From Cognatishimia sp. SS12 (GTDB taxonomy: Bacteria > Pseudomonadota > Alphaproteobacteria > Rhodobacterales > Rhodobacteraceae), in NCBI RefSeq assembly GCF_028369055.1, contig NZ_JAQNCZ010000003.1:1-64000 (forward strand): DNA of 64,000 bases. Reading direction: 5' to 3'. Both the position numbers and the translations under genes were made by a program. The notes beneath the pieces are model-generated. The model searched no databases and was not told the origin of the DNA. It saw only the letters and a list, made by a program, of their open reading frames with translations. How positions within the stretch are numbered: the stretch's first letter is position 1; the number at the start of each line of letters is the position of its first letter. This document shows, piece after piece, positions 1 through 64,000 of this stretch.

Positions 1-54
1 GGCCTGCTTCAAAATACTCATGATCTGAGCGTCGCTATATTTCGATTTCTTCAT
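1..54 (-). CDS. IS3-family transposase OrfA, N-terminal 18 residues only (partial)
   Basis: Reading leftward from the ATG at 54 gives a protein starting MKKSKYSDAQIMSILKQA, which continues off the window. This is the typical opening of the small helix-turn-helix OrfA protein of IS3-family elements, which binds the element ends and is joined to OrfB by frameshifting to make the active transposase. A GAGGAG ribosome site lies just upstream of the ATG. Only the N-terminus is visible, so whether the element is intact cannot be judged. Confidence 0.75.
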   Translation of the reverse strand, partial: MKKSKYSDAQIMSILKQA

Positions 55-188
55 CAGAATCTCCTCTTTCATCATTCGAGAAAATTCTACTTTCAAACAC
101 CCCTAATGTTCGGGGGGATTACCCATAGACTAGCTGAAGTCGCTGTCGCTCTTGCGCGACGCCAAACTCCCAACTGTTCAGTCGGACA
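1..188 (-). mobile_element. End of an IS3-family insertion sequence, cut by the window edge
   Basis: The strip from the left window edge to about base 188 looks like the 5' end of an IS3-family element read leftward. It holds the start of an OrfA-like transposase at bases 1-54 and a non-coding leader. On the minus strand the presumed tip begins TGTCCGACTGAACAG near base 188, next to the terminator that follows the TRAP permease. The exact boundary and any target duplication cannot be fixed because the other end is outside the window. Confidence 0.55.
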
Positions 189-189
189 A

Positions 190-223
190 AATTAAACCCC
201 GAGTTCTCGCCCGGGGTTTAATT
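190..223. terminator. Bidirectional hairpin terminator after the TRAP permease
   Basis: AATTAAACCCCG (190-201) and CGGGGTTTAATT (212-223) form a perfect 12-bp stem around a 10-base loop. T-rich runs follow on both sides (GTCTTTT on the plus strand, TTTTGT on the minus strand). It would end leftward transcription of the TRAP permease operon. It sits directly beside the presumed IS end. Confidence 0.7.
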
Positions 224-241
224 GTCTTTTCTGTTTCCTAA

Positions 242-295
242 GACCTTCGCGTCTGGGTCCGAGGACCTTCGCGTCTGGGTCCTAGGACCTTCGCG
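242..295. repeat. 22-bp tandem repeat, about 2.5 copies, over the TRAP permease stop codon
   Basis: The unit GACCTTCGCGTCTGGGTCC plus three bases occurs at 242-263 and 264-285 with one base difference (CGAG versus CTAG). A partial third copy follows at 286-295. The TAG stop of the TRAP permease lies inside the copy junction, so the last codons of that gene come from the repeat. Confidence 0.85.
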
Positions 296-2294
296 CTCTT
301 ACTTGTAGGACCAGGACAGGAAGCAAAAGGATGAAACCGATTACAAAGGTCGCAAGTCCTGGCGCGATAAATAGCCCAGAGACCAAGCCAATCCAGTAGC
401 GCTCCAACTTGCCAAGAGGGGCAATCAGATAGCCAGAGAATGCGACACCAAGCGAAGCGATCCCCATCATGGCGCCTGCCAAAGTGATAGAAAAGGCCGC
501 CCAGGTGAATCCGTCCGCCACCAGCAACAAAGCCGGCGAGTAGACAAACACAAATGGCACGAGCGCTTTGGCAATACCGAGGCGGAATGCTGTATTCCCT
601 GTCTTGAACGGGTTCGATCCGGCAATGCCTGCTGCGGCATAAGCCGCAAGCGCTACCGGTGGTGTGATATCCGCCAGAACACCATAGTAGAACACAAAGA
701 AGTGCGCCACCAACGGCTCGACCCCAAGGATTTGGAAGGCACCCGCTGTCACAGACACCAGAATAATATAGGTCGCCGTCGTTGGCACCCCGGCGCCCAT
801 TACGATGCAGGCCATGGCCACCAGAACCAATGAGAAAAACAGCGCCCATTGTTGCAGATCAAAGTAGTTGAATACTGGCAGAGCCGAGAAAAATCCCGCA
901 AAGTCATTGGCCGTCGTAATCACAATTGCGCCGATCCGGAAACCAGAGCCGGACAGCGTAATCACGCCTACGATGACGCCCACACAGGCGGCTGCGGTCC
1001 CAATCGCAATCGTATTACGCGCGCCCATGGCCAGCGCTGCGTAAAGGGCGGGAATGGTCAGACGGTTGTTGGGCTTCAGGAAGCCCACGACAACACAGGC
1101 AATGATCGCATTCACACCTGCATAGTCAGGCGTGCGTCCTGAGAAGATCGAGTAGATCAGAACGATCAAGGGGACGAGCGCCATCCAGTGCTCTTTCAGA
1201 ACCAGAATAACTTTTGGCAGTTCTTCGGCCCGCAAGCCGCGCAGACCCAGCTTTTTCGCCTCTAGGTGCACCATGACGAAGATACCGAAGTAGTGCAGCA
1301 ATGCTGGGAACAAGGCGGCCGCCAAGACATCCCGCAATGGAATATTCAGATAGTCCACCATGATGAAGGCAGCAGCCCCCATAACGGGGGGCGTAATCTG
1401 ACCACCTGTCGAAGCCGTGGCCTCAACAGCACCAGAAAAGTGGGGTGGGTACCCAACTTTTTTCATTGCTGGAATCGTCAAAGATCCTGTTGTGACGGTG
1501 TTGGCAATTGAAGAGCCTGAAATCGAACCCATGAAGGCAGAGGCGCAGATCGCCACTTTTGCAGGGCCACCAGAAAACCGGCCCGCCAAGGCGGTCGCAA
1601 GATCAATGAACAACGCCCCTAAACCGATACGAGTTGAAAGAACGCCGAAGACCACAAACAAGAAAACGTATTTCGCCATTGCGCCAATCGCGATGCCGTA
1701 AATGCCTTGCGCGCCGTAGATGCCATCAACAAACCCAGCCCATGAGACGCCTGCATGGATCAGAGGTCCCGGTGCATAGCGGCCAAAGATCGCATACAAC
1801 ACAAAGATCAGGGCAATCGCCGGAAGCGTCGGGCCAATTGAGCGGCGCGCCGCCTCTAAGGTAAAAAGCAGAACGACCGAGCCCATGAAGGTATCCATGG
1901 CATTCGGGTTGCCCGCGCGCGCAGCGGCCACGTCCAATGGCAACAATGGCAGATACATTGCCGCAGCCACGGCAAGGAGCGCGAGGATGATATCCAGAAT
2001 ATTCACCCCGTCTACGCGGTACCACACTTTGGGCGGGAGGTTAGTGTCCGGGCTGCGCCGCCAAGAGAACAGCAAAAAGGTCAGGCCCAACACAAATGCC
2101 AAATGCACACCAAAGCGCATGAGTTCGTTTGTGGTCCCAAACCCGGCTTGATAGACATGATACAGGGTCATCGCCACGAGGGCTGCGGTGATCACCTTGC
2201 CAATTCTGTCACCGGTCGGCCGGAAAGCGGATTCTGAATCATACTTTCGCTCAATAGCCGCGAGTTCTTCAGCGGTGAGATCTTTGTCACTCAT
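282..2294 (-). CDS. TRAP transporter fused permease (4TM/12TM), TAXI type
   Basis: This 670-residue polytopic inner-membrane protein joins the small and large TRAP permease subunits in one chain. It moves a carboxylate-type solute with a sodium or proton gradient after delivery by a periplasmic binding protein. The first ~40 residues are cytoplasmic and charged, then hydrophobic segments run to the C-terminus. Typical TRAP signatures are visible, such as FMGSISGSSIANTVTTGSLTIP in the first half (glycine-serine-rich loop) and ITPPV near residue 550. The gene lies 144 bases after its TAXI binding protein and ends in a tandem repeat followed by a terminator. The fused form is the usual partner of TAXI proteins. 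The substrate is unknown. Confidence 0.93.
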   Translation of the reverse strand: MSDKDLTAEELAAIERKYDSESAFRPTGDRIGKVITAALVAMTLYHVYQAGFGTTNELMRFGVHLAFVLGLTFLLFSWRRSPDTNLPPKVWYRVDGVNILDIILALLAVAAAMYLPLLPLDVAAARAGNPNAMDTFMGSVVLLFTLEAARRSIGPTLPAIALIFVLYAIFGRYAPGPLIHAGVSWAGFVDGIYGAQGIYGIAIGAMAKYVFLFVVFGVLSTRIGLGALFIDLATALAGRFSGGPAKVAICASAFMGSISGSSIANTVTTGSLTIPAMKKVGYPPHFSGAVEATASTGGQITPPVMGAAAFIMVDYLNIPLRDVLAAALFPALLHYFGIFVMVHLEAKKLGLRGLRAEELPKVILVLKEHWMALVPLIVLIYSIFSGRTPDYAGVNAIIACVVVGFLKPNNRLTIPALYAALAMGARNTIAIGTAAACVGVIVGVITLSGSGFRIGAIVITTANDFAGFFSALPVFNYFDLQQWALFFSLVLVAMACIVMGAGVPTTATYIILVSVTAGAFQILGVEPLVAHFFVFYYGVLADITPPVALAAYAAAGIAGSNPFKTGNTAFRLGIAKALVPFVFVYSPALLLVADGFTWAAFSITLAGAMMGIASLGVAFSGYLIAPLGKLERYWIGLVSGLFIAPGLATFVIGFILLLPVLVLQVRARRS

Positions 2295-2438
2295 TCGATC
2301 ATCCTTCGAATTTGCAGACTGTAGTTTGTCTGCCGCTCAGTTTGTATGGGGGCTAAAAGGCGTGCCTATCGATGCGAGCATGCCATAGAAAAAGGGCCTG
2401 AGCAGATTGCGCAGACCCTTCCCCCAAAATGTCACACC

Positions 2439-3443
2439 TTACTGAAGCAGACCTGCTTCGCGATAGAAGCGTTCAGCACCTGGGTGCAAAGGCACACCGA
2501 TACCGTTCAAAGCTGTGTCTGCTGTAATGGTCGCGCCTTTGGCATGGCCCACGTCCAGCAGCTTGCGGGACTCATCGTTCCACAGTGCTTTGGTGATGTT
2601 ATAGATCAGCTCTTCGTCCTCTTTTGCAGAGGTGAACCATTGCGCGCCGACAGAAACGGTGGAAACCGCATCGATGCCTTCATAAACGCCCGCTGGGATT
2701 TCGGATTGTGCAAAGAAGCCAAATTTTTCAGTCAGTGCTGCGGCACCCGCGCCATCAATCGGAACCAATTTGATATCAGCCGAGGATGCAAGTTCAACAA
2801 TGCCACCCGTTGGGTAGCCGGCCACTGCAAAGAAAGCATCAATTTTGCCATTGCGCAGGGCCTCTGCTGCCGCATTCCCTTTCAGGGCTTCGGCCTTCAC
2901 ATCATCGATGCCCAGGCCGTTGGCTTCCAGGATCAGCGTCGCGTCAACGAAAGTGCCTGAGCCAGGCTCATCCAGAGACACGGCCTTGCCCGCGAGATCC
3001 GCGACGGAGTTAATGCCGCTGTCAGCAAGCGCCACAAGGTGGATGTGCTCTTCAAACAGCGCCGCGATGGTGCGCAATTCTTTGGCGGGTTCTTGGCCTT
3101 CCATGGTCCCAGTGCCGGTATAGGCCCAATAGGCGACGTCGGATTGCGCGAAACCTGAGTTGCGCAGGCCGGAAATAATCGCATTCACGTTGTCCACCGA
3201 ACCGCGTGACGACACGGCCGAGGCAATCAGCCCGTCAACGCCACAAGAGCCCCCTTGGCCACATTCACGAGACCCCGGAGGTTTGGAGATCGCATTCGCA
3301 ATCACACCGCCAACTGGATAATAGGTGAAGGCTGTGCCGCCTGTACCGATGCTAAAGAACTGAATGTCCTGCGCAATTGCGCCTGAGGCAAGGCCCAGCG
3401 ACAAGGCTGCGCCAACGGCAATGGACTTAAGTTTTGTGATCAT
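2439..3443 (-). CDS. TAXI family TRAP transporter solute-binding protein
   Basis: The 334-residue periplasmic protein captures the substrate for the fused permease encoded just downstream. A cleavable signal peptide covers about residues 1-24, ending GAIAQ before DIQFFSIGTGG. The glycine-rich motif GTGGTAFTYYPVGG at the mature N-terminus is the hallmark of TAXI proteins. Two cysteines in the segment ECGQGGSCG (around residues 60-68) may form a disulfide, as in many family members. It follows the GntR gene by 36 bases, so regulator, binding protein and permease are probably one transcript. The ligand cannot be read from sequence. Confidence 0.93.
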   Translation of the reverse strand: MITKLKSIAVGAALSLGLASGAIAQDIQFFSIGTGGTAFTYYPVGGVIANAISKPPGSRECGQGGSCGVDGLIASAVSSRGSVDNVNAIISGLRNSGFAQSDVAYWAYTGTGTMEGQEPAKELRTIAALFEEHIHLVALADSGINSVADLAGKAVSLDEPGSGTFVDATLILEANGLGIDDVKAEALKGNAAAEALRNGKIDAFFAVAGYPTGGIVELASSADIKLVPIDGAGAAALTEKFGFFAQSEIPAGVYEGIDAVSTVSVGAQWFTSAKEDEELIYNITKALWNDESRKLLDVGHAKGATITADTALNGIGVPLHPGAERFYREAGLLQ

Positions 3444-3479
3444 CTGATCCTCCTGTGTTGGGGGCTTTTTGTTGGTAGA

Positions 3480-4211
3480 TTAAGCCCTTGATTGTATTTC
3501 TTGGTTGGATTGTATGTCTTGGCTGTCGTCCGCAGCACCACTGACCGCGTGCAAGGGGGCTTTGGTGATGTGTTTTCGCAGAATATCCCGGCCCGCTTTC
3601 ACATCACCGGCCAAGACAGCATCCTTCAACGCCTTGTGTTCTTCACCACTCTTGCGGACCCAGCGCATCCGCGAGGTCTCGCTGCGACTGTCTGCATGGG
3701 CCATCAGCCGGAAGCGACGACTTTGGTCATATTGCTGTTCAATGAGGTCGATCAGCTTCTGGGACCCGCAATTCGCAGAAATCATCATATGAAACTCACG
3801 GTTCCGCGCATCCCATTCCAAAACCGTATTATGCGAATCCTTGATCATCTGATCTTCGACTTCGGACAGCGCATAATGCGCCGCTACAATCTTTGACCGC
3901 CAATCCAAATTGGACCTTGAAACAGCCCATTCAAACGCCAGGGCTTCAAGTTCTGCGCGCACTCGGATCGTGTCCTGCATGGCCGCTTTGGACAACTGCT
4001 GAACGCGGAAACCCTTTGATTCTTCGAAGCAAACGTATCCTTCGCCCACCAGCATAGACAACGCTTCCCTGACGGAAGGGTGCGAGACTGAATGGTCCCG
4101 CTTCAAACTTTCAATGTTCAACTTATCACCGGGTTTGATCACCCCGAGCGAAATGTCTCGGCGCAACTCATCGGTCAAGGCGGCAATTACCGACTTCGGC
4201 TTTTTCAACAC
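3480..4211 (-). CDS. GntR-family transcriptional regulator (FadR/FCD subfamily)
   Basis: The 243-residue protein has an N-terminal winged helix (about residues 8-75, with SHPSVREALSMLVGEGYV as the recognition part). A helical FCD ligand-binding domain follows (about 85-220). Family members usually repress a neighbouring catabolic operon until a carboxylic acid effector binds. It lies at the head of the TAXI TRAP cassette and is divergent from an SDR gene. A perfect palindrome at 4312-4326, just after a strong -10 box for the SDR, is a likely operator. The last ~25 residues are polar and look disordered. Confidence 0.9.
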   Translation of the reverse strand: MLKKPKSVIAALTDELRRDISLGVIKPGDKLNIESLKRDHSVSHPSVREALSMLVGEGYVCFEESKGFRVQQLSKAAMQDTIRVRAELEALAFEWAVSRSNLDWRSKIVAAHYALSEVEDQMIKDSHNTVLEWDARNREFHMMISANCGSQKLIDLIEQQYDQSRRFRLMAHADSRSETSRMRWVRKSGEEHKALKDAVLAGDVKAGRDILRKHITKAPLHAVSGAADDSQDIQSNQEIQSRA

Positions 4212-4273
4212 GTCCCCCCCTTTTTACCCGTTGTTTGTCGCACACTAGGGCACGATCCGCCAAGAGGCAAGAA

Positions 4274-4326
4274 TTTACTATATATACATCTGCTCTATAA
4301 TATGATTTTGAAAGATATCATATCTT
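4274..4326 (+). promoter_or_regulatory. Promoter and palindromic operator of the SDR gene
   Basis: A consensus TATAAT lies at 4296-4301 with TTTACT 16 bases upstream (4274-4279). Right after the expected transcription start lies a perfect 7+1+7 palindrome, AAGATAT-C-ATATCTT (4312-4326). A repressor bound there would block transcription; the divergent GntR product is the obvious candidate. The layout also puts the in-frame ATG at 4302 before the transcript start. Confidence 0.6.
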
Positions 4327-4355
4327 CATGCTCTGGGACTCAAGGGATCTCGTCA

Positions 4356-5078
4356 TTGAATACGTACACTAAGCAGCTAAAATCTATCGTTACAGGCGGT
4401 TCTGGCGCGTTGGGCCAGGCAATCGTGTCCAATCTTGTCGCGCGCGGCGATCATGTGGTCTGCATGGATCAGCGGCGGCCCAAAGATGGCACCATTGATT
4501 TTGTCGACATTGATGTGACCGACACCGGCTCGGTTGCACGCGCAGTTGACTGGGCAGTCAAGCGATTAGACGGGATCGACGTTTTGATTCACGCTGCTGG
4601 CATAATGAAAACTGCACCTTTCTGCGAACTCGATGAACCCGCGATGGCACAGCATTTGGATGTCAATCTGATGGGTGCCTTCCGAGTCGCACAACGTTGT
4701 GTAAAACATATGTTGAGCCGTGGCGGGCGGATTGTCTTCATCACGTCGATTCATGGACAGTTTGGCGTTCCCGGTCGCAGCGCATACGCCGCGAGCAAAG
4801 GGGCGATCGCATCTCTCGCTCGTGTCATGGCAGCAGAGCTTGCGAGCCAAAACATCAGGGTCAACGTCCTCGCGCCAGGCGCAATCGACGGCGGCATGAT
4901 GCCAGACCCCAGCTCACGCCAAGGTTGGTTGGATGCCACCCCAAGTCACCGTGTGGCACATTTGGAAGAAGTGGCTGAGATGGCGGCAGTGCTGACATCC
5001 AACAGCGCGAGTTTCATAAACGGACAAGTCGTCGCAATCGACGGAGGCGTCAGCGCTGTTAAGGTGTCTACTTCTTGA
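4356..5078 (+). CDS. SDR family NAD(P)-dependent oxidoreductase
   Basis: This is a classical short-chain dehydrogenase of about 240 residues. The cofactor motif TGGSGALG comes near the N-terminus, then the NAG-like HAAG, and the catalytic region with serine in FITSIHG and Tyr-x-x-x-Lys in YAASK. The C-terminus has the usual NGQVVAIDGG. I choose the TTG at 4356 because AAGGGA lies just upstream, the N-terminus then matches the usual length, and the upstream ATG at 4302 lies before the likely transcription start. It probably oxidises or reduces the compound brought in by the divergent TAXI transporter. The last codons overlap a transposase remnant. Confidence 0.87.
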   Translation: MNTYTKQLKSIVTGGSGALGQAIVSNLVARGDHVVCMDQRRPKDGTIDFVDIDVTDTGSVARAVDWAVKRLDGIDVLIHAAGIMKTAPFCELDEPAMAQHLDVNLMGAFRVAQRCVKHMLSRGGRIVFITSIHGQFGVPGRSAYAASKGAIASLARVMAAELASQNIRVNVLAPGAIDGGMMPDPSSRQGWLDATPSHRVAHLEEVAEMAAVLTSNSASFINGQVVAIDGGVSAVKVSTS

Positions 5079-5380
5079 AAAACTGAGCGACGCCCTCTTT
5101 GTTGGATAGGATCGGATGTAACCTCAGCGCCTCTGCGCTCCTGCTGATCGGGTTGCATGCCGCATGTCTCCAACCAGTGGCCACTGCGGGCGGTCTGCCG
5201 CCCTGGGCCCTGTGCGGACGTTTGTGGTTGTAGAACTCGACCCATTTGGCGTCTCAAGCATAGGCTTTGCTTCTGTTTTCCAACCAGGCAGCGAGGCGCA
5301 TTCGCATTTCACAGATCGCTACAGCCGTTCCACGCAGATGTTGTCACGGACCCGCCCTTTGCCATCCGGTGGGGGGCGCA
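5068..5380 (-). pseudogene. Decayed IS3-family transposase (OrfB C-terminal fragment)
   Basis: Read leftward, this stretch gives pieces of an IS3-type integrase C-terminus in three different frames. GRVRDNICVERL is followed by a stop codon where tryptophan is usual, then RSVKCE. After a frame change comes WVEFYNHKRPHRAQGGRPPA, the conserved end of these transposases. A third frame holds MQPDQQERRGAEV. The stop and at least two frameshifts show it is dead. The fragment ends inside the last codons of the SDR gene. The rest of the intergenic DNA to 5498 shows nothing else recognisable. Confidence 0.75.
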
Positions 5381-5498
5381 CACCGGATCAGCAAGATCGA
5401 TCCGGTGAAGCAGTTGTTAGGTATTCCGCGCATCTGCAGAGGCAAATTGCAGATCGGTCTTAATGCCGAACGAGATCGGGCACCAGTTTTGGCTGACC

Positions 5499-6437
5499 TC
5501 AAAACGCGACCTTGTCGCCCCCCTTCAGATCCAGAAGCTCCCGCGCCTCATCCGGCGTCGCCACTTCGCACCCGAGGTCCTCGACGATGCGGCGGATCTT
5601 GGCGACCTGGCTTGCGTTGCTTTCGGCCAACTTGCCGCGCGAGATGAACAGACTGTCTTCCAGCCCAACGCGAACGTTGCCGCCCATCTGCGTGGCAGTC
5701 GTGCCCAATGTCATCTGTGCGCCGCCCGCGCCCAGAACCGACCAACGATAATCGTCACCAAATAGGCGATCTGCAGTGCGCTTCATGAAGACCAAGTTGT
5801 CGATTTCCGGCCCGATGCCACCAAGGATACCAAAGATGAACTGGATGAAGACGGGTGCCTTGAACAGCCCGATATCCATGCAAAACTTCAGGTTGTAGAG
5901 GTGGCCAACGTCATAGCATTCATGCTCGAACTTGATGTCATGCGGTGCCAGGGTCTCTGCCGCCTCCTTGATGTCGCGGAAGGTGTTACGGAAAATGTTG
6001 CCGTCAGAGTTGGCGACATAGTCCTTCTCCCAGTCGAACTTCCAATCATCATCTTTGTAACGGTTGGCCAGCGGGTGGAACGAGAAGTTCATCGAGCCCA
6101 TGTTCATCGAACACATCTCGGGGCTGAAGGTTTTGGCCGGGTTGATCCGATCCTGAATTGAAAGGGTCAGCGACCCGCCGGTCGAGATGTTCACGACCGC
6201 ATCCGTTGCCTGTTTGATCCGGGGCAGAAAGGGGGCGAAATTTTTGATATCAACCGACGGTGCACCGGTTTCGTTGTCACGTGCATGCAGGTGCAGGATC
6301 GACGCGCCAGCCTCTGCGGCGTCCATCGCTTGAATGGCAATGTCGTCATAGGTATAGGGCAGCGCGTGCGACATGGTGGGCGTATGGATCGCCCCGGTGA
6401 TCGCGCAGGTGATGACGGTTTTCTTTTGGCGTGCCAT
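5499..6437 (-). CDS. BKACE-family beta-keto acid cleavage enzyme (DUF849)
   Basis: The 312-residue protein belongs to the family of 3-keto-5-aminohexanoate cleavage enzyme. These enzymes condense a beta-keto acid with acetyl-CoA and release a CoA ester plus acetoacetate, using a zinc ion. The zinc-binding HLHAR (His49 and His51), ITGAIHTPTMS near the N-terminus and the late GNVRVGLED segment are all present. It is the last gene of the ten-gene operon, 12 bases after the ABC permease. The family is functionally diverse, so the keto acid is not predictable. It implies that the pathway passes through a beta-keto acid. Confidence 0.9.
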   Translation of the reverse strand: MARQKKTVITCAITGAIHTPTMSHALPYTYDDIAIQAMDAAEAGASILHLHARDNETGAPSVDIKNFAPFLPRIKQATDAVVNISTGGSLTLSIQDRINPAKTFSPEMCSMNMGSMNFSFHPLANRYKDDDWKFDWEKDYVANSDGNIFRNTFRDIKEAAETLAPHDIKFEHECYDVGHLYNLKFCMDIGLFKAPVFIQFIFGILGGIGPEIDNLVFMKRTADRLFGDDYRWSVLGAGGAQMTLGTTATQMGGNVRVGLEDSLFISRGKLAESNASQVAKIRRIVEDLGCEVATPDEARELLDLKGGDKVAF

Positions 6438-6449
6438 TGGGCGTGCTCC

Positions 6450-7478
6450 TCAGGATTTGTCTGTTTTACCGGGAACCATGACGCGATAGCCCAGCGGAAA
6501 GAGTTGCAGATCAAAACGGGCGCGGATCAGGCCCCAAATACCCTTGGGTGCTTTCAGCATTATCACGATGGCGACCACGCCCAGAACGATCAGATAGATG
6601 GTGCCGAGATCAGCCAGCGTTTCGCGCAAGGCAAAGAACACCAGCGTACCGACGATCGGCCCTTCGATGGTACCGATGCCGCCAATCACCACGATGAAAA
6701 TAACGAAGGCGGTCCAGTCGTTGACCGAGAACGCCGCATCGGGTGATATCCGCAGTTTTTGCAGAAAGATCAGAGCGCCGATCATCGCGGTGAGCGCCGA
6801 AGTGACCACATAGACGGTGAACTTGGTGCGCCAAATATCGATGCCTAGGCTGCGCGCCGCCAGTTCGTTGTCGCGGATCGCGGTCAGGGCCAGCCCCTTT
6901 CGCGAGCGCAGAAACAGGTAAACGGCGGTGATGACGGTCACGGCAGCCCCAAGCGCCAGCCAATAGCTGAGCGATTCACGCATCGCGCGTTTGGAGGCCA
7001 ACGATTTCACGATGGCCACAGGCAGAGAAGAGCCCGACCCGCCCCCAAGAGACGAGATCTGTGCGAACCCAAGGCGGAACACTTCGGCGATCACCCAGGT
7101 GCCGATGGCAAAGTAGGCGCCGCGCAACCGGAAGATCAGAACCGCCACCGGGACCGAAACCAAAGCGCCAAACACGCCCGCCAGCCCGATGGCTGCAATC
7201 GGGTGCAGCCCAGCGAACATCGTCAGGGCAAACAGCATGTATCCGCCAAAGCCGACAAAGGCCTGCTGGCCGACCGAAACAAGCCCGGCATAGCCAGCCA
7301 TCAGGTTCCACAGGCTCGCCAGCGCGAGGTAAAGAAATATTTCTCCCATCAGCCGCATATCGGCCCGGCCAGCCCACCAGGGGGCTGCCACAAGCGCGAT
7401 CAGAATGAGTGCGCCCAGAATTGCGGCGGTGCGGGCAGCATTTGAGGAACGGGTAACGTGATAATCCTGCAGGGTCAT
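6450..7478 (-). CDS. livM: Branched-chain amino acid-type ABC transporter permease (LivM)
   Basis: The 342-residue inner-membrane permease is the second pore subunit of a LivFGHMK-type importer. It has around nine to ten hydrophobic segments and the conserved family stretch GYAGLVSVGQQAFVGFGGY near residues 63-81. The start overlaps the livH stop by four bases, so the two are translationally coupled. In catabolic operons such transporters often carry aromatic acids, amides or other organic acids rather than leucine. The enzymes in this operon support that kind of substrate. Confidence 0.92.
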   Translation of the reverse strand: MTLQDYHVTRSSNAARTAAILGALILIALVAAPWWAGRADMRLMGEIFLYLALASLWNLMAGYAGLVSVGQQAFVGFGGYMLFALTMFAGLHPIAAIGLAGVFGALVSVPVAVLIFRLRGAYFAIGTWVIAEVFRLGFAQISSLGGGSGSSLPVAIVKSLASKRAMRESLSYWLALGAAVTVITAVYLFLRSRKGLALTAIRDNELAARSLGIDIWRTKFTVYVVTSALTAMIGALIFLQKLRISPDAAFSVNDWTAFVIFIVVIGGIGTIEGPIVGTLVFFALRETLADLGTIYLIVLGVVAIVIMLKAPKGIWGLIRARFDLQLFPLGYRVMVPGKTDKS

Positions 7479-8338
7479 GCTGAAATCCTAGGGAACAGGC
7501 CGTTGGGGCGGATTGCGAGGATAAAGAGAAAAGCCAGGTGACCGGATAGGATCTGCCAACCCGGGTCGACCTTGGCACCCACGGTCTGGGCCACACCCAG
7601 GATCACACCACCAGCCAGCGTGCCCCAAAGATTGCCAAGTCCGCCGATGATCACGGCCTCAAAGCCAAAGATCAGCCGGCCACCGCCAATCGAGGGGTCA
7701 AAGCTGGTGCGGATGCCGAGCAAAACACCGGCAATCGCCGTTACCCCCAGCGCCAGCGCCATGGCGACACCAAAGATATGGCGACGGTTCAGCCCCATGA
7801 GCTGCGCAATGTCCTGATTATCTGAGACGGCGCGGAATGCGCGGCCAAGGGCAGTGTGGTAAAATGTCCATTGCAAGCCCCAGATCACCACGATGGCGAC
7901 AGCGAAGGTCAAAAGCGGCAGCACACCCAGATTGAGACCGCCTACTGCTAAGCTTGCGGTTTCCAGTGTACCTGCATCCATCTTTTGCGGGTCAGCGGTA
8001 TACACCTCTAACAGACCGTTCTGAATGATGACGCTCAACCCGAAAGTCACGAGCAAGGGGGGCAACAGATCGTCGCCCAGTGTCTGGTTCAGCAACCCAC
8101 GTTGCAGCACATAGCCGATCACACCCATCGTCGGGACAACCAAGACCAGCGCAAGAAGCGGATGCAGCCCGGTGGCGGAGGTAACGGTCAGCCCCAGATA
8201 GGCCGCCAGAACAATCAGGTCTCCATGCGAGATGTTGACCAGTCGCATGACCCCGAAGATCAGCGACAAACCGGCCGCAAACAGGGCGTATAGCCCGCCC
8301 AGCAAAGTGCCTTGAACGATTACATTTAGCCAGTCCAT
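7475..8338 (-). CDS. livH: Branched-chain amino acid-type ABC transporter permease (LivH)
   Basis: The 287-residue permease starts MDWLNVIVQGTLLGGLYAL at 8338, the normal opening of LivH proteins. The frame stays open for another 50 codons upstream, but that part overlaps livF in another frame and has no family similarity. The conserved segment GVMRLVNISHGDLIVLAAY follows around residues 35-53, and multiple membrane spans run to the C-terminus. It lies one base after the livF stop and overlaps livM by four bases. Confidence 0.92.
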   Translation of the reverse strand: MDWLNVIVQGTLLGGLYALFAAGLSLIFGVMRLVNISHGDLIVLAAYLGLTVTSATGLHPLLALVLVVPTMGVIGYVLQRGLLNQTLGDDLLPPLLVTFGLSVIIQNGLLEVYTADPQKMDAGTLETASLAVGGLNLGVLPLLTFAVAIVVIWGLQWTFYHTALGRAFRAVSDNQDIAQLMGLNRRHIFGVAMALALGVTAIAGVLLGIRTSFDPSIGGGRLIFGFEAVIIGGLGNLWGTLAGGVILGVAQTVGAKVDPGWQILSGHLAFLFILAIRPNGLFPRISA

Positions 8339-8339
8339 G

Positions 8340-9047
8340 TTATTCGATCCCGAAATAGGCGCGGGAAATGTCCTCACGCGATACTGTATCTGAGGTGCCC
8401 TCAAGCGAGACGCGCCCCTCTTGCAGGCAATAGACGCGGGACGACACTGAGAGCGCCTTGCTGATGTCCTGCTCAACGATGATGGCACTCATGCCTTCGC
8501 CAATGATGCCGGGCAGCGCATCGTAGATATCCTTTATGATGATCGGTGCCAGGCCAAGACTGATCTCGTCGAACAGGATCAAGTCGGGATTGGCCATCAA
8601 CGCGCGGCCAATCGCAACCATCTGCTGTTGTCCGCCAGACAAAGAGGTGGATTGCTGGTCCTTGCGCTCTTCTAGGATCGGAAACAGTTTGTAGACAGAC
8701 TCTAGCGACCAAGGTCCCTTGCGGCCGACCTGCGCCCCGATCATCAGGTTTTCGCGCACCGATAACGACGGGAATAGCTGTCGCCCTTCGGGCACCATAG
8801 AGAGGCCTTGAATGGCGATCTCATCGGCACGCAGACGGCTGATGTCCTTGTCGTGATATTTGATCTGACCCGGACCATTGGACAAAAGCCCGGTGATCGA
8901 GCGCATCAACGTGGTCTTGCCGGCCCCGTTGGAGCCAATGACGGCAAGCACCTCGCCCTCTGAAACTTCCATATCGACGCCATACAACGCCTGAAAATCA
9001 CCGTAGTGGGCGTTAAGCCCTTGTATCTGGAGAATAGGTTCAGGCAT
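8340..9047 (-). CDS. livF: Liv-type ABC transporter ATP-binding protein (LivF)
   Basis: This 235-residue ATPase is one of the two nucleotide-binding subunits of the importer. Walker A is GSNGAGKT, the ABC signature is LSGGQQQM, Walker B is LILFDEIS, and IVEQDIS carries the switch position, where aspartate replaces the usual histidine region. The ATG at 9047 is preferred over the TTG nine bases upstream. It overlaps the livG stop by eight bases, which suggests translational coupling. Confidence 0.92.
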   Translation of the reverse strand: MPEPILQIQGLNAHYGDFQALYGVDMEVSEGEVLAVIGSNGAGKTTLMRSITGLLSNGPGQIKYHDKDISRLRADEIAIQGLSMVPEGRQLFPSLSVRENLMIGAQVGRKGPWSLESVYKLFPILEERKDQQSTSLSGGQQQMVAIGRALMANPDLILFDEISLGLAPIIIKDIYDALPGIIGEGMSAIIVEQDISKALSVSSRVYCLQEGRVSLEGTSDTVSREDISRAYFGIE

Positions 9048-9768
9048 CAGCTTCAATCCCCAGATAAATTTCTTTTACTTCCGGGCTGTTCATGATCGCA
9101 TGCGGCTCGCCCTCGGCGATTTGCTTTCCGAAATCAATCACGATCAGCCGGTCTACGACTTCCAACAGGGCATGCACCACATGCTCGATCCAGATGATCG
9201 TCACCCCCGAGGCATGGATGTCTTTGATCGTCTGCACCAGCGAGGCACATTCAGCCTCGGTCAGGCCCCCGGCGATCTCGTCCAGCAGCAACAGCTTTGG
9301 CTTGGCACATAGCGCCCGGGTCAATTCTAGCCGCTTCCGTTCCAGCAAGGTCAAGCTTCCGGCGAACACATTGGCCTTGGGCAGCAGTTCAGTCTGCTCC
9401 AGCACATGCAGGCAAAATCGTTCGGCTTCATGCCCATACAGACCCGCAGATTGTGTCGCGGCGATCATCGCGTTTTCGAACACAGTCATGCCGGAAAACG
9501 GCTGGGGCACCTGAAACGAACGCGCTACGCCTGCATGACTGCGGCGGGCCGCGTTCCATTTTGTGACGTCTTGACCTGCGAACTCCACCGTGCCGGAATT
9601 TGCGGACAGGGTTCCAGTGATCAGGTTGAACATCGAAGTCTTTCCCGCCCCGTTAGGCCCGATCACACCCAAAGCTTCGCCCTCCTGCACCTCGTAGCTA
9701 AGCGCGTCAGCCACAGTCACGGCACCAAAGGCTTTGCTCAGCCTGTCGAGTTTCAGAATCGCACTCAT
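9040..9768 (-). CDS. livG: Liv-type ABC transporter ATP-binding protein (LivG)
   Basis: This 242-residue ATPase is the second nucleotide-binding subunit. Walker A is GPNGAGKT and Walker B is LLLLDEIAGG. WIEHVV carries the switch histidine. The ABC signature is unusual: the standard LSGGQ is replaced by LTLLERKRLELTRAL, where family members have LSYGQQR-like or LPYGxQR-like variants. It is expected to pair with LivF in the membrane complex. It lies 50 bases after the binding-protein gene in the same operon. Confidence 0.9.
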   Translation of the reverse strand: MSAILKLDRLSKAFGAVTVADALSYEVQEGEALGVIGPNGAGKTSMFNLITGTLSANSGTVEFAGQDVTKWNAARRSHAGVARSFQVPQPFSGMTVFENAMIAATQSAGLYGHEAERFCLHVLEQTELLPKANVFAGSLTLLERKRLELTRALCAKPKLLLLDEIAGGLTEAECASLVQTIKDIHASGVTIIWIEHVVHALLEVVDRLIVIDFGKQIAEGEPHAIMNSPEVKEIYLGIEADA

Positions 9769-9818
9769 GGTATCCTCACCAGATGATAGGGCGGCACCTG
9801 GGCACCACCCATTGGGGT

Positions 9819-11099
9819 TTAGCCAAGCAGTTTTAGCTCGCCTGTCAGTGGGATGTTCGGAGCCGCAGAATTCGCCACGATTTTCAGATCCATCGCATCA
9901 CCGTCCTTTTGCCACTGGCCAGCGACCAGGGGTGTTTTGGTGACGTTGTTGATCGGCCCGTTTGCCCAGTTCACATTGCCGACAATGGTGTCGAGGTTGG
10001 TGCCATTGATGGCTGCAACGATGGCCTCTGGGTCTTCCAGGTCTTCTGCCCGCTTTGCCACATCCGCGACAACTTCGAACAAGGCGTGTTTAAAACCGAT
10101 CGGCTGTGTCCAGCTGCGGCCGGATGCGGCGACGTATCCTTCGGCCAGATCTTTGGAAGACGCGCCCGATAAGGAGGACGAGAAGGGATGGTTCGGAGAC
10201 CACCACACTTCGGAAGAGAGGCCGTCGCCGCGCTCGCCGAGGGATTCGATAACAGATGGGAATAGCAAAGCCTTGCCGATGGTCACGACTTTTGGGGTGA
10301 AGCCCTGTTGCGCAGCCTGCGCCCAGAAGGTGGCAAAATCTGGCGGAATCATGTTGCCGGTAACGATCTCACAACCCGCATTCTTGAAAGCGGCAATATA
10401 ATTGGAGAAATCATCCGACAAAGGCTGAAACCGGCCTGGGTCGACCAGATTGTAACCGGCCTCAGCCAGGGGTTTGGGCAAGCCCAGTTCAGGATGACCC
10501 CAGGCGTTGCCGTCGGCGTCGTTCGGGAACAGCCCACCGACGGATTTAGCGACGCCCGACTTGCCCCACATATCAAGGAACGCGCCGATCACATCTTCCA
10601 AACCCCAGAAGAAATGATAGGTCGAGGCAAAGCCCTCACCCGGCACACCATTGCGGCCAAAGAAATAGGGCTGCCACGGACAATCGGTGGTGATGCAAGG
10701 CACCTCATTCACTTCAGCCTGGTCCGCGACAGGGTTCACCGTGTCAGGGGTCGAGGCGGCAACGATGATGTCGACCTCGTCACCAAGAATTAAATCGGCA
10801 GCCACCTCGGCGGCACGGTTCGGATTCGACTGGCTGTCCTTCGATAGGATCTCGACATTCCAGCTCTTGCCGTTGTTCTCGATCCCGCCAGCTAAGGCTT
10901 TTTTGATGCCCGCAAGCACATAATCATCCGCCTCTGCAAAACCCGCGAGCGGGCCAGTGCGCGGACTGACATGGCCAATGCGCAAGGTCGGGTTGGCGGC
11001 GTAGGCGCGTGTCGCGCTCAGAAGTGCCGGAGCGGCCAATGCGGCTGTGGCACCGGTCAGAAAGCTGCGCCGCGAAGGCGACCTAAAAATCTTTGTCAT
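9819..11099 (-). CDS. ABC transporter substrate-binding protein, Tat-exported
   Basis: The 426-residue periplasmic binding protein of the Liv type (Peripla_BP_6) delivers the substrate to the LivFGHM complex. The N-terminus contains SRRSFLTGATAAL followed by an Ala-rich stretch, a twin-arginine signal ending near residue 34. The mature part begins LRIGHVSPRTGPLAGFAEAD, typical of these binding proteins. At about 390 mature residues it is longer than LivK, like many aromatic- or amide-binding relatives. The Tat signal implies folding before export. Confidence 0.92.
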   Translation of the reverse strand: MTKIFRSPSRRSFLTGATAALAAPALLSATRAYAANPTLRIGHVSPRTGPLAGFAEADDYVLAGIKKALAGGIENNGKSWNVEILSKDSQSNPNRAAEVAADLILGDEVDIIVAASTPDTVNPVADQAEVNEVPCITTDCPWQPYFFGRNGVPGEGFASTYHFFWGLEDVIGAFLDMWGKSGVAKSVGGLFPNDADGNAWGHPELGLPKPLAEAGYNLVDPGRFQPLSDDFSNYIAAFKNAGCEIVTGNMIPPDFATFWAQAAQQGFTPKVVTIGKALLFPSVIESLGERGDGLSSEVWWSPNHPFSSSLSGASSKDLAEGYVAASGRSWTQPIGFKHALFEVVADVAKRAEDLEDPEAIVAAINGTNLDTIVGNVNWANGPINNVTKTPLVAGQWQKDGDAMDLKIVANSAAPNIPLTGELKLLG

Positions 11100-11147
11100 T
11101 CTCTTCCTCCCTTTCGTCGACCTCCTCGCCGACTTCTTTCGTGAATC

Positions 11148-12071
11148 TTACAGTATGGTTTCTAGTTTCGTCAGGTGGCGGGCGACACGGGCACGGACCG
11201 CGTCCGCTTCGTCTTTCGTCCATTTGCGAAACCCTTCGCCCGACTTCATGCCCAACCGGCCATCGGCCACGAGTTTTTCCAAATAAGGCGACGGCCCTTG
11301 GCGGCTTTCGAGGTCGTGCAGGACGTTTTCGTGGATATCGAGCGTGAGGTCGGTGCCAACAAGGTCAGCATTTTCCAGCGGGCCGAGCACAGCAAGGCGG
11401 CGCCCAAAACAGGATTTCACCACGGTATCAACTGCCTCAGCGTCGCAGATACCATTTTCAACAAGGCTTACGGCTTCGCGCCACAAAGCATGCTGTAGCC
11501 GATTGCCGATGAACCCCGGCACGTCTTTTTCAACCATGACCGGCGTCTTGCTTGCGTCTTCCAGCAAGTCGAAGATCGCATTTGCCACAACGGGGTCAGT
11601 CCACTGGGTCTTTACCACTTCAACAAGCGGGATCATATGTGGCGGGTTCCACCAATGGGTGCCGATCGCGCGGCCTTTCAGGCGCAGCTCCGCCATGATT
11701 TTGCTGATCTGAATAACTGATGTGTTGGACGCAAGGATCGCGTCCTCGGGCACATGTTCCTCAACCTCGGCGAAGATTTTCTGTTTGAGTTCAAGCTTTT
11801 CAGGCGCGGCTTCAAACACAAACTTCGCCTCGCCGACGGCCCCCGCCACAGAGCCGCACAGTTCAATTTTTTTGAGGGTGGCAGCAATTTCCGTGTCGCG
11901 TGCACCCAGCAGACGGAGGCTTTCGGAAATCCTCTTTGGCGCCGAAAGTAGAGTATCTTCGACCGGATCGGTAATTCTGACATATTGACCTGCGCGCGCG
12001 AATGTCAGGGCAATCCCGTGCCCCATAAGGCCTGCACCGATAACGGCGATCTGCTGTTTCTTGGCAACCAT
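11148..12071 (-). CDS. 3-hydroxyacyl-CoA dehydrogenase-family oxidoreductase
   Basis: The 307-residue protein has the N-terminal NAD-binding fold with GAGLMGHGIA (residues 12-21). The catalytic histidine context is GTHWWNPPHMIPLVEVV, and the C-terminal helical domain starts with GFIGNRLQHAL. This is the single-domain hydroxyacyl-CoA / L-gulonate or carnitine dehydrogenase type, which oxidises a beta-hydroxy group to a beta-keto group. That fits the BKACE enzyme in the same operon, which consumes beta-keto acids. It ends 48 bases before the binding-protein gene. The CoA or free-acid nature of the substrate is open. Confidence 0.88.
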   Translation of the reverse strand: MVAKKQQIAVIGAGLMGHGIALTFARAGQYVRITDPVEDTLLSAPKRISESLRLLGARDTEIAATLKKIELCGSVAGAVGEAKFVFEAAPEKLELKQKIFAEVEEHVPEDAILASNTSVIQISKIMAELRLKGRAIGTHWWNPPHMIPLVEVVKTQWTDPVVANAIFDLLEDASKTPVMVEKDVPGFIGNRLQHALWREAVSLVENGICDAEAVDTVVKSCFGRRLAVLGPLENADLVGTDLTLDIHENVLHDLESRQGPSPYLEKLVADGRLGMKSGEGFRKWTKDEADAVRARVARHLTKLETIL

Positions 12072-12074
12072 CGT

Positions 12075-12869
12075 TCAGCCCGCCGTATAGCCACCGTCGG
12101 CATAAAGGATATGCCCGGTGTAAAAATCAGATGCCTTCGAGGCCAGGAACAACAATGGCCCGGCCAAATCTTCCGGCTCGCCCAGACGACCAACAGGCAC
12201 GCGGGCCAAAAAGCCATCGCGGACCTTTTTGGCCTCCGGGGTGTCTTCGAACATCCATGCGGTCAAGGGTGAGCGGAACACGGTTGGCGCAATCGCATTC
12301 ACGGTGATCCCATGTGCGCCCAGCTCACAGCCCAGAGATTTGGTGATCCCGTCTGTTGCGGCTTTGGACGCACAATATGCTGTATACCCTGCCGGGTGGC
12401 CCAAAAGGCCGCGTGCAGACGAAACAAGAACGATTTTACCATGCCCTTGGGCTTTCATCTGGCCAGCGGCAGCGCGCGCCAAAAGCCAGCTTTGACTCAC
12501 ATTGGCTTCCATGACGGAATTGAAAGTTTCAGGTGTCATGTCATTGATCAGCGCGACTTTGTTCATGCCTGAAGCGACCACCAGTATGTCCAGCGCGCCA
12601 TAGGCTTTGACTGCTTGGGCCACCAAGCCGTTGCAGATGTCTTCATCGGTCGGGCGGGTGTTGATAGCGGTGACTTCGGCGCCCATGCTGCGGCATTCTT
12701 CGGTGATCTCGTCCAGCGCAGACTGATTCCCCGCGACCAGCACCAGCTTGCATCCCGCGCCCGCCAGAATGCGAGCCGCGACCATACCAAACGCGCCCGA
12801 AGCGCCGGTGATCAAAGCGGTGTTGCCTTTCACATCGAACATGGAAAGAGGGTTTGCCATTACGTTCAT
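12075..12869 (-). CDS. SDR family oxidoreductase
   Basis: The 264-residue short-chain dehydrogenase begins MNVMANPLSMFDVKGNTALI at 12869. The cofactor motif TGASGAFG comes next. The catalytic serine is in VLVSSARG and the Tyr-Lys pair in YCASK, and the C-terminal GHILYADGGY is typical. The open frame continues 45 codons upstream into the cupin gene, but that part is out of family. The gene sits between the cupin and the hydroxyacyl-CoA dehydrogenase with two to three bases on either side. It likely catalyses one alcohol/ketone step of the same pathway. Confidence 0.9.
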   Translation of the reverse strand: MNVMANPLSMFDVKGNTALITGASGAFGMVAARILAGAGCKLVLVAGNQSALDEITEECRSMGAEVTAINTRPTDEDICNGLVAQAVKAYGALDILVVASGMNKVALINDMTPETFNSVMEANVSQSWLLARAAAGQMKAQGHGKIVLVSSARGLLGHPAGYTAYCASKAATDGITKSLGCELGAHGITVNAIAPTVFRSPLTAWMFEDTPEAKKVRDGFLARVPVGRLGEPEDLAGPLLFLASKASDFYTGHILYADGGYTAG

Positions 12870-12870
12870 G

Positions 12871-13215
12871 TCAGCTCTCCGAAGGGTAAGGAATGACAAC
12901 CAACATCTTGCTGGTCTGGTTGGATCGATTTTCCAGAAGGCGCACCTCGCCCGGCGGAATAGTGCAGCTGTCAAGCGGGCCAAGCGTGGTCTCTTTACCA
13001 TCAATGGTCAGCGTCATCTCGCCTTCCAGCAGAACATAGACCTTTTCAAAGGGCGTACTGTCCGGTCCAGCCCCGCCGCCAGGAAGAAACTGACTATAAC
13101 CAACCCACTGGTTTGTCGGGCCACCTACTTCGAACCCCTGCAACCGCAGGCCATAACAGCCAAAATGGTTCGGAGCCTCATAGGGCTGGGCGTCATTGAA
13201 GCGCTTGATGTGCAT
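12871..13215 (-). CDS. Small cupin-domain protein lacking the usual metal ligands
   Basis: The 114-residue single-domain cupin has the beta-barrel pattern with motif 1 region PFEKVYVLLEGEMTLTIDG and motif 2 region IPPGEVRLLENRSN. The HxH of motif 1 is absent and the motif 2 histidine is replaced by arginine, so a canonical metal site is not present. It may bind an organic ligand or act as an accessory isomerase or sensor. It is the second gene of the operon, 66 bases after the cyclase-family gene and one base before the SDR. Confidence 0.8.
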   Translation of the reverse strand: MHIKRFNDAQPYEAPNHFGCYGLRLQGFEVGGPTNQWVGYSQFLPGGGAGPDSTPFEKVYVLLEGEMTLTIDGKETTLGPLDSCTIPPGEVRLLENRSNQTSKMLVVIPYPSES

Positions 13216-13281
13216 GGGTCTCCTCCCGAAATTTCAGTGAAAAGACGACCGCCGGTTGCCCGGCGACCCGTCAGGGAGCGA

Positions 13282-14118
13282 TCAGAATTCTTCGCCCGCT
13301 TCGATGCGGTAATTCTGACTTTTGTCAGCCATGGCAACCAACCGGATGATGCAGCCGTCGCCGCGATCCCAGTTCCACGGGAAGAAGGCAAAGGTCACCC
13401 GCTTTCCGGTGACGGAGTCCAGATCGCCGCCGACATTTTCAATCCCCATAATTCCATTCGAAAACAGGGTGTTGTGAACCGGTTCCCACTCGGGGAAATC
13501 GTCTTTCCAGTCTCTGCCGCCGGACCATTCCTTGTATTCTTCCTCAAGGTGCGGGAGGATCGGGCCGTTCCGTTGAGGGCCAATGGCCGTGGCAAGCGGG
13601 TGGTCGTTGGCCTGGGTGTCGTGGCCAACAACCTTTACACCCTTTTCAACCATCCAATCCGCAGCGGATTGAACAAGGCCGGGACAGTAGGCAAAGTAAT
13701 CGCCATCTTCATACTGCTTATGCCAACCGGTGTTGATGATAAGCACATCACCCTTGCGAATGGCGTGGCCACAGGCTTTTTCCAGATCGTCGCCGGTGAT
13801 GGATTCCCACTTCTTCTTAGGGATCGACACGACCAGACCCGAGCCGAAGAAATGTGGCAGCGGCACTTCGTCAATGAAGGGCGTGCCTTGCACCACATGT
13901 GCAGGCGCATCGATGTGCGTGGTGACATGCATCGTGGTGGTGATCGTCTGGCTCAGTACGCCGGATTTGGCCATGTAGTGCTTCCGGTCAATCTGGACGT
14001 CCTTGAAATAGGGCCAGTTCGGACACTGGTAACCAAACCGGTGGCTCAAGTTCACAAACTCCAGCCCCATGTCGTTATCGTCATTGGCCTGGAACTCGAT
14101 GCCGCGGATTTCAACCAT
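13282..14118 (-). CDS. Cyclase-family metal-dependent hydrolase (kynurenine formamidase-like)
   Basis: The 278-residue protein has the family motif HVTTHIDAPAH (HxxTHxDxPxH), which binds a divalent metal in kynurenine formamidase, isatin hydrolase and related amide or lactam hydrolases. The start at 14118 (MVEIRGIEF) is chosen because AGAGGAG lies eight bases upstream; the longer open frame has no family support. It is the first gene of the ten-gene operon. Ring or amide hydrolysis is therefore a plausible first step on the imported compound. Confidence 0.88.
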   Translation of the reverse strand: MVEIRGIEFQANDDNDMGLEFVNLSHRFGYQCPNWPYFKDVQIDRKHYMAKSGVLSQTITTTMHVTTHIDAPAHVVQGTPFIDEVPLPHFFGSGLVVSIPKKKWESITGDDLEKACGHAIRKGDVLIINTGWHKQYEDGDYFAYCPGLVQSAADWMVEKGVKVVGHDTQANDHPLATAIGPQRNGPILPHLEEEYKEWSGGRDWKDDFPEWEPVHNTLFSNGIMGIENVGGDLDSVTGKRVTFAFFPWNWDRGDGCIIRLVAMADKSQNYRIEAGEEF

Positions 14119-14213
14119 TTGGCACATCTCCTCTGTTCGCCGGAGCCCCGGCGTTTCTGGTTTCAAATTGTCAGGGTGGCTCCTCCACCTGTTCCACATA
14201 GTGATGCATGCGC

Positions 14214-14226
14214 ACCGCATTGCGGT
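14214..14226. promoter_or_regulatory. Palindromic operator candidate between the catabolic operon and iclR gene
   Basis: ACCGCA-T-TGCGGT is a perfect inverted repeat around one central base. It lies between the two divergent genes, 96 bases before the cyclase gene start and 107 before the IclR gene. IclR regulators bind such palindromes. A related half-site, ATCGCAATGCGG, lies at about 14259-14270 after TTGACA at 14250-14255, a possible -35 box. Confidence 0.5.
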
Positions 14227-14332
14227 CAAGAAAAAGTTTACGATGCGGTTGACATGTATCGCAATGCGGGACAGTACTGATTGAAATAGCTTCGGGACTC
14301 AGGGCGGCAAACGACCACAAGAAAGGCGGGAC

Positions 14333-15088
14333 ATGTCTGAAAAGGAAACAAAAAGCGACCGAACCGGGATCCAGGTTATATCGCGTGCAGCATCGATCCT
14401 GCGGGTTCTGAAAGAAGCGCAGGCAGGTATGAGCCTGGGTAAGATCGCCGAGCAGGTGGACCTGCCCCGCTCTACGGTACAGAGAATCACAAGCGCTTTG
14501 GCGGAAGAAAATTTCGTTATCAGCGATGCTCAGGGCGGCGGTCTAAGGCTTGGCCCGGAACTCAGCGCACTGGCGGGCGCAGCGCAATATAACATCGTGG
14601 AACACTGCCGCTTGCTGCTGACCGAGTTGACCCAAAAGACTGGAGAGACCACAGATCTTGCCGTGATGCGCGGCATTGGCATGGTTTTTCTGGATCAGGT
14701 TCCAGGAACGCATCGGCTGACCACTGTCTCCAAGGTCGGAGAGGTATTCCCCCTGACCACAACCGCCAACGGCAAAGCCTGCTTGGCTAAAATGGACCAG
14801 CAGGAGGCAACCAAGCTGATCCGCAATGAATGGGACCGAAACGGTGTGAAGCGGGATATGGCCGAATTGCTGGAGCAACTTGAAGATGTTCGCACACGCG
14901 GGCTCGCCTACGATCTCGACGAGCATGCTTCCGGCGTCTCGGCGATCGGGTTTGCCTTTCATGATTGGGCGGGAGAATTGCACTCCATATCCGTCCCGGT
15001 TCCGTCAACTCGCTTTGCCGAACAAAGGAAGACAATTGAAAAGGCCCTCATCGACACCAGTGCGAATATTCAGCGCACATTTGAGTAA
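14333..15088 (+). CDS. IclR-family transcriptional regulator
   Basis: The 251-residue regulator has an N-terminal winged helix (about residues 10-75, with GKIAEQVDLPRSTVQRITSA as the recognition part). The C-terminal effector-binding IclR domain runs over about 80-248. The family usually controls an adjacent operon for aromatic or carboxylic acid breakdown and senses a pathway metabolite. It is divergent from the ten-gene cyclase-to-BKACE operon, with a palindrome between them, so it is the probable local regulator. AAGGCGGG precedes the ATG. Confidence 0.92.
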   Translation: MSEKETKSDRTGIQVISRAASILRVLKEAQAGMSLGKIAEQVDLPRSTVQRITSALAEENFVISDAQGGGLRLGPELSALAGAAQYNIVEHCRLLLTELTQKTGETTDLAVMRGIGMVFLDQVPGTHRLTTVSKVGEVFPLTTTANGKACLAKMDQQEATKLIRNEWDRNGVKRDMAELLEQLEDVRTRGLAYDLDEHASGVSAIGFAFHDWAGELHSISVPVPSTRFAEQRKTIEKALIDTSANIQRTFE

Positions 15089-15690
15089 ACACAGAGCGGA
15101 GGTGAGAACCGGGTTGGTCATGAACTGCGGTGCGCCCATGTTGGATTCCCTCAATTTCGAGGGGTCGGCGTGCCCCTCGGCAAGAGGCGCTTCAAAGAGC
15201 AATGGGGCGCTCGGCGCATTCGTTCGCGATGCGCCAGCGCATGATCTCACCGCCAATTGGGTTGAGGTCAGACCAGAAATGCCGTCCGTAATAGGATGGA
15301 AATATTCTTCTATACCGTTGCGATGGATGGCCGCCCCCTCAGCGGTTTTTCTTTGCCCTTTCGCCTGCGCGGGGGACTGTGAAAAACCGTTTACTTGGGC
15401 CTCGTAACCTATTGAAAAGTGACCCTGAACGAAACAAGTCCGGTTACAATTTTTCTCTTTGAAATCAAAGAAATTTTCCGGATCATAAATCCGTGTACAC
15501 CTGTTCGATTCCGGTACGCGCCTCCATATTTTTCCAAGGCTTTCGGCAATTTAAGTGCATCATTGCTATCGCGCTTGCCAGTATGAAACTGTTGCGCACA
15601 TTTATGCGGATCATGGGGCCATGTGGTGGGCACCGCACCCGATGATCAAAACCGCCAACTCTGTTGAATGCGAGCGCTTGGAAAGCCGCG
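15089..15690. other. 600-bp stretch without a recognisable protein gene
   Basis: Between the iclR-type gene and the end of the coxM-type gene no open frame gives a recognisable protein on either strand. The only identified object is a degenerate 3' half of tRNA-Cys at 15478-15526. One frame reads MEIFFYTVAMDGRPLSGFS followed by stops, possibly a gene remnant, but I cannot assign it. Scars around a tRNA fragment fit an old integration or excision site. Confidence 0.6.
15478..15526 (+). pseudogene. Degenerate 3' half of tRNA-Cys
   Basis: GTTCGATTCCGGTACGCGCC followed by TCCA matches the T-arm, acceptor strand and CCA end characteristic of tRNA-Cys. Before it lies an anticodon-arm remnant, CCGGA-TCATAAA-TCCGT, where a Cys tRNA would have TTGCAAA in the loop. 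One T-stem pair is also broken (ACCTG for ACCGG). The D-arm and the 5' acceptor strand GGCGCGT are missing. It is therefore not a working tRNA; the shape suits a leftover attachment site or a rearrangement scar. Confidence 0.75.
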
Positions 15691-15702
15691 TTAGCTTTCC
15701 AA
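15678..15702 (-). terminator. Hairpin at the end of the coxM-type gene
   Basis: TTGGAAAGC (15678-15686) and GCTTTCCAA (15694-15702) form a perfect 9-bp stem around a 7-base loop that contains the stop codon of the leftward gene. There is no long T run after it, so it may protect the transcript end rather than terminate strongly. Confidence 0.5.
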
Positions 15703-16431
15703 TTCAAGCAAGGCGCGCTTTGCGAGCACGTGGACCAAATGCGCGCGATATTTGGCGGATCCGAAACTATCATCCAGAACGGCGCTCAGGTCGTCTATGG
15801 GGGTCTGAATGTCGATCTCTTTCGCCCCATCTGCGAAACATCCAGAGGCAACAAAACGCCGCTTTCCCTCTCGTTCGGCGACAAAAACGCCCACCAGGCA
15901 GCTTCGGCTCGCTTGGTGCTGGATACGTGCAAAAGCGGCGCGCTCTGGCAGTGGAATATGAACTGCCAAGATCAAATCTCCGGTCGGACCCTGACCAAAA
16001 AACCTGTGGCTGTCAGTTGTGCCTGCTGTCGTTTCAATCCTGGCACCCAGCGCCAAGAGAGCGGCTGGATAATCACCGCTCGGATCATTGTTGGCGACCG
16101 CGCCCCCCAGCGTGCCGCGGTTGCGAACGGCATTATCACCAATGCAGGCTGCAAGCCGCGCCAGCGCTGGAAGATGTTCAAGGACCGCAGGATCCTGACT
16201 GATCTGCGTGTGCGTGGCCCCTGCCCCGATGCTTAGGACATCCCCTTTACGGCTAATTTTGTTCAAGCCCAAGCGCGAGATATCAATCAGCATTTCTGCG
16301 CTGACCGCATGGGTTTTGATCAGGTTCAGCAAAGTCTGCCCACCGGCCAGATACATATGTGACGCACTGGCACCGCGCTCGCGCACGGCATCCTCAACAC
16401 TGTCAGCCCTGTGATAGTCAAGTTTTGTCAT
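15691..16431 (-). CDS. FAD-binding medium subunit of a xanthine oxidase-family Mo hydroxylase (CoxM type)
   Basis: The 246-residue subunit carries the FAD between the iron-sulfur subunit and NAD or another acceptor. The FAD motifs are AGGQTLLNLIK (residues 29-39) and RNRGTLGGAVANNDPSGDYP (around 105-125). It is somewhat short for the family (about 260-290), with a compact C-terminal domain. It is the last gene of a leftward operon after the XRE regulator, the dioxygenase and the [2Fe-2S] subunit. The large subunit is encoded 3.3 kb away on the other strand. Confidence 0.9.
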   Translation of the reverse strand: MTKLDYHRADSVEDAVRERGASASHMYLAGGQTLLNLIKTHAVSAEMLIDISRLGLNKISRKGDVLSIGAGATHTQISQDPAVLEHLPALARLAACIGDNAVRNRGTLGGAVANNDPSGDYPAALLALGARIETTAGTTDSHRFFGQGPTGDLILAVHIPLPERAAFARIQHQASRSCLVGVFVAEREGKRRFVASGCFADGAKEIDIQTPIDDLSAVLDDSFGSAKYRAHLVHVLAKRALLELES

Positions 16432-16432
16432 C

Positions 16433-16918
16433 TCAGCTGCCCTCTTGCATGCGGGCTGCGCCGTCTTGAATTGCCGCCACGATGTTTTGATACCCTGTGC
16501 ACCGGCAGATATTTCCGGTCAGCTCTTGCCGAATGGCGTCTTCGTCCAAGAGTTTGTTGTTTTTTTGATAGCGTTCCACCATGTCGATCGCGGTGACGAC
16601 CATGCCTGGTGTGCAGAAGCCACATTGCAACCCATGGTGATCATTAAATGCCGATTGCATGGGGTGGAGGTCTGAAGGTTTCGCGATGCCCTCGATTGTT
16701 GTCACCGCGCCGCCCTCGGTGGAGGCCGCCAGAACCATGCAGCTTTTGACCGTCTGACCATCAATTGTGACCGTGCAGGCCCCGCAATGACCCGAATCGC
16801 AGCCCTCATGGGTGCCCGTCAGGCCCAGCTCATTTCGAAGAAAGTGAATAAGCAGCGTCGAGCCCTCGATGGATCGCGAGATGTCTTCGCCGTTCACATT
16901 GGTGTTGAGTGTAATCAT
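16433..16918 (-). CDS. [2Fe-2S] small subunit of a xanthine oxidase-family Mo hydroxylase (CoxS type)
   Basis: The 161-residue subunit holds two [2Fe-2S] clusters that carry electrons from the molybdenum site to FAD. The plant-ferredoxin-type cluster motif is CDSGHCGAC, and the second cluster has CGFC plus CRC (QCGFCTPGM, NICRCTGYQN). The ATG at 16918 is chosen because GGAGG lies seven bases upstream. It is one base from the FAD subunit gene and 27 bases after the dioxygenase gene. All eight expected cysteines are present. Confidence 0.93.
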   Translation of the reverse strand: MITLNTNVNGEDISRSIEGSTLLIHFLRNELGLTGTHEGCDSGHCGACTVTIDGQTVKSCMVLAASTEGGAVTTIEGIAKPSDLHPMQSAFNDHHGLQCGFCTPGMVVTAIDMVERYQKNNKLLDEDAIRQELTGNICRCTGYQNIVAAIQDGAARMQEGS

Positions 16919-16945
16919 GGTGTCCTCCCTAAATTGCACGTCACA

Positions 16946-17836
16946 TCATTTTATCGGTGGAATGGGCAATTCGCTTTCACCGGGTTCAACAACAAGCTGA
17001 TGGCTTAGGCTGAACCATGGCCCCGTCACGGCACTGTCCGGATGGCCATCTTCGTGACGCACATATCGGCCGATCAGCGCGGCGGTGACGCCAAACTGAA
17101 CATCTGAGTCCAAATGTGGGTCATCGTCAGAATAGATCTGCGATATCAGTGTCTTGTAGTTTTCTTTATGGGCCAACACGTGCAGATGTGCTGGCCGGAA
17201 GGGGTGGCGGTCTTGTGCCTCCAAAAGGCGGCCAACAACCGTATGGGTTGGGATCGGATAGCCCGATTGCTTAACGGAGGTGAACCAAATGCGCCCATCC
17301 GCACCCGTGCGAAATTTGCCTCGTAAATTGTGGTCGGCCTGGCTCTCTTCCTGGTTTTCATAAAACCCCTCAGCCGAACAGTGCCACACGTCCACTTCCA
17401 GATCAGCGATCGGCTGGCCATGAACGTCCACAAAAGTCAGATCAACAACCATCGGTGTACCGGGCGTCTCAGACCGAACGATACTGCCGCCCAATTCGGT
17501 GTCCGGCGAATGCATACGCCAAAACGGTCCAAGCAGATTTTGCGTCGTTTCGGTTGCGCCATTATCGCCGTTGTTCAACAGGCAAACGAGAGTCGAGACC
17601 CCCAAGGAGCCAGCCATCAACACCGGCTCGTTATGTTTGTCATCAGAGGCTTGCCCCAAGTCATTCAACAGTTTGGTCGCCATGCGAAATTCCGGTTCTG
17701 TCAATCGCACTTCCCGAACAAAGCCGTGCAAATGTTTGATCAGAGCAACCATGATCTCCTTCAATCGCGGATCCTTGGTCTGCTCCATCACATTCAACAC
17801 GGCGGGTGTGACGTCTGCTTCAGTTCGGATTAGCAT
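16946..17836 (-). CDS. Intradiol ring-cleavage dioxygenase (catechol/hydroxyquinol 1,2-dioxygenase type)
   Basis: The 296-residue non-haem Fe(III) enzyme opens catechol-type rings between the two hydroxyls. The four iron ligands are visible: Tyr159 (GFYENQ), Tyr193 (SGYPIP), His217 and His219 (AHLHV). The N-terminal helical dimerisation domain covers about residues 1-100, as in catechol and hydroxyquinol 1,2-dioxygenases. It lies between the XRE-cupin regulator and the Mo-hydroxylase small subunits. The hydroxylase could make its polyhydroxylated substrate. No muconate cycloisomerase or maleylacetate reductase is nearby, so the product route is unusual. Confidence 0.92.
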   Translation of the reverse strand: MLIRTEADVTPAVLNVMEQTKDPRLKEIMVALIKHLHGFVREVRLTEPEFRMATKLLNDLGQASDDKHNEPVLMAGSLGVSTLVCLLNNGDNGATETTQNLLGPFWRMHSPDTELGGSIVRSETPGTPMVVDLTFVDVHGQPIADLEVDVWHCSAEGFYENQEESQADHNLRGKFRTGADGRIWFTSVKQSGYPIPTHTVVGRLLEAQDRHPFRPAHLHVLAHKENYKTLISQIYSDDDPHLDSDVQFGVTAALIGRYVRHEDGHPDSAVTGPWFSLSHQLVVEPGESELPIPPIK

Positions 17837-17856
17837 CGGCCTAACTCTCCTAGCGG

Positions 17857-18447
17857 CTAATTTTTCAAGGATTTGAGCGTCTCGTCATGTCGCAGATTAA
17901 TGAACCCGGGGGGGGTTCTTGCGCTAATGACTCGAACGTTTTGGTCGGTGTGGTTGTATAATTTATGAAGTTGCTGGCTCTCGATATGGATCGAATCGCC
18001 GACAGACATCATGAATTCTTTTTTGCCATGAGTGACGGTCAACTCACCTTCCAGGATGAAGAATACTTCCTCACCCGGATGTGCATGATCACCCGCAGTG
18101 GTGCCAGGGGATAGCTCGAGTATGACAACTTCGAGTTTGCGGTTTTGATCAGATAACACATTGATTGTCTTGGAAAATACCTGCTCGTCCTTTTCGGATT
18201 CAAAGTGCAGAACCTTCTGGCGTTTCTTTGGAAGAAACACACATTGCGCCTCGGTATCTTCAAACAGGATCGCAGGCGAAACGCCCAGCGCATCACACAT
18301 CGCGCGCACGGTCTGCAGCGAGGGAGAGGCCTTGGACGTTTCCACCTGAGAAATATAGGCGCGTGACAGACCGGTGGTGTCCGCCAAATCTCCGATGGTC
18401 AATCCGGCCTCTTTTCTAAGCCGTCTGAAGGTTGAACCAATTTCCAC
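17857..18447 (-). CDS. XRE-family regulator with C-terminal cupin domain
   Basis: The 196-residue regulator has an N-terminal helix-turn-helix (about residues 5-60, with LADTTGLSRAYISQVE). A cupin sensor domain follows (about 105-180), with HAHPGEEVFFILEGEL as motif 1 and histidines kept. Such proteins often bind the substrate or an intermediate in the cupin barrel. It is the first gene of the leftward dioxygenase-coxSM operon and is divergent from the TRAP/coxL operon, so it likely controls both. An upstream AT-rich region has repeated TTGACCA elements. Confidence 0.9.
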   Translation of the reverse strand: MEIGSTFRRLRKEAGLTIGDLADTTGLSRAYISQVETSKASPSLQTVRAMCDALGVSPAILFEDTEAQCVFLPKKRQKVLHFESEKDEQVFSKTINVLSDQNRKLEVVILELSPGTTAGDHAHPGEEVFFILEGELTVTHGKKEFMMSVGDSIHIESQQLHKLYNHTDQNVRVISARTPPGFINLRHDETLKSLKN

Positions 18448-18562
18448 TTTTAAACTCCTGCCTGATCTGAGGGACGCGCATGCATACCATATCTTTTGAG
18501 GTCCATCAGTCGTAGCTCAGCATTACCAATATTTGACCACACTTTAAATTAGCCAAAAAAAA

Positions 18563-18591
18563 TTGACAACAGCAAATTATTGACCATTAAT
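18563..18591 (+). promoter_or_regulatory. Promoter candidate for the TRAP/Mo-hydroxylase operon
   Basis: TTGACA at 18563-18568 and ATTAAT at 18586-18591 are spaced by 17 bases, about 35 bases before the DctP start. The region has two TTGACCA copies (18532-18538 and 18580-18586 area) and paired TTAGC/GCTAA elements, which could be binding sites for the divergent XRE-cupin regulator. Confidence 0.5.
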
Positions 18592-18626
18592 GTTGCTAAT
18601 TGAAAACATGGATCAGGGAGGAAACC

Positions 18627-19628
18627 ATGAAAGTACTTGGCTCAAAAGGCTTGGTCGCGCTTGGATTTGTGGCATCGATGGCTGTCGCGTCAGTGAGTTA
18701 CGCGGCGGATTTCACGATGAAATTCGGCACAGCGACCTTCAATGACGACCAACATAAATTTATTGAGATGTTCAAAGAGGAGCTTGGGCATCGCACGGAT
18801 CGAATCGAAGTCGAGATTTACCCGCAAAGTCAGCTCGGCCCGATCCCCAGACAAATCGAAGGCCTGCAATTCGGAACGCAAGAAGCCTTCATTTCTCCGG
18901 TAGATTTCTATGCTGGCGTTGATAAACGATTTGGCGTGTTCAGCGCGCCTGGCATGTTCCGTAACAAGGCGCATGCGGCACAAGTCATGTCAGATTCAGA
19001 AGTTCAGGCCGCCGTGGACGAAATGGCCAAGGCAAAGGGCATGTTGCTTTTGGGGCAATTCGCCTATGGCAATCACGACTACGTTGCCAAAGATCCGATC
19101 ACTTCGATTGAGTCCTTTGAAGGCAAGAAAATTCGCGTGAATGCCACCGAAATGGAACGTGAAGCGATGAATCGCTTGGGCGCGACCGGCGTTCCGATGC
19201 CGCTTGGCGAAGTCATGCCAGCCCTGCAGCAAGGGGTCATTGACGGGACACGCTCTGTGATCACGATCTTCATCGCCTTTAAGTACTGGGACTATGCGAA
19301 AACGGTAACAGTCATCAATGATACGATGTTGGTCTCCGTTGCGCTCGTTTCGCAGTCTTGGTTCGACGGGCTGCCTGAAGACCTGCAGAAGGACGTCCTG
19401 GACGCAGGACAAGCCGCACAGGCGCGCTGGCAGGCTGAAAGTTTCGAATTCCACGCCGGTCTACGCGACGTCTGGATCGAAAATGGCGGTAACTTTGTTG
19501 AACTGCCTGCAGCGGATCAAACAGAAGTCATCTCTCGCCTGTCGACAGTTGGTGCCGATGCGACCAACGGCGACAGCGTGACAGGACCATTCTTTGAGCT
19601 CCTCCAGCGGGTTGGGGCAAAATACTGA
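18627..19628 (+). CDS. dctP: TRAP transporter substrate-binding protein, DctP family
   Basis: The 333-residue periplasmic binding protein delivers a carboxylate-like compound to a DctQM permease. The ATG at 18627 has GGGAGG seven bases upstream. A signal peptide ends at SVSYA (about residue 26), followed by ADFTMKFGTATF. The DctP region GVPMPLGEVMPALQQGVIDG, around residue 190, carries the usual substrate-contact pattern near a conserved arginine (KKIRVNATE). It heads the rightward operon. The permease genes come only after coxL, which is unusual. Confidence 0.93.
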   Translation: MKVLGSKGLVALGFVASMAVASVSYAADFTMKFGTATFNDDQHKFIEMFKEELGHRTDRIEVEIYPQSQLGPIPRQIEGLQFGTQEAFISPVDFYAGVDKRFGVFSAPGMFRNKAHAAQVMSDSEVQAAVDEMAKAKGMLLLGQFAYGNHDYVAKDPITSIESFEGKKIRVNATEMEREAMNRLGATGVPMPLGEVMPALQQGVIDGTRSVITIFIAFKYWDYAKTVTVINDTMLVSVALVSQSWFDGLPEDLQKDVLDAGQAAQARWQAESFEFHAGLRDVWIENGGNFVELPAADQTEVISRLSTVGADATNGDSVTGPFFELLQRVGAKY

Positions 19629-19643
19629 TCGCTAATCAGTGTA

Positions 19644-19671
19644 ACCTGCAGGCGCATGTGCGCCTGCAGGT
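19644..19671 (+). other. Strong intercistronic hairpin between dctP and coxL
   Basis: ACCTGCAGGCGCA and TGCGCCTGCAGGT form a nearly perfect 12-13 bp stem with a tiny loop, right after the dctP stop. No T run follows, so transcription probably continues. Such hairpins commonly stabilise the upstream message and would let the binding protein be made in excess. Confidence 0.7.
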
Positions 19672-19710
19672 CTCAAAGCAATTCTGAAGATCCAAAGTAC
19701 AGGTGTTCCC

Positions 19711-22035
19711 ATGGCCTACGGAAAGAGCCAGCTGCACAAGCGGCGTGAAGACAAACGTCTTGTGACCGGGCGCGGCAATTATGTCGACGACATATCCCTG
19801 CCCCGAATGGCACACGCCGCAATGGTGTATTCCGATGTGGCACATGGCCATCTGCTGTCCATAGATGTGGCCAAGGCCGCACAATGTGACGGTGTGATTG
19901 CGATCTTGACGGGATCGGACTGCGCGCAAGATGGCATCAAAGGCATTCGGCCCCGCTATCTGCCGCAAATGTTTGGCTTTGGCGAGGCCCTCCCGATCGA
20001 GCGCCCGGCGCTTGTGACAGACAAGGTGCGCCACGTGGGTGACCGCGTGGCGATGGTGATCGCCGAAACCCGCGCGCAGGCAGAGGCCGCCGCCGCAGAG
20101 GTCATCGTTCATGTCGATCCCCTGCCCGCGGCCATATCTTTGCAAGCCGCAATCGACGGTGTCGGGGCCCCGGTCCACGAGGCGCGTCCAAACAACATGG
20201 CTTATGATCTGACCATGGGCGATGTCGACGCCTGCGAGAAGGCTTTTGCGCAGGCCCATTCGACCCATTCGATCACCTATGAACATCCGCGTATGACAGC
20301 GAACTCCATGGAAACCCGCGGCGGCGTTGGCGTCTATGACGATGTGGAAGACCTATACACACTTCATACCACGACGCAGAACCCGCATGTGGTGCGCACC
20401 GAACTTGCAAACATGGCCCTCGGCATCAAGGAAAGCCAATTGCGCGTCTTGACCGATGATGTCGGCGGCGGCTTTGGCATGAAGACCTCGACGTTTCCAG
20501 AAGACTCCCTGGTGCTCTGGGCCGCCAAACGGGTTGGTCGCCCGGTCAAGTGGATTTGCAATCGTCGGGATTCATTACGCACCGACGAACATGGCCGTGG
20601 CAGCCAAGGCAAGGTTGAAATCGCCTTGGACGAGGATGCCAAAATCCTGGCCATGCGCTCCTATTTTCAACAGGATGTCGGCGCCTATATGGTCGGCGCT
20701 GGTCCTATGCCGTTGATTCATACTGCCCGCCTGGTTCCAGGTGTCTACAATGTTCCCATCGTCGATGTTCGCGGCGCAGCCTATTATACAAATTTGCCAA
20801 CAACGGTGCCGTTCCGCGGTGCCGGGCGCCCCGAGGGTATCTTTGGGATTGAACAGGCCCTTGATAAAGCCGCGCGCGATCTTGGCATATCACCGGTCGA
20901 CATCCGTCGGCGCAACTTCATCCAGCCAGACCAGATGCCACATCAGACCAAGGTCAACTTTACCTATGACACAGGTGAATTTGAGGCCCTGATGGACAGC
21001 TGCATCGAAAAATCCGATTGGGCGGGGTTTGAAGCCCGCAAAGCGGCGGATGCGGAACAGGGTCTTTTGCGTGGCAGAGGGATTGGGCTTTATATACACG
21101 ACACCGGGTCGATGAATGATCAGGCCGAAGTCTCGTTTAACCCCAGTGGCACGGTCACGGTTGTGTCGGGGACAACGGACACAGGCCAAGGGCACAAGAC
21201 GACATTTGCCAATCAGGTCGCTGGTCGACTTGGAATTGATCCTGCCAACATCAGGGTCATTCAGGGCGATACAGAAAAAGTCAGCTTTGGCCGAGGAAGC
21301 TTTGCTTCTCGCTCCACGACCATGGTCGGCAGCGCAATCGAGCTGGCGTGCGATCAAATTATCGAAAAGGGAAAGTTCTTTGCCGCGATGGAATTTGAGG
21401 TCGACGTTGAAACAGTGACCTTTGATACCGAGACCGGCGTATTTTCTGACCGCAACAGCAATAAATCGATGACCATCAGCGAAGTCGCCAATCTCTCTTA
21501 CCGTCCATATGTGCCCATCACGGATCGGATCGGTCTATCGGCAGTTGGCGCATTTAAGCAGATTTCACCGAGTTTCCCAAATGGCTGCCATGTCGCCGAA
21601 GTCGTGATTGACCCGGAAACAGGGGAGACAAAAATCGACAGATATACGGTTGTGGATGATCTGGGGAACATGCTGAACCCGATGATATGTGAAGGCCAAA
21701 TTCATGGGGCGATTGCAAATGGGTTTGGAGAAAGCTTCATCGAGCAAATTGTGTCGGACGCTGAAACCGGCGACATGATTTCGCGCAATTTTGGCACCTA
21801 TGCCATGCCGCGCGCGACGGATCTGCCTAACATTGACGCTGATTTCCGCCCGGTTCCCTGCACAACAAACCCTGGCGGCTTCAAAGGCGCGGGCGAAGGC
21901 GGAACTGTAGGCTCGATATCCACATTAAAACATGCTGTGCTGGACGCGATGTCCCCCTACGGCGTGTCCGACATTGCCAAGCCAATGACACCCGAACGCA
22001 TTTGGGCGACCCTTCAAAACTCGAAAGGGCATTGA
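19711..22035 (+). CDS. Molybdopterin-binding large subunit of a xanthine oxidase-family hydroxylase (CoxL type)
   Basis: The 774-residue catalytic subunit binds the Mo-pterin-cytosine dinucleotide cofactor and hydroxylates its substrate with water-derived oxygen. Recognisable blocks are GRGNYVDD near the N-terminus, GGGFGMKTSTFPED, YTNLPTTVPFRGAGRPEG and the C-terminal GAGEGG with the catalytic glutamate (about residue 728). The AYxCSxR-type loop of true CO dehydrogenase is absent (PFRGAGRPE instead), so this is not a CO dehydrogenase. The matching small and medium subunits are on the divergent operon. A weak AGGTG precedes the ATG. Confidence 0.93.
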   Translation: MAYGKSQLHKRREDKRLVTGRGNYVDDISLPRMAHAAMVYSDVAHGHLLSIDVAKAAQCDGVIAILTGSDCAQDGIKGIRPRYLPQMFGFGEALPIERPALVTDKVRHVGDRVAMVIAETRAQAEAAAAEVIVHVDPLPAAISLQAAIDGVGAPVHEARPNNMAYDLTMGDVDACEKAFAQAHSTHSITYEHPRMTANSMETRGGVGVYDDVEDLYTLHTTTQNPHVVRTELANMALGIKESQLRVLTDDVGGGFGMKTSTFPEDSLVLWAAKRVGRPVKWICNRRDSLRTDEHGRGSQGKVEIALDEDAKILAMRSYFQQDVGAYMVGAGPMPLIHTARLVPGVYNVPIVDVRGAAYYTNLPTTVPFRGAGRPEGIFGIEQALDKAARDLGISPVDIRRRNFIQPDQMPHQTKVNFTYDTGEFEALMDSCIEKSDWAGFEARKAADAEQGLLRGRGIGLYIHDTGSMNDQAEVSFNPSGTVTVVSGTTDTGQGHKTTFANQVAGRLGIDPANIRVIQGDTEKVSFGRGSFASRSTTMVGSAIELACDQIIEKGKFFAAMEFEVDVETVTFDTETGVFSDRNSNKSMTISEVANLSYRPYVPITDRIGLSAVGAFKQISPSFPNGCHVAEVVIDPETGETKIDRYTVVDDLGNMLNPMICEGQIHGAIANGFGESFIEQIVSDAETGDMISRNFGTYAMPRATDLPNIDADFRPVPCTTNPGGFKGAGEGGTVGSISTLKHAVLDAMSPYGVSDIAKPMTPERIWATLQNSKGH

Positions 22036-22493
22036 TGTTTGAACTTCTCGCGATCCGAATTCCCAAATACCTGGCCGCACTCTGTTTGTTGGCGGGGATT
22101 GGGATCAACTTCGCCAATGTCATCGGCCGCTACGTCTTTAGCTCCCCCATTTTCTGGGCCGAAGAGGCCATGATCTTTCTGGTGCTCTGGTCGGTGTTCC
22201 CGGCCTTCATTGCTGTGACAGCATCCCGGGCCCACCTTAAGATGGACCTTTTGCTTGATTTTCTACCCGAAACCCGTCGCAACCTCGTTGAGCGTCTGGG
22301 CCTGATCGTTGGAACGGTCGCCATGGGCTATGTGACACTTCAAAGTTGGGCGTCGATCCAGAAGCTCTGGAAATTCGAGATGAAATCCATATCGCTCGAA
22401 ATTCCGATGGTTATTCCGCATGGCGCAGTGGTCTTGGGCTTTGGCCTCTCCACTGTGGTTGCCTTCCTCTTAATCTGGAGACCATTTAAGTGA
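22035..22493 (+). CDS. dctQ: TRAP transporter small permease, DctQ family
   Basis: The 152-residue inner-membrane protein has four predicted spans and the conserved EEAMIFLVLWSVF region around residues 45-60. It supports the large DctM permease. The ATG at 22035 overlaps the coxL stop by one base (TGATG), so translation of the transporter is coupled to that of the hydroxylase subunit. Confidence 0.9.
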   Translation: MFELLAIRIPKYLAALCLLAGIGINFANVIGRYVFSSPIFWAEEAMIFLVLWSVFPAFIAVTASRAHLKMDLLLDFLPETRRNLVERLGLIVGTVAMGYVTLQSWASIQKLWKFEMKSISLEIPMVIPHGAVVLGFGLSTVVAFLLIWRPFK

Positions 22494-23764
22494 TCTGGAC
22501 GCTCTTCGTTTTTCCCCTCTTTCTTTTGCTCTGCGGTTTTCCGGTGTTCTTGGTGCTGCTCAGCGCTGCGTCGGTGAGCGTTTTGGTGCATTTCAATGTG
22601 TCGCCCACCGTTTTGCACCAGGTGATCTTCGGCACGCTCGACAGTTTTGCGCTATTGGCGGTGCCGTTCTTTATCTTTGTCGGCGAGATCATGGGCTCGG
22701 GCGGCGTGTCCCGCAGACTCGTTGGCTGGTGCGATGCCCTGTTTGCCAACATTCGCGGCGGCTTGCCAATCACCTCAGTGGCCGCATGTACCGTTTTTGG
22801 CGCGATTTCCGGATCAAGCCCTGCGACCGTGGCCGCCATTGGCCGGATCACATACCAGCCGATGCGCGACGCAGGCTACACACCGCAATTTGCGACAGGT
22901 GTTCTGACATCATCCGGCGTTATCGCCAATATTATTCCCCCGTCTGTGGCCATGATCCTCTACGGGGCGTCTGCGCAGGAATCAGTTGTAAAGCTGTTCA
23001 CAGCGGGCATTCTGCCAGGCCTTTTGTTTGCAGCATCGTTTATAGGCTACATCTACTGGCGCGCAGTCAAAGAAAACATGGCGAGCGCCCACGCCTTTAG
23101 CTGGCGGCGGCTTTGGACGGAAACACGCAAAGGCGTCTTTGCGCTGGGGATGCCAGCGATCATTTTGGGTGGGATTTACACAGGGGTGTTTTCCCCGACC
23201 GAGGCCGCAGGCGTGGCCTGTGTCTACGCCATCATTGTCACCATGTTCATCTATCGAGAGGTCGATCTGAAAGGGCTGTTTACGATTGCCGGTGATAGCG
23301 CCTTTCGGACCGCGCAAATCATGGTGATTGTGGCCTGCTCTGGCGTGTTTTCCTGGCTACTCACAACCTCCGGGACCGCGCCTGCCCTGGTCAGTTGGTT
23401 CGAAGACCTCAACATGTCTCCGTTGGTGGCGCTTTTGGCCATCAACGTGTTTCTATTGTTGGTGGGTGCGGTGCTGGATACGGCATCGTCGATCTTGCTG
23501 CTCACACCGCTGCTGGTGCCGATCATTAAGGCACTGGGGATTGATCCGGTCCACTTCGGTATCATCATGACGGTGAATTTGTCGATTGGCATGTTCACAC
23601 CACCTTTCGGGCTGAACATCTTTGTGGCCCAGGCGATCTTTGGCGAAAATTTGCGCGTCATCTATCGCGGTATCGCGCCCTACATCGCGATCTCGATCCT
23701 TGTTCTGCTGACCATAACCTATGTGCCCGGCCTGTCCCTTTGGTTGACCCGGATTGGAGGGTAA
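22490..23764 (+). CDS. dctM: TRAP transporter large permease, DctM family
   Basis: The 424-residue polytopic permease forms the transport path of the DctPQM system. It starts with GTG at 22490 inside the dctQ end (four-base overlap). The family motifs GAISGSSPATVAAIG (around residue 104) and NIIPPSVAMILYG (around 145) in the first half, and MFTPPFGLNIFV near the end, are clear. The C-terminus ends just before a GGAGG site used by the next gene. Confidence 0.93.
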   Translation: MIWTLFVFPLFLLLCGFPVFLVLLSAASVSVLVHFNVSPTVLHQVIFGTLDSFALLAVPFFIFVGEIMGSGGVSRRLVGWCDALFANIRGGLPITSVAACTVFGAISGSSPATVAAIGRITYQPMRDAGYTPQFATGVLTSSGVIANIIPPSVAMILYGASAQESVVKLFTAGILPGLLFAASFIGYIYWRAVKENMASAHAFSWRRLWTETRKGVFALGMPAIILGGIYTGVFSPTEAAGVACVYAIIVTMFIYREVDLKGLFTIAGDSAFRTAQIMVIVACSGVFSWLLTTSGTAPALVSWFEDLNMSPLVALLAINVFLLLVGAVLDTASSILLLTPLLVPIIKALGIDPVHFGIIMTVNLSIGMFTPPFGLNIFVAQAIFGENLRVIYRGIAPYIAISILVLLTITYVPGLSLWLTRIGG

Positions 23765-23765
23765 A

Positions 23766-24359
23766 ATGAACCGCATCGATCCTCTTGAATGGGAAGACAT
23801 GAGCGCATTGCACGACTTGCTCGCGCCGGTCAAAGACCGAATGGGATTTGTCCCGACCTCGCAGCGTGTCATGGCGCGCAAGCCCAAGATCCTCACCGCG
23901 TTTATCGGACTGACCCGAGCGGTCTATGATCCGGACGCAGAGACACCTTTGCCGTTGCGCAATATGGTGGCCATGGTCGCCTCGCAGGCGGCGGGCTGCC
24001 TGTATTGTCAGGCCCATACCAGTTCCAATGCCAGCCGCGCGGGTCTCTCTGCCGAGAAAATTGCTGCCGTCTGGGAATTTGAAACCCACCCGCTGTTTGA
24101 CAACGCAGAACGCGCCGCCCTGCGGTTTGCGCTTGCGGCGGGGTCTGTGCCCAACGCCGTCACGGATGAGATCGTGGAAGATCTGAAGCAGCATTTTTCA
24201 CAAGACCAAATTGTCGAGTTGATGGCCGTGGTCGCCATGTTCGGCTTCCTCAACCGCTGGAACGACAGCATGGCCACCGGCCTTGAGGACGAACCGCTCA
24301 GTTTTGCCGAAAACAATCTGGCCGATACGCCCTGGCAACCCGGCAAACACAAAACCTGA
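23766..24359 (+). CDS. AhpD/CMD-family peroxidase-related protein
   Basis: The 197-residue protein belongs to the carboxymuconolactone decarboxylase/AhpD fold. It has the redox pair Cys78-x-x-Cys81 and the following His84 (GCLYCQAHTS), as in alkylhydroperoxidase-like members. The ATG at 23766 follows GGAGG by eight bases. It could remove peroxide made by the flavin-molybdenum enzyme, or act in the ring-cleavage pathway as its CMD relatives do. The Cys pair favours a redox role. Confidence 0.85.
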   Translation: MNRIDPLEWEDMSALHDLLAPVKDRMGFVPTSQRVMARKPKILTAFIGLTRAVYDPDAETPLPLRNMVAMVASQAAGCLYCQAHTSSNASRAGLSAEKIAAVWEFETHPLFDNAERAALRFALAAGSVPNAVTDEIVEDLKQHFSQDQIVELMAVVAMFGFLNRWNDSMATGLEDEPLSFAENNLADTPWQPGKHKT

Positions 24360-24389
24360 TCATTTACCGTACACGGAAAGGAACCGCTC

Positions 24390-25172
24390 ATGCTTTCGCA
24401 AGACCAGCGCCAGGCGGCTGCCGACGCGCTTTATACTGCCGATCTTAACCGCACCATTATCGAGCAGCCCAGCAAACAGTGGCCAGAGATGGAATTAGAA
24501 GACGCCTATGCGATTCAGGCGCTTTGGGCGACACGTCGTATCGCAGACGGGGCCAACGTCATTGGTCACAAAATTGGACTGACCAGCCGCGCGATGCAAA
24601 AGGCCTCCAAAATGACCGAACCGGATTATGGCGTTATGCTGGATGACGCCTTGTTTCGTGATGGGGCAACCATACCCGCGGACCGGTTTGTCAAACCGCG
24701 TCTGGAAGTGGAGCTTGCCTTTGTCATGGGGACGGATCTGGAAGGGCCAGGATGTGAAAGCCACGATGTGTTGCGCGCAACAGAATTCGTGACCCCGGCC
24801 ATGGAAATTATCGACTATCGAACAGAGGTCCCGCGCGCGATCACCGATACGATTGCCGATAACGCTGCGTTCGGCGCAATCGTTTTGGGCGGCCAGGTTT
24901 TTCGCCCCTTTGACCATGACCTGCGGTGGATCTCCGCCACCCTGTCGCAAAATGGCGTTATCGAGGAAACGGGCGTCTCCGCCGGCGTCATGGGGCATCC
25001 GGCGGCAGGGATCGCCTGGTTGGTGCGCAAATTGCACGGCGTCGGTGCCAAGCTCGAAAAAGGGCAGATCGTTCTGGCGGGGTCATTCACGCGCCCGATT
25101 GACATCACGTCAGGTGATGTGGCGACGGCGGACTACGGACCGCTGGGGCAGATCAGTGTGAAATTTGACTAG
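24390..25172 (+). CDS. 2-oxo-hepta-3-ene-1,7-dioate hydratase / 4-oxalocrotonate decarboxylase-family enzyme
   Basis: The 260-residue protein belongs to the FAH/MhpD-type hydratase-decarboxylase family acting after meta cleavage of aromatics. Characteristic blocks are [12 protein letters not shown] (around residues 54-65), [11 protein letters not shown] with the metal-binding glutamates, and [15 protein letters not shown]. Its partners are a class II aldolase-type gene nine bases downstream and a ring-cleaving dioxygenase in the divergent operon. Sequence alone does not separate hydratase (HpaH) from 4-oxalocrotonate decarboxylase (DmpH-like). Confidence 0.88.
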
Positions 25173-25180
25173 GATCAGAC

Positions 25181-25981
25181 ATGCAACTTCCGAAAAACCT
25201 TTTTAAACAAAAACTGATCGCTGGTGAGCTGCAATTTGGCGTCTGGCATTCGCTGGGTGGCCCTGCCGTTGCTGAAATGCTCGCCGTGGCTGGCTATGAC
25301 TGGATTCTGATCGATACCGAACATTCCCCGGTGGAGGTGACAGGCGTTCTGCCAGCCCTTCAAATGATCGCAGCCTACCCCGATACCTCGGCAATCGTTC
25401 GCCCGGCGTCAAATGACACCGTGTTGATCAAACGTCATCTGGACCAGGGGGCGCAGACGCTGCTTATTCCCTATGTTCAGAACGCCGAAGAAGCCGCCGA
25501 AGCCGTTGCCGCAGTCCGCTATCCGCCCGTTGGGCGACGTGGTGTTGCTGGTTTGACCCGCGCCAGTCGATTTGGATCGGTGCCCGACTATGCACGCCAG
25601 GCCGAGCAGGAGCTGTGTGTCATCGTGCAGGTCGAAACCATGGAGGCCATTGAAAACCTGGATGCCATCTCGGGAACCGACGGTATTGACGCTGTTTTCA
25701 TTGGGCCCGCTGACCTAGCCGCCAGCATGGGATACCCGGGGAAACCCAACCATCCGGCGGTGCTGGATCAAGTGCGTTTGATCTGTAAGCGGCTGGCCGA
25801 CAAAAACGTGCGGTGCGGAATTTTGACCCTGAACCCAAAGTTCGCACAAGAGTGCATAGATATGGGTGTCGATTTTATCGCGTCGGCGATGGATTCATCG
25901 CTGTTGATGAAGGGACTGGCCGAAAACAGGACATCACTTGGCACCAAGAGACCCCAAAAAGATGGGGCTCCGCGTTCTTAG
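25181..25981 (+). CDS. HpcH/HpaI-family aldolase
   Basis: The 266-residue metal-dependent class II aldolase splits 4-hydroxy-2-oxo acids into pyruvate and an aldehyde. The active-site His48 lies in DTEHSP, the arginine in IVRP, and the metal ligands in VQVET and GPADLAAS. It is the last gene of the rightward operon and completes a hydratase-aldolase lower pathway. The exact chain length of the hydroxy-oxo acid is not predictable. The last ~15 residues are polar and variable. Confidence 0.93.
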   Translation: MQLPKNLFKQKLIAGELQFGVWHSLGGPAVAEMLAVAGYDWILIDTEHSPVEVTGVLPALQMIAAYPDTSAIVRPASNDTVLIKRHLDQGAQTLLIPYVQNAEEAAEAVAAVRYPPVGRRGVAGLTRASRFGSVPDYARQAEQELCVIVQVETMEAIENLDAISGTDGIDAVFIGPADLAASMGYPGKPNHPAVLDQVRLICKRLADKNVRCGILTLNPKFAQECIDMGVDFIASAMDSSLLMKGLAENRTSLGTKRPQKDGAPRS

Positions 25982-26244
25982 GCCTGCAACAAGCGCTCGC
26001 GGGCTATGACGGTAAGACCATCGGGGTACGTTCTGCAATGATGTCCAAACTTTCTGCGCCAAGAGCGGCAGTCTTGGATGTCAGGACCGCATCGAAAAAA
26101 TGATCTTCGTGCCGCGACGGGCAATGTGCCGCTGCCAATATTGGCGCTGTGCGCACAGTGCCCCCGGTCAACAAAGTCGCGCTTATCGGGATCCGGGAAG
26201 TTGACCACATTCATGCTCACGCCTGTCGCCCCGCCGTTTGAGCG
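25982..26244. other. Convergent intergenic spacer with a possible gene remnant
   Basis: No complete gene is visible between the two convergent operons. On the minus strand two frames carry short protein-like pieces (for example AALGAESLDIIAERTP), which may be the decayed end of a coding region. I see no T-rich terminator hairpin. Confidence 0.4.
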
Positions 26245-27630
26245 CTAGCTTGGTTTGATCTCATTTGCCAAAGCGCCAAGGTTCACAGGGCGCGCAACCG
26301 GCCTTGCGCGCATCTGGTCAGGCGGTGTTGTTGCACCCGCGGTTTCGGCCAACAATGCTGCGTTTTTCAGACAGGTTCGGCCTCCGCACCAGCCCATCCC
26401 ACAGCGTGTATTGCGTTTGATCGCATCCAAGCTCAGATGCCCCGCTGATGTCGCCTGCTTCAAACGGCCAGCAGTCACACCCTCGCAGCGGCAAATGGTC
26501 GTCTCATTATCCATCCAAGACGTAATTCCGGCGGGCAATTCCAGCGTCCGGCGAAGCCCGGACTGAAATCGCTCTTGCTGCGCCCGAATACGTTCCTGCG
26601 GTTGGTTTTTTGGCGCAGACTGCCCTTTTGCATGTGCTGCTGCGGCTGCGCCAACGATGTACCCTTCGGCCTCGGCATTCAGCGCGCCGCGCAGGCCGGC
26701 CCCGTCTCCGGCCACAAACACGCCTGGTACCGAGGTCTGCCCACCACGGTCCGCGACGGGCAACCATCCGCCCCGAATTGCATCATAACGATGCGCAGCC
26801 CCTGCCATGCGCACCAGCTCGGTATTTGCGGTAAACCCGTGGTTCAAAAGCAAAAGGTCAACTTCACGATCTTGGCAGGTGGTCAAATCCGGAGATCCGT
26901 CACGGTTCAGCTTCGCTAAGGTCACACCCTCCAGTCGCTCATCCCCATGTGCCCGAATTATCGCGTGGCCAGATTTGTAAAATACGCCCCGTGACGCCAG
27001 CTGCCAAAGGTACTGCAGCCCCTCTCTCATGATCTTTCGTCCGGCCCAAACCGCAGCTGGATCCAGCAGCGCCTTCATCGGACTGTTAACCAAGGAAAGC
27101 ACTTCGATTTTCCCGCCAGCCAGCGCCAATTGTGCTGCCACGGCAATGGGGAGAGCCCCCGCCCCGGAAATCGCGATTTTGTCTCCGGCGCGAACGCCCT
27201 GCGCCTTCAACAACGACTGTGCCGCGCCGGCATACATCACGCCCGGCAGCGTCCAACCGGGAAATGGAACCGTATATTCGCTGACACCGGTCGCCACCAC
27301 AACGGCGTCAACGTTCAGCCGTTCAGACTGATCGAAGGTCGAAATCTGAACTTCAGGCCCCTCATACAGACTATGCGCTGTGGTCTCAAAGCGCAGATCA
27401 ATCTGATCTTTGATCTGCTCGAAGGCCTTTAGCAGCTTTTTTTTCCGGGCAAGTTCGGTTGGCAATCCCACGGGCGGAAGCTGTAACTCAGCCGCGCCTT
27501 GGCGATAGATTTGCCCCCCCTCGCGCGGGGCGTCGTCGATAATTGTCACTGCTGTGCCGGCGTGATGCGCGGCGATTGCCGCTGCCATGCCTGCGGGGCC
27601 AGAGCCCACAATTGCAACACGCGCGTTCAT
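26245..27630 (-). CDS. FAD/NAD(P)-dependent oxidoreductase with C-terminal BFD-like [2Fe-2S] domain (HcnB/OoxA type)
   Basis: The 461-residue flavoprotein resembles the alpha subunit of multi-subunit amine oxidases such as hydrogen cyanide synthase HcnB, opine oxidase OoxA and bacterial proline/glycine dehydrogenases. The FAD motif GSGPAGMAAA lies at the N-terminus and a second dinucleotide motif GAGALPIA near residue 165. The C-terminus has the cysteine set CRCEGVT and CGMGWCGGRTC. The ATG at 27630 overlaps the preceding ferredoxin-like gene by four bases. The usual third, DAO-type subunit is not adjacent but may be the protein encoded at 35599-36738. Confidence 0.9.
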   Translation of the reverse strand: MNARVAIVGSGPAGMAAAIAAHHAGTAVTIIDDAPREGGQIYRQGAAELQLPPVGLPTELARKKKLLKAFEQIKDQIDLRFETTAHSLYEGPEVQISTFDQSERLNVDAVVVATGVSEYTVPFPGWTLPGVMYAGAAQSLLKAQGVRAGDKIAISGAGALPIAVAAQLALAGGKIEVLSLVNSPMKALLDPAAVWAGRKIMREGLQYLWQLASRGVFYKSGHAIIRAHGDERLEGVTLAKLNRDGSPDLTTCQDREVDLLLLNHGFTANTELVRMAGAAHRYDAIRGGWLPVADRGGQTSVPGVFVAGDGAGLRGALNAEAEGYIVGAAAAAHAKGQSAPKNQPQERIRAQQERFQSGLRRTLELPAGITSWMDNETTICRCEGVTAGRLKQATSAGHLSLDAIKRNTRCGMGWCGGRTCLKNAALLAETAGATTPPDQMRARPVARPVNLGALANEIKPS

Positions 27631-27926
27631 TTCAGACCCTTTTGACGCTTCACAATCATTCCCGGTGCCGCAGGCGTCACGCAGCTCCGCGTATTTGGGC
27701 GCCCGTCGATGACACAGCGGCACTCCCAGCACACGCCAATCCCGCAAAGTAACCCGCGCGGGCTGTCTGTTTCAGAGACGCGCAAAAATCTTTGGTCTGC
27801 CGCCAGAAGTGCGGCACCGATCGACTCTCCGGGCCAGGCCTCTACTTCGTTTCCTTCAAAAAAGAATTTGAAGGGCTGACCGCCCCGTGGAGCAATGCGT
27901 CGATTATTTTGGCCCGGTTTGGTCAT
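27627..27926 (-). CDS. Small [2Fe-2S] protein, HcnA/SoxA-type subunit
   Basis: The 99-residue ferredoxin-like protein has the cluster motif CGIGVCWECRC with a later cysteine in TRSC, as in HcnA and the gamma subunits of amine dehydrogenases. It would carry electrons within the complex with the FAD protein encoded immediately downstream (four-base overlap). It follows the GntR gene by 15 bases, so regulator and enzyme subunits share a transcript. Confidence 0.92.
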   Translation of the reverse strand: MTKPGQNNRRIAPRGGQPFKFFFEGNEVEAWPGESIGAALLAADQRFLRVSETDSPRGLLCGIGVCWECRCVIDGRPNTRSCVTPAAPGMIVKRQKGLK

Positions 27927-27941
27927 TTCAATTTGATCACA

Positions 27942-28580
27942 TCATCCAAGCAGATCTTGCGCGCGATCCGACATCGTTTCGGCCGAAGTTCGAGCCTCAA
28001 CGTCCTGACCGTCTTCGATCAGTTTGGAGACCTGCAAACCCCATGTCCAAATTAAGTCACGATAGCTTTCCACCGCGTCATTGAGGTAGGAGAGCCGAAT
28101 AGAATTTTCGTGCAGCCGCATGAATTCGAGCGCCAAATATCTGTTGCGTGACGCGCGTCCAATTGCACCCAAGAGCGCCAAAACATCCGCATACTCAGGA
28201 TTTTCAATGCCTTCAATTTTCGCCCTGTGGTCCCCAATGTGCGCTTGTTTCCGACGCATTTGAGCACGGGCAGCTGAATAACAGATGGCTTGGCTTATGC
28301 TTTTGAACGCTTCAAAAAACGCAGGGAGACCACTTGGAACGGGATCAGCAACAATTGTACTTTTGTTCGGACGCAAGACGACCAGATTCTCAGCGGACAA
28401 GCGCGTGATCGCCTCGCGCAACGGCGTCCGCGAGATCGAGAAGCGTTCGATCATCTCCCTTTCGATTACAGGCGTATTCGGGGGGATTTGCCCTTCAATG
28501 ATGGCTTGCTTGATTTGTGCGTAAGCAAATTTGAGGCCGCTCCCTTTTTGCAGGATAGACGTCTGTGATTTTGGCTGCAT
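27942..28580 (-). CDS. GntR-family transcriptional regulator (FCD subfamily)
   Basis: The 212-residue regulator has a winged helix (about residues 12-80, ISRTPLREAITRLSAENLVVL) and a helical FCD effector domain. It is the first gene of the regulator-ferredoxin-flavoprotein operon. A TAGTATGC-type element sits about 57 bases upstream of its start and recurs before the other operons of this module. This protein and the GntR protein encoded at 28715-29413 are the two candidates to bind it. Confidence 0.9.
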   Translation of the reverse strand: MQPKSQTSILQKGSGLKFAYAQIKQAIIEGQIPPNTPVIEREMIERFSISRTPLREAITRLSAENLVVLRPNKSTIVADPVPSGLPAFFEAFKSISQAICYSAARAQMRRKQAHIGDHRAKIEGIENPEYADVLALLGAIGRASRNRYLALEFMRLHENSIRLSYLNDAVESYRDLIWTWGLQVSKLIEDGQDVEARTSAETMSDRAQDLLG

Positions 28581-28634
28581 TTCATGTTCCCAAACGGCAA
28601 AGGACGTTACACGACTCGCTTACATGCGAAAACT

Positions 28635-28656
28635 TTAGTATGCACGGTGTACGCAA
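28635..28656. promoter_or_regulatory. TAGTATRC-type operator upstream of the GntR/[2Fe-2S]/FAD operon
   Basis: TTAGTATGCACGGTGTACGC includes an imperfect palindrome, TGCAC-G-GTGTA. It lines up with the site before the MttB-family gene (TAGTATACACTGTGTA). It lies about 55-75 bases before the GntR start at 28580. Confidence 0.55.
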
Positions 28657-28714
28657 AGCAAGTCACAAAAGGAGGTTTCTCTTTGCTTACTTTCGAAAAA
28701 ACTGCCAGCCAACT

Positions 28715-29413
28715 CTAAAAGCAATCAGCGGCATTGCGCGAAAGATATCGAAGAATACGGCTCTGAAAAAGCTCCGCGTGCTGCAGGCCAATCTCTCCGG
28801 AAAGTTCAACATTACCGTAGGCGATGGCTTCGACAGTTGCCCGGTGTTCCTGGATAACTTGATCCAGGTGCAGATCACGCCCTTCTGCCTGATAAGAAAA
28901 ACACACGCCCGCCAAACGTTCACTTTCAAACAAGAGCCGCATGTAAAACGTTTCTAGGTGATAGTTCTTGGCAGCGCTGGCAATCGCAGCGTGAAAGGAC
29001 CGGTTCAGCTCGGCCAAATCGGCCCCGTTATTGCCGAAGCAAGATACAAAAGCATCTTCCGCTTTTTTAATGGCGGCAATATCAGCGGCGACCGCATTCG
29101 TGGCCGCCAGCTCATAGATCCGCTTCTGTGCAAAAGCCAAAGCTTCGATGAAGGCCGGGAAATCCGTCAGCGTCAAAGGCGCAACAATTGCGCCACGGTT
29201 TGGTGTGATAACGACCAGCTGCTCGGACCACAGGCGGTTCAAAGCTTCGCGCAACGGCGTTCTTGACACACCGAACACCTCAGCGAGGGACTTTTCATCC
29301 AGATCGCTGCCGGGCTCCAGCTCCAATTCAAGAATCTTACGCCTAATCTCTGAATAAGCTCGGTTGGCGTGTTCTCCACGCCGCTTAATCTTACCGGGCT
29401 TCTCCAGATTCAT
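28715..29413 (-). CDS. GntR-family transcriptional regulator (FCD subfamily)
   Basis: The 232-residue regulator has the winged helix at about residues 15-80 (SRTPLREALNRLWSEQLVVI) and an FCD domain behind it. It is the last gene of the hydantoinase-SDR-regulator operon, three bases after the SDR gene. It is related in build to the GntR protein encoded just downstream. Two GntR proteins within 1.5 kb and shared operator-like motifs suggest joint control of one pathway. Confidence 0.9.
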   Translation of the reverse strand: MNLEKPGKIKRRGEHANRAYSEIRRKILELELEPGSDLDEKSLAEVFGVSRTPLREALNRLWSEQLVVITPNRGAIVAPLTLTDFPAFIEALAFAQKRIYELAATNAVAADIAAIKKAEDAFVSCFGNNGADLAELNRSFHAAIASAAKNYHLETFYMRLLFESERLAGVCFSYQAEGRDLHLDQVIQEHRATVEAIAYGNVELSGEIGLQHAELFQSRILRYLSRNAADCF

Positions 29414-29416
29414 GCA

Positions 29417-30172
29417 TCAGCTTTCCATTAACAACCCCGCTGCGGAGAAACCGCCGTCTACCGGCAAGGTGTGACCTGTGATGTAGCGCGCTTCATCAGA
29501 TACAAGAAAAAGTGTGGCTGAGGCAACCTCTGAAGGGGTTGCGTAGCGCTTTATTGGCAAAACGCCGTGCCACTTTGCACGTGTATCGGGGCCATGCATC
29601 TGCTTGATCATTGGCGTATCTACCGGTGCAGGCGCAACAGAGTTCACTGTGATACCGGCCCCACCGAGTTCAGCGGCCATCATTTTGGTCAGCATTTCCA
29701 CGCCGCCTTTTGCCACCGAATAGGCACCGCGACCCGTGATCGCGCGAATGCCATTCACGGATGACATATGCACAATGCGACCGTCACCCTGGGCAACCAT
29801 GATTTTCGCGGCAGCCTTTGAACAATAGAACAATCCGGTCAGATTGACGTCGATCACACGCTGCCATTCATCTGGCTCGATTTCGATGATCGGCTTGACC
29901 AGCGGCACCGCTGCACTCGCAACAAGAATGTCCAGTCGGCCTTCGACCTGGGTGATTTTGTCAAAGGCGGCCGTGACCGCCTCTGCATCACCGACATTGA
30001 GCACTTCGCCGCGGGCATTTTCGCCCAATGTCGCGAGCGCTGCGTTCAAATTGTCTTCGTTCACATCGAAGATCACGACACGTGCGCCTTCTTCAAGAAA
30101 GGCCTGTGCACATGACAGGCCAATCCCGCTAGCACCGCCAGTAATCGCTGCAACTTTGTTTGATAGTTTCAT
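29417..30172 (-). CDS. SDR family oxidoreductase
   Basis: The 251-residue classical short-chain dehydrogenase has the cofactor motif TGGASGIGLS at residues 11-20. NAG is replaced by ASAAV. The catalytic serine lies in HMSSVNG and the Tyr-Lys pair in YSVAK, and the C-terminal GHTLPVDGGFSAAG is typical. An acidic residue after the second strand (FDVNED) suggests NAD rather than NADP. It lies 14 bases after the hydantoinase gene and directly before a GntR gene, so it probably handles an alcohol intermediate of that pathway. Confidence 0.92.
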   Translation of the reverse strand: MKLSNKVAAITGGASGIGLSCAQAFLEEGARVVIFDVNEDNLNAALATLGENARGEVLNVGDAEAVTAAFDKITQVEGRLDILVASAAVPLVKPIIEIEPDEWQRVIDVNLTGLFYCSKAAAKIMVAQGDGRIVHMSSVNGIRAITGRGAYSVAKGGVEMLTKMMAAELGGAGITVNSVAPAPVDTPMIKQMHGPDTRAKWHGVLPIKRYATPSEVASATLFLVSDEARYITGHTLPVDGGFSAAGLLMES

Positions 30173-30186
30173 TTCGGCTTCCCCGA

Positions 30187-33100
30187 TTACGTCTGATCCT
30201 GCGGCCGAGCGCCAAAGCCGCCGCCGCCTGGTGTTTCCATTACGAAGACATCGTTGACATCGACATCAATGGCATCATTGCCACTCAGCTCGACAATTTC
30301 GCCATTGGCGCGTTGAACCGCGTTGCGTCCAACCTTGCCGTTGTCCCCGCCGTTCATGCCCTGTGGTGGAACAGAGCGGTGAGAGGTCAATACCGTTGAG
30401 GTCATTGGCTCCAAGAAGCGCAAGCGCCGAACGATGCCATCGCCCCCTGAGTGCTGACCCGCGCCACCAGAACCGCGACGAATAGAAAATTCGTCAATCC
30501 GAACCGGGAACCGCCACTCCAACACCTCAGGGTCTGTCATGAGCGTGTTGGTCATATGCGAATGCACCGCATCAGTGCCGTCAAAATCTGGACCAGCGCC
30601 GGTGCCACCGCAGATGGTTTCATAGTTCTGGAAGGTGTCATTCCCCCAAATGTGGTTGTTCATCGTCCCTTGGCTGCCCGCGATGACGCCCAATGCACCG
30701 TAAAGCGTATCCGCGATGGATTGGCTGACTTCGGTATTGCCGGCAATAACGGCTGCTGGGTAGGTCGGGTTGATCATCGTGCCTTCGGGGACAATGATGG
30801 TCAAAGGTTTCAAACACCCTTCATTCATAGGAATGTCCGAGCCGACCAATGTTCTAAAGACATACAAAACAACCGCGTGGCAGATCGAGACAGGCGCGTT
30901 GTAGTTGCCCTTGTCTTGCGCGGATGTTCCGGTGAAATCGATCACCGCTTCGCGCGTTTTCTGGTTCACGCTGATGTCGACTTCGATCTGAAGACCCGAG
31001 TCGAGGTGATAGACATTGTGCCCATCAGTCAAAGCCCCCAGCACGCGGCGTACGCTTTCTTCCGCGTTGTCCTGGACGTGCAGCATATAAGACTGCACCG
31101 CCTCGACACCGAACTGATCCACCATTTTGCGCACTTCCTGCGCGCCGGTTTCATTGGCTGCGATTTGCGCCGCGAGGTCCGCGATATTGTTATCAATATT
31201 GCGACAAGGATATGGGCCGGATGCAAGAAGCTTGCGTGTTTCTGCCTCAAGGAAGGTGCCTTGATCAACGAGCTTGAAATTGTCGATCAGCACGCCTTCT
31301 TCATCAATATGAGTTGAATCCGGTGGCGCAGATCCGGGGGTCTTACCGCCGATATCTGCATGGTGTCCGCGCGACCCCACAAAGAAGAGAATATCGGTAC
31401 CCGCATCATCAAAGACCGGCGTGATCACCGTGACATCCGGCAGGTGGGTGCCGCCGTTAAACGGTGCGTTTAGCATGAACACATCACCGGGCTTCATATT
31501 GCCGCGGTTCTCACGAATGATGGTGCGCACGGATTCACCCATCGACCCAAGATGCACAGGCACGTGCGGCGCATTGGCCACCAGCCCACCTTCCGGATCA
31601 AACAAGGCACAGGAAAAGTCCAGACGTTCCTTGATGTTCACCGAATAGGCCGTATTCGCGAGTGTTGCGCCCATCTGCTCGGCGATGGACATAAACAGGT
31701 TGTTGAACACCTCAAGCATCACCGGGTCCGCTTCTGATGCGACCAGTTCGATGTTGCTGCGCGGCACAACGCGATCAAGCACCAGGTTGCGGAACGCATC
31801 CATGGTTGCGCGCCAGCCTGGCTCGACGATGACTGTACCGGTTTGTTCAGAAATAATCGCAGGCCCAAGGATCTGATGCCCTGTCTTCATTTCTTCACGC
31901 AGGTAAAGTGGCGCATCTTGCTGATCGCCAGAAATGCTCATTTCCACAGTGTCAGCCGGGACAGGATCGGTTCCATCTGCTTCGGTGCGATGGTCTGGGA
32001 CCGATTCTGCGACACCGATGCCTTCAACAGACAATGCCTCAAAGACGACATCGCGATCGGTATCGGCAAATCCGTAGATTGATTTATGCGCCTCGTTGAA
32101 CGCGGCGCGCATTTCCTCAGCGGTCCCAAAAGGCACCTCGAGCGCCTGGTGCGACCCGGTATACCGGAGGTGGGCCCGTTTGAGCGCGGAGATTTCGTTG
32201 CGCTCAGAGCCTTGAGCCGCGACCTCTTCAAAGGCGCTCTCTTCCATCGCTGCGACCTCAATCGACGCCGCCTCAGCAGTCTCTGCGTTCAAAGGCTTGT
32301 TGAACTGGCTTTGACGTAGGGCCCGGACCTCTGCGAGGCCCATGCCATAGGCTGACAGAACCCCTGCGTAAGGATGCACCAGAACCTCGCTCATCCCCAG
32401 AGAGTCTGCGACAAGACACGCATGTTGCCCCCCTGCTCCGCCAAAGCAGACCAAGGAATAAGACGTCACATCATAGCCGCGTTGCACCGAAATTTTCTTG
32501 ATGGCGCGCGCCATGTTTTCAACTGCGATGCGCAGGAAACCTTCTGCAACTTCTGCCGGGCTCATCAGGGGTTTGCCCGTTTCGCGCGATATCTGCTCTG
32601 CGAGCTCAGAAAATTTGCTCTTTACAACGTCGACATCCAAAGGTTCGTCGGCGTTTGGACCAAAGACATTCGGGAAGTGATCCGGCTGAAGCTTACCCAA
32701 TAGGACGTTACAATCGGTGATCGTCAAAGGACCGCCGCGGCGATAACAGGCAGGCCCTGGGTTGGCCCCCGCACTATCCGGGCCAACCTGGAAACGCCCA
32801 TCCCGGAAGCTCAGGATCGACCCACCACCTGCGGCCACAGTATGGATGTTCATCATCGGGGCGCGCATGCGCACACCGGCAACTTCGGTTTCCAGCGAAC
32901 GCTCGTATTCACCGGCGAAATGGCAGACATCCGTCGAGGTGCCCCCCATGTCAAAACCGATCAGTTTGTGCATTCCGGCTTGTTCGGATGTTTTCACCAT
33001 ACCGACCACGCCCCCGGCAGGGCCGGACAGAATTGCGTCTTTGCCCTTGAACATCGAGGCGTCGGTCAAGCCGCCGTGCGACTGCATGAACAGCAAGCGT

Positions 33101-33804
33101 TTGTTGTCCTGCTCTCCAGAGGACAATGCGGTCCGCACCTGCTGTACATAGCGCCTTAGAATTGGCGACAAATAGGCGTCCACAACAGTTGTGTCGCCGC
33201 GCCCGACAAGTTTCATGAGCGGGCTGGTTTCGTGACTCGTCGAGACTTGTTCAAACCCGATTTCACGGGCGATTTCAGCTGCGCGAACCTCATGAACATT
33301 GTTCTTATAGCCATGCATGAACGCGATTGCGACCGAACGAATCCCCTGCGCATAAGAGCTTTGCAGCGCGTCACGAACCGCCTGTTCATCCAGTTCAGTC
33401 AGGATGTTCCCCTCGGCATCCAGCCGCTCCGGAATTTCCGAAACGTTTTCATAGAGCATCTCTGGAAGCTGGATATTCAGATCGAAAATGCGCGGTCTGT
33501 TCTGGTAGCCAATGCGAAGCAGGTCGCCAAACCCTTTGGTGATCAACAACAGCGTGCGATCCCCCTTACGCTCCAACAGAGCATTGGTGGCGACAGTGGT
33601 GCCCATTTTCACGGTGTCGATCGTGTGCGGCGGAATTGGCTGCTCTTTTTCAAGACCAAGCAATTCACGAATACCCTGCACCGCCGCGTCTACATATTGC
33701 TCCGGGTTCTCCGAGAGCAGTTTATGCGCTTGAAACGTTCCATCCGGCTTTCTCGCAACGATGTCAGTAAAGGTGCCACCACGGTCGATCCAAAATTGCC
33801 ACAC
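30187..33804 (-). CDS. Hydantoinase/5-oxoprolinase family protein, fused A and B domains
   Basis: The 1205-residue protein joins the HyuA-like half (about residues 1-665) and the HyuB-like half (about 670-1200), as in ATP-dependent 5-oxoprolinases. The N-terminal phosphate-binding pattern [11 protein letters not shown], the ASKHA-type block [13 protein letters not shown] and the GPAGGVVG loop are visible. The B half starts near residue 670 and ends with [11 protein letters not shown] and GGGGFGARP. Family members open lactam or hydantoin rings with ATP, or carboxylate ketones. The neighbours (an amine-oxidising complex and an MttB-family protein) suggest an N-containing ring as substrate. Confidence 0.92.
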
Positions 33805-33852
33805 GTGCCTATTCTCCTGAAAGCCAAAGCTGGTTTGTCATATGTCAAAATA

Positions 33853-33873
33853 TAGTATGCTTAAAGTATACTA
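33853..33873. promoter_or_regulatory. TAGTATRC-type palindromic operator upstream of the hydantoinase gene
   Basis: TAGTATGC (33853-33860) and GTATACTA (33866-33873) face each other around TTAAA, giving an almost perfect inverted repeat. It lies about 50 bases before the hydantoinase start, a position where a repressor would cover the promoter. The motif recurs before three other transcription units of the module. Confidence 0.65.
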
Positions 33874-34046
33874 AAGAAAAGGCCTAAACGACATTCCGTA
33901 TAAAAAATTGGGAAATTCTTCCGGTGCTGCCGTCGTGCAGCACGGGTTCTTGCGCCCCAAAATGCTTCAACCTGCACTCAGAGATCATACGATTTTGTGG
34001 TGCTCGAAATCTTGTTTTCCATTGCATTTAAGCTCCCACGCGATAA

Positions 34047-34066
34047 ATAGTATACACTGTGTAGTC
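34047..34066. promoter_or_regulatory. TAGTATRC-type operator upstream of the MttB-family gene
   Basis: TAGTATACACTGTGTAGT contains the perfect palindrome TACAC-T-GTGTA (34053-34063) and lies about 45 bases before the gene start. Apart from this site and the one at 33853, the 303-bp divergent intergenic stretch (33805-34107) shows no gene. Confidence 0.6.
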
Positions 34067-34107
34067 AAATTTGACAGCGCGAAATCCATGAAAAAGGTTC
34101 CAAGCGA

Positions 34108-35493
34108 ATGAAACGTCTATATCTTTCCGGTGAGTATTGCGCTCCGCTGAGCGAGCAGGAAACGAATGAAATACTGATCGATGCGCTTGGCGTTCTGTCG
34201 GAATGCGGCGTGGATTTCGAGGACGAAAACGCACGTCAGACCCTCGCCAAACTTGGCGCGCGTGTGTCCGGCAATACAGTACGATTCGATCCGAATCTGG
34301 TTAAAGACATGTTGGGCCTCGCCCCCAAAAGCGCCAAACTCTACGCGCGCAACCCGGCTTATGACGTCGAACTTGGCACCACCGAAACAGTTGCGACACC
34401 GATTTACGGCACAACACACGTACTTGATCCCGATGGGACCAAACGCGATGGCACCCTCAGTGATCTTGTGGCGTTTCACAAAATGGCCCAAGCCTCAGCA
34501 GAGCTTCAAAACGTTGGTTCCAACATTGTCGAGCCAACCGATATTCCGCCCGCATTGCGCCATCTAGAAACAATGCGCTCTGTCTTGGTAAATTGCGATA
34601 AATCCTTCATGCCAGTGACCTCCTCCCGAGATGCGGCGGTTTCAGCGCTTGGTCTGGCAGGTGTACGCGCCGAGGATTCTGTTGCAATGGCGCGCATCGC
34701 GCTTGGCGAAAAATTCGATCGCGGTGCGTCCATGGTCGGTGTCGCAACATGTGTCACGGCTCTGACATGGGCAGCCCCCGCCTTGGACGCGATGCGTATT
34801 TTTGCTGAATCCGGTCAGGCCATCATGCTTGCGCCCTTTGCGGTCATTGGCGCGAACGCCGCCGCTGAGCCGCGCGCTTTGCTCACCCAGATTACTGCCG
34901 AAATTCTCTCCGCGCTTGTGTACTGTCAGGCAATCAGACCAAATACCATTGTGCTCTTTGGCCCCCATTTCGCGATGCGCAGCGATCGCCGGGATATTCC
35001 ACAAGTCGCCGTGGATCGTATGCTGGCCGCGAGTGGTCAGATTGCGCGTTTGCTGTCTCTCCCCTTCCGCGCGTCTGGGGGGCTGACAAATGCGCCGGTT
35101 CTGGACGTTCAATCCGCAACGGAAGCGTCAGACGCCTTGAACACCTCGCTGATGGCGGGCGCTCAGTTCTTGTTTCATGCCGCTGGCTGGCTTGAGAATG
35201 GTCTGACGATTTCCAAAGAAAAGTTTGAGTACGACTGCCAGCTTTTGGCAAAAACGCGCTTTCGGCAGCAGGGGCTTGATCTTTCAGGCGGTGCCAATGC
35301 CAAAGACGCGCTTGTGGCCTGGGGGGCCGGCAAATCACACATGGAAGATCCTGCAACGCAGGACGCGCTAAAACAGAACTATCAACTGTCGACTGAGCAG
35401 ACGCAGCCAGACTTTATCGAGTTGACCGCATCGGCGCGCGCTGAGCTCGACACGTTTGTGCGGGACCGCAGCGCAGCGCTTGAGGCGAGCTAA
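34108..35493 (+). CDS. MttB superfamily (trimethylamine methyltransferase-like) protein, no pyrrolysine codon
   Basis: The 461-residue protein belongs to the MttB/COG5598 superfamily, whose characterised members move a methyl group from quaternary or tertiary amines to a corrinoid protein. True MttB has an in-frame amber codon for pyrrolysine; this gene reads through without TAG, like glycine betaine or carnitine methyltransferases (MtgB, MtcB). No corrinoid protein gene is in the window. The gene is transcribed alone from an operator-like palindrome and ends in a strong terminator. A demethylation role is inference from family only. Confidence 0.85.
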   Translation: MKRLYLSGEYCAPLSEQETNEILIDALGVLSECGVDFEDENARQTLAKLGARVSGNTVRFDPNLVKDMLGLAPKSAKLYARNPAYDVELGTTETVATPIYGTTHVLDPDGTKRDGTLSDLVAFHKMAQASAELQNVGSNIVEPTDIPPALRHLETMRSVLVNCDKSFMPVTSSRDAAVSALGLAGVRAEDSVAMARIALGEKFDRGASMVGVATCVTALTWAAPALDAMRIFAESGQAIMLAPFAVIGANAAAEPRALLTQITAEILSALVYCQAIRPNTIVLFGPHFAMRSDRRDIPQVAVDRMLAASGQIARLLSLPFRASGGLTNAPVLDVQSATEASDALNTSLMAGAQFLFHAAGWLENGLTISKEKFEYDCQLLAKTRFRQQGLDLSGGANAKDALVAWGAGKSHMEDPATQDALKQNYQLSTEQTQPDFIELTASARAELDTFVRDRSAALEAS

Positions 35494-35521
35494 AAGCCTC
35501 GGGGTCACAATTCCACACAAA

Positions 35522-35550
35522 AAAAGTCGCTGAGAAACTCAGCGACTTTT
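35522..35550. terminator. Bidirectional rho-independent terminator
   Basis: AAAAGTCGCTGAG and CTCAGCGACTTTT form a perfect 13-bp stem with an AAA loop, flanked by A and T runs on both sides. It ends the MttB-family gene on the plus strand and can end the leftward oxidase transcript from the other side. Confidence 0.93.
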
Positions 35551-35598
35551 CTTTTGCACAGTAACCCCAGCCCTTGGCGTAGCTGCATTGCCTAGCGG

Positions 35599-36738
35599 CT
35601 AGATGGTCAGCAACTCCCCCTCAAGCTTACCCGTGCGGAAGCGCGAAGGTGCCAAGACTTTGGAGGGATGGTTGGTGGTCCCCGTCAGAACAATTTCGGA
35701 CATCACGCGCCCCATGGCTGGTGACAACATGATGCCCTTGTAGGCCGAAACAGCAACATAGAGGTTTGGACAGTCGGTTTCGCCCATCACTGCCTGCATG
35801 TCCGGCGTCTTGGAAATGAGCCCTGTCCAACACCGCAACACTGCCGCATCCGCCAAGAACGGCAATTTTTCCACCGCCTTTGAGGCACAGGCATGCAACC
35901 AGCCTGGCGCGGTGACATCGCTCGCGGTATTTGCCATTTCCGTCGTGAGCGTCAGGATCAGGTTCCCACGCTCCAATTGTTTGACGAACAACCCATCGGC
36001 GGGAAAGCCGATTGATGTGTTCAAGATGACTTGGGTTGGCTCTGTGACCATCGCGGCTTTGCGCTGCTTTGTCACCGGGAGGTCAATCCCAATGGGCTCC
36101 AGCAAGTCAGGCGCATCAAAGTCGGTGCAAACGATGACTTTGGCGGCGTTCACTTGTTCCGTGGCCGTATCCAGAACAAACCCTTGTCCAGACGGTTCAA
36201 TTTTCAGAACATTGCGCAGATAGTCGACCTGTACACCAAGATCTCTACAAGAGGTCAGCAGCGCATCCAGATACCGAAAGGGGGACAAAGTCCCGCATTC
36301 AGGGCCAAAAAGCCCGCCGTGAATGTTTTCGGGCGCAAGATGCCGACATCTGTCACGGGTTTCGTCCGCCGACAAAAGCTCGGACTTTACGCCGAGCCTT
36401 TCAAGCGTGGCGGAAGAACTCTCAAGCTTGGTAAGCATTGATTGATCTGTCGCAACCAACAGATAGCCGTCTTCTTTAAAATCGATGCCGCGTGGATAGG
36501 AAAACTCCTCTTCCGCGTTGCGAAACACATCCAGGCTTTCTTTGCTCAGAAGGATGTTGAAATCGCGCGACCAAAGTGTCCGAAAGGCCGACCCGTTCCG
36601 ACCCGATCCACCAGACGCAAAATCGCCTTTGTCGATCACCAGAACACTGAGCGACGGGTCCCGTTGCTTTAGTGATCTTGCGCAGGCAAGACCGACCGCA
36701 CCCCCGCCGATAATGGCCACATCTGCTGTCTGCATCAT
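35599..36738 (-). CDS. FAD-dependent amine/amino acid oxidase, DAO family
   Basis: The 379-residue flavoprotein has the dinucleotide motif GGGAVGLACA at residues 11-20 and the DAO-family build of sarcosine oxidase beta, HcnC and OoxB. The segment GSGRNGSAFRTLWSRD follows the FAD motif. It is last in the leftward unit behind the UspA and TRAP genes, after a hairpin. It could be the missing substrate-oxidising subunit for the [2Fe-2S]/FAD pair encoded at 26245-27926. A stand-alone oxidase is the alternative. Confidence 0.9.
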   Translation of the reverse strand: MMQTADVAIIGGGAVGLACARSLKQRDPSLSVLVIDKGDFASGGSGRNGSAFRTLWSRDFNILLSKESLDVFRNAEEEFSYPRGIDFKEDGYLLVATDQSMLTKLESSSATLERLGVKSELLSADETRDRCRHLAPENIHGGLFGPECGTLSPFRYLDALLTSCRDLGVQVDYLRNVLKIEPSGQGFVLDTATEQVNAAKVIVCTDFDAPDLLEPIGIDLPVTKQRKAAMVTEPTQVILNTSIGFPADGLFVKQLERGNLILTLTTEMANTASDVTAPGWLHACASKAVEKLPFLADAAVLRCWTGLISKTPDMQAVMGETDCPNLYVAVSAYKGIMLSPAMGRVMSEIVLTGTTNHPSKVLAPSRFRTGKLEGELLTI

Positions 36739-36845
36739 CTGAATTGCGTCTTATTTTCCAGAATTTCAACGTGCCTATTGGATTCGGACACGCCCACCCA
36801 AACGACAGCCACCCCATGCACCAGCACGGACAATGACAGCCTTGG

Positions 36846-36880
36846 ACGCAGGAGCCGAACAAGAGGTGCGGCTCCTGCGT
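36846..36880 (-). terminator. Hairpin between the UspA gene and the oxidase gene
   Basis: ACGCAGGAGCCG (36846-36857) and CGGCTCCTGCGT (36869-36880) form a perfect 12-bp stem with an 11-base loop, right after the UspA stop. There is no T run, so it may only partly stop transcription or protect the upstream message. Confidence 0.6.
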
Positions 36881-36885
36881 TGTGA

Positions 36886-37311
36886 TCAGTCCCTTACGAC
36901 CATGACCGAACAGTCTGCGTGTCGCACGACACGCGCCGCATTCGGGCCAAGCAAATAGTCACTAAGCTCTGGCCGATGTGAGTTCATGATGATCAGATCA
37001 ACCTTCGCCTTACGCGACAGGCTGATGATCTCATCATAGACTGAACCCGACGCGATGTGCAGCTGTATCTGGTCATTGGGCAGATCAATGTCATCGCCAA
37101 TGCGTTCGATCGCTGCGGTTACGGCAGCCTTGTTCTTTTGCGAAAACTCCTTTGGGAAGATATTCGCCGCATATTGCCCAAGCCGCGGAACGACAGAAAG
37201 AACATGCAACACAGCGCCGGAGGCCCGTACCATTTGTACTGCGGTCTCAATGGCCTTGGAACTAGAAGCGGTATTTTCTGGATCGATGGGTAAGAGGATA
37301 GCTTTATACAT
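36886..37311 (-). CDS. Universal stress protein (UspA family) linked to a TRAP transporter
   Basis: The 141-residue protein has the UspA fold, starting MYKAILLPIDPENT and ending LLGPNAARVVRHADCSVMVVRD. The ATP-binding pattern G-2x-G-9x-G-S is only partly kept: the first two glycines are Asn and Arg (NSHRPE) and the serine is proline. It may therefore not bind ATP in the usual way. It overlaps the end of the TRAP permease gene by eight bases. In Halomonas the UspA protein TeaD regulates the ectoine TRAP transporter TeaABC, a likely parallel. Confidence 0.9.
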   Translation of the reverse strand: MYKAILLPIDPENTASSSKAIETAVQMVRASGAVLHVLSVVPRLGQYAANIFPKEFSQKNKAAVTAAIERIGDDIDLPNDQIQLHIASGSVYDEIISLSRKAKVDLIIMNSHRPELSDYLLGPNAARVVRHADCSVMVVRD

Positions 37312-39892
37312 TTTTTGGACCTCGTGACGCACGCATGCGTTGAAGCGTGATGATCAACGCGACCAGTGCCAATAGTGGAAGTATCAGCCAGTTGGGATTG
37401 ATCCGCTCCACAGGACGTTGCAGTGCAAGCACCTGCCAATCATAATCCAAACCACTTGTTTGGGCCTGCCCACCAAAGCTCAGATTGGAAACGATCAGGT
37501 TTTCGCCGTCTGGCTCAAGTTCAAGTCCTGCGGACTCAAACAGGACCGTTTCAGCATCCTGGGTGCCATCTCCTTTCAGGGTCAGCAAGACCTTCTTGGA
37601 AACGATCGCACCTGACAGGTTTTCGCCTTCGGCAAGCAACCGTACATTCATTTCACCCTGCAGACCGTCAGCAATTTGCATCAAGGCTGGCGCAGGTTGT
37701 GTCTCAAACGGTGGCTGAACCTGATCAAGCAGGGTCGCCGGGCGCAAGAGCAAGATCGCGATGACGACAAGTGCGATAGATTCCCAGAGGCGTGATTTTG
37801 CAAAAAAGTACCCCTGGGTCCCTGCCGCAAAGATCACCATCGCCAACAAGGACGACCCAATCACGACGGCAAACTGCCAGGCACTGTCAATTCCGATCAG
37901 CAAAAGTGCTGGGTTGAGCACAAAGATGAAGGGAAGAATTGCGGTCCGAAGCCCGTAGACAAAAGCAATCAGACTTGTGCGCAGCGGGTTAGACCGCGCC
38001 ACGGCGGCACCTGCGAAAGCATCGATCGCAACTGGCGGCGTCGTCCCAGACAGCAGACCAAAGTAGAACACGAACAAATGCACAGCAATTGGTGGAACTT
38101 CGATCCCTTGTTCTGCAGCGAGTGTGACAAAGGGATGCGCCATAATTGCTGCAACAACAATATAGTTCGCCGTCGTCGGAAGACCCATGCCAAGCACAAC
38201 GCACATGGCCGCGGTCAGCAACATCATCAAGAAGAAGCTACCCCCAGACAGTGTTTGAATGATCTCAGTCATCAACAGGCCCAGACCGGTCGCGGACACA
38301 ACGCCAACGATAATCCCGGCGGCCGCCATCGCGACGGTGACACCCGTCATGTTGCGGGCCCCCGCGATCAGACCACTGACAAGGTCAGCCGCGCCATCAC
38401 GCCAGAGTGACGACGTCACCGGACGTTTATGGGCGAGCGCCATCAGCGGTTTCTGTGTCAGCAGTAGCACGAAAATCGACAAGATCGCCCAGGACACAGA
38501 CAATGCTGGCGAGAAGCGTTCGATCATCAGGCACCAGACCAACACACCGATGGGCAGGATGTAGAACAGACCCGCCAAGAAAATCGGCAGTGCCGCAGGC
38601 ACCTTCAGCAATGGTGCATCCGGATCGTCGACTTCAATTTCAGGATAGCGACGGGATGTCCAAATCAGGCCGATGTAAAGCGCTGCCAAAATCAGCACAG
38701 TCACGATCAGGGCGTTATCCCCGAAGACAGCGCCAATCGTTTCAAAGAGGAAGTAAAGCGCAAACGCGACGCCCGACAGCAAAATGATGGTCAGAACAGA
38801 GCGCATCAAGCGTTGGGTGCCAGAATACGTGACAGCACGTTCCAGAACAGACATCCGGCCCTTCAGCGCTTCGATATGCACGATGCAATAGAGCCCAAAG
38901 TAGGAGATGAATGCCGGAATGAAGGCATGGGTGATAACTTCAAAATAGCTAATGCCGACGAACTCCGCCATCAGGAATGCGGCTGCACCCATGATCGGGG
39001 GCATGATCTGCCCATTGATTGAGGACGAAACTTCGATGGCACCGGCTTTCTCAGGCGAGAACCCCACACGCTTCATCAAAGGGATGGTGAATGTGCCGGT
39101 GGTGACGACGTTCGCAATGGCCGATCCCGAGATCATGCCTGTCAGGGCCGATGAAATCACGGCAGCTTTTGCCGGGCCGCCACGCAAATGCCCCAGCAAG
39201 CCAAAGGACAGCTGGATGAAATAATTGCCGGCTCCGGCCTTATCCAAAAGGCTGCCAAACAGCACGTAAAGAAAGATGAACCCACTGGATACGCCCAGAG
39301 GCAAGCCGAACACACCCTCGGTTGAGAGCCACATGTGTTCGGTAAACCGGTTCACCGAAAGCCCGCGATGCGAAATGATCTCTGGCATGTACGGACCGAG
39401 GAAAGCATAGCCGATAAAGACGACGCCGATGATCACCATCGGAATGCCAAGGCCCCGGCGCGTTGCTTCGAGCAATAGCGCCAAGCCCGCGAATGCGACA
39501 AAAAACTCAAGATCGGTGCGGGCACCGCCTGAACGCAATACCACGCTTTCGTAGTTTACGACCGTGTATAGACAGGTGCTGACCGCGATCAGACATAGAA
39601 TTATATCCAAGAGCGGGATCTTGTCGCGACGCGATCGAGAGGTTGCCGGAAAGGTCAGAAAGACCAAGCCCAGCGCAAACGCGAGGTGGATAGACCGTTG
39701 CAACGTGTCGTTGAGAATTAAGAAATCAAACCAAAAGGGAAATGGCGATGCAATCCACAGCTGATAGATCGACCAAAGTAATGCTATACCAGCAATTATT
39801 TTATGCGCTGATCCTGTGAGATTGCGCCCTCCCAGATCATTTTCTTCAATGAGCCGTGCATGATCGACGGTTTTTTCAGCCGAGTTTTCCAT
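37304..39892 (-). CDS. TRAP transporter fused permease with C-terminal DUF3394 domain, TAXI type
   Basis: The 862-residue inner-membrane protein joins DctQ- and DctM-like parts. SALTGMISGSAIANVVTTG and QIMPPIMGAAAFLM mark the DctM core. A long non-TM region (about residues 670-820) with the features of DUF3394 follows, before a last span (WLILPLLALVALIITL) and a basic tail. ATG at 39892 is preferred; 39898 is an alternative and neither has a clear ribosome site. It follows its TAXI binding protein across a strong terminator. It overlaps the UspA gene. Confidence 0.93.
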   Translation of the reverse strand: MENSAEKTVDHARLIEENDLGGRNLTGSAHKIIAGIALLWSIYQLWIASPFPFWFDFLILNDTLQRSIHLAFALGLVFLTFPATSRSRRDKIPLLDIILCLIAVSTCLYTVVNYESVVLRSGGARTDLEFFVAFAGLALLLEATRRGLGIPMVIIGVVFIGYAFLGPYMPEIISHRGLSVNRFTEHMWLSTEGVFGLPLGVSSGFIFLYVLFGSLLDKAGAGNYFIQLSFGLLGHLRGGPAKAAVISSALTGMISGSAIANVVTTGTFTIPLMKRVGFSPEKAGAIEVSSSINGQIMPPIMGAAAFLMAEFVGISYFEVITHAFIPAFISYFGLYCIVHIEALKGRMSVLERAVTYSGTQRLMRSVLTIILLSGVAFALYFLFETIGAVFGDNALIVTVLILAALYIGLIWTSRRYPEIEVDDPDAPLLKVPAALPIFLAGLFYILPIGVLVWCLMIERFSPALSVSWAILSIFVLLLTQKPLMALAHKRPVTSSLWRDGAADLVSGLIAGARNMTGVTVAMAAAGIIVGVVSATGLGLLMTEIIQTLSGGSFFLMMLLTAAMCVVLGMGLPTTANYIVVAAIMAHPFVTLAAEQGIEVPPIAVHLFVFYFGLLSGTTPPVAIDAFAGAAVARSNPLRTSLIAFVYGLRTAILPFIFVLNPALLLIGIDSAWQFAVVIGSSLLAMVIFAAGTQGYFFAKSRLWESIALVVIAILLLRPATLLDQVQPPFETQPAPALMQIADGLQGEMNVRLLAEGENLSGAIVSKKVLLTLKGDGTQDAETVLFESAGLELEPDGENLIVSNLSFGGQAQTSGLDYDWQVLALQRPVERINPNWLILPLLALVALIITLQRMRASRGPKNV

Positions 39893-39905
39893 GTGCATCC
39901 ATTTC

Positions 39906-39939
39906 AAAAAAAAGAGCTCTGGAACGGTGTCCAGAGCTC
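39906..39939 (-). terminator. Strong terminator/attenuator between the TAXI binding protein and its permease
   Basis: GAGCTCTGGA (39914-39923) and TCCAGAGCTC (39930-39939) form a perfect 10-bp stem with a 6-base loop, followed on the minus strand by eight T residues. It lies within the operon, 8-14 bases before the permease start. Most transcripts should end here, so binding protein exceeds permease. Confidence 0.92.
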
Positions 39940-39957
39940 ATGAGTTTCAGGGAGGAT

Positions 39958-40938
39958 TTATTTGAGCAAACCGACTTCGCGGAAGTAACGCTCTGCACCA
40001 GGATGGTAAGGTGCTGTGCGACCTGCGGTCGCTGCGGTTTCGATCTGAACCGCATTGTACATTGGCGACTGAGCTTTGAAGGCCTCAAAATCGTCAAACA
40101 CGGCTTTCACCATGTTGTACACAACATCTTCTGGCGTATCTTTATGCGCGTTGATTGTCGCCGGTGTACCCCAGCTTACAACTTCTTCCTCTTGACCTTT
40201 GTAGGTACCCGCCGGGATGACCACTGGGATAACAAAGGGTTGCTCTTCCATTTTTGCAGCAACAACTTCATCGTTCCAGGACACGACTTTCGCGTCACAT
40301 GTATTTGTGGCTTCCAGGATCGAAGCTGCGCCAACTGCGGTCGGATAGAAGAAAGCGTCGATTTTGCCATCACAAAGGGCCTGAGCCTGTTCTTTGGATG
40401 TCAGTTTTGTTTCTTGCTTGAAGAAAGTGTCCGCTTCTACGCCATAACGCGCCAGCATTTCATAAACCTGCGCTTCGGTACCGGAGCCGGCGTTGCCTGT
40501 GTTGACAACTTTGCCTTCAAGACCACGGAAGTCTTCGATCCCGGAATCGGCGCGTGTCACAATATGTGCTGCGTCCGCGTGCAGGGAGAAGAGGAAGCGC
40601 AGATCTTCGTTCTTGCCATCTTCGGCGAAGCGGTCAGAACCATTCCAAGAGTGATATTGCCATGCAGACATCGCGATACCAACTTCAAGGTCGCCAACCT
40701 GAATCGAACGCATGTTGGCAACAGAGCCACCGGTTGACTCAACGGTACAACGAATGTTGTGGCCATTGTCTTTGCGGCTTTTGTTCAGAACGTTGCAGAT
40801 AAAACCACCGGTTGGGTAGTACCCACCGCCGATACCGGCCGTACCGATGTTAACATACTGCCGATCTTGCGCGACGGCACCTGTCGCCATTACAGCGGAC
40901 AAACCTGCAGCAAATGTGAACTTTGTGAATTTTCCCAT
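39958..40938 (-). CDS. TAXI family TRAP transporter solute-binding protein
   Basis: The 326-residue periplasmic protein starts MGKFTKFTFAAGLSAVMATG at 40938 with AAGGAAT nine bases upstream. The open frame runs 174 codons further but without family sequence. The signal peptide ends at AVAQ, then DRQYVNIGTAGIGGGYYPTGG with the TAXI glycine motif. It likely binds the substrate of the hydantoinase/oxidase pathway. An operator-like TAGTATAC motif lies 260 bases upstream. Confidence 0.93.
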   Translation of the reverse strand: MGKFTKFTFAAGLSAVMATGAVAQDRQYVNIGTAGIGGGYYPTGGFICNVLNKSRKDNGHNIRCTVESTGGSVANMRSIQVGDLEVGIAMSAWQYHSWNGSDRFAEDGKNEDLRFLFSLHADAAHIVTRADSGIEDFRGLEGKVVNTGNAGSGTEAQVYEMLARYGVEADTFFKQETKLTSKEQAQALCDGKIDAFFYPTAVGAASILEATNTCDAKVVSWNDEVVAAKMEEQPFVIPVVIPAGTYKGQEEEVVSWGTPATINAHKDTPEDVVYNMVKAVFDDFEAFKAQSPMYNAVQIETAATAGRTAPYHPGAERYFREVGLLK

Positions 40939-41479
40939 GTTGGATATTCCTTTTCCAAGCGTTTCGGATTTGTTTTGTTTTCTATCAGTCTGATGAATCA
41001 TGCGACCTCTTCGTGGGTCGTTTTTTTGATCGAGACAGGTTTCCAACGGCGCGGCATCAAAGGGCGAGGGATCATACGGTTCCCCGCATATTTCGCTAAG
41101 CCAGGTCTTATGATCAAACCCCCTAATTTGGATGCCTAATGCACTCGATCTCATGTCGACTCCCTTGCCGTGAAGCACGCGCCACAATAAATTGCATATT
41201 GTACGTATACTATTTTGGCAAGCGTAAACTAACTTCCTTTTTCTGAAAGCAGCCCGCTCTAAGGAGCATCTGACACAGAAAATTCCTAGATTTTCAAGCC
41301 AATCCCTTGAGAATTTCTCGATTAGCGCGGCTGTTTTCCTGCGTTTTGGCACTCTTCCATTTATGAATGAGCGCGTCGCAAAGGCCGAAAAATCTCTCTC
41401 AGGATCACCACCAAGGAATGAAAAGCAGCACGCAATCCGTCTAGAGTGCCAAAAGACCACCCATTAAATTTGGCCGATG
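40939..41479. other. 540-bp upstream region of the TAXI operon, no gene seen
   Basis: The region between the TAXI gene start and the stop of the next leftward gene has long open frames but none with recognisable protein features. It is AT-richer than the genes around it. It likely holds the promoter and the long leader of the transporter operon, including the TAGTATAC motif near 41205. Confidence 0.5.
41199..41213. promoter_or_regulatory. TAGTATRC-type operator candidate upstream of the TAXI transporter
   Basis: On the minus strand this reads ATAGTATACGTACAA, sharing TAGTATAC with the sites before the hydantoinase and MttB-family genes. It lies about 260 bases before the TAXI gene start, in an AT-rich strip that could hold the promoter. 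Confidence 0.5.
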
Positions 41480-43156
41480 TTATTCTGCTTTTTTCGCGCC
41501 CTGCGCACTCGGTCCGAAGGTTTCAAAGTGGATGTGGTCGCTGGGCACGCCCTGCGCTTCTAGGCCGGCTTTGATATCCGACAAAAAGGGCCGCGGACCG
41601 CACATTAAGAACTGCGCCTCGCTTAATCGACCCAGCCCCTCGGCTGCGGCAATCACCTCTGCTGCCGTGATGTGGCCCGCACGATCAAAATCGATGCCGC
41701 GCTGATCACCTGGTGCCGGCCGACTAAAAAATAGGCATTTGCTCACATTGGCATGCTGCGCCACAAGCGCGTTCACCTCGCTTGCAAGCGCGCTCTCGCG
41801 CCCGTTACGGGCGGCATGCAGAGAACACGCCCGGCGCTCTTTGCCCGCGAGCGCATGAAGGATCGGCAGCATAGGCGTGAGGCCCACCCCGGCGCTGATC
41901 AAAATCACGGGGCCGGTGCCCTTGGGGATGCCAAAGCTGCCTTCCGGCGGCATCGCTTCGATCACATCGCCGGGGCGCAGCGTGTCATGCAGGAACCGCG
42001 ACATCAGCCCCTGCTCTTCACGTTTGATACTGAGCCGATATTGCGACCGGTCCATCGCCCGCCCCGACAGCGAATAGCTGCGCTTTGTCGGCCCGCCCTG
42101 CCCGGGAATCTGAACCGCAATCGGCAGGTGCTGCCCCGGGCGGGCCGGATCAAGCGGCTGGCCGTCAACGGGCGTAAAGTAAAAAGAGCTGATCTGCTCG
42201 GCCTCTTTGACCCGCTCCACCAGCCGCAGCTTGCGCGCCCGATCATCCAGTCGCTGCCAGCGCAGCCGCAGCGCTGCCTGCCGGTCGATAACAGCGTCAA
42301 TCTCCACCTCGATCATGCGCCAGGCGTCGGGGTCATGCGCGCCTTCTGGGCTCCAGTCGATCTTGGCGCGCCCGCTCAAATGCAAGAGCCGACCGCTCGC
42401 AAAATCCACAAGCAGCAACCCGATACGCGGATCTGTCATCAGGTTGCCAATGGTGTTGAAAAAATTATTGCCCGCATAGTCAGGGATCAGCAGTCGGCGG
42501 GGGCTGGCAACATGCGCAAAGCCCGGTGCCCCGCCCCGATGGGACGCATCATACCCGTTGGACCGCGCCCCTGCCGCGCCCTGATGACCAGAGCCGATGA
42601 AAAGGGTGTCGGCCCCCTTGATCAGGGTGATCTGGTCCTCGGTGAGCTCGCTTGTGCGCTGCGCTGTGACCTCTTTCGCCGGGGCCACGCGTTGCAAACC
42701 GCGCGGGTGGATGTATTGCGGGCAATTGCCAAAAGTCTGGCGCATTCTAAGCGCCACGGCAGAGCCGCCCGGTTGAATTTCAGCGCTAAAGCGATTGCGC
42801 CGCCGGGTGGCCAGCTCGATCCCCAGCCCGCCAATATCGCCCCCCTCGGTGAACCGGTCAGCCAAAGGATCTTGCTTGCTGATCGCTGTATCAAGGACCA
42901 GATGTGTCGGGTCCGGCGAGGTAATGAAACCGTCGTCGCCCTCAACTAACGTGGTCCAGACCTGCCCCTGCGCATCGGCCCCAGAAAGCACCAGGAATGG
43001 CAAAGCAGTGTGAAATGCGCGATGCTGCTCTGGCAGGGCATCGCGGATAAAACCACCCGCCCATCGCGCCACATCGCCGACACCGGCCCGCGCCTGCGCG
43101 GCCCGCTCTCCGGCGTGAAATGGGTTTGGCTTGTTCAGCGAGGTCATCAGTGTCAT
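41480..43156 (-). CDS. PNPOx-like flavin-binding domain fused to a ferredoxin-reductase-type FAD/NAD domain
   Basis: The 558-residue protein has an N-terminal PNPOx-like split barrel (about residues 40-290, with GSGHQGAAGARSNGYDASHRGGAPGF). A reductase unit follows with the FAD motif KRSYSLSG, the NAD-binding ISAGVGLTPMLPIL and MCGPRPF near the end. Relatives usually carry a C-terminal plant-type ferredoxin domain; this one stops without the cysteine motif. Substrate and role are unknown; electron supply or detoxification of a reactive compound is plausible. It lies 43 bases after the glutathione transferase gene, likely in one transcript. Confidence 0.82.
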   Translation of the reverse strand: MTLMTSLNKPNPFHAGERAAQARAGVGDVARWAGGFIRDALPEQHRAFHTALPFLVLSGADAQGQVWTTLVEGDDGFITSPDPTHLVLDTAISKQDPLADRFTEGGDIGGLGIELATRRRNRFSAEIQPGGSAVALRMRQTFGNCPQYIHPRGLQRVAPAKEVTAQRTSELTEDQITLIKGADTLFIGSGHQGAAGARSNGYDASHRGGAPGFAHVASPRRLLIPDYAGNNFFNTIGNLMTDPRIGLLLVDFASGRLLHLSGRAKIDWSPEGAHDPDAWRMIEVEIDAVIDRQAALRLRWQRLDDRARKLRLVERVKEAEQISSFYFTPVDGQPLDPARPGQHLPIAVQIPGQGGPTKRSYSLSGRAMDRSQYRLSIKREEQGLMSRFLHDTLRPGDVIEAMPPEGSFGIPKGTGPVILISAGVGLTPMLPILHALAGKERRACSLHAARNGRESALASEVNALVAQHANVSKCLFFSRPAPGDQRGIDFDRAGHITAAEVIAAAEGLGRLSEAQFLMCGPRPFLSDIKAGLEAQGVPSDHIHFETFGPSAQGAKKAE

Positions 43157-43199
43157 CCCGGTTCGCGCCGCAGCCCGAAGGCCACGGCGACTGATTGCG

Positions 43200-43826
43200 T
43201 TACGCCAATTCAGGAATTGGAGAGCTCACCATCGGCACAAAGTTCGGCTGCGCCTCAACACGGGTCAGCCAAGCGCGGATATTGTCATAGGGGGCAAGGT
43301 CAACGCCGCCTTCGGGCGCATGGGCGACATAGCTATAGACGGCGACATCAGCGATCGTGATGTGATCGGTGGCCAGCCAGTCGCGGCCGGCCAAATGGGC
43401 GTCGACGATCTTGAAAAGCGCATGCGCTTTGCTGACAGCGGCCGCATGATCCAACGGGGCGCCAAATACCTTTACAAGGCGCGCGGCGCAAGGACCGGAA
43501 TAGATGTTGTCCGCCGCCACTGTCAGCCAACGCTGTACTTCGGCCGCCTCTTTGGGCGCTTCGGGCAACCATGGGCCGCCTTTGGCATAGGTCTGCACCA
43601 AATAGATCAAAATTGCATTGCTGTCCGCCAGCGTGAAACCATCATCATTAATGGCGGGCACCAGGCCAAAGGGGCTCATCTTCAGGAACTCCGGCTGTTT
43701 ATGGGCACCATTGGCCATGTCCATTTCAATGATGTCATAGGGCAGTTCCAGCAAGGACAGCATCAGTTCGACGCGGTGGCTGTGACCGGATTTGGCGGCG
43801 CGATAAAGTTTGATTGGGGTCGTCAT
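43200..43826 (-). CDS. Glutathione S-transferase family protein
   Basis: The 208-residue protein has an N-terminal thioredoxin-like domain (MTTPIKLYRAAKSGHSHRVELMLS) with the Ser residue in SGHSHR near the glutathione site. FTLADSNAILIYL is the typical cis-Pro/Asp-Ser stretch, and an all-helical C-terminal domain has ITIADVAVYSYV. ATG at 43826 is preferred over the one 15 bases upstream. It is divergent from the LysR gene, so it and the flavin protein are probably regulated by it. Confidence 0.9.
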   Translation of the reverse strand: MTTPIKLYRAAKSGHSHRVELMLSLLELPYDIIEMDMANGAHKQPEFLKMSPFGLVPAINDDGFTLADSNAILIYLVQTYAKGGPWLPEAPKEAAEVQRWLTVAADNIYSGPCAARLVKVFGAPLDHAAAVSKAHALFKIVDAHLAGRDWLATDHITIADVAVYSYVAHAPEGGVDLAPYDNIRAWLTRVEAQPNFVPMVSSPIPELA

Positions 43827-43942
43827 GGTCAGATCTTTCATTGTTGGTGGCTGTCTCAGGCCAATGTGGTCAGCCTCGGGTGATCCCTTGTTTCATCGGG
43901 GGTAGCTGAACCGTAACTCACGCCAAAAAACGAATGAATATA

Positions 43943-43967
43943 CCAAAAATAAAAGATACTATTTTGG
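43943..43967. promoter_or_regulatory. LysR-type operator candidate between GST and lysR genes
   Basis: CCAAAA and TTTTGG face each other across 13 bases in an AT-rich strip between the divergent genes, 23 bases before the LysR start. LysR proteins bind such dyads and usually control both themselves and the divergent gene. Confidence 0.5.
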
Positions 43968-43989
43968 GAAATGATGATAATAAACCTGT

Positions 43990-44886
43990 ATGGACCGCCT
44001 ACAGACCCTCGAAGTTTTCATTGCCGTGGCCGAAGCGGAAAGTTTCGCCGCCGGAGCCCGTCGCCTTGGCATCAGCGCGCCATCGGCCACGCGCGGTGTC
44101 AACGCGCTGGAAGACCGCCTGGGCGCACGTCTGTTCACGCGCACGACGCGCCAGGTGCGGATGACCGACGTTGGGCGCAGCTATCTGGAGGATGCGCGCC
44201 ATATCTTGGCGCAACTTCAAGCCGCCGATGATGCGGCGGCAGGCGCGATGGCCAACCCGGTGGGAAAGCTGCGCATCACCTGCTCCAATGAATTTGGGCG
44301 CATCTATGTCACGCCCATCCTGACCGAGTTTCTCGATACCTACCCCGATGTGAGCGCGGATGTCGTCATGGTCGACCGCGTGGTCAATATGGTGGAAGAG
44401 GGCTTTGACGTTGCCGTGCGCATCGGGCCTTTGCAATCTTCGGGCCTGACTGCGGTACGTGTCGGCAGCGTGCGGCGTATTGTGTGCGGCGCGCCGCTGT
44501 ATTTTAAGCGCCACGGCGAACCCAAACACCCGAACGACCTCAGCAACCATCGCATTGTCTCTGCCGCGCCCGTCAGCCCGACCACCGAATGGCGGTTTGG
44601 GCGCGATCAATCAGAGATCGTGCGCCTGACGCCGCGCCTGCGCCTGAGCAGCATTGCCGCGGCGCGCACCGTCGCGATGCAGGGCTGGGGCTTGGTGCGC
44701 ATATTATCGTATCAAGTGGGGCCAGAACTTGAGACAGGCCACCTGCGCGCAGTTCTGGAAGAGTACGAACCCGAACCACTGCCCATCCATCTGGTGCATA
44801 TCGAAGGGCGCCGCGCCCCGGCCAAAGTCCGCACCTTCATCGACTTTGCCAAGGCGCGCCTGCGCAGCGTGCCCGTCCTGAGATAA
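43990..44886 (+). CDS. LysR-family transcriptional regulator
   Basis: The 298-residue regulator has the N-terminal helix-turn-helix (MDRLQTLEVFIAVAEAESFA through TTRQVRMTDVGRSYL, residues 1-65). The C-terminal periplasmic-binding-like effector domain runs over about 90-290. It belongs to the group that regulates divergent oxidoreductase or GST genes. It starts 148 bases from the GST start with a dyad in between. It is the last accessory-type gene before the core block. Confidence 0.92.
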   Translation: MDRLQTLEVFIAVAEAESFAAGARRLGISAPSATRGVNALEDRLGARLFTRTTRQVRMTDVGRSYLEDARHILAQLQAADDAAAGAMANPVGKLRITCSNEFGRIYVTPILTEFLDTYPDVSADVVMVDRVVNMVEEGFDVAVRIGPLQSSGLTAVRVGSVRRIVCGAPLYFKRHGEPKHPNDLSNHRIVSAAPVSPTTEWRFGRDQSEIVRLTPRLRLSSIAAARTVAMQGWGLVRILSYQVGPELETGHLRAVLEEYEPEPLPIHLVHIEGRRAPAKVRTFIDFAKARLRSVPVLR

Positions 44887-44967
44887 CAGAAAGGCGGTCA
44901 GCGGTCAGTGCAGCCTCCGCGCAGAAGCGCGCGGCGGTTGGGGCAATTCGATGTCTGAAGAGGAAAA

Positions 44968-45042
44968 TGGCTGGGATGGTAGGATTCGAACCTACGGTAC
45001 ACTGTACCAAAAACAGTTGCCTTACCACTTGGCTACATCCCA
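44968..45042 (-). tRNA. tRNA-Gln (UUG)
   Basis: Read leftward from 45042 the 75 bases fold as a standard cloverleaf. The acceptor TGGGATG pairs with CATCCCA before G and the encoded CCA. The D-arm is AGCCAAGTGGTAAGGCA. The anticodon arm CTGTTTTTGGTACAG gives UUG, and the T-arm is GTAGGTTCGAATCCTAC. It stands at the border between the catabolic modules and the core genes. Confidence 0.95.
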
Positions 45043-45198
45043 ACTGTGGAGCGCTGAATACGACTTCGGTTCAGCATGCGCAAGAGCCGAAAAGCAATTT
45101 TTCGTTCAAAATTCGAAAATTTTTTTCGCTTAGAATGATGCGCTGTTTTTGCTGAACAGTGCGGCGAATTCCCCGATCTGTGCGGGGGGCATACTAGC

Positions 45199-45226
45199 AA
45201 AAAAGGGGCGCGCCCGCCCCCCTTTT
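45199..45226 (-). terminator. Terminator of yqeY
   Basis: GGGGCG and CGCCCC pair around CGCC, with A and T runs extending the stem. On the minus strand six T residues follow the hairpin. It lies 30 bases after the yqeY stop. Confidence 0.8.
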
Positions 45227-45255
45227 CAACCCGCTATGATGATGGGGCGGCGCGA

Positions 45256-45711
45256 CTACAGCCGTTCTTTCAACAGCGCGCCGACCTGACCGAAGTCCAT
45301 CTGGCCGGTGTATTTCGCTTTCAACACGCCCATGATTTTGCCCATATCCCGAATAGAGGTTGCGCCGGTTTCAGCGATTGCGGCGTCCAGGGCAGCCGAA
45401 ACCTCGTCGTCGCTGAGTTTTTGCGGCAGGAACTCTTCGATGGTTTCGATTTCGGCCAGTTCACGTTCGGCCAGATCCAGCCGCCCGCCCTCTTCATAGG
45501 TGCGCGCGCTTTCCTGACGTTGTTTGACCATCTTGCTCAGGATCTTAAGCACATCCGCATCGCTCGCGCCCTCGTCCTTGCCTTCGCCGCGCAGCGCGAT
45601 ATCCATATCTTTGATTGCAGCATTGATCAGGCGCAGGGTCGAAAGACGAGCTGCGGCGCGATCTTTCATGGCCTGTTTCATTGCCTCTGTGATGGTGGCT
45701 CGCATGCTCAT
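45256..45711 (-). CDS. GatB/YqeY domain-containing protein
   Basis: The 151-residue protein is a stand-alone YqeY domain, related to the C-terminal tRNA-binding part of GatB. The start MSMRATITEAMKQAMK and the end KYTGQMDFGQVGALLKERL are typical. It probably helps tRNA-dependent amidotransferase or a related tRNA step; its exact role is not settled. AGGAAA precedes the ATG by eight bases. It is divergent from carA, as in many alphaproteobacteria. Confidence 0.93.
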   Translation of the reverse strand: MSMRATITEAMKQAMKDRAAARLSTLRLINAAIKDMDIALRGEGKDEGASDADVLKILSKMVKQRQESARTYEEGGRLDLAERELAEIETIEEFLPQKLSDDEVSAALDAAIAETGATSIRDMGKIMGVLKAKYTGQMDFGQVGALLKERL

Positions 45712-45835
45712 CCGCTAAATTTCCTGTTATTGTCAGTGAGGCTCGGACCATACTGAATTCCCCTCTGGGGTGCAAGATGCGACCCCATCAGGATAACTTA
45801 TTGTAATTTAACAATTTTTTCGTTAAATTCTAACC

Positions 45836-45864
45836 TTGACGCAGCGGCGTTTGCGCCTTAGTTT
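45836..45864 (+). promoter_or_regulatory. Promoter candidate for carA
   Basis: TTGACG (45836-45841) and TAGTTT (45859-45864) are spaced by 17 bases, about 36 bases before the carA start. An inverted repeat TTTAAC/GTTAAA lies just upstream. Confidence 0.45.
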
Positions 45865-45900
45865 CCCGACAATTTGTCCACACCCCGGAGAGTCGCTGCC

Positions 45901-47064
45901 ATGGCCCAGGTGCCTTCAAACACCCCAACCGCTTGTCTTGCTCTAGCTGATGGGACCATTTTCTATGGTCGCGGCTTTGGGGCGACGGGTATCACCGTCG
46001 CTGAGCTGTGTTTCAACACTGCAATGACCGGATATCAGGAAATCATGACCGACCCGTCTTATGCGGGCCAGATCGTGACATTCACATTCCCGCATATCGG
46101 CAATACCGGCGTGAACAACGAGGATGACGAAACCGGCGATCCGGTGGCAGAGGGGATGGTTGTCAAATGGGACCCAACAGAACCCTCAAGCTGGCGCGCA
46201 ACCGCGCGGCTCTCTGATTGGCTGACCAGCCGCAACCGCATTGCCATCGGCGGAGTGGACACCCGCCGGCTGACCCGCGCGATCCGGGCCCAAGGGGCAC
46301 CACATGTTGCCTTGGCCCATGATCCTGATGGCAATTTTGACATCGCTGCGCTGGTTGAAAAGGCGCGGGAATTCTCTGGGCTTGAAGGCCTTGACCTCGC
46401 CAAAGATGTGACCTGCGCCCAAAGCTACCGCTGGGATGAAAAACGCTGGGCCTGGCCAGAGGGCTACAGCCGCCAGGACAACGCGCGCCACAAGGTTGTC
46501 GCCATTGATTTCGGGGCCAAACGCAACATCCTGCGCTGCCTCGCCTCTGCGGGCTGCGACGTGACCGTCCTGCCCGCCACGGCCACTGCCGAAGAGGTGC
46601 TGGCGCATAACCCCGATGGCGTGTTCCTGTCCAACGGTCCGGGCGATCCGGCCGCCACCGGCACCTATGCTGTGCCCATGATCCAGAAAGTGCTGGAACA
46701 GAAGGATCTGCCGGTGTTCGGCATCTGCCTGGGCCACCAGATGCTGGCGCTGGCACTGGGTGCTAAGACCATCAAGATGAACCATGGCCACCACGGGGCC
46801 AACCACCCGGTCAAAGATCATGAAACCGGCAAGGTTGAGATCACCTCGATGAACCACGGCTTTGCTGTGGACAGCCAGACCCTGCCCGACGGTGTGGTGG
46901 AAACCCACACCTCGCTGTTTGATGGATCCAATTGCGGCATCCGCATCGCGGACCGCCCTGTCTTTTCGGTGCAACACCACCCCGAAGCCAGCCCGGGCCC
47001 GCAAGACAGCTTTTACCTGTTTGAGCGTTTTGCCGAGCACATGGACAATTGCAAGTCCGCCTAA
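45901..47064 (+). CDS. carA: Carbamoyl-phosphate synthase small subunit
   Basis: The 387-residue glutaminase subunit supplies ammonia to CarB for carbamoyl phosphate, the start of arginine and pyrimidine synthesis. The glutamine amidotransferase triad is present: the Cys in FGICLGHQ and the His-x-Glu in VQHHPEASPG. The N-terminal domain has NTAMTGYQEIMTDPSYAGQI. The ATG at 45901 has GGAGAG upstream, while the open frame also extends to a TTG at 45874. carB is not beside it in this window. Confidence 0.96.
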   Translation: MAQVPSNTPTACLALADGTIFYGRGFGATGITVAELCFNTAMTGYQEIMTDPSYAGQIVTFTFPHIGNTGVNNEDDETGDPVAEGMVVKWDPTEPSSWRATARLSDWLTSRNRIAIGGVDTRRLTRAIRAQGAPHVALAHDPDGNFDIAALVEKAREFSGLEGLDLAKDVTCAQSYRWDEKRWAWPEGYSRQDNARHKVVAIDFGAKRNILRCLASAGCDVTVLPATATAEEVLAHNPDGVFLSNGPGDPAATGTYAVPMIQKVLEQKDLPVFGICLGHQMLALALGAKTIKMNHGHHGANHPVKDHETGKVEITSMNHGFAVDSQTLPDGVVETHTSLFDGSNCGIRIADRPVFSVQHHPEASPGPQDSFYLFERFAEHMDNCKSA

Positions 47065-47095
47065 GCGTCGCCATTAACGCGCCCTTAAGCATAGG

Positions 47096-47127
47096 CCCCT
47101 CATCTTGCACAAAGATGAGGGGTTTTT
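47096..47127 (+). terminator. carA terminator that also holds the ribosome site of the next gene
   Basis: CCCCTCATCTT (47096-47106) and AAGATGAGGGG (47112-47122) form a perfect 11-bp stem with a five-base loop, followed by TTTTT. The GAGGGG of the right arm is also the only ribosome-site-like sequence before the ATG at 47129. Confidence 0.9.
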
Positions 47128-47128
47128 C

Positions 47129-49033
47129 ATGCAGATCGCCCATTCTGCACTGTTTCATTCGGCGGTGCCCAATCGGAGCGCGGCCCAAATTGGCGTCGCG
47201 CGACATCTGATCGAAACCGGGGCAATCCAGCCCTGGCAATTGTTCTTTGCGCGCAAAAAGCAAGAGGAATGGGACGCCACCTTAACCGAAGTGCTGCGCG
47301 GCGAAGAGTGGATCGACGAAGACACTGCCCTCGAGGCGGCGGCGGTGCATTTTGACACTCAGGTCGTCAATCTAAACGCAGCCCCACCGGACCCAACGCT
47401 GGCGCAGCTTCTGACACCAGAGTTTTGCCTGCGCCATTCGGTCTTGCCTTGGGTGGCCTTTCAGGGCGGCGACGATGCGCCCGGCTATATTCTGGCAACG
47501 AGCCGCCCGGAATATTTTGATGATCTGCGCGCGGAGTTGCCAGAGGCCCTGAGGACCGCCCAGATGGTGCTGGCCCCGGAACAGCAGATCCAGGCACAAA
47601 TCGCCGCCGTGCATCGCGCGGATTTAACGACAGCCTGCGAAGCGCGTGTCGCGCCGCACGAAAGCTGCCGGGATATGGGGCAGTCACGCCTGCGGCGCTG
47701 CCTTTTGTTCCTGATGGGCCTCACGGCGCTGATGTATGCGCTTTGGCAGGATATGCAGACGACATTTGCCGTCCTCACCGCCATTGCCGTGGTGATGCAG
47801 CTGACTTCGGTGGCCATGAAAATTTCGGCCTTTTTCGCCAGTCGCGGGTTTGAAACAGAGCGCCGTGAGGCCCCGCCGGGCAGCAAACTGCCCAAGATTT
47901 CAGTGCTCGTGCCGCTGTATCATGAAAAAGAGATCGCAGGCGCATTGGTGCGCCGCCTCAGCGCGCTGACCTATCCCAAGATTCTGCTGGATGTGGTGTT
48001 GATCCTGGAAGAGCATGACACGCTGACCCGCGACGCTTTGTCGGAAACGACGCTGCCCGGTTGGATGCGGATCATCACCGTGCCCGACGGCAGTGGCCTG
48101 ACGACGAAACCGCGGGCGCTGAACTATGCGTTGGATTTCTGCCGAGGCGACATTATCGGCATCTGGGACGCCGAAGACGCCCCCGCCCCCAACCAACTCG
48201 AGGTGATCGCTGCCCATTTTGCTGCCGCTGACCCAAACGTGGGCTGTCTGCAGGGTGTTTTGGATTACTACAATCCCTATACCAATTGGATGTCGCGTTG
48301 CTTTACGCTGGAATATTCCATGTGGTTTCGCGTGATCCTGCGTGGCATGGCACGGCTTGGTGCGGCGATCCCGCTGGGCGGCACAACGCTTTTTATGCGG
48401 CGACACGTTCTAGAAGATGTCGGGCGCTGGGATGCGCAGAACGTCACGGAAGACGCGGACCTTGGCGTCCGGCTTTGCCGCTATGGCTATCACACCGAGC
48501 TGGCCCATACCGTCACGCAGGAAGAGGCCAATTGCCAATTGCACCGCTGGGTCAAGCAACGCTCGCGCTGGCTCAAGGGCTATATGGTCACGTATTTCGT
48601 GCATATGCGCCGCCCACTCTCGCTGATGCGGGCCCTGGGCGCGCGGCGGTTTATCGGGTTTAACGTGATCTTCCTCAGCACGTTGGCGCAGTTTCTGCTT
48701 GCGCCTTTTGTCTGGAGCTTTTGGATCCTGGCCACCGGGGTCTATGCCCCCTGGTTTGGCGGCCTGCCCGATCCGGTGCTGGCCGCCGTCATCACACTGT
48801 TTATCGGGGTCGCGTTTCTGGACACGGCGCTGGCCGCCAGTTCGATGATCGGTCAGGGGCGCGATCCGCTGATCCGCTGGGCTGTGACCCTACCAATCTA
48901 TTTTCCGCTCGCAACGCTGGGGGCCTATAAGGCGCTGTATGAATTGCTGATCAAACCGTTTTACTGGGACAAGACCGCCCATGGGCAAACGCTGGAGGGC
49001 CAGATTGCCGAATTTTCCGCAGTGGATACCTGA
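47129..49033 (+). CDS. Membrane glycosyltransferase family 2 with N-terminal MshEN-like domain
   Basis: The 634-residue protein has an N-terminal region (about residues 18-170) like the MshEN/GspE N-terminal fold. Two membrane spans follow (about 188-230), then a GT2 catalytic domain starting SVLVPLYHEKEIAG. Donor and metal motifs include IWDAEDAPAPNQ, TEDADLG and the QRSRW acceptor motif. At least three C-terminal membrane spans follow. It is a processive-type synthase, possibly for an exopolysaccharide or cell-surface glycan. Sugar and product are not predictable. Its translation start is hidden by the carA terminator hairpin. Confidence 0.88.
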   Translation: MQIAHSALFHSAVPNRSAAQIGVARHLIETGAIQPWQLFFARKKQEEWDATLTEVLRGEEWIDEDTALEAAAVHFDTQVVNLNAAPPDPTLAQLLTPEFCLRHSVLPWVAFQGGDDAPGYILATSRPEYFDDLRAELPEALRTAQMVLAPEQQIQAQIAAVHRADLTTACEARVAPHESCRDMGQSRLRRCLLFLMGLTALMYALWQDMQTTFAVLTAIAVVMQLTSVAMKISAFFASRGFETERREAPPGSKLPKISVLVPLYHEKEIAGALVRRLSALTYPKILLDVVLILEEHDTLTRDALSETTLPGWMRIITVPDGSGLTTKPRALNYALDFCRGDIIGIWDAEDAPAPNQLEVIAAHFAAADPNVGCLQGVLDYYNPYTNWMSRCFTLEYSMWFRVILRGMARLGAAIPLGGTTLFMRRHVLEDVGRWDAQNVTEDADLGVRLCRYGYHTELAHTVTQEEANCQLHRWVKQRSRWLKGYMVTYFVHMRRPLSLMRALGARRFIGFNVIFLSTLAQFLLAPFVWSFWILATGVYAPWFGGLPDPVLAAVITLFIGVAFLDTALAASSMIGQGRDPLIRWAVTLPIYFPLATLGAYKALYELLIKPFYWDKTAHGQTLEGQIAEFSAVDT

Positions 49034-49039
49034 CGGTAT

Positions 49040-49678
49040 TTAGCCATCGGCGCTGAGGTGTAGGCGCGTTTCAAAGGCTTTGGAAATATGGGTTTTCAGC
49101 GCCTCGTAAGCGGCGTTTTCATCGCGATCTTCAATGGCTTTGACAATGGCAGCATGTTCCGCCAAAGCAACTTCGCCGCGCCCTTCGACCGCCAAGGACG
49201 TTGTCGCCATCAGCGCCATGGAGCGGTGCACCAGATCAAGCTGCTGCACAAGATACCGATTGTGAGACGCCAGATGAATCATCTTGTGAAATCGCCGATT
49301 GGCACGCGCCAGTGCCTGCGCATCATTCACCAAGGCGCTATCTTCGGCCACCATTGCACCCAAAACGCGCACCTCTTCGGGCGTGGCATGACGCGCCGCC
49401 AGTCGCGCGGCCAGCCCTTCCAGCTCGCTGCGCACCGCGTAAAGCTCTGACAGCTGATTGTGATCCAACGACGCCACGATCAGGCTGCGCCCATCACGCG
49501 CCAGCAGGGATTGCGTTTCCAGCCGCTGCAACGCCTCGCGAATGGGGGTGCGCGATACGCCAAAGCGATCGGCAAGGTCGCTTTCCACCAAACGATCACC
49601 GGGCTTATAGATCCCGACATCTATCGCCTCAAGGATCAGCGAATAGGCATCCCTCTGCTGCGGGCGCGCTTGGCTCAT
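49040..49678 (-). CDS. GntR-family transcriptional regulator (FCD subfamily)
   Basis: The 212-residue protein has the winged helix (about residues 8-75, FGVSRTPIREALQRLETQSL) and a helical FCD domain. ATG at 49678 follows AGAGGA; the open frame extends 29 codons further without family sequence. It is convergent with the glycosyltransferase gene and divergent from the HAD gene, so its target is not evident from position. Confidence 0.9.
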   Translation of the reverse strand: MSQARPQQRDAYSLILEAIDVGIYKPGDRLVESDLADRFGVSRTPIREALQRLETQSLLARDGRSLIVASLDHNQLSELYAVRSELEGLAARLAARHATPEEVRVLGAMVAEDSALVNDAQALARANRRFHKMIHLASHNRYLVQQLDLVHRSMALMATTSLAVEGRGEVALAEHAAIVKAIEDRDENAAYEALKTHISKAFETRLHLSADG

Positions 49679-49781
49679 TTTGTGGTTCCTCTCCCTGCCG
49701 GTAGCGCACAGACTAAGCATCCCGCTGCAAAACATGCAAGCAAAGCATTGACTTGCCGCGACCAAACCCTAGCTTGCCCGC

Positions 49782-50426
49782 ATGCCCAAAGACAGTTTTT
49801 CACATGTGACAACCTGGGTCTTTGATCTGGACAACACGCTGTATCCGCCGCGCGTGCGGCTGTTTGACCAGATCGAAGTCAAGATGACCAATTACATCAC
49901 CGCGACCCTTGGGGTGACGGAACGCGAGGCGCAACGCCTGCGCGCGTCCTATTGGCAGACCTATGGCACCACGCTGGCCGGGCTGATGCGTGAACATGAT
50001 GTCGACCCAGTGCCGTTTCTGCGCGATGTGCATGACATTTCCTTTGATGCGCTGGAAACCGACGCCGATCTGCGCAGCCATATTGCAGGCCTGCCCGGGC
50101 GGCGCGTTGTCTATACCAATGGCACCGCGCCTTATGCGGAAAATGTGCTGGCCGGACGCGGGTTATCCGGCCTGTTCGACGCAGTTTATGGCGTTGAACA
50201 CGCCGGGTATCTGCCCAAACCCGACCCGGCCGCCTTTGCCAAGGTTTTTGCCCAGGATGGGCTGGACACCGCGCGCGCCGCCATGTTTGAGGACGACCCC
50301 CGCAACCTCAAGGCACCGCATGATCTGGGCATGCGCACCGTGCACGTGGCCCCCGCCAAATTTGATGCAGCGCATATTCATCATCATACGGATGATTTAT
50401 CCGGTTTCTTGGGGCGGCTGCACTAG
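49782..50426 (+). CDS. HAD-family pyrimidine 5'-nucleotidase (SDT1/PpnN-like)
   Basis: The 214-residue phosphatase has HAD motif I in VFDLDNTLYPP, the Thr of motif II in VYTNGT, the Lys of motif III in YLPKPDP and the acid pair of motif IV in FEDDPRN. This matches the SDT1-type pyrimidine 5'-nucleotidase subgroup. It probably removes phosphate from pyrimidine mononucleotides. It is divergent from the GntR gene. Confidence 0.88.
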   Translation: MPKDSFSHVTTWVFDLDNTLYPPRVRLFDQIEVKMTNYITATLGVTEREAQRLRASYWQTYGTTLAGLMREHDVDPVPFLRDVHDISFDALETDADLRSHIAGLPGRRVVYTNGTAPYAENVLAGRGLSGLFDAVYGVEHAGYLPKPDPAAFAKVFAQDGLDTARAAMFEDDPRNLKAPHDLGMRTVHVAPAKFDAAHIHHHTDDLSGFLGRLH

Positions 50427-50490
50427 GGATTGTACCTTGGCACTTTGCGGGCGGCGGCCTATTTAGATCCTCAAGGGCAAGAGGTGCAGC

Positions 50491-51693
50491 ATGAACGCAA
50501 GCGCAGAATTTGACATTGTGATTTCAGGCGGCGGTATCGCCGGTCTGACGGCAACGGCGGCCTTTGCCAAGGCGGGCTTCTCTGTGCAATGCCTTGACCC
50601 CACCCCGCCGGTGACGGAACGCGACACAGATGGCGCGGATCTGCGCACCACGGCGTTTTTGCAGCCCGCGCGCAACCTGCTGGAGGCCGCCGGCCTTTGG
50701 GAGCGCCTTGCGGACCACGCTGCGCCCCTTCAGATCATGCGTATTGTCGATGCGGGCGGCCCCAAGGCCGAGGCACGGCTTGTCAAAGATTTCGACGCTT
50801 CGGAAATTTCCGACCAACCTTTTGGCTGGAACCTGCCCAATTGGCTGCTGCGGCGCGAGATGATTGCCGCGCTGCAGGACATGGGCAACGTCGATCTGCG
50901 CATGGGCACCGGCACCGAAACCTTGTTCACACGCGCGGGCAGTGCCCGCGTCGGGCTGAGCGACGGCACCAGCAGCACCTGCAAACTGGTGATCGCCGCA
51001 GATGGCCGAAATTCAAAAATGCGCACGGCGGCCGGCATCGACGTTAAGACAACGCGCTATGGCCAAAAAGCGCTGGCACTGGCGGTCACGCATCCGATCC
51101 CGCACCAGAATGTCTCAACCGAAATTCACCGCAGCGGCGGCCCCTTCACGCTGGTGCCGCTGCCTGACCACAACGGCATGCCGTCCTCGGCGCTGGTCTG
51201 GATGGAGCGGGCGGCCAAAGCGCAAGCGCTGTTCAACTTGCCCAAAGAAGACTTTGAACGCGCGATGACAGAGCGCAGCTGTGGCCTCTTCGGCCCGCTG
51301 ACGCTGGCGTCCAACCGCACGATCTGGCCCATCATCAGTCAGATGGCAACCCGCCTGTCCGGCGAACGTCTGGCGCTGGTGGCCGAAGCGGCGCATGTGG
51401 TGCCGCCGATCGGGGCGCAGGGGCTGAACACCTCTTTGGGAGACATCCAGATCCTGCTCGATCTGGCGCAGAAAACCCCGGGCTCGCTGGGCGATGCCGC
51501 GATGCTTGCCGCCTATGACCGCACCCGCCGCGGCGAAGTGGCGATGCGCGTGCGCGGCATTGATTTGCTCAACCGTGCCTCAATGGTGGAAACACCTGTG
51601 CTGCGCGATCTGCGCGCGGCGGGGCTGAACAGCCTTTATAGCCTGCCCCCCGTGCGCAGAATGCTGATGCAAATGGGGCTGGGCGCGCGCTAA
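50491..51693 (+). CDS. UbiH/UbiF/VisC/COQ6-family FAD-dependent hydroxylase
   Basis: The 400-residue flavoprotein monooxygenase has the FAD motif SGGGIAGLTATAAF near the N-terminus. The second FAD motif GERLALVAEAAHVVPPIGAQGLN lies around residue 290, with Glu where relatives often have Asp in GDAAH. These enzymes hydroxylate the ring of ubiquinone precursors. It is co-directional with the HAD gene and converges on the Lrp gene with a four-base overlap of the stops. Confidence 0.9.
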   Translation: MNASAEFDIVISGGGIAGLTATAAFAKAGFSVQCLDPTPPVTERDTDGADLRTTAFLQPARNLLEAAGLWERLADHAAPLQIMRIVDAGGPKAEARLVKDFDASEISDQPFGWNLPNWLLRREMIAALQDMGNVDLRMGTGTETLFTRAGSARVGLSDGTSSTCKLVIAADGRNSKMRTAAGIDVKTTRYGQKALALAVTHPIPHQNVSTEIHRSGGPFTLVPLPDHNGMPSSALVWMERAAKAQALFNLPKEDFERAMTERSCGLFGPLTLASNRTIWPIISQMATRLSGERLALVAEAAHVVPPIGAQGLNTSLGDIQILLDLAQKTPGSLGDAAMLAAYDRTRRGEVAMRVRGIDLLNRASMVETPVLRDLRAAGLNSLYSLPPVRRMLMQMGLGAR

Positions 51694-52145
51694 ATCGGCC
51701 CCGGGCGGCGCTCTTCTGAAAGCAGCACGTTGGCCTCTACATCGCCCACGCCTGGCAGGGTCATCACCCGGCGGCGCAGCACCCGTTCAAAATCGGCAAT
51801 GTCGCGCGCGGTCACGCGCAGCCGGTAGTCGTACATGCCCAGCACATGTTCGACTGTTTGCACTTCGGGGATGGCCGATACCGCGCGCTCAAAATCATCC
51901 AGGCTGACGCGCCCTTTTGTGGCCAGCTTGATGCCCAGGAACACCGTGACACCAAAGCCCAGTTTCTCGCGGTCCAGATCCAGCTTGCGCCCGACGAGCA
52001 CGCCCGCATCTTGCAAACGCTTGATGCGCCGCCAAGTTGCCGGCTGGCTGAGGTCGAGCAGCCGACCCAGCGCGCCGGCATTTTGTGTGGCATCGTCGGA
52101 CAGCGCGCGCAGGATCGCACGATCGATGTCATCCAGCGTCATCAT
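51690..52145 (-). CDS. Lrp/AsnC-family transcriptional regulator
   Basis: The 151-residue regulator has an N-terminal helix-turn-helix (residues 4-60, LGRLLDLSQPATWRRIKRL) and a C-terminal RAM effector domain with VLGMYDYRLRV. Its start overlaps the stop of a second Lrp gene. The pair is transcribed away from ilvC. Such tandem Lrp genes usually control the divergent amino-acid gene. Confidence 0.92.
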   Translation of the reverse strand: MMTLDDIDRAILRALSDDATQNAGALGRLLDLSQPATWRRIKRLQDAGVLVGRKLDLDREKLGFGVTVFLGIKLATKGRVSLDDFERAVSAIPEVQTVEHVLGMYDYRLRVTARDIADFERVLRRRVMTLPGVGDVEANVLLSEERRPGPI

Positions 52146-52597
52146 ATCGGCAGGCTTTCATCTGCTTTGATCCGCGCGACATGCATCAATGCCTCGATAT
52201 CTGCGATATGCGGCAAGGCCAAAATCTGGTGGCGATAGATATCCTGATAATGCGGCATATCCCGCGCGATCACCGACAGGCGCACATCAACACGACCCAA
52301 AAATGTCTGTATTTCAATAACTTCGGCAATATCGCGGGCCTGATCAATAAACTCATCAAAGGCACGAGGTTGGGTTTTATCAAGCGTAATCCGCAAGCTC
52401 ACTTCAACCTCATATCCCAAAGCGCGCCAATCGATGATGGCGCGCTGACCTATAAGCACCCCCAAGTCGCGCAGCTTGTCGATCCGCCGCGCCAAGCGCG
52501 TGGTGGTAAAGCCGATCTCATCCGCCAAATCAGGAATCGCGCGGTCCGGGTCACTTTGCATGAGGCGCAGAATGCGCCGATCAACATCATCAAGCAT
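52142..52597 (-). CDS. Lrp/AsnC-family transcriptional regulator
   Basis: The 151-residue Lrp-type regulator has the helix-turn-helix at residues 4-60 (LADEIGFTTTRLARRIDKL) and a RAM domain with FLGRVDVRLSVIARD. It is the first of two overlapping Lrp genes. It is divergent from ilvC across 129 bases, the probable control region for branched-chain amino acid synthesis. Confidence 0.92.
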   Translation of the reverse strand: MLDDVDRRILRLMQSDPDRAIPDLADEIGFTTTRLARRIDKLRDLGVLIGQRAIIDWRALGYEVEVSLRITLDKTQPRAFDEFIDQARDIAEVIEIQTFLGRVDVRLSVIARDMPHYQDIYRHQILALPHIADIEALMHVARIKADESLPI

Positions 52598-52651
52598 GAA
52601 TTTATTACTATTTCAAATTTACACGAATAGAAATGACAAATTCATACGTAA

Positions 52652-53749
<1,098 letters not shown>

Positions 53750-53771
53750 GGGCGCAAACCCCTTACTTTGG

Positions 53772-53803
53772 AAACGCCTCGCACCCTTGCGGGGCGTTTT
53801 TCT
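53772..53803 (+). terminator. Terminator of ilvC
   Basis: AAACGCCTCGC and GCGGGGCGTTT pair around a 6-base loop, followed by TTTTCTT, right after the ilvC stop. Confidence 0.93.
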
Positions 53804-53863
53804 TATGGCGCTCCGATTTTTTGCGCTAGGCTGGCGGTGATCATTGTCCGGGGAGGAAACGCA

Positions 53864-54331
53864 ATGAACATTGAAAAGAAGAACTTTGAAACCCAGCACT
53901 ATATGTACATCGCCGGCGAGTCGCCGATGAATGATGGCGAGGCCATCGCGCAATCCATGGGGGCAGCTTTTGCGCAGGCCTTTGCCGCGCTTGGCAGCGC
54001 CGGGATCACCGCCACAAGCCCGCCGATCACCGTATATACCGAAATGCCCGGGGAAAAGATGACCTTCCGCTGCGGTTTTTTCGTGTCCGCAGACGATGCC
54101 GACAAAGCCACTGAGGCGGCCGCCTGTGCATCCATCCCGGCGGGTGACGCCCTTTATGCGCAGCATGTCGGCCCTTTCTCCGACCTCAATCAGACCCATG
54201 GCGCGATCTGGGCACATGCCAAGGCAAGCGGGCTGGCCTCGGCCATGCCAGTCTGGGAAATCTATCTGGATGACCCCAATGAGGTCGAGCCAGAGGCCCT
54301 GCGCACCGAGGTGTTTCACCGACTGGGGTAA
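53864..54331 (+). CDS. GyrI-like small-molecule-binding domain protein
   Basis: The 155-residue protein matches the stand-alone GyrI-like/SOUL-type effector-binding fold, ending YLDDPNEVEPEALRTEVFHRL, where the DP-x-x-x-x-P pattern is typical. It is used as a drug- or ligand-binding module, often without DNA-binding parts. ATG at 53864 follows GGGAGG. No close partner gene is apparent. Confidence 0.85.
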   Translation: MNIEKKNFETQHYMYIAGESPMNDGEAIAQSMGAAFAQAFAALGSAGITATSPPITVYTEMPGEKMTFRCGFFVSADDADKATEAAACASIPAGDALYAQHVGPFSDLNQTHGAIWAHAKASGLASAMPVWEIYLDDPNEVEPEALRTEVFHRLG

Positions 54332-54427
54332 GCGGTCAGCGCCTGGGCTGACGGGCGAAATCCCACAGAAGGTCTGCGGGGCTGCACATATTGTTATATT
54401 GTAACGCTTGCGCCCCACCCCTACCTC

Positions 54428-55000
54428 ATGAGCATGACCCAATATGACATCAACGTCAGACAGGGGTTGCCAGAAGAGATGCAGCTCCTGCTTCGGGAGT
54501 ATCCGCGCGACGCTTGGCCGGACCACCCGAATTTCGCCACCTCCATCCGCAACTGGATGGGGGCACACGGCATGTTCCGCCAATTGGCAGAGCTGATCGT
54601 CACCGATACGCAGGCCCTTTTGGACAAGGCCAGTGACCCTACCCGCTATGCCAGTCGGCTGGGCCACTTTGGCAACCTTCTGGTGCGCAACCTACATGGG
54701 CATCACGGTTGGGAAGACCACCGCTTTTTTCCCGAGCTTGAGGCCGCAGATGGCCGGTTTGCGCGCGGGCTGGAGATGTTGGAAAGCGACCATCTGGAAA
54801 TGGACCAGCGGCTTGAAAGCTTCACCCGCGCCAGCAACCGCTATCTGCAATTGATGGATCTTTCCCCAAAGGACGCAGAGGCGGAAATTGGGGCGATTCA
54901 GAAAGCTGGCGAGGGGATTGAACGGTTCCTTGAGCGGCACCTCAGCGACGAAGAAGATCTGGTGGTGCCGATCCTGTTGCACCATAAAATGCGCGGCTGA
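54428..55000 (+). CDS. Hemerythrin domain-containing protein
   Basis: The 190-residue helical protein carries the di-iron ligand pattern of hemerythrins. Histidines lie in WMGAHGMF, in HGHHGWEDHRFFPE (with the HxxxE ligand) and in ESDHLEMD, and HLSDEEDLVVP is the C-terminal HxxxxD-type pair. It may sense or bind oxygen, iron or nitric oxide. It stands alone between the GyrI-like and exporter genes. Confidence 0.88.
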   Translation: MSMTQYDINVRQGLPEEMQLLLREYPRDAWPDHPNFATSIRNWMGAHGMFRQLAELIVTDTQALLDKASDPTRYASRLGHFGNLLVRNLHGHHGWEDHRFFPELEAADGRFARGLEMLESDHLEMDQRLESFTRASNRYLQLMDLSPKDAEAEIGAIQKAGEGIERFLERHLSDEEDLVVPILLHHKMRG

Positions 55001-55068
55001 CCGCAGCATTTCGATTGACCTGCCCCCGCTTGGCAGGTCAATTGCCGGACGGGATAAGAGGGACAACC

Positions 55069-55974
55069 ATGATGGACATTGCCCCCCGTCACTGGGCCAT
55101 GATCGCGATCATGGGGTTCGTATGGGGATCCACATTTCTGCTGATCGAACTGGCTCTAGAGGGGCTGACGCCGATCTGGCTGGCCGCTGGGCGGATCTGG
55201 TTTGCCGCCCTTTTGCTGACCGTAATCTGGGGTCTGCGCGGCTTTCGCCTGTTTCACGGGCAAACGGCATATGGACGGCTTGCGATCGCCAGCATTGGCA
55301 GTTCAGCCTTGCCTTTCTTTCTGATCAGCTGGGGGCAGCAATATGTGACCTCTGGCTATACCGGCGTTTGCATGACGGCCATCGCTTTGATGATCTTGCC
55401 GCTTGCACATGTTTTTGTGCCCGGCGAGCGAATGAACCTGCGCAAGACCGTCGGGTTTACAATGGGCTTTGTCGGCGTTGTGCTGCTGATCGGAGTTGAT
55501 GCGCTGAAAAGCAGCGGCGCAGAGCTGGAGGTCTGGGGGCGACTGTCGATCTTTGGTGCCACCGTCAGCTATGCGATCTGTTCCATCCTCGTGCGCCGCC
55601 TGCCGCCGGTGGATTCTCTGGGATTGGCCACCATGCTTTTGTGGTTCGGGGCGCTTGTGATCTTGCCCGCGGCCCTGTTGGCCGAAGGGCTGCCAGGTGC
55701 CATTGATCGACGGACCGCGCTGGTCATTGTTGTCCTTGGCTGTGCCTCAACAGCCATCGCAAATTACCTGCGCGTCCTTGTCGTGCGCGAGGCGGGCCCG
55801 ACCTTTATGAGTCTGACCAACTATCAGGTGCCAATCTGGGCTGTTGTGATGGGCGCGCTGGTCTTGGGGGAGCCGCTGCCGCCAACCTTGCTGATGGCGC
55901 TGGCGCTGATCCTCTCGGGGGTCGCCCTGAGCCAATATGGGGCGCTGCGCCGCCTGTTTGGCGCGCGCAGCTAG
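55069..55974 (+). CDS. DMT-superfamily (EamA) transporter
   Basis: The 301-residue inner-membrane protein has ten predicted spans in two EamA repeats. The first starts WAMIAIMGFVWGSTFLLIE, the second around residue 155. Such proteins usually export amino acids or metabolites. ATG at 55069 follows GAGGGAC; the frame also extends to a TTG at 55015. It is convergent with glmM with three bases between the stops. Confidence 0.92.
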   Translation: MMDIAPRHWAMIAIMGFVWGSTFLLIELALEGLTPIWLAAGRIWFAALLLTVIWGLRGFRLFHGQTAYGRLAIASIGSSALPFFLISWGQQYVTSGYTGVCMTAIALMILPLAHVFVPGERMNLRKTVGFTMGFVGVVLLIGVDALKSSGAELEVWGRLSIFGATVSYAICSILVRRLPPVDSLGLATMLLWFGALVILPAALLAEGLPGAIDRRTALVIVVLGCASTAIANYLRVLVVREAGPTFMSLTNYQVPIWAVVMGALVLGEPLPPTLLMALALILSGVALSQYGALRRLFGARS

Positions 55975-55977
55975 GCG

Positions 55978-57321
55978 TCAGACGCTGGCTTCAACCTCAG
56001 CGACAATGTCGCTGACCACCGCATTCAGCAACGCCGGATCTTCGCATTCCGCCATTACGCGGATCAAAGGCTCGGTGCCCGATTTGCGGATCAACAGCCG
56101 CCCTTTGCCGTTCAAACGCTCCTCAGACTCGGCAATCACCGCCTTGACAGATTGCTGCGCCAGTGGCTCTTGCCCCGCAGTGTAACGCACGTTTTTCAAC
56201 AGCTGCGGCACGGTTTCAAAGCTTTGTGATAGCGCAGAGGCGGGTTTGCCGGTTTCCACCATCGCGGCCAGGAATTGCAGCCCGGCCAGCAGCCCATCGC
56301 CGGTGGTCGCATAATCGGTCATGACGATATGACCCGATTGCTCGCCACCCAGGTTAAAGCCGCCCGCGCGCATACGCTCCACCACATAGCGGTCGCCAAC
56401 CGCCGTGCGCTCCAGCCGCAGACCCTTGCTGTGCATATAGCGTTCAAGCCCGAGGTTGGACATCACTGTGGCCACCAGCGCGCCACCTTTCAGCAGGCCG
56501 GACGCCGCCCAGCGTTCTGCCAGCAATGCCATGATCTGATCGCCATCGGCCACTTTGCCGGTTTCATCGATGATCATCACACGGTCGGCATCCCCATCCA
56601 ACGCAATCCCCACATCTGCGCCATGGGACACGACCGCGCTGGCTGCGGCGTTGGTCGACGTGCTGCCGCAATCCTTGTTGATATTGATGCCATTGGGGTT
56701 GGTGCCGATGGTGATGACCTCAGCGCCCAATTCCCACAGCGCCTCGGGTGCGGCGCGATAGGCGGCGCCATTGGCGCAATCGACCACCACTTTCAGCCCC
56801 TTCAGCGGTAGGGTCGATGGCAGCGCGCTTTTCACCCGCTCGATATAGCGAAAGCGCCCATCGTCGATCCGTTTGGCGTGGCCGATATTTTGCGGCTGCA
56901 CCGGGTCAACCCCAGAGAGCACCAGCGCCTCGATGTCAGCTTCGACCTCATCAGACAGCTTAAAGCCGTCCGGTCCAAAGAACTTGATGCCATTGTCCAC
57001 CGCCGGATTATGGCTGGCCGAGATCATTACCCCCAGATCGGCACGCATAGATGTGGTCAAAAGCCCCACAGCCGGGGTGGGCACCGGACCCAGCAACAAG
57101 ACGTTCATACCTGTGGACGTCAGACCTGCGGTCAGTGCGTTCTCAAACATATAGCCTGACAGCCGCGTATCCTTGCCAATAACAACTCGGTGCTGGTTGT
57201 TGCCGTCATTGCGGAAATAGCGCCCAACGGCGGCCCCGAGTTTCAGCGCCATTTCGGCCGTCATCGGATATGTATTGGCCGTGCCACGCACGCCATCGGT
57301 GCCAAAAAATTTACGAGTCAT
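55978..57321 (-). CDS. glmM: Phosphoglucosamine mutase
   Basis: The 447-residue enzyme turns glucosamine-6-phosphate into glucosamine-1-phosphate for peptidoglycan and LPS precursors. It starts [19 protein letters not shown]. The phosphorylated serine lies in MISASHNP, the metal site in DGDADR, and the sugar-binding loop in [19 protein letters not shown] is the C-terminal phosphate loop. It overlaps the folP end by eleven bases. Confidence 0.96.
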
Positions 57322-58330
57322 CAAATTCTCCTGTCGTGGCCGCCATCCACAGGCGCAACGCCTGATGGGTTTCGGCCACATCATGTACTCTTAAAAATTG
57401 CACGCCTTGCGCCACAGATTGCAGCGCCACGGCGACCGAGCCCGGCATGCGCGCCTGCGGCTCCGTCGTCGCGCCAATGGTGCCGACAAAGCGCTTGCGC
57501 GAGGCGCCCAGCAAAATCGGGCAGCCCAGCGCGTGAAACAGGCTGATACGCGCCAGAAGCGCAAGATTATGAGCCAGCGTTTTGCCAAAACCGATGCCCG
57601 GATCGACCACAATCTGATCGCGCGGCAGCCCCAGCGCCGTCAGCGCCGAAACCTGCGCCTCAAGAAAATCATAAACATCCAGCAGCACGTCGTCATAGCT
57701 CGGATCGTCTTGCATCGTGGCTGGATCGCCCTGCGCATGCATCACGCAAACCGGGACCCCCCGCGCCGCCGCCAGCGGGGCCAGCGCCGCGTCAAAGGTA
57801 AAACCCGACACATCATTGATCAGCGCCGCACCAGACATGAGCGCCGCCTCGGCCACCGGGGCCTTGCGGGTGTCGATGCTGATCGGTGCCTTTAGCGCTG
57901 GCGCAACCGCGGCGATCACCGGCGCGGTACGGTCGATCTCGTCCTTGACCGGGACAAACCCTGCCCCCGGGCGGGTGCTTTCCCCGCCGATGTCAATGAT
58001 GCCTGCCCCTTGCCGCACCATATCCTCTGCGCGCGCAATCGCTTCTGCTGGCGCGTTGAACAGCCCGCCATCGGAAAAACTATCCGGCGTCACATTGAGA
58101 ATGCCCATGATTTGCGGCGTGCTCATCGAGAGCCCGGCGACATCCGCGCGCGGCGCGGTCAAATGCGACAGCACTTTGGCCGGGACGTCTGACGCAGGAA
58201 TAATCTCAGGCTGTGCGCCGCGACGCAGACGCTCCACATGGGTGAACCACCCCCAGCCGCCAGCCAGGGCCTGCGCGCCACTGGGGCGGGCCGGATCACA
58301 ATGCACTATTGGGCGAAAATACATCTTCAT
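57311..58330 (-). CDS. folP: Dihydropteroate synthase
   Basis: The 339-residue TIM-barrel enzyme joins p-aminobenzoate to the pterin diphosphate in folate synthesis. [14 protein letters not shown] and [11 protein letters not shown] are the diagnostic loops, and [13 protein letters not shown] follows near residue 255. An extra N-terminal part of about 75 residues before the first loop makes it longer than E. coli FolP (282). ATG at 58330 is a reasonable start; 58324 is an alternative. The sulfonamide target site is intact. Confidence 0.94.
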
Positions 58331-58369
58331 AGCCGCTGAATGCGCGATCAATGGCGTCAAGGCAAGCAA

Positions 58370-59281
58370 TCAAAGCTGGGATTGATCAACTGTTACGACT
58401 TGCGTCGCAATTGTGTGATGGACTGGCGGTGTTTTGCCGACAAAGAGCGCGTGATCTGCGCCCCAAAGCTCGGCAAACCAAAGCGCCAAAGATGCAAAGT
58501 CTTGCGGCGGCTCATCTGTGGCGTCCAGCACCAGTTTGGCCGGGGCCCAGACCACCGGCAGGGCGTTTTTCATCGCCCAATCCAGTTCCGTGCGCGTGGC
58601 TGCCACCGTCAGGGCCGGATGCTCGGCCACGAGCTGCCAGGCACGCTGCTCGACCGCCAACAGATCCACATGGCGCTGCGCGGCCGCTGTGGCGGCCCTT
58701 GGGCGGTTTTCTGGCGGCTCAAGCGTCAGCACCAAGGGGTGATTTTGGCCGCAGAGCTGCGCAATCCACCCGCCCAGATGATCAGAGGCAAGTGCCGCGC
58801 CCGACAGGAACACCACCTTGGGCGCGCGCGGGCCGGTTGCTTCCTGCGGCGCGGCCGCTTGCTCCGCAGCCACGCGCATGATTTCAACCCCGAGTTTGCC
58901 ATTGCCTTTGTCGAGCTTGTGAATGCGGACAAACACCCGCAGCGCCAGCGGCTCGCGCAAGATCCGATCGGCAATGCGCTCGGCCAGAGTTTCCAGAAGG
59001 TTCAAGCGTTCGGCGGCCAGCTCTTCTTCGATGGCCCAGATCAGACGGTCATAGGACAGGATCTGATCCACGTCATCGCCCAGATCAGCCGCAGGCGCAG
59101 CAACATCGACGACAATATCAAAAGCCAGTCGCTGGGTCATGTCCCGCTCGGCCTGAAAGGCCCCGATCTCAACAGAGACGATATGATCTCGCAGGGACAG
59201 ACGGTCGTGCACCCCATCCACCGGCATCGCGGCGGCGCGGGCCTCGGGATGGGCAAAGGCGTTAGAAATTTCGTCGGTCAT
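58370..59281 (-). CDS. folB: Dihydroneopterin aldolase with extra C-terminal domain
   Basis: The 303-residue protein has a FolB domain in its first ~145 residues. DHIVSVEIGAFQAERDMTQRLAFDIVVDV opens it, NLLETLAERIADRIL is the helix with the catalytic Glu, and VRIHKLDK holds the catalytic Lys. A second region of about 150 residues follows (GPRAPKVVFLSGAALASDHLG onward) without a recognised domain; FolB proteins are normally about 120 residues. It lies 39 bases before folP in the same operon. Confidence 0.9.
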   Translation of the reverse strand: MTDEISNAFAHPEARAAAMPVDGVHDRLSLRDHIVSVEIGAFQAERDMTQRLAFDIVVDVAAPAADLGDDVDQILSYDRLIWAIEEELAAERLNLLETLAERIADRILREPLALRVFVRIHKLDKGNGKLGVEIMRVAAEQAAAPQEATGPRAPKVVFLSGAALASDHLGGWIAQLCGQNHPLVLTLEPPENRPRAATAAAQRHVDLLAVEQRAWQLVAEHPALTVAATRTELDWAMKNALPVVWAPAKLVLDATDEPPQDFASLALWFAELWGADHALFVGKTPPVHHTIATQVVTVDQSQL

Positions 59282-59348
59282 CTGGCATCGATCCTGCGGC
59301 TGGCTGCGCCGCCGCTATAGCAGCGCGCCGTGCCAAGGACCAGCCAGC

Positions 59349-59990
59349 TTAGTTTTGCGACAGCCGGGTGTGCGGACGATAGAAGTGATGCACGCCAATG
59401 GTGGTTGTGCGCGCAAACTTGCGTGCCCAACGCGGGTTCACCGCCTTGGTGTGATAATAGGTGGCCCCATCGGTCAGATCGCGCGGCACACCGGCCAGCA
59501 TCATCTTGGCAATTTTACCAACCCGCTGATAAGCGCTCTTCTCGCGGATCGTTTCAGGATGACCATCACAGGTATAGGTGAACTGGCAGGCATATTTGCG
59601 CCCGGTGCCCTGGTTGATCACCGCGCAGGCAGAGTCAGGAAAATTCGGGCTGTCCACGCGGTTGAGGATCACCTCAGCCACCGCAAACTGTCCGCGCACA
59701 CTTTCGCCGCGCGCTTCGAAATAAAGCGCCTGCGCGAGGCACTCCCACTGCGCGTCGCCGGTTTTCACCACGGGTTGCGCGTCAACCCAAGTGCGTGACC
59801 GCTCAAAGGCAATGGTCTTTTTGTCGGCTTTCTTGCGGTTAAAGAGGGTCTTAACCTTGCCCTCGTCCAGCGACGCAAGTTGGTTCCGTTCCTGCGCCAG
59901 CGCCTCGCTGACAGCGTCAGCGGAAGTATCTGCGACAGCAGTCCCAGCCATCAATGCGATGGCAACAACGGTCTTCGAAATGATATTCAT
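59349..59990 (-). CDS. Cell-wall hydrolase, SleB family
   Basis: The 213-residue exported protein has a signal peptide (MNIISKTVVAIALMAGTAVA). The Hydrolase_2/SleB domain begins ECLAQALYFEARGESVRGQ (about residue 98), with the catalytic Glu in the YFEARGE block and the paired cysteines CQFTYTCDG. It cleaves peptidoglycan, perhaps as a lytic transglycosylase. ATG at 59990 is chosen because the signal peptide starts there. Confidence 0.92.
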   Translation of the reverse strand: MNIISKTVVAIALMAGTAVADTSADAVSEALAQERNQLASLDEGKVKTLFNRKKADKKTIAFERSRTWVDAQPVVKTGDAQWECLAQALYFEARGESVRGQFAVAEVILNRVDSPNFPDSACAVINQGTGRKYACQFTYTCDGHPETIREKSAYQRVGKIAKMMLAGVPRDLTDGATYYHTKAVNPRWARKFARTTTIGVHHFYRPHTRLSQN

Positions 59991-60142
59991 GGCAGCCCCA
60001 CGTTTTTCAGCACTGGCCACATCCCCGGCCAAAAACTTCGGCAGGGCATACATAAAATTGTTGCATTGGTCTACCCGGCGAGCCCTGCGGCAAATGCAAC
60101 CCCGTGTTTCACGCTAAATACAGTGGGTTTTTTGCAGCCCGC

Positions 60143-62683
60143 CTACCCGATCTTGTCCCTGATCGCGAGCTGGGCGGCGGCAAGCCGCGCAACGGGGACC
60201 CGGAACGGAGAGCAGGATACGTAGTCAATTCCCACCTTTCGGCAGAATGCAATCGATTCGGGACTGCCGCCATGTTCACCGCAGACCGACAGTGTGAGCC
60301 CCGGCTGCGCCCGGCGGCCACGCTCGGCACCCAGTTTCAAAAGCTCCCCCACACCATCGGCATCCAAGATGTGAAAGGGGTCTTCGGGGAAGACGCCTTG
60401 CTGGACATAGACCGACATAAACCGCCCGGCATCATCGCGCGACAGCCCATAGGTCATCTGTGTCAAATCATTCGTCCCGAAACTGAAGAAGTCGCAATGC
60501 GGCGCGATGTCTTCGGCGCGCAACGCGGCGCGCGGTGTTTCCACCATGACCCCAAGCAAATAATCAAATTCAGCGCCACGCTCTGTGCGGACGGCCGCCG
60601 CGACCGCATCAATGCGGGTCTTGACGAGTTCGACTTCGCGCTTGGCGCTGACCAGTGGGATCATGATCTCGGGGACAACTGCCGCGCCTTTGGTTGACGC
60701 ATCGATCGTGGCCTCAAAGATGGCGCGCACCTGCATGTCGTAAATTTCCGGCACGGTCACACCCAGGCGCACCCCGCGCAGACCCAGCATCGGGTTATAT
60801 TCCGACAAAGCGTCGATCCGGCGTTCCACGCGAGACAACGGCAGGTTCAACGCTTCGGCCAATTGGCGCATGCCCTCGCGCTCGCTCGGCAAAAATTCAT
60901 GCAGCGGCGGGTCAAACAGGCGGATGCAGACCGGCTTGCCCTGCATGATGTCAAACAATTCGGCGAAATCGGCCCGCTGCATGGGCAGCAGCCGGTCCAA
61001 GGCCGCTTTGCGATCCTTGGCTTCGTCCGCAAAGATCATTTCCCGCATCACGGTCAGACGATCTTCGTCAAAGAACATGTGTTCGGTGCGGCACAGCCCG
61101 ATACCCTGCGCCTTGAAATTGCGCGCGGTCTTGGCATCCGAAGGCGTGTCGGCATTGGCCCGCACGCCAATGTCGCGGCAATCATCGGCCCAGGCCATGA
61201 GCGTCTGAAATCCCTCATCCAGCGTGGCTTCGACCATCTTGGGCTCACCTGAAAGCACCTCGCCGTTGCTGCCATCAATGGTGATCACATCCCCGGCCGC
61301 AAACTCGCGCCCATCGCGAGTAATCAGTTTTTGTGCGCGGGTCTGAAAGCGCAGTGCATTGGCACCCACCACGCAGGGGAGCCCAAGGCCCCGTGCGATC
61401 ACCGCGGCATGGCTGGTGACGCCGCCGCGTTCGGTCAGCACGCCCGCCGCGGCGTTCATGCCACGGATATCCTCGGGGCTGGTTTCCCGGCGCACCAGAA
61501 TGCACGCCTCACCGCGTGCGCCGGCCGCCTGCGCCTCCGCGGCGCTGAACACAATCTTGCCGACGGCCGCGCCGGGGCTGGCGGCCACGCCTTCGCCGAT
61601 CACGTCGCGTTTGGCCGCAGGATCGACCTGCCGGTGCAGCATTTCATTCAGCGCGCGCGGATCAATCCGCATCAGCGCCTCTTCGCGCGGGATAATCCCG
61701 TCGCGCGCCAGATCCACCGCAATGCGCACCGCCGCGCGGGCGCTGCGCTGCAACCGCACCCCGTCAAGAACATGCACCTTGCCGTTATGAACGGTAAACT
61801 CCATCTCCATTTCTTCGCGCAAACGCCGCCGCATCAGCTGTGCATGCGAGACCAGATCGGCAAAGGCTTCGGGCAATTTGTCCTCAAGACTGGGGCCGCG
61901 CGGATCGCGCGTCAAAAACAGCGCATTGCGCCCGGCTTGCAAAGCATCGCGCCCCTGTGATTGCGACAGGTAGCGCCCTCTGATCAAAGGTGTGCCGCTG
62001 TTTTCGTCCACCAGCTGCAAGACGCCTGCGCCGCTTTCGCCCTGGCCAAGCCCCAGCACCATCGCCTGCACCACCAGGCCAAGCCCGGCATCTGCGGGCG
62101 CGCCTTTGGCCATGCGCAAGAGCCGCGCGGTGGTGCCTTCCCAAGCGCGCGCCATCGAGCGCAACACCCCTGTCAGCTGAACCTTGGGATCCTCGGGAAA
62201 TGGTGCATCGGCTTCAAGCGCATAGGCTTCAAGCGCCGCCGAGAGCGCATTGGGCCCGGAAAGATCAATCTCGTCGAAAATATCCGGATCAAGCCGCGCC
62301 ACCTGTGTGGCATAAGCCTGAATGAACCGCAGATAGAGGCCATCGGCTGCGGCCGTGCCGATTTCACCACTCAACGCGGCGTGGCGCGCGGCGTTCATGC
62401 CGATATTGAGCACCGCCCCCGGACCACCCCAATCCGGGTCCTCGGAGCTGGGGCGCACACAAAGGAGCTGCCCGGCCTCAAATGGGGCCATCAACGCCTC
62501 AACGTCCAGCGCCTCGCCGCTCGCGATCCGGTGCACGGCCTGAAAGGACAGCGCCACGGTGGTCGGCACCGGCAGATTGAGGCGCACCAGCCGTTGCAAG
62601 CATTTTGCCCGCCCGCCATGGCTGGCCGGGGACATCGGGGCATCCGCTGTAATCAGCGTGAATGGATCATGGCATTGCTGCAC
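60143..62683 (-). CDS. PPDK-like PEP-utilising enzyme with divergent N-terminal domain
   Basis: The 846-residue protein has the phosphohistidine domain with GGVTSHAAVIARG (catalytic His), the C-terminal PEP/pyruvate barrel with FGTNDLTQMTYGLSRDD, and the catalytic Cys in SVCGEHGGSP, all like pyruvate phosphate dikinase. Its N-terminal nucleotide-binding part is divergent: the usual SMPGMMDTVLN is replaced by GGPGAVLNIG, and the glycine-rich start is shortened. It may be an active dikinase with altered nucleotide use or a paralogue. The neighbour is glyS, a pairing common in this order. Confidence 0.85.
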   Translation of the reverse strand: MQQCHDPFTLITADAPMSPASHGGRAKCLQRLVRLNLPVPTTVALSFQAVHRIASGEALDVEALMAPFEAGQLLCVRPSSEDPDWGGPGAVLNIGMNAARHAALSGEIGTAAADGLYLRFIQAYATQVARLDPDIFDEIDLSGPNALSAALEAYALEADAPFPEDPKVQLTGVLRSMARAWEGTTARLLRMAKGAPADAGLGLVVQAMVLGLGQGESGAGVLQLVDENSGTPLIRGRYLSQSQGRDALQAGRNALFLTRDPRGPSLEDKLPEAFADLVSHAQLMRRRLREEMEMEFTVHNGKVHVLDGVRLQRSARAAVRIAVDLARDGIIPREEALMRIDPRALNEMLHRQVDPAAKRDVIGEGVAASPGAAVGKIVFSAAEAQAAGARGEACILVRRETSPEDIRGMNAAAGVLTERGGVTSHAAVIARGLGLPCVVGANALRFQTRAQKLITRDGREFAAGDVITIDGSNGEVLSGEPKMVEATLDEGFQTLMAWADDCRDIGVRANADTPSDAKTARNFKAQGIGLCRTEHMFFDEDRLTVMREMIFADEAKDRKAALDRLLPMQRADFAELFDIMQGKPVCIRLFDPPLHEFLPSEREGMRQLAEALNLPLSRVERRIDALSEYNPMLGLRGVRLGVTVPEIYDMQVRAIFEATIDASTKGAAVVPEIMIPLVSAKREVELVKTRIDAVAAAVRTERGAEFDYLLGVMVETPRAALRAEDIAPHCDFFSFGTNDLTQMTYGLSRDDAGRFMSVYVQQGVFPEDPFHILDADGVGELLKLGAERGRRAQPGLTLSVCGEHGGSPESIAFCRKVGIDYVSCSPFRVPVARLAAAQLAIRDKIG

Positions 62684-62776
62684 TGCGGCATTCCTTCTCT
62701 AGTTGGCAGCATAGCCGCCGCGCATTGTCTGGCAAGGAAAAGCTGCGGCACGGGACGCAGGGTCGCAAAAGAACAG

Positions 62777-62803
62777 CGCGCCGAATTCAGGGAATTCGGC
62801 GCG
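62777..62803 (-). terminator. Hairpin terminator of glyS
   Basis: CGCGCCGAATTC and GAATTCGGCGCG form a perfect 12-bp stem with an AGG loop. On the minus strand TGTTCTTTTG follows. It lies 38 bases after the glyS stop. The strip between it and the stop contains GAGTATTTGGGAAAAGATGA, a motif I believe recurs at gene ends in this bacterial group. Confidence 0.75.
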
Positions 62804-62840
62804 GCCTTCGGCGAGAGTATTTGGGAAAAGATGAAGCGGC

Positions 62841-64000
62841 TTAGCCTTCGACTTTGGTCAGATCGGCAACGCTCAGGCAAAGGCCACGAATACGGCTGAG
62901 CATATTCAGGCGGTTGCGGCGCACCACCTCGTTGTCGCTGTTGACTTGCACGGCCTCAAAGAAGGCGTCAATTGGCGCGCGCAGCTTGGCCAGCCCTGCC
63001 ATGGCGGCGGCGAAATCTTCGCCTTTGATGGCTTCGGCAATCGGCGCTTCCAATGTGTCGAGCGCGTCAAAGAGGGCTTTTTCGCTGTCATCTTCAACGA
63101 ATTTCAGATCCGCGCCGAAGGAATATTCAACGCCGTCCTTTTCCTCAGCTTGGGTGAGGATGTTGTTGGCACGCTTGAACCCCTGCAGCAGGTTTTCCCC
63201 ATCTTCGGTGGAGAGGAAGGCCTGCAGCGCTTTGGCGCGGTTGACCAGAAGCGCGATGTCGTCGTTGCCCTCCATCGCGATGCACGCATCGATGATGTCA
63301 TGGCGCACGCCCTGATCGCGCAGGAAGACTTTCAGGCGGTCGTGGAAGAAGGCGAGAAGGTCGGCCTTGTCAGCATCTTCACGCAGTGGCAGGGCCAGCA
63401 ACGGTGCCGAAATGCCATTTTGCAGAATAAGCCGAATAACACCCAGCGCAGCCCGGCGCAGCGCAAAGGGGTCTTTTGACCCCGTTGGCTTTTCATCAAT
63501 CGCCCAGAAGCCTGTCAGCAGGTCCAGCTTATCGGCCAGCGCAACGGCCACAGACACAGGCGCTGTTGGCACATCATCGGATGGTCCCAGCGGCGAGTAA
63601 TGCTCTAGCGCGGCCGCGGCAACCTCTGCCGGGTGGCCGGCGAATTCGGCATAGTAGCGGCCCATCAGGCCCTGCAGCTCTGGGAATTCATAGACCATTT
63701 CAGAGGAAAGATCCGCCTTGGCCCAGCGCGCGGACTGTTCGGCCAGATCGGCATCTGCGCCCACTATCGGGGCAATCTCGCGCGCCAGCGCAGCAATGCG
63801 GTCAATGCGTTCGGCCTGACTGCCTAGTTTGTTGTGAAAGGTCACATTGCCAAGTTTTTCGAGCCATTCAGACGCGCCCGCCTTGGCGGTGCGCACATCG
63901 TTTTCCCAAAAGAATTTCGCATCCGACAGCCGCGCAAACAGCACCTTTTGGTTGCCCGCCAGAATGGTCGCGCCAGTGTCGCGGGTTTCGCGGTTGGCCA
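62841..64000 (-). CDS. glyS: Glycyl-tRNA synthetase beta subunit, C-terminal part (runs off the window)
   Basis: The visible 386 or so residues are the C-terminal half of GlyS, which binds tRNA-Gly for charging together with GlyQ. The frame is open to the right window edge. It contains ATILAGNQKVLFARLSDAKF, the conserved middle block (ARLSDAKFFWENDV), EMVYEFPELQGLMGRYYAE and the all-helical end typical of the beta subunit. The N-terminal half and glyQ lie outside. Confidence 0.95.
   Translation of the reverse strand, partial: ANRETRDTGATILAGNQKVLFARLSDAKFFWENDVRTAKAGASEWLEKLGNVTFHNKLGSQAERIDRIAALAREIAPIVGADADLAEQSARWAKADLSSEMVYEFPELQGLMGRYYAEFAGHPAEVAAAALEHYSPLGPSDDVPTAPVSVAVALADKLDLLTGFWAIDEKPTGSKDPFALRRAALGVIRLILQNGISAPLLALPLREDADKADLLAFFHDRLKVFLRDQGVRHDIIDACIAMEGNDDIALLVNRAKALQAFLSTEDGENLLQGFKRANNILTQAEEKDGVEYSFGADLKFVEDDSEKALFDALDTLEAPIAEAIKGEDFAAAMAGLAKLRAPIDAFFEAVQVNSDNEVVRRNRLNMLSRIRGLCLSVADLTKVEG

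Follow-up and report, generated by a model that had tools for sequence, protein, structure and literature searches.

Fragments of tRNA genes left behind by the integration of genomic islands have been described by van der Gulik et al. (2023; PMC9897764). That work reports a 44-bp tRNA-Gln repeat at the ends of the island PYG1 and, in Pseudomonas fluorescens SBW25, a low-scoring second Cys-GCA copy across a putative island of about 121 kb. The locus analyzed here lies in a stretch of 64,000 nucleotides of Cognatishimia sp. SS12, which we call the window. It resembles these cases in having a partial tRNA copy on the far side of inserted DNA, and in SBW25 the tRNA species is also the same. It differs from them in that mutations have changed 5 of the copy's 46 positions, that searches of the locus found no integrase, and that more accessory DNA lies beyond the copy.

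Paracoccus belongs to the same order as this genome. The integration site of the Paracoccus prophage vB_PspS_PD42 is given as tRNA-Cys(GCA) (PMC6536676), so that the likeness consists of a tyrosine-recombinase element at tRNA-Cys in an alphaproteobacterium, although that element is a 42-kb prophage and the one described here a decayed catabolic block. The pelagiphage HTVC022P, too, is reported to use the tRNA-Cys site of its host for integration (PMC12753301); it shares the target gene but differs in being a T7-like SAR11 phage. The tRNA-Cys elements that we found in the genus and more widely in Roseobacteraceae (for example in G008, G002, L120, L175, and L177) have the same target and still carry an integrase gene or part of one, and the element of G008, like that of G007, has the same right border, ending in a replication-initiator gene, as the element in the window. 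Among the papers listed in searches of open-licence PMC text, we found no report of a tRNA-Cys island site in roseobacters; in the available text of PMC11476347 tRNA-Cys appears only in a table, and that of PMC3646047 holds nothing on tRNA sites. A tRNA scar at the end of an island is a well-known kind of structure. Such scars are often only suspected; this one is unusually well documented, with an empty-site relative, clean copies in other relatives, and an identified element end.

A second, mutated copy of the tRNA-Cys 3' half

The genome is assembled in 12 contigs (3.1 Mb, estimated 91% complete), and the window covers contig C6 from its start to base 64000. The single intact tRNA-Cys(GCA) gene of this genome lies on another contig (C11:44004-44077, + strand). 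A first-pass annotation of the window, made from its letters alone, had proposed that positions 15478-15526 are the anticodon-arm-to-CCA half of a tRNA-Cys and had advised aligning them with the intact gene. The alignment bears this out: window positions 15481-15526 (+ strand) are identical to the 3' 46 nt of the intact gene at 41 of 46 positions without gaps. In an ungapped scan of the window, the runner-up placements of this 46-mer had 25 matches on the + strand and 26 on the - strand, and a reversed 46-mer, on the + strand only, reached 25. With a query of 241 bases, BLASTN aligned window positions 15479-15531 with the intact tRNA-Cys at 89% identity over 53 bp (E 7e-13), and all remaining matches in the genome, apart from the query itself, had E-values of 0.1 or worse. 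The fragment is the sole second copy of the tRNA-Cys 3' half that we found in this genome. We also sought a boundary copy near the tRNA-Gln gene further right, searching the window with the 46-mer (at least 31 matches) and with its last 24 bases (at least 18), and recovered 15481-15526 only.

The fragment ends in CCA and has five changes in all. Three are in the anticodon loop (U33 to C, G34 to A, C35 to T), by which the anticodon GCA becomes ATA and U33 is lost. The other two affect one base of the T stem (15502) and one of the acceptor strand (15518). The altered anticodon loop and the T-stem mismatch had been noted before, and both are there, but the acceptor mismatch had been left unlisted. 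The 5' half is missing, as had been proposed: the sequence that precedes the fragment on its left does not correspond to one. ARAGORN called no tRNA at 15481-15526, and a scan of window positions 14300-16000 against Rfam, with E-values up to 5, returned no tRNA and two weak matches below their gathering scores. We looked for points in favor of the fragment being a functional tRNA-like or regulatory RNA and found none; in view of the missing tRNA and Rfam calls and of the mutated anticodon and T stem, this explanation is hardly credible.

The fragment lies in the gap at 15089-15690, between an IclR gene ending at 15088 and a gene for an FAD subunit ending at 15691. The limits of this gap of about 600 bp had been given correctly, but the statement that it holds no gene needs correcting, since it includes the remnant of an initiator gene at 15242-15207, described below.

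The insertion site in the genus

We searched all nine genomes of the genus, this one and eight relatives, for the 46-mer. Besides the intact tRNA-Cys, there are copies with 46 matches in G002, 45 in G003, 45 in G007, and 46 and 46 in G008, which has three copies in total, against 41 of 46 here. The advice to look for a second copy of the tRNA half was thus rewarded by the fragment itself and by second or third copies in 4 of the 8 relatives. These extra copies all lie downstream of tRNA-Cys on the same strand, 8-48 kb apart, and have 0 or 1 mismatches where the fragment has 5 in 46. G005 has one copy (45) that lacks the tRNA 5' half, and its assembly of 280 contigs has no tRNA-Cys match, so that we count it neither way. 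G001, G004, and G006 have the tRNA-Cys copy only. Occupancy of the site therefore varies within the genus.

In G004, a tRNA-Gln gene follows tRNA-Cys after about 0.26 kb on the opposite strand. The DNA to the left of this tRNA pair is collinear with contig C11 of our genome and the DNA to its right is collinear with window positions 44963-64000. With core DNA on both sides and a single copy of the tRNA half, G004 is, to judge from this alignment, the empty site. The tRNA-Gln(TTG) of the window (44968-45042, - strand) is the first shared core feature to the right of the variable region. Because of this collinearity, a single accessory locus seems to comprise window positions 1-44960 together with the final 263 bases of C11. 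In the relatives with tRNA-Cys on the same contig as a segment that matches the tRNA-Gln of the window, the two are separated by 37 kb (G003), 133 kb (G007), 146 kb (G008), and 196 kb (G002), intervals that are not necessarily accessory throughout; in G001 and G006 the two are on separate contigs.

The edge of C11, 140 bases behind tRNA-Cys, is the 3' end of an IS, and the start of C6 is the 5' end of the same IS (window positions 1-124, - strand; orfA start MKKSKYSDAQIMSILKQA, terminal GGTAATCCCCCC), in orientations compatible with an order C11-IS-C6. Nine ends of this IS, recognized by the terminal GGTAATCCCCCC, are found at contig edges: five 5' ends (C6, C8, C7, and both edges of C2), any of which might be the partner of C11, and four 3' ends (C11, C1, C7, and C12). 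We sought a target-site duplication as proof of the C11-C6 join, but by eye no pair of the nine ends shares 3 bases, and such unpaired ends suggest recombination between IS copies. Since the IS ends alone are no proof, it is from the synteny with G004 that we infer a physical join of C11 and C6 across an unassembled IS. If it holds, the fragment would lie roughly 17 kb behind the intact tRNA-Cys, allowing about 1.2 kb for the IS, which we take to be a typical length, and it would presumably be on the same strand across the contig gap. Another join, C11-C8, is possible. C8 starts with the 5' end of the same IS, followed 2 kb further in by an integrase frame (C8:2006-2395, 27.9 bits), which may represent the integrase side that the tRNA-Cys locus has lost, or may belong to an unrelated element. 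The IS looks IS3-like by eye; its C-terminus of 27 residues has no Pfam match, only a weak match to IS481 far below the cut-off. Just behind tRNA-Cys on contig C1 of G003 there is a double repeat of the TCGTACACA type, similar to that behind the tRNA-Cys of C11, then DNA that by eye resembles an IS, and the same kind of element was possibly disrupted in both genomes.

An element end to the left of the fragment

Over 281 bp, the DNA immediately left of the fragment (15200-15480) shares 88% identity with L086, a locus from IMG/VR; with the left flank of copy 2 in G008 it shares 74% over 282 bp. This stretch contains the first 12 codons of a phage-type replication-initiator gene (15207-15242, - strand), broken off at about 15200. 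On its own the protein match of this remnant is at E 0.03, and it falls inside the DNA match to L086 and G008. In L086, G008, and G007, the corresponding gene starts at the element end and reads away from the site, and in G008 and G007 an intact initiator gene adjoins the same site. The protein of G008 matches replication initiators in PHROGs (phrog_270, E 1.2e-16), and it is through this intact homologue that we assign the family of the 12-codon remnant; the homologue in G007 has no Pfam match. Because of this homology to element ends, we read the DNA left of the fragment as the right end of an element that integrated here, with the fragment as its attR.

In L086 the order is initiator end, 46-mer, integrase. 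The IMG/VR record behind this locus (also L200 and L201) spans 15.2 kb and has integrase, portal, major head, and terminase genes, then a tRNA-Phe and frames that look metabolic by eye. We considered whether this record is a free attP form, but its second half does not repeat the 10-20 bases with which it starts, and in view of this and of its gene content it may equally be the junction of two elements in a chromosome. It may also be a small capsid-encoding element inside a chromosome. We used it solely as evidence that initiator end, 46-mer, and integrase occur side by side.

A chance match, or a tRNA pseudogene that arose by local duplication without any element, would account for the absence of an integrase from this genome's copy of the region. 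It is contradicted by the homology of the flank to element ends and by the empty site; moreover, the match is 41 of 46 against 26 for the next best, ends in CCA, and has the same layout in four relatives. We regard this explanation as extremely improbable. Two outcomes that would have spoken against an attachment site are likewise absent: the fragment matches the genome's own tRNA-Cys, and the relative with the empty site lacks the fragment. The first-pass annotation had suggested that the fragment may be an old attachment site marking where a module arrived, and our results support this with two refinements. The fragment is, as far as its flanks tell, the right-hand end (attR) of the element to its left, and the accessory region appears to continue beyond the fragment and to stop at about 44960, immediately short of tRNA-Gln.

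The intact tRNA has a different kind of flank. The 140 bases behind the tRNA-Cys of C11 resemble L148, L142, L132, and G003, and the integrase of L148, L142, and L132 has a reading direction opposite to that of L086. The element that now touches tRNA-Cys may therefore be other than the one whose attR is at 15481. Because the intact tRNA has the flank of another integrase type, stacking followed by deletion is a serious rival: two or more elements with different integrase types would have been stacked between tRNA-Cys and the fragment, and deletions and IS recombination would have fused them, making the left block a mosaic rather than the cargo of a single element. Apart from the difference between the flanks of C11 and of the fragment, the IS ends without matching duplications and the three copies in G008 agree with such a history. 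Against it, the window has no other copy of the 46-mer (at least 31 matches) or of its last 24 bases (at least 18). We consider the mosaic quite possible, if somewhat short of probable.

Search for an integrase

To find a decayed integrase, we compared an integrase profile built in this work with all frame pieces of at least 20 residues in window positions 1-45100 and the tail of C11, and obtained nothing at E-values up to 10. The genome has four matches to PF00589, on C1, C7, C8, and C9, and none on C6 or C11. A tblastn search with three integrase frames gave a single weak match (E 0.07) at 46531-46713, in the core, and no other trace to the right of the fragment.

This last result bears on the idea that the right-hand block (15527 onward) has the fragment as its end on the tRNA side and that the left block arrived independently. 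In tandem arrays, one copy serves as both ends. G007 has an integrase remnant just right of its copy 2, and in five IMG/VR loci (L084, L086, L088, L094, and L109) there is a copy outside an intact tRNA with an integrase frame starting 55-130 bases from the copy start, on the downstream side. The missing integrase trace to the right of the fragment argues the other way, as does the DNA to its left, which is itself an element end, and we judge this arrangement unlikely.

The locus lacks two things that one expects of an intact mobile island or integrative and conjugative element, an integrase near the tRNA and near-perfect end repeats: window positions 1-45100 and the C11 tail have no integrase, and the repeat has 5 mismatches in 46. 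Atypical composition and sporadic gene content, the latter judged from two genes, are both present. Three things that one expects of an attR scar were found, namely a 3' copy ending at CCA, element DNA directly upstream of this copy, and a single copy in the empty site of G004; a fourth, the intact tRNA at the other end of the same inserted DNA, would follow from the C11-C6 join.

tRNA-Cys as an integration site in Roseobacteraceae

To see how widely the site is used, we scanned genome contigs with the methyltransferase gene that neighbors tRNA-Cys, which gave at least 591 pattern matches, at least 569 of them to relatives, and kept the best 80 loci. Among these, 61 have the tRNA-Cys 3' half within 900 bp of the methyltransferase gene on the opposite strand. 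In the remaining 19, the copy is elsewhere in the locus in two (L168 and L194), and 17 have none at 36 of 46 matches or more. When only the Roseobacteraceae loci of this set with at least 400 bp of downstream DNA are considered, a tyrosine-integrase frame lies within 400 bp behind the tRNA-Cys 3' end in 30 of 56; beyond the methyltransferase gene on its other side, none of the 80 loci has such a frame in the stretch covered. The profile was built iteratively from the same set of loci, and its weak members are less certain. A second 46-mer copy within the covered stretch was found in 2 of the 61 (L120 and L149). Integrases beside the tRNA-Cys 3' end, as in G002, L120, L175, L177, and others, are common at this orthologous site in Roseobacteraceae.

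Exact matches to a 36-base piece of the tRNA 3' half are present in 36 stretches of IMG/VR, and 35 of them have an integrase-like frame within 2 kb of the copy; in the exception, L092, it is about 9 kb away. Five of the IMG/VR loci (L084, L088, L094, L109, and L112) have two integrase frames and a tRNA-Cys 3' copy. In L112 this copy is the intact tRNA itself, with an integrase frame on either side. In the other four, one integrase is found upstream of the copy, at a distance of about 9-10 kb, and the other immediately follows the copy, a layout that looks like tandem small elements of satellite size at one site.

The tRNA-Cys gene beside a gene for a protein-repair-type methyltransferase is a much-used integration site in Roseobacteraceae, which helps to predict where accessory catabolism is located in these marine bacteria. 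In the present genome, the scar shows where accessory catabolic DNA came into the chromosome and forms a boundary between two blocks of it.

History and gene content of the locus

Most likely, an element that has since lost its integrase entered at tRNA-Cys and displaced the 3' end of the tRNA, which is now the fragment (attR). This integrative element, with a tyrosine integrase, would have targeted the 3' half of the only tRNA-Cys gene and completed the gene with the copy of this half that it brought along, and the original half would have been moved to the far end, giving attR at 15481-15526, with the right end of the element and its inward-reading initiator gene directly to the left. Subsequently, the integrase and most mobility genes would have been lost, an IS would have settled near tRNA-Cys, the initiator would have been cut to 12 codons, and the unused tRNA half would have gained five substitutions. 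The catabolic block at 130-15088 would be what remains between the tRNA and attR, and the second block, out to tRNA-Gln, the leftover of one or more older insertions at the same spot. We infer both the order of these events and the arrival of the left catabolic genes with the fragment's element. Taken as a whole, insertion at tRNA-Cys, an attR scar, and later decay is an explanation that we hold with high confidence, and the reading of the fragment as an attR scar seems about as firm as one can make it from sequence alone.

The left catabolic block (130-15088) encodes a TRAP transporter, a GntR regulator, SDRs, a BKACE-family enzyme, a branched-chain-type ABC transporter, a 3-hydroxyacyl-CoA dehydrogenase, a cupin, a cyclase, and an IclR regulator. 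It is probably the cargo of the fragment's element, and the module likely arrived with it. The survival of only 12 initiator codons implies that replacement or deletion removed what else the element had, and a later arrival of the catabolic genes by another route is possible. Beyond the fragment, the second accessory block (15527-44960) encodes a molybdenum hydroxylase, an intradiol dioxygenase, a TRAP transporter, hydantoinase A/B, an MttB-like methyltransferase, and others, and within it we found neither an integrase nor a further att copy. The GC content is 56.4% in the left block (130-15200) and 55.5% in the second, compared with 60.1% in the core to the right and 60.4% in the core to the left. 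At E 1e-20, none of the 8 relatives has a match to the cyclase gene of the left block; for the dioxygenase of the right block, the nearest proteins of the relatives are 36-39% identical and occur in 4 of the 8.

It is also conceivable, and we offer it tentatively, that in this genus the stretch from tRNA-Cys to tRNA-Gln serves as a permanent cargo bay into which catabolic modules are brought. Elements ending in an initiator gene would repeatedly deliver operons for TRAP or ABC transporters, degradation enzymes, and a regulator towards their attR end; in the present genome the element would have decayed and the catabolic genes stayed. The pattern is seen in part in G007, G008, and this genome. 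The first island of G008 has type IV secretion, relaxase, and TRAP genes with the initiator at its right end, and the island of G007, which also has the initiator at its right end, encodes a type I restriction enzyme and, in the part that leads up to the initiator and attR, has a TRAP gene. If this reading is true, the scar records the fixation of a metabolic trait.

The BKACE-family gene (window positions 5499-6437) passes the NCBI cut-off for 3,5-dioxohexanoate:acetyl-CoA acetone transferase. It is near the branched-chain-type ABC transporter and the 3-hydroxyacyl-CoA dehydrogenase gene, and a diketo acid pathway is a possible role for these genes. Finally, a reverse transcriptase gene (RVT_1) is found in the first tRNA-Cys island of G008 (G008:C4, L066:15910-17475).
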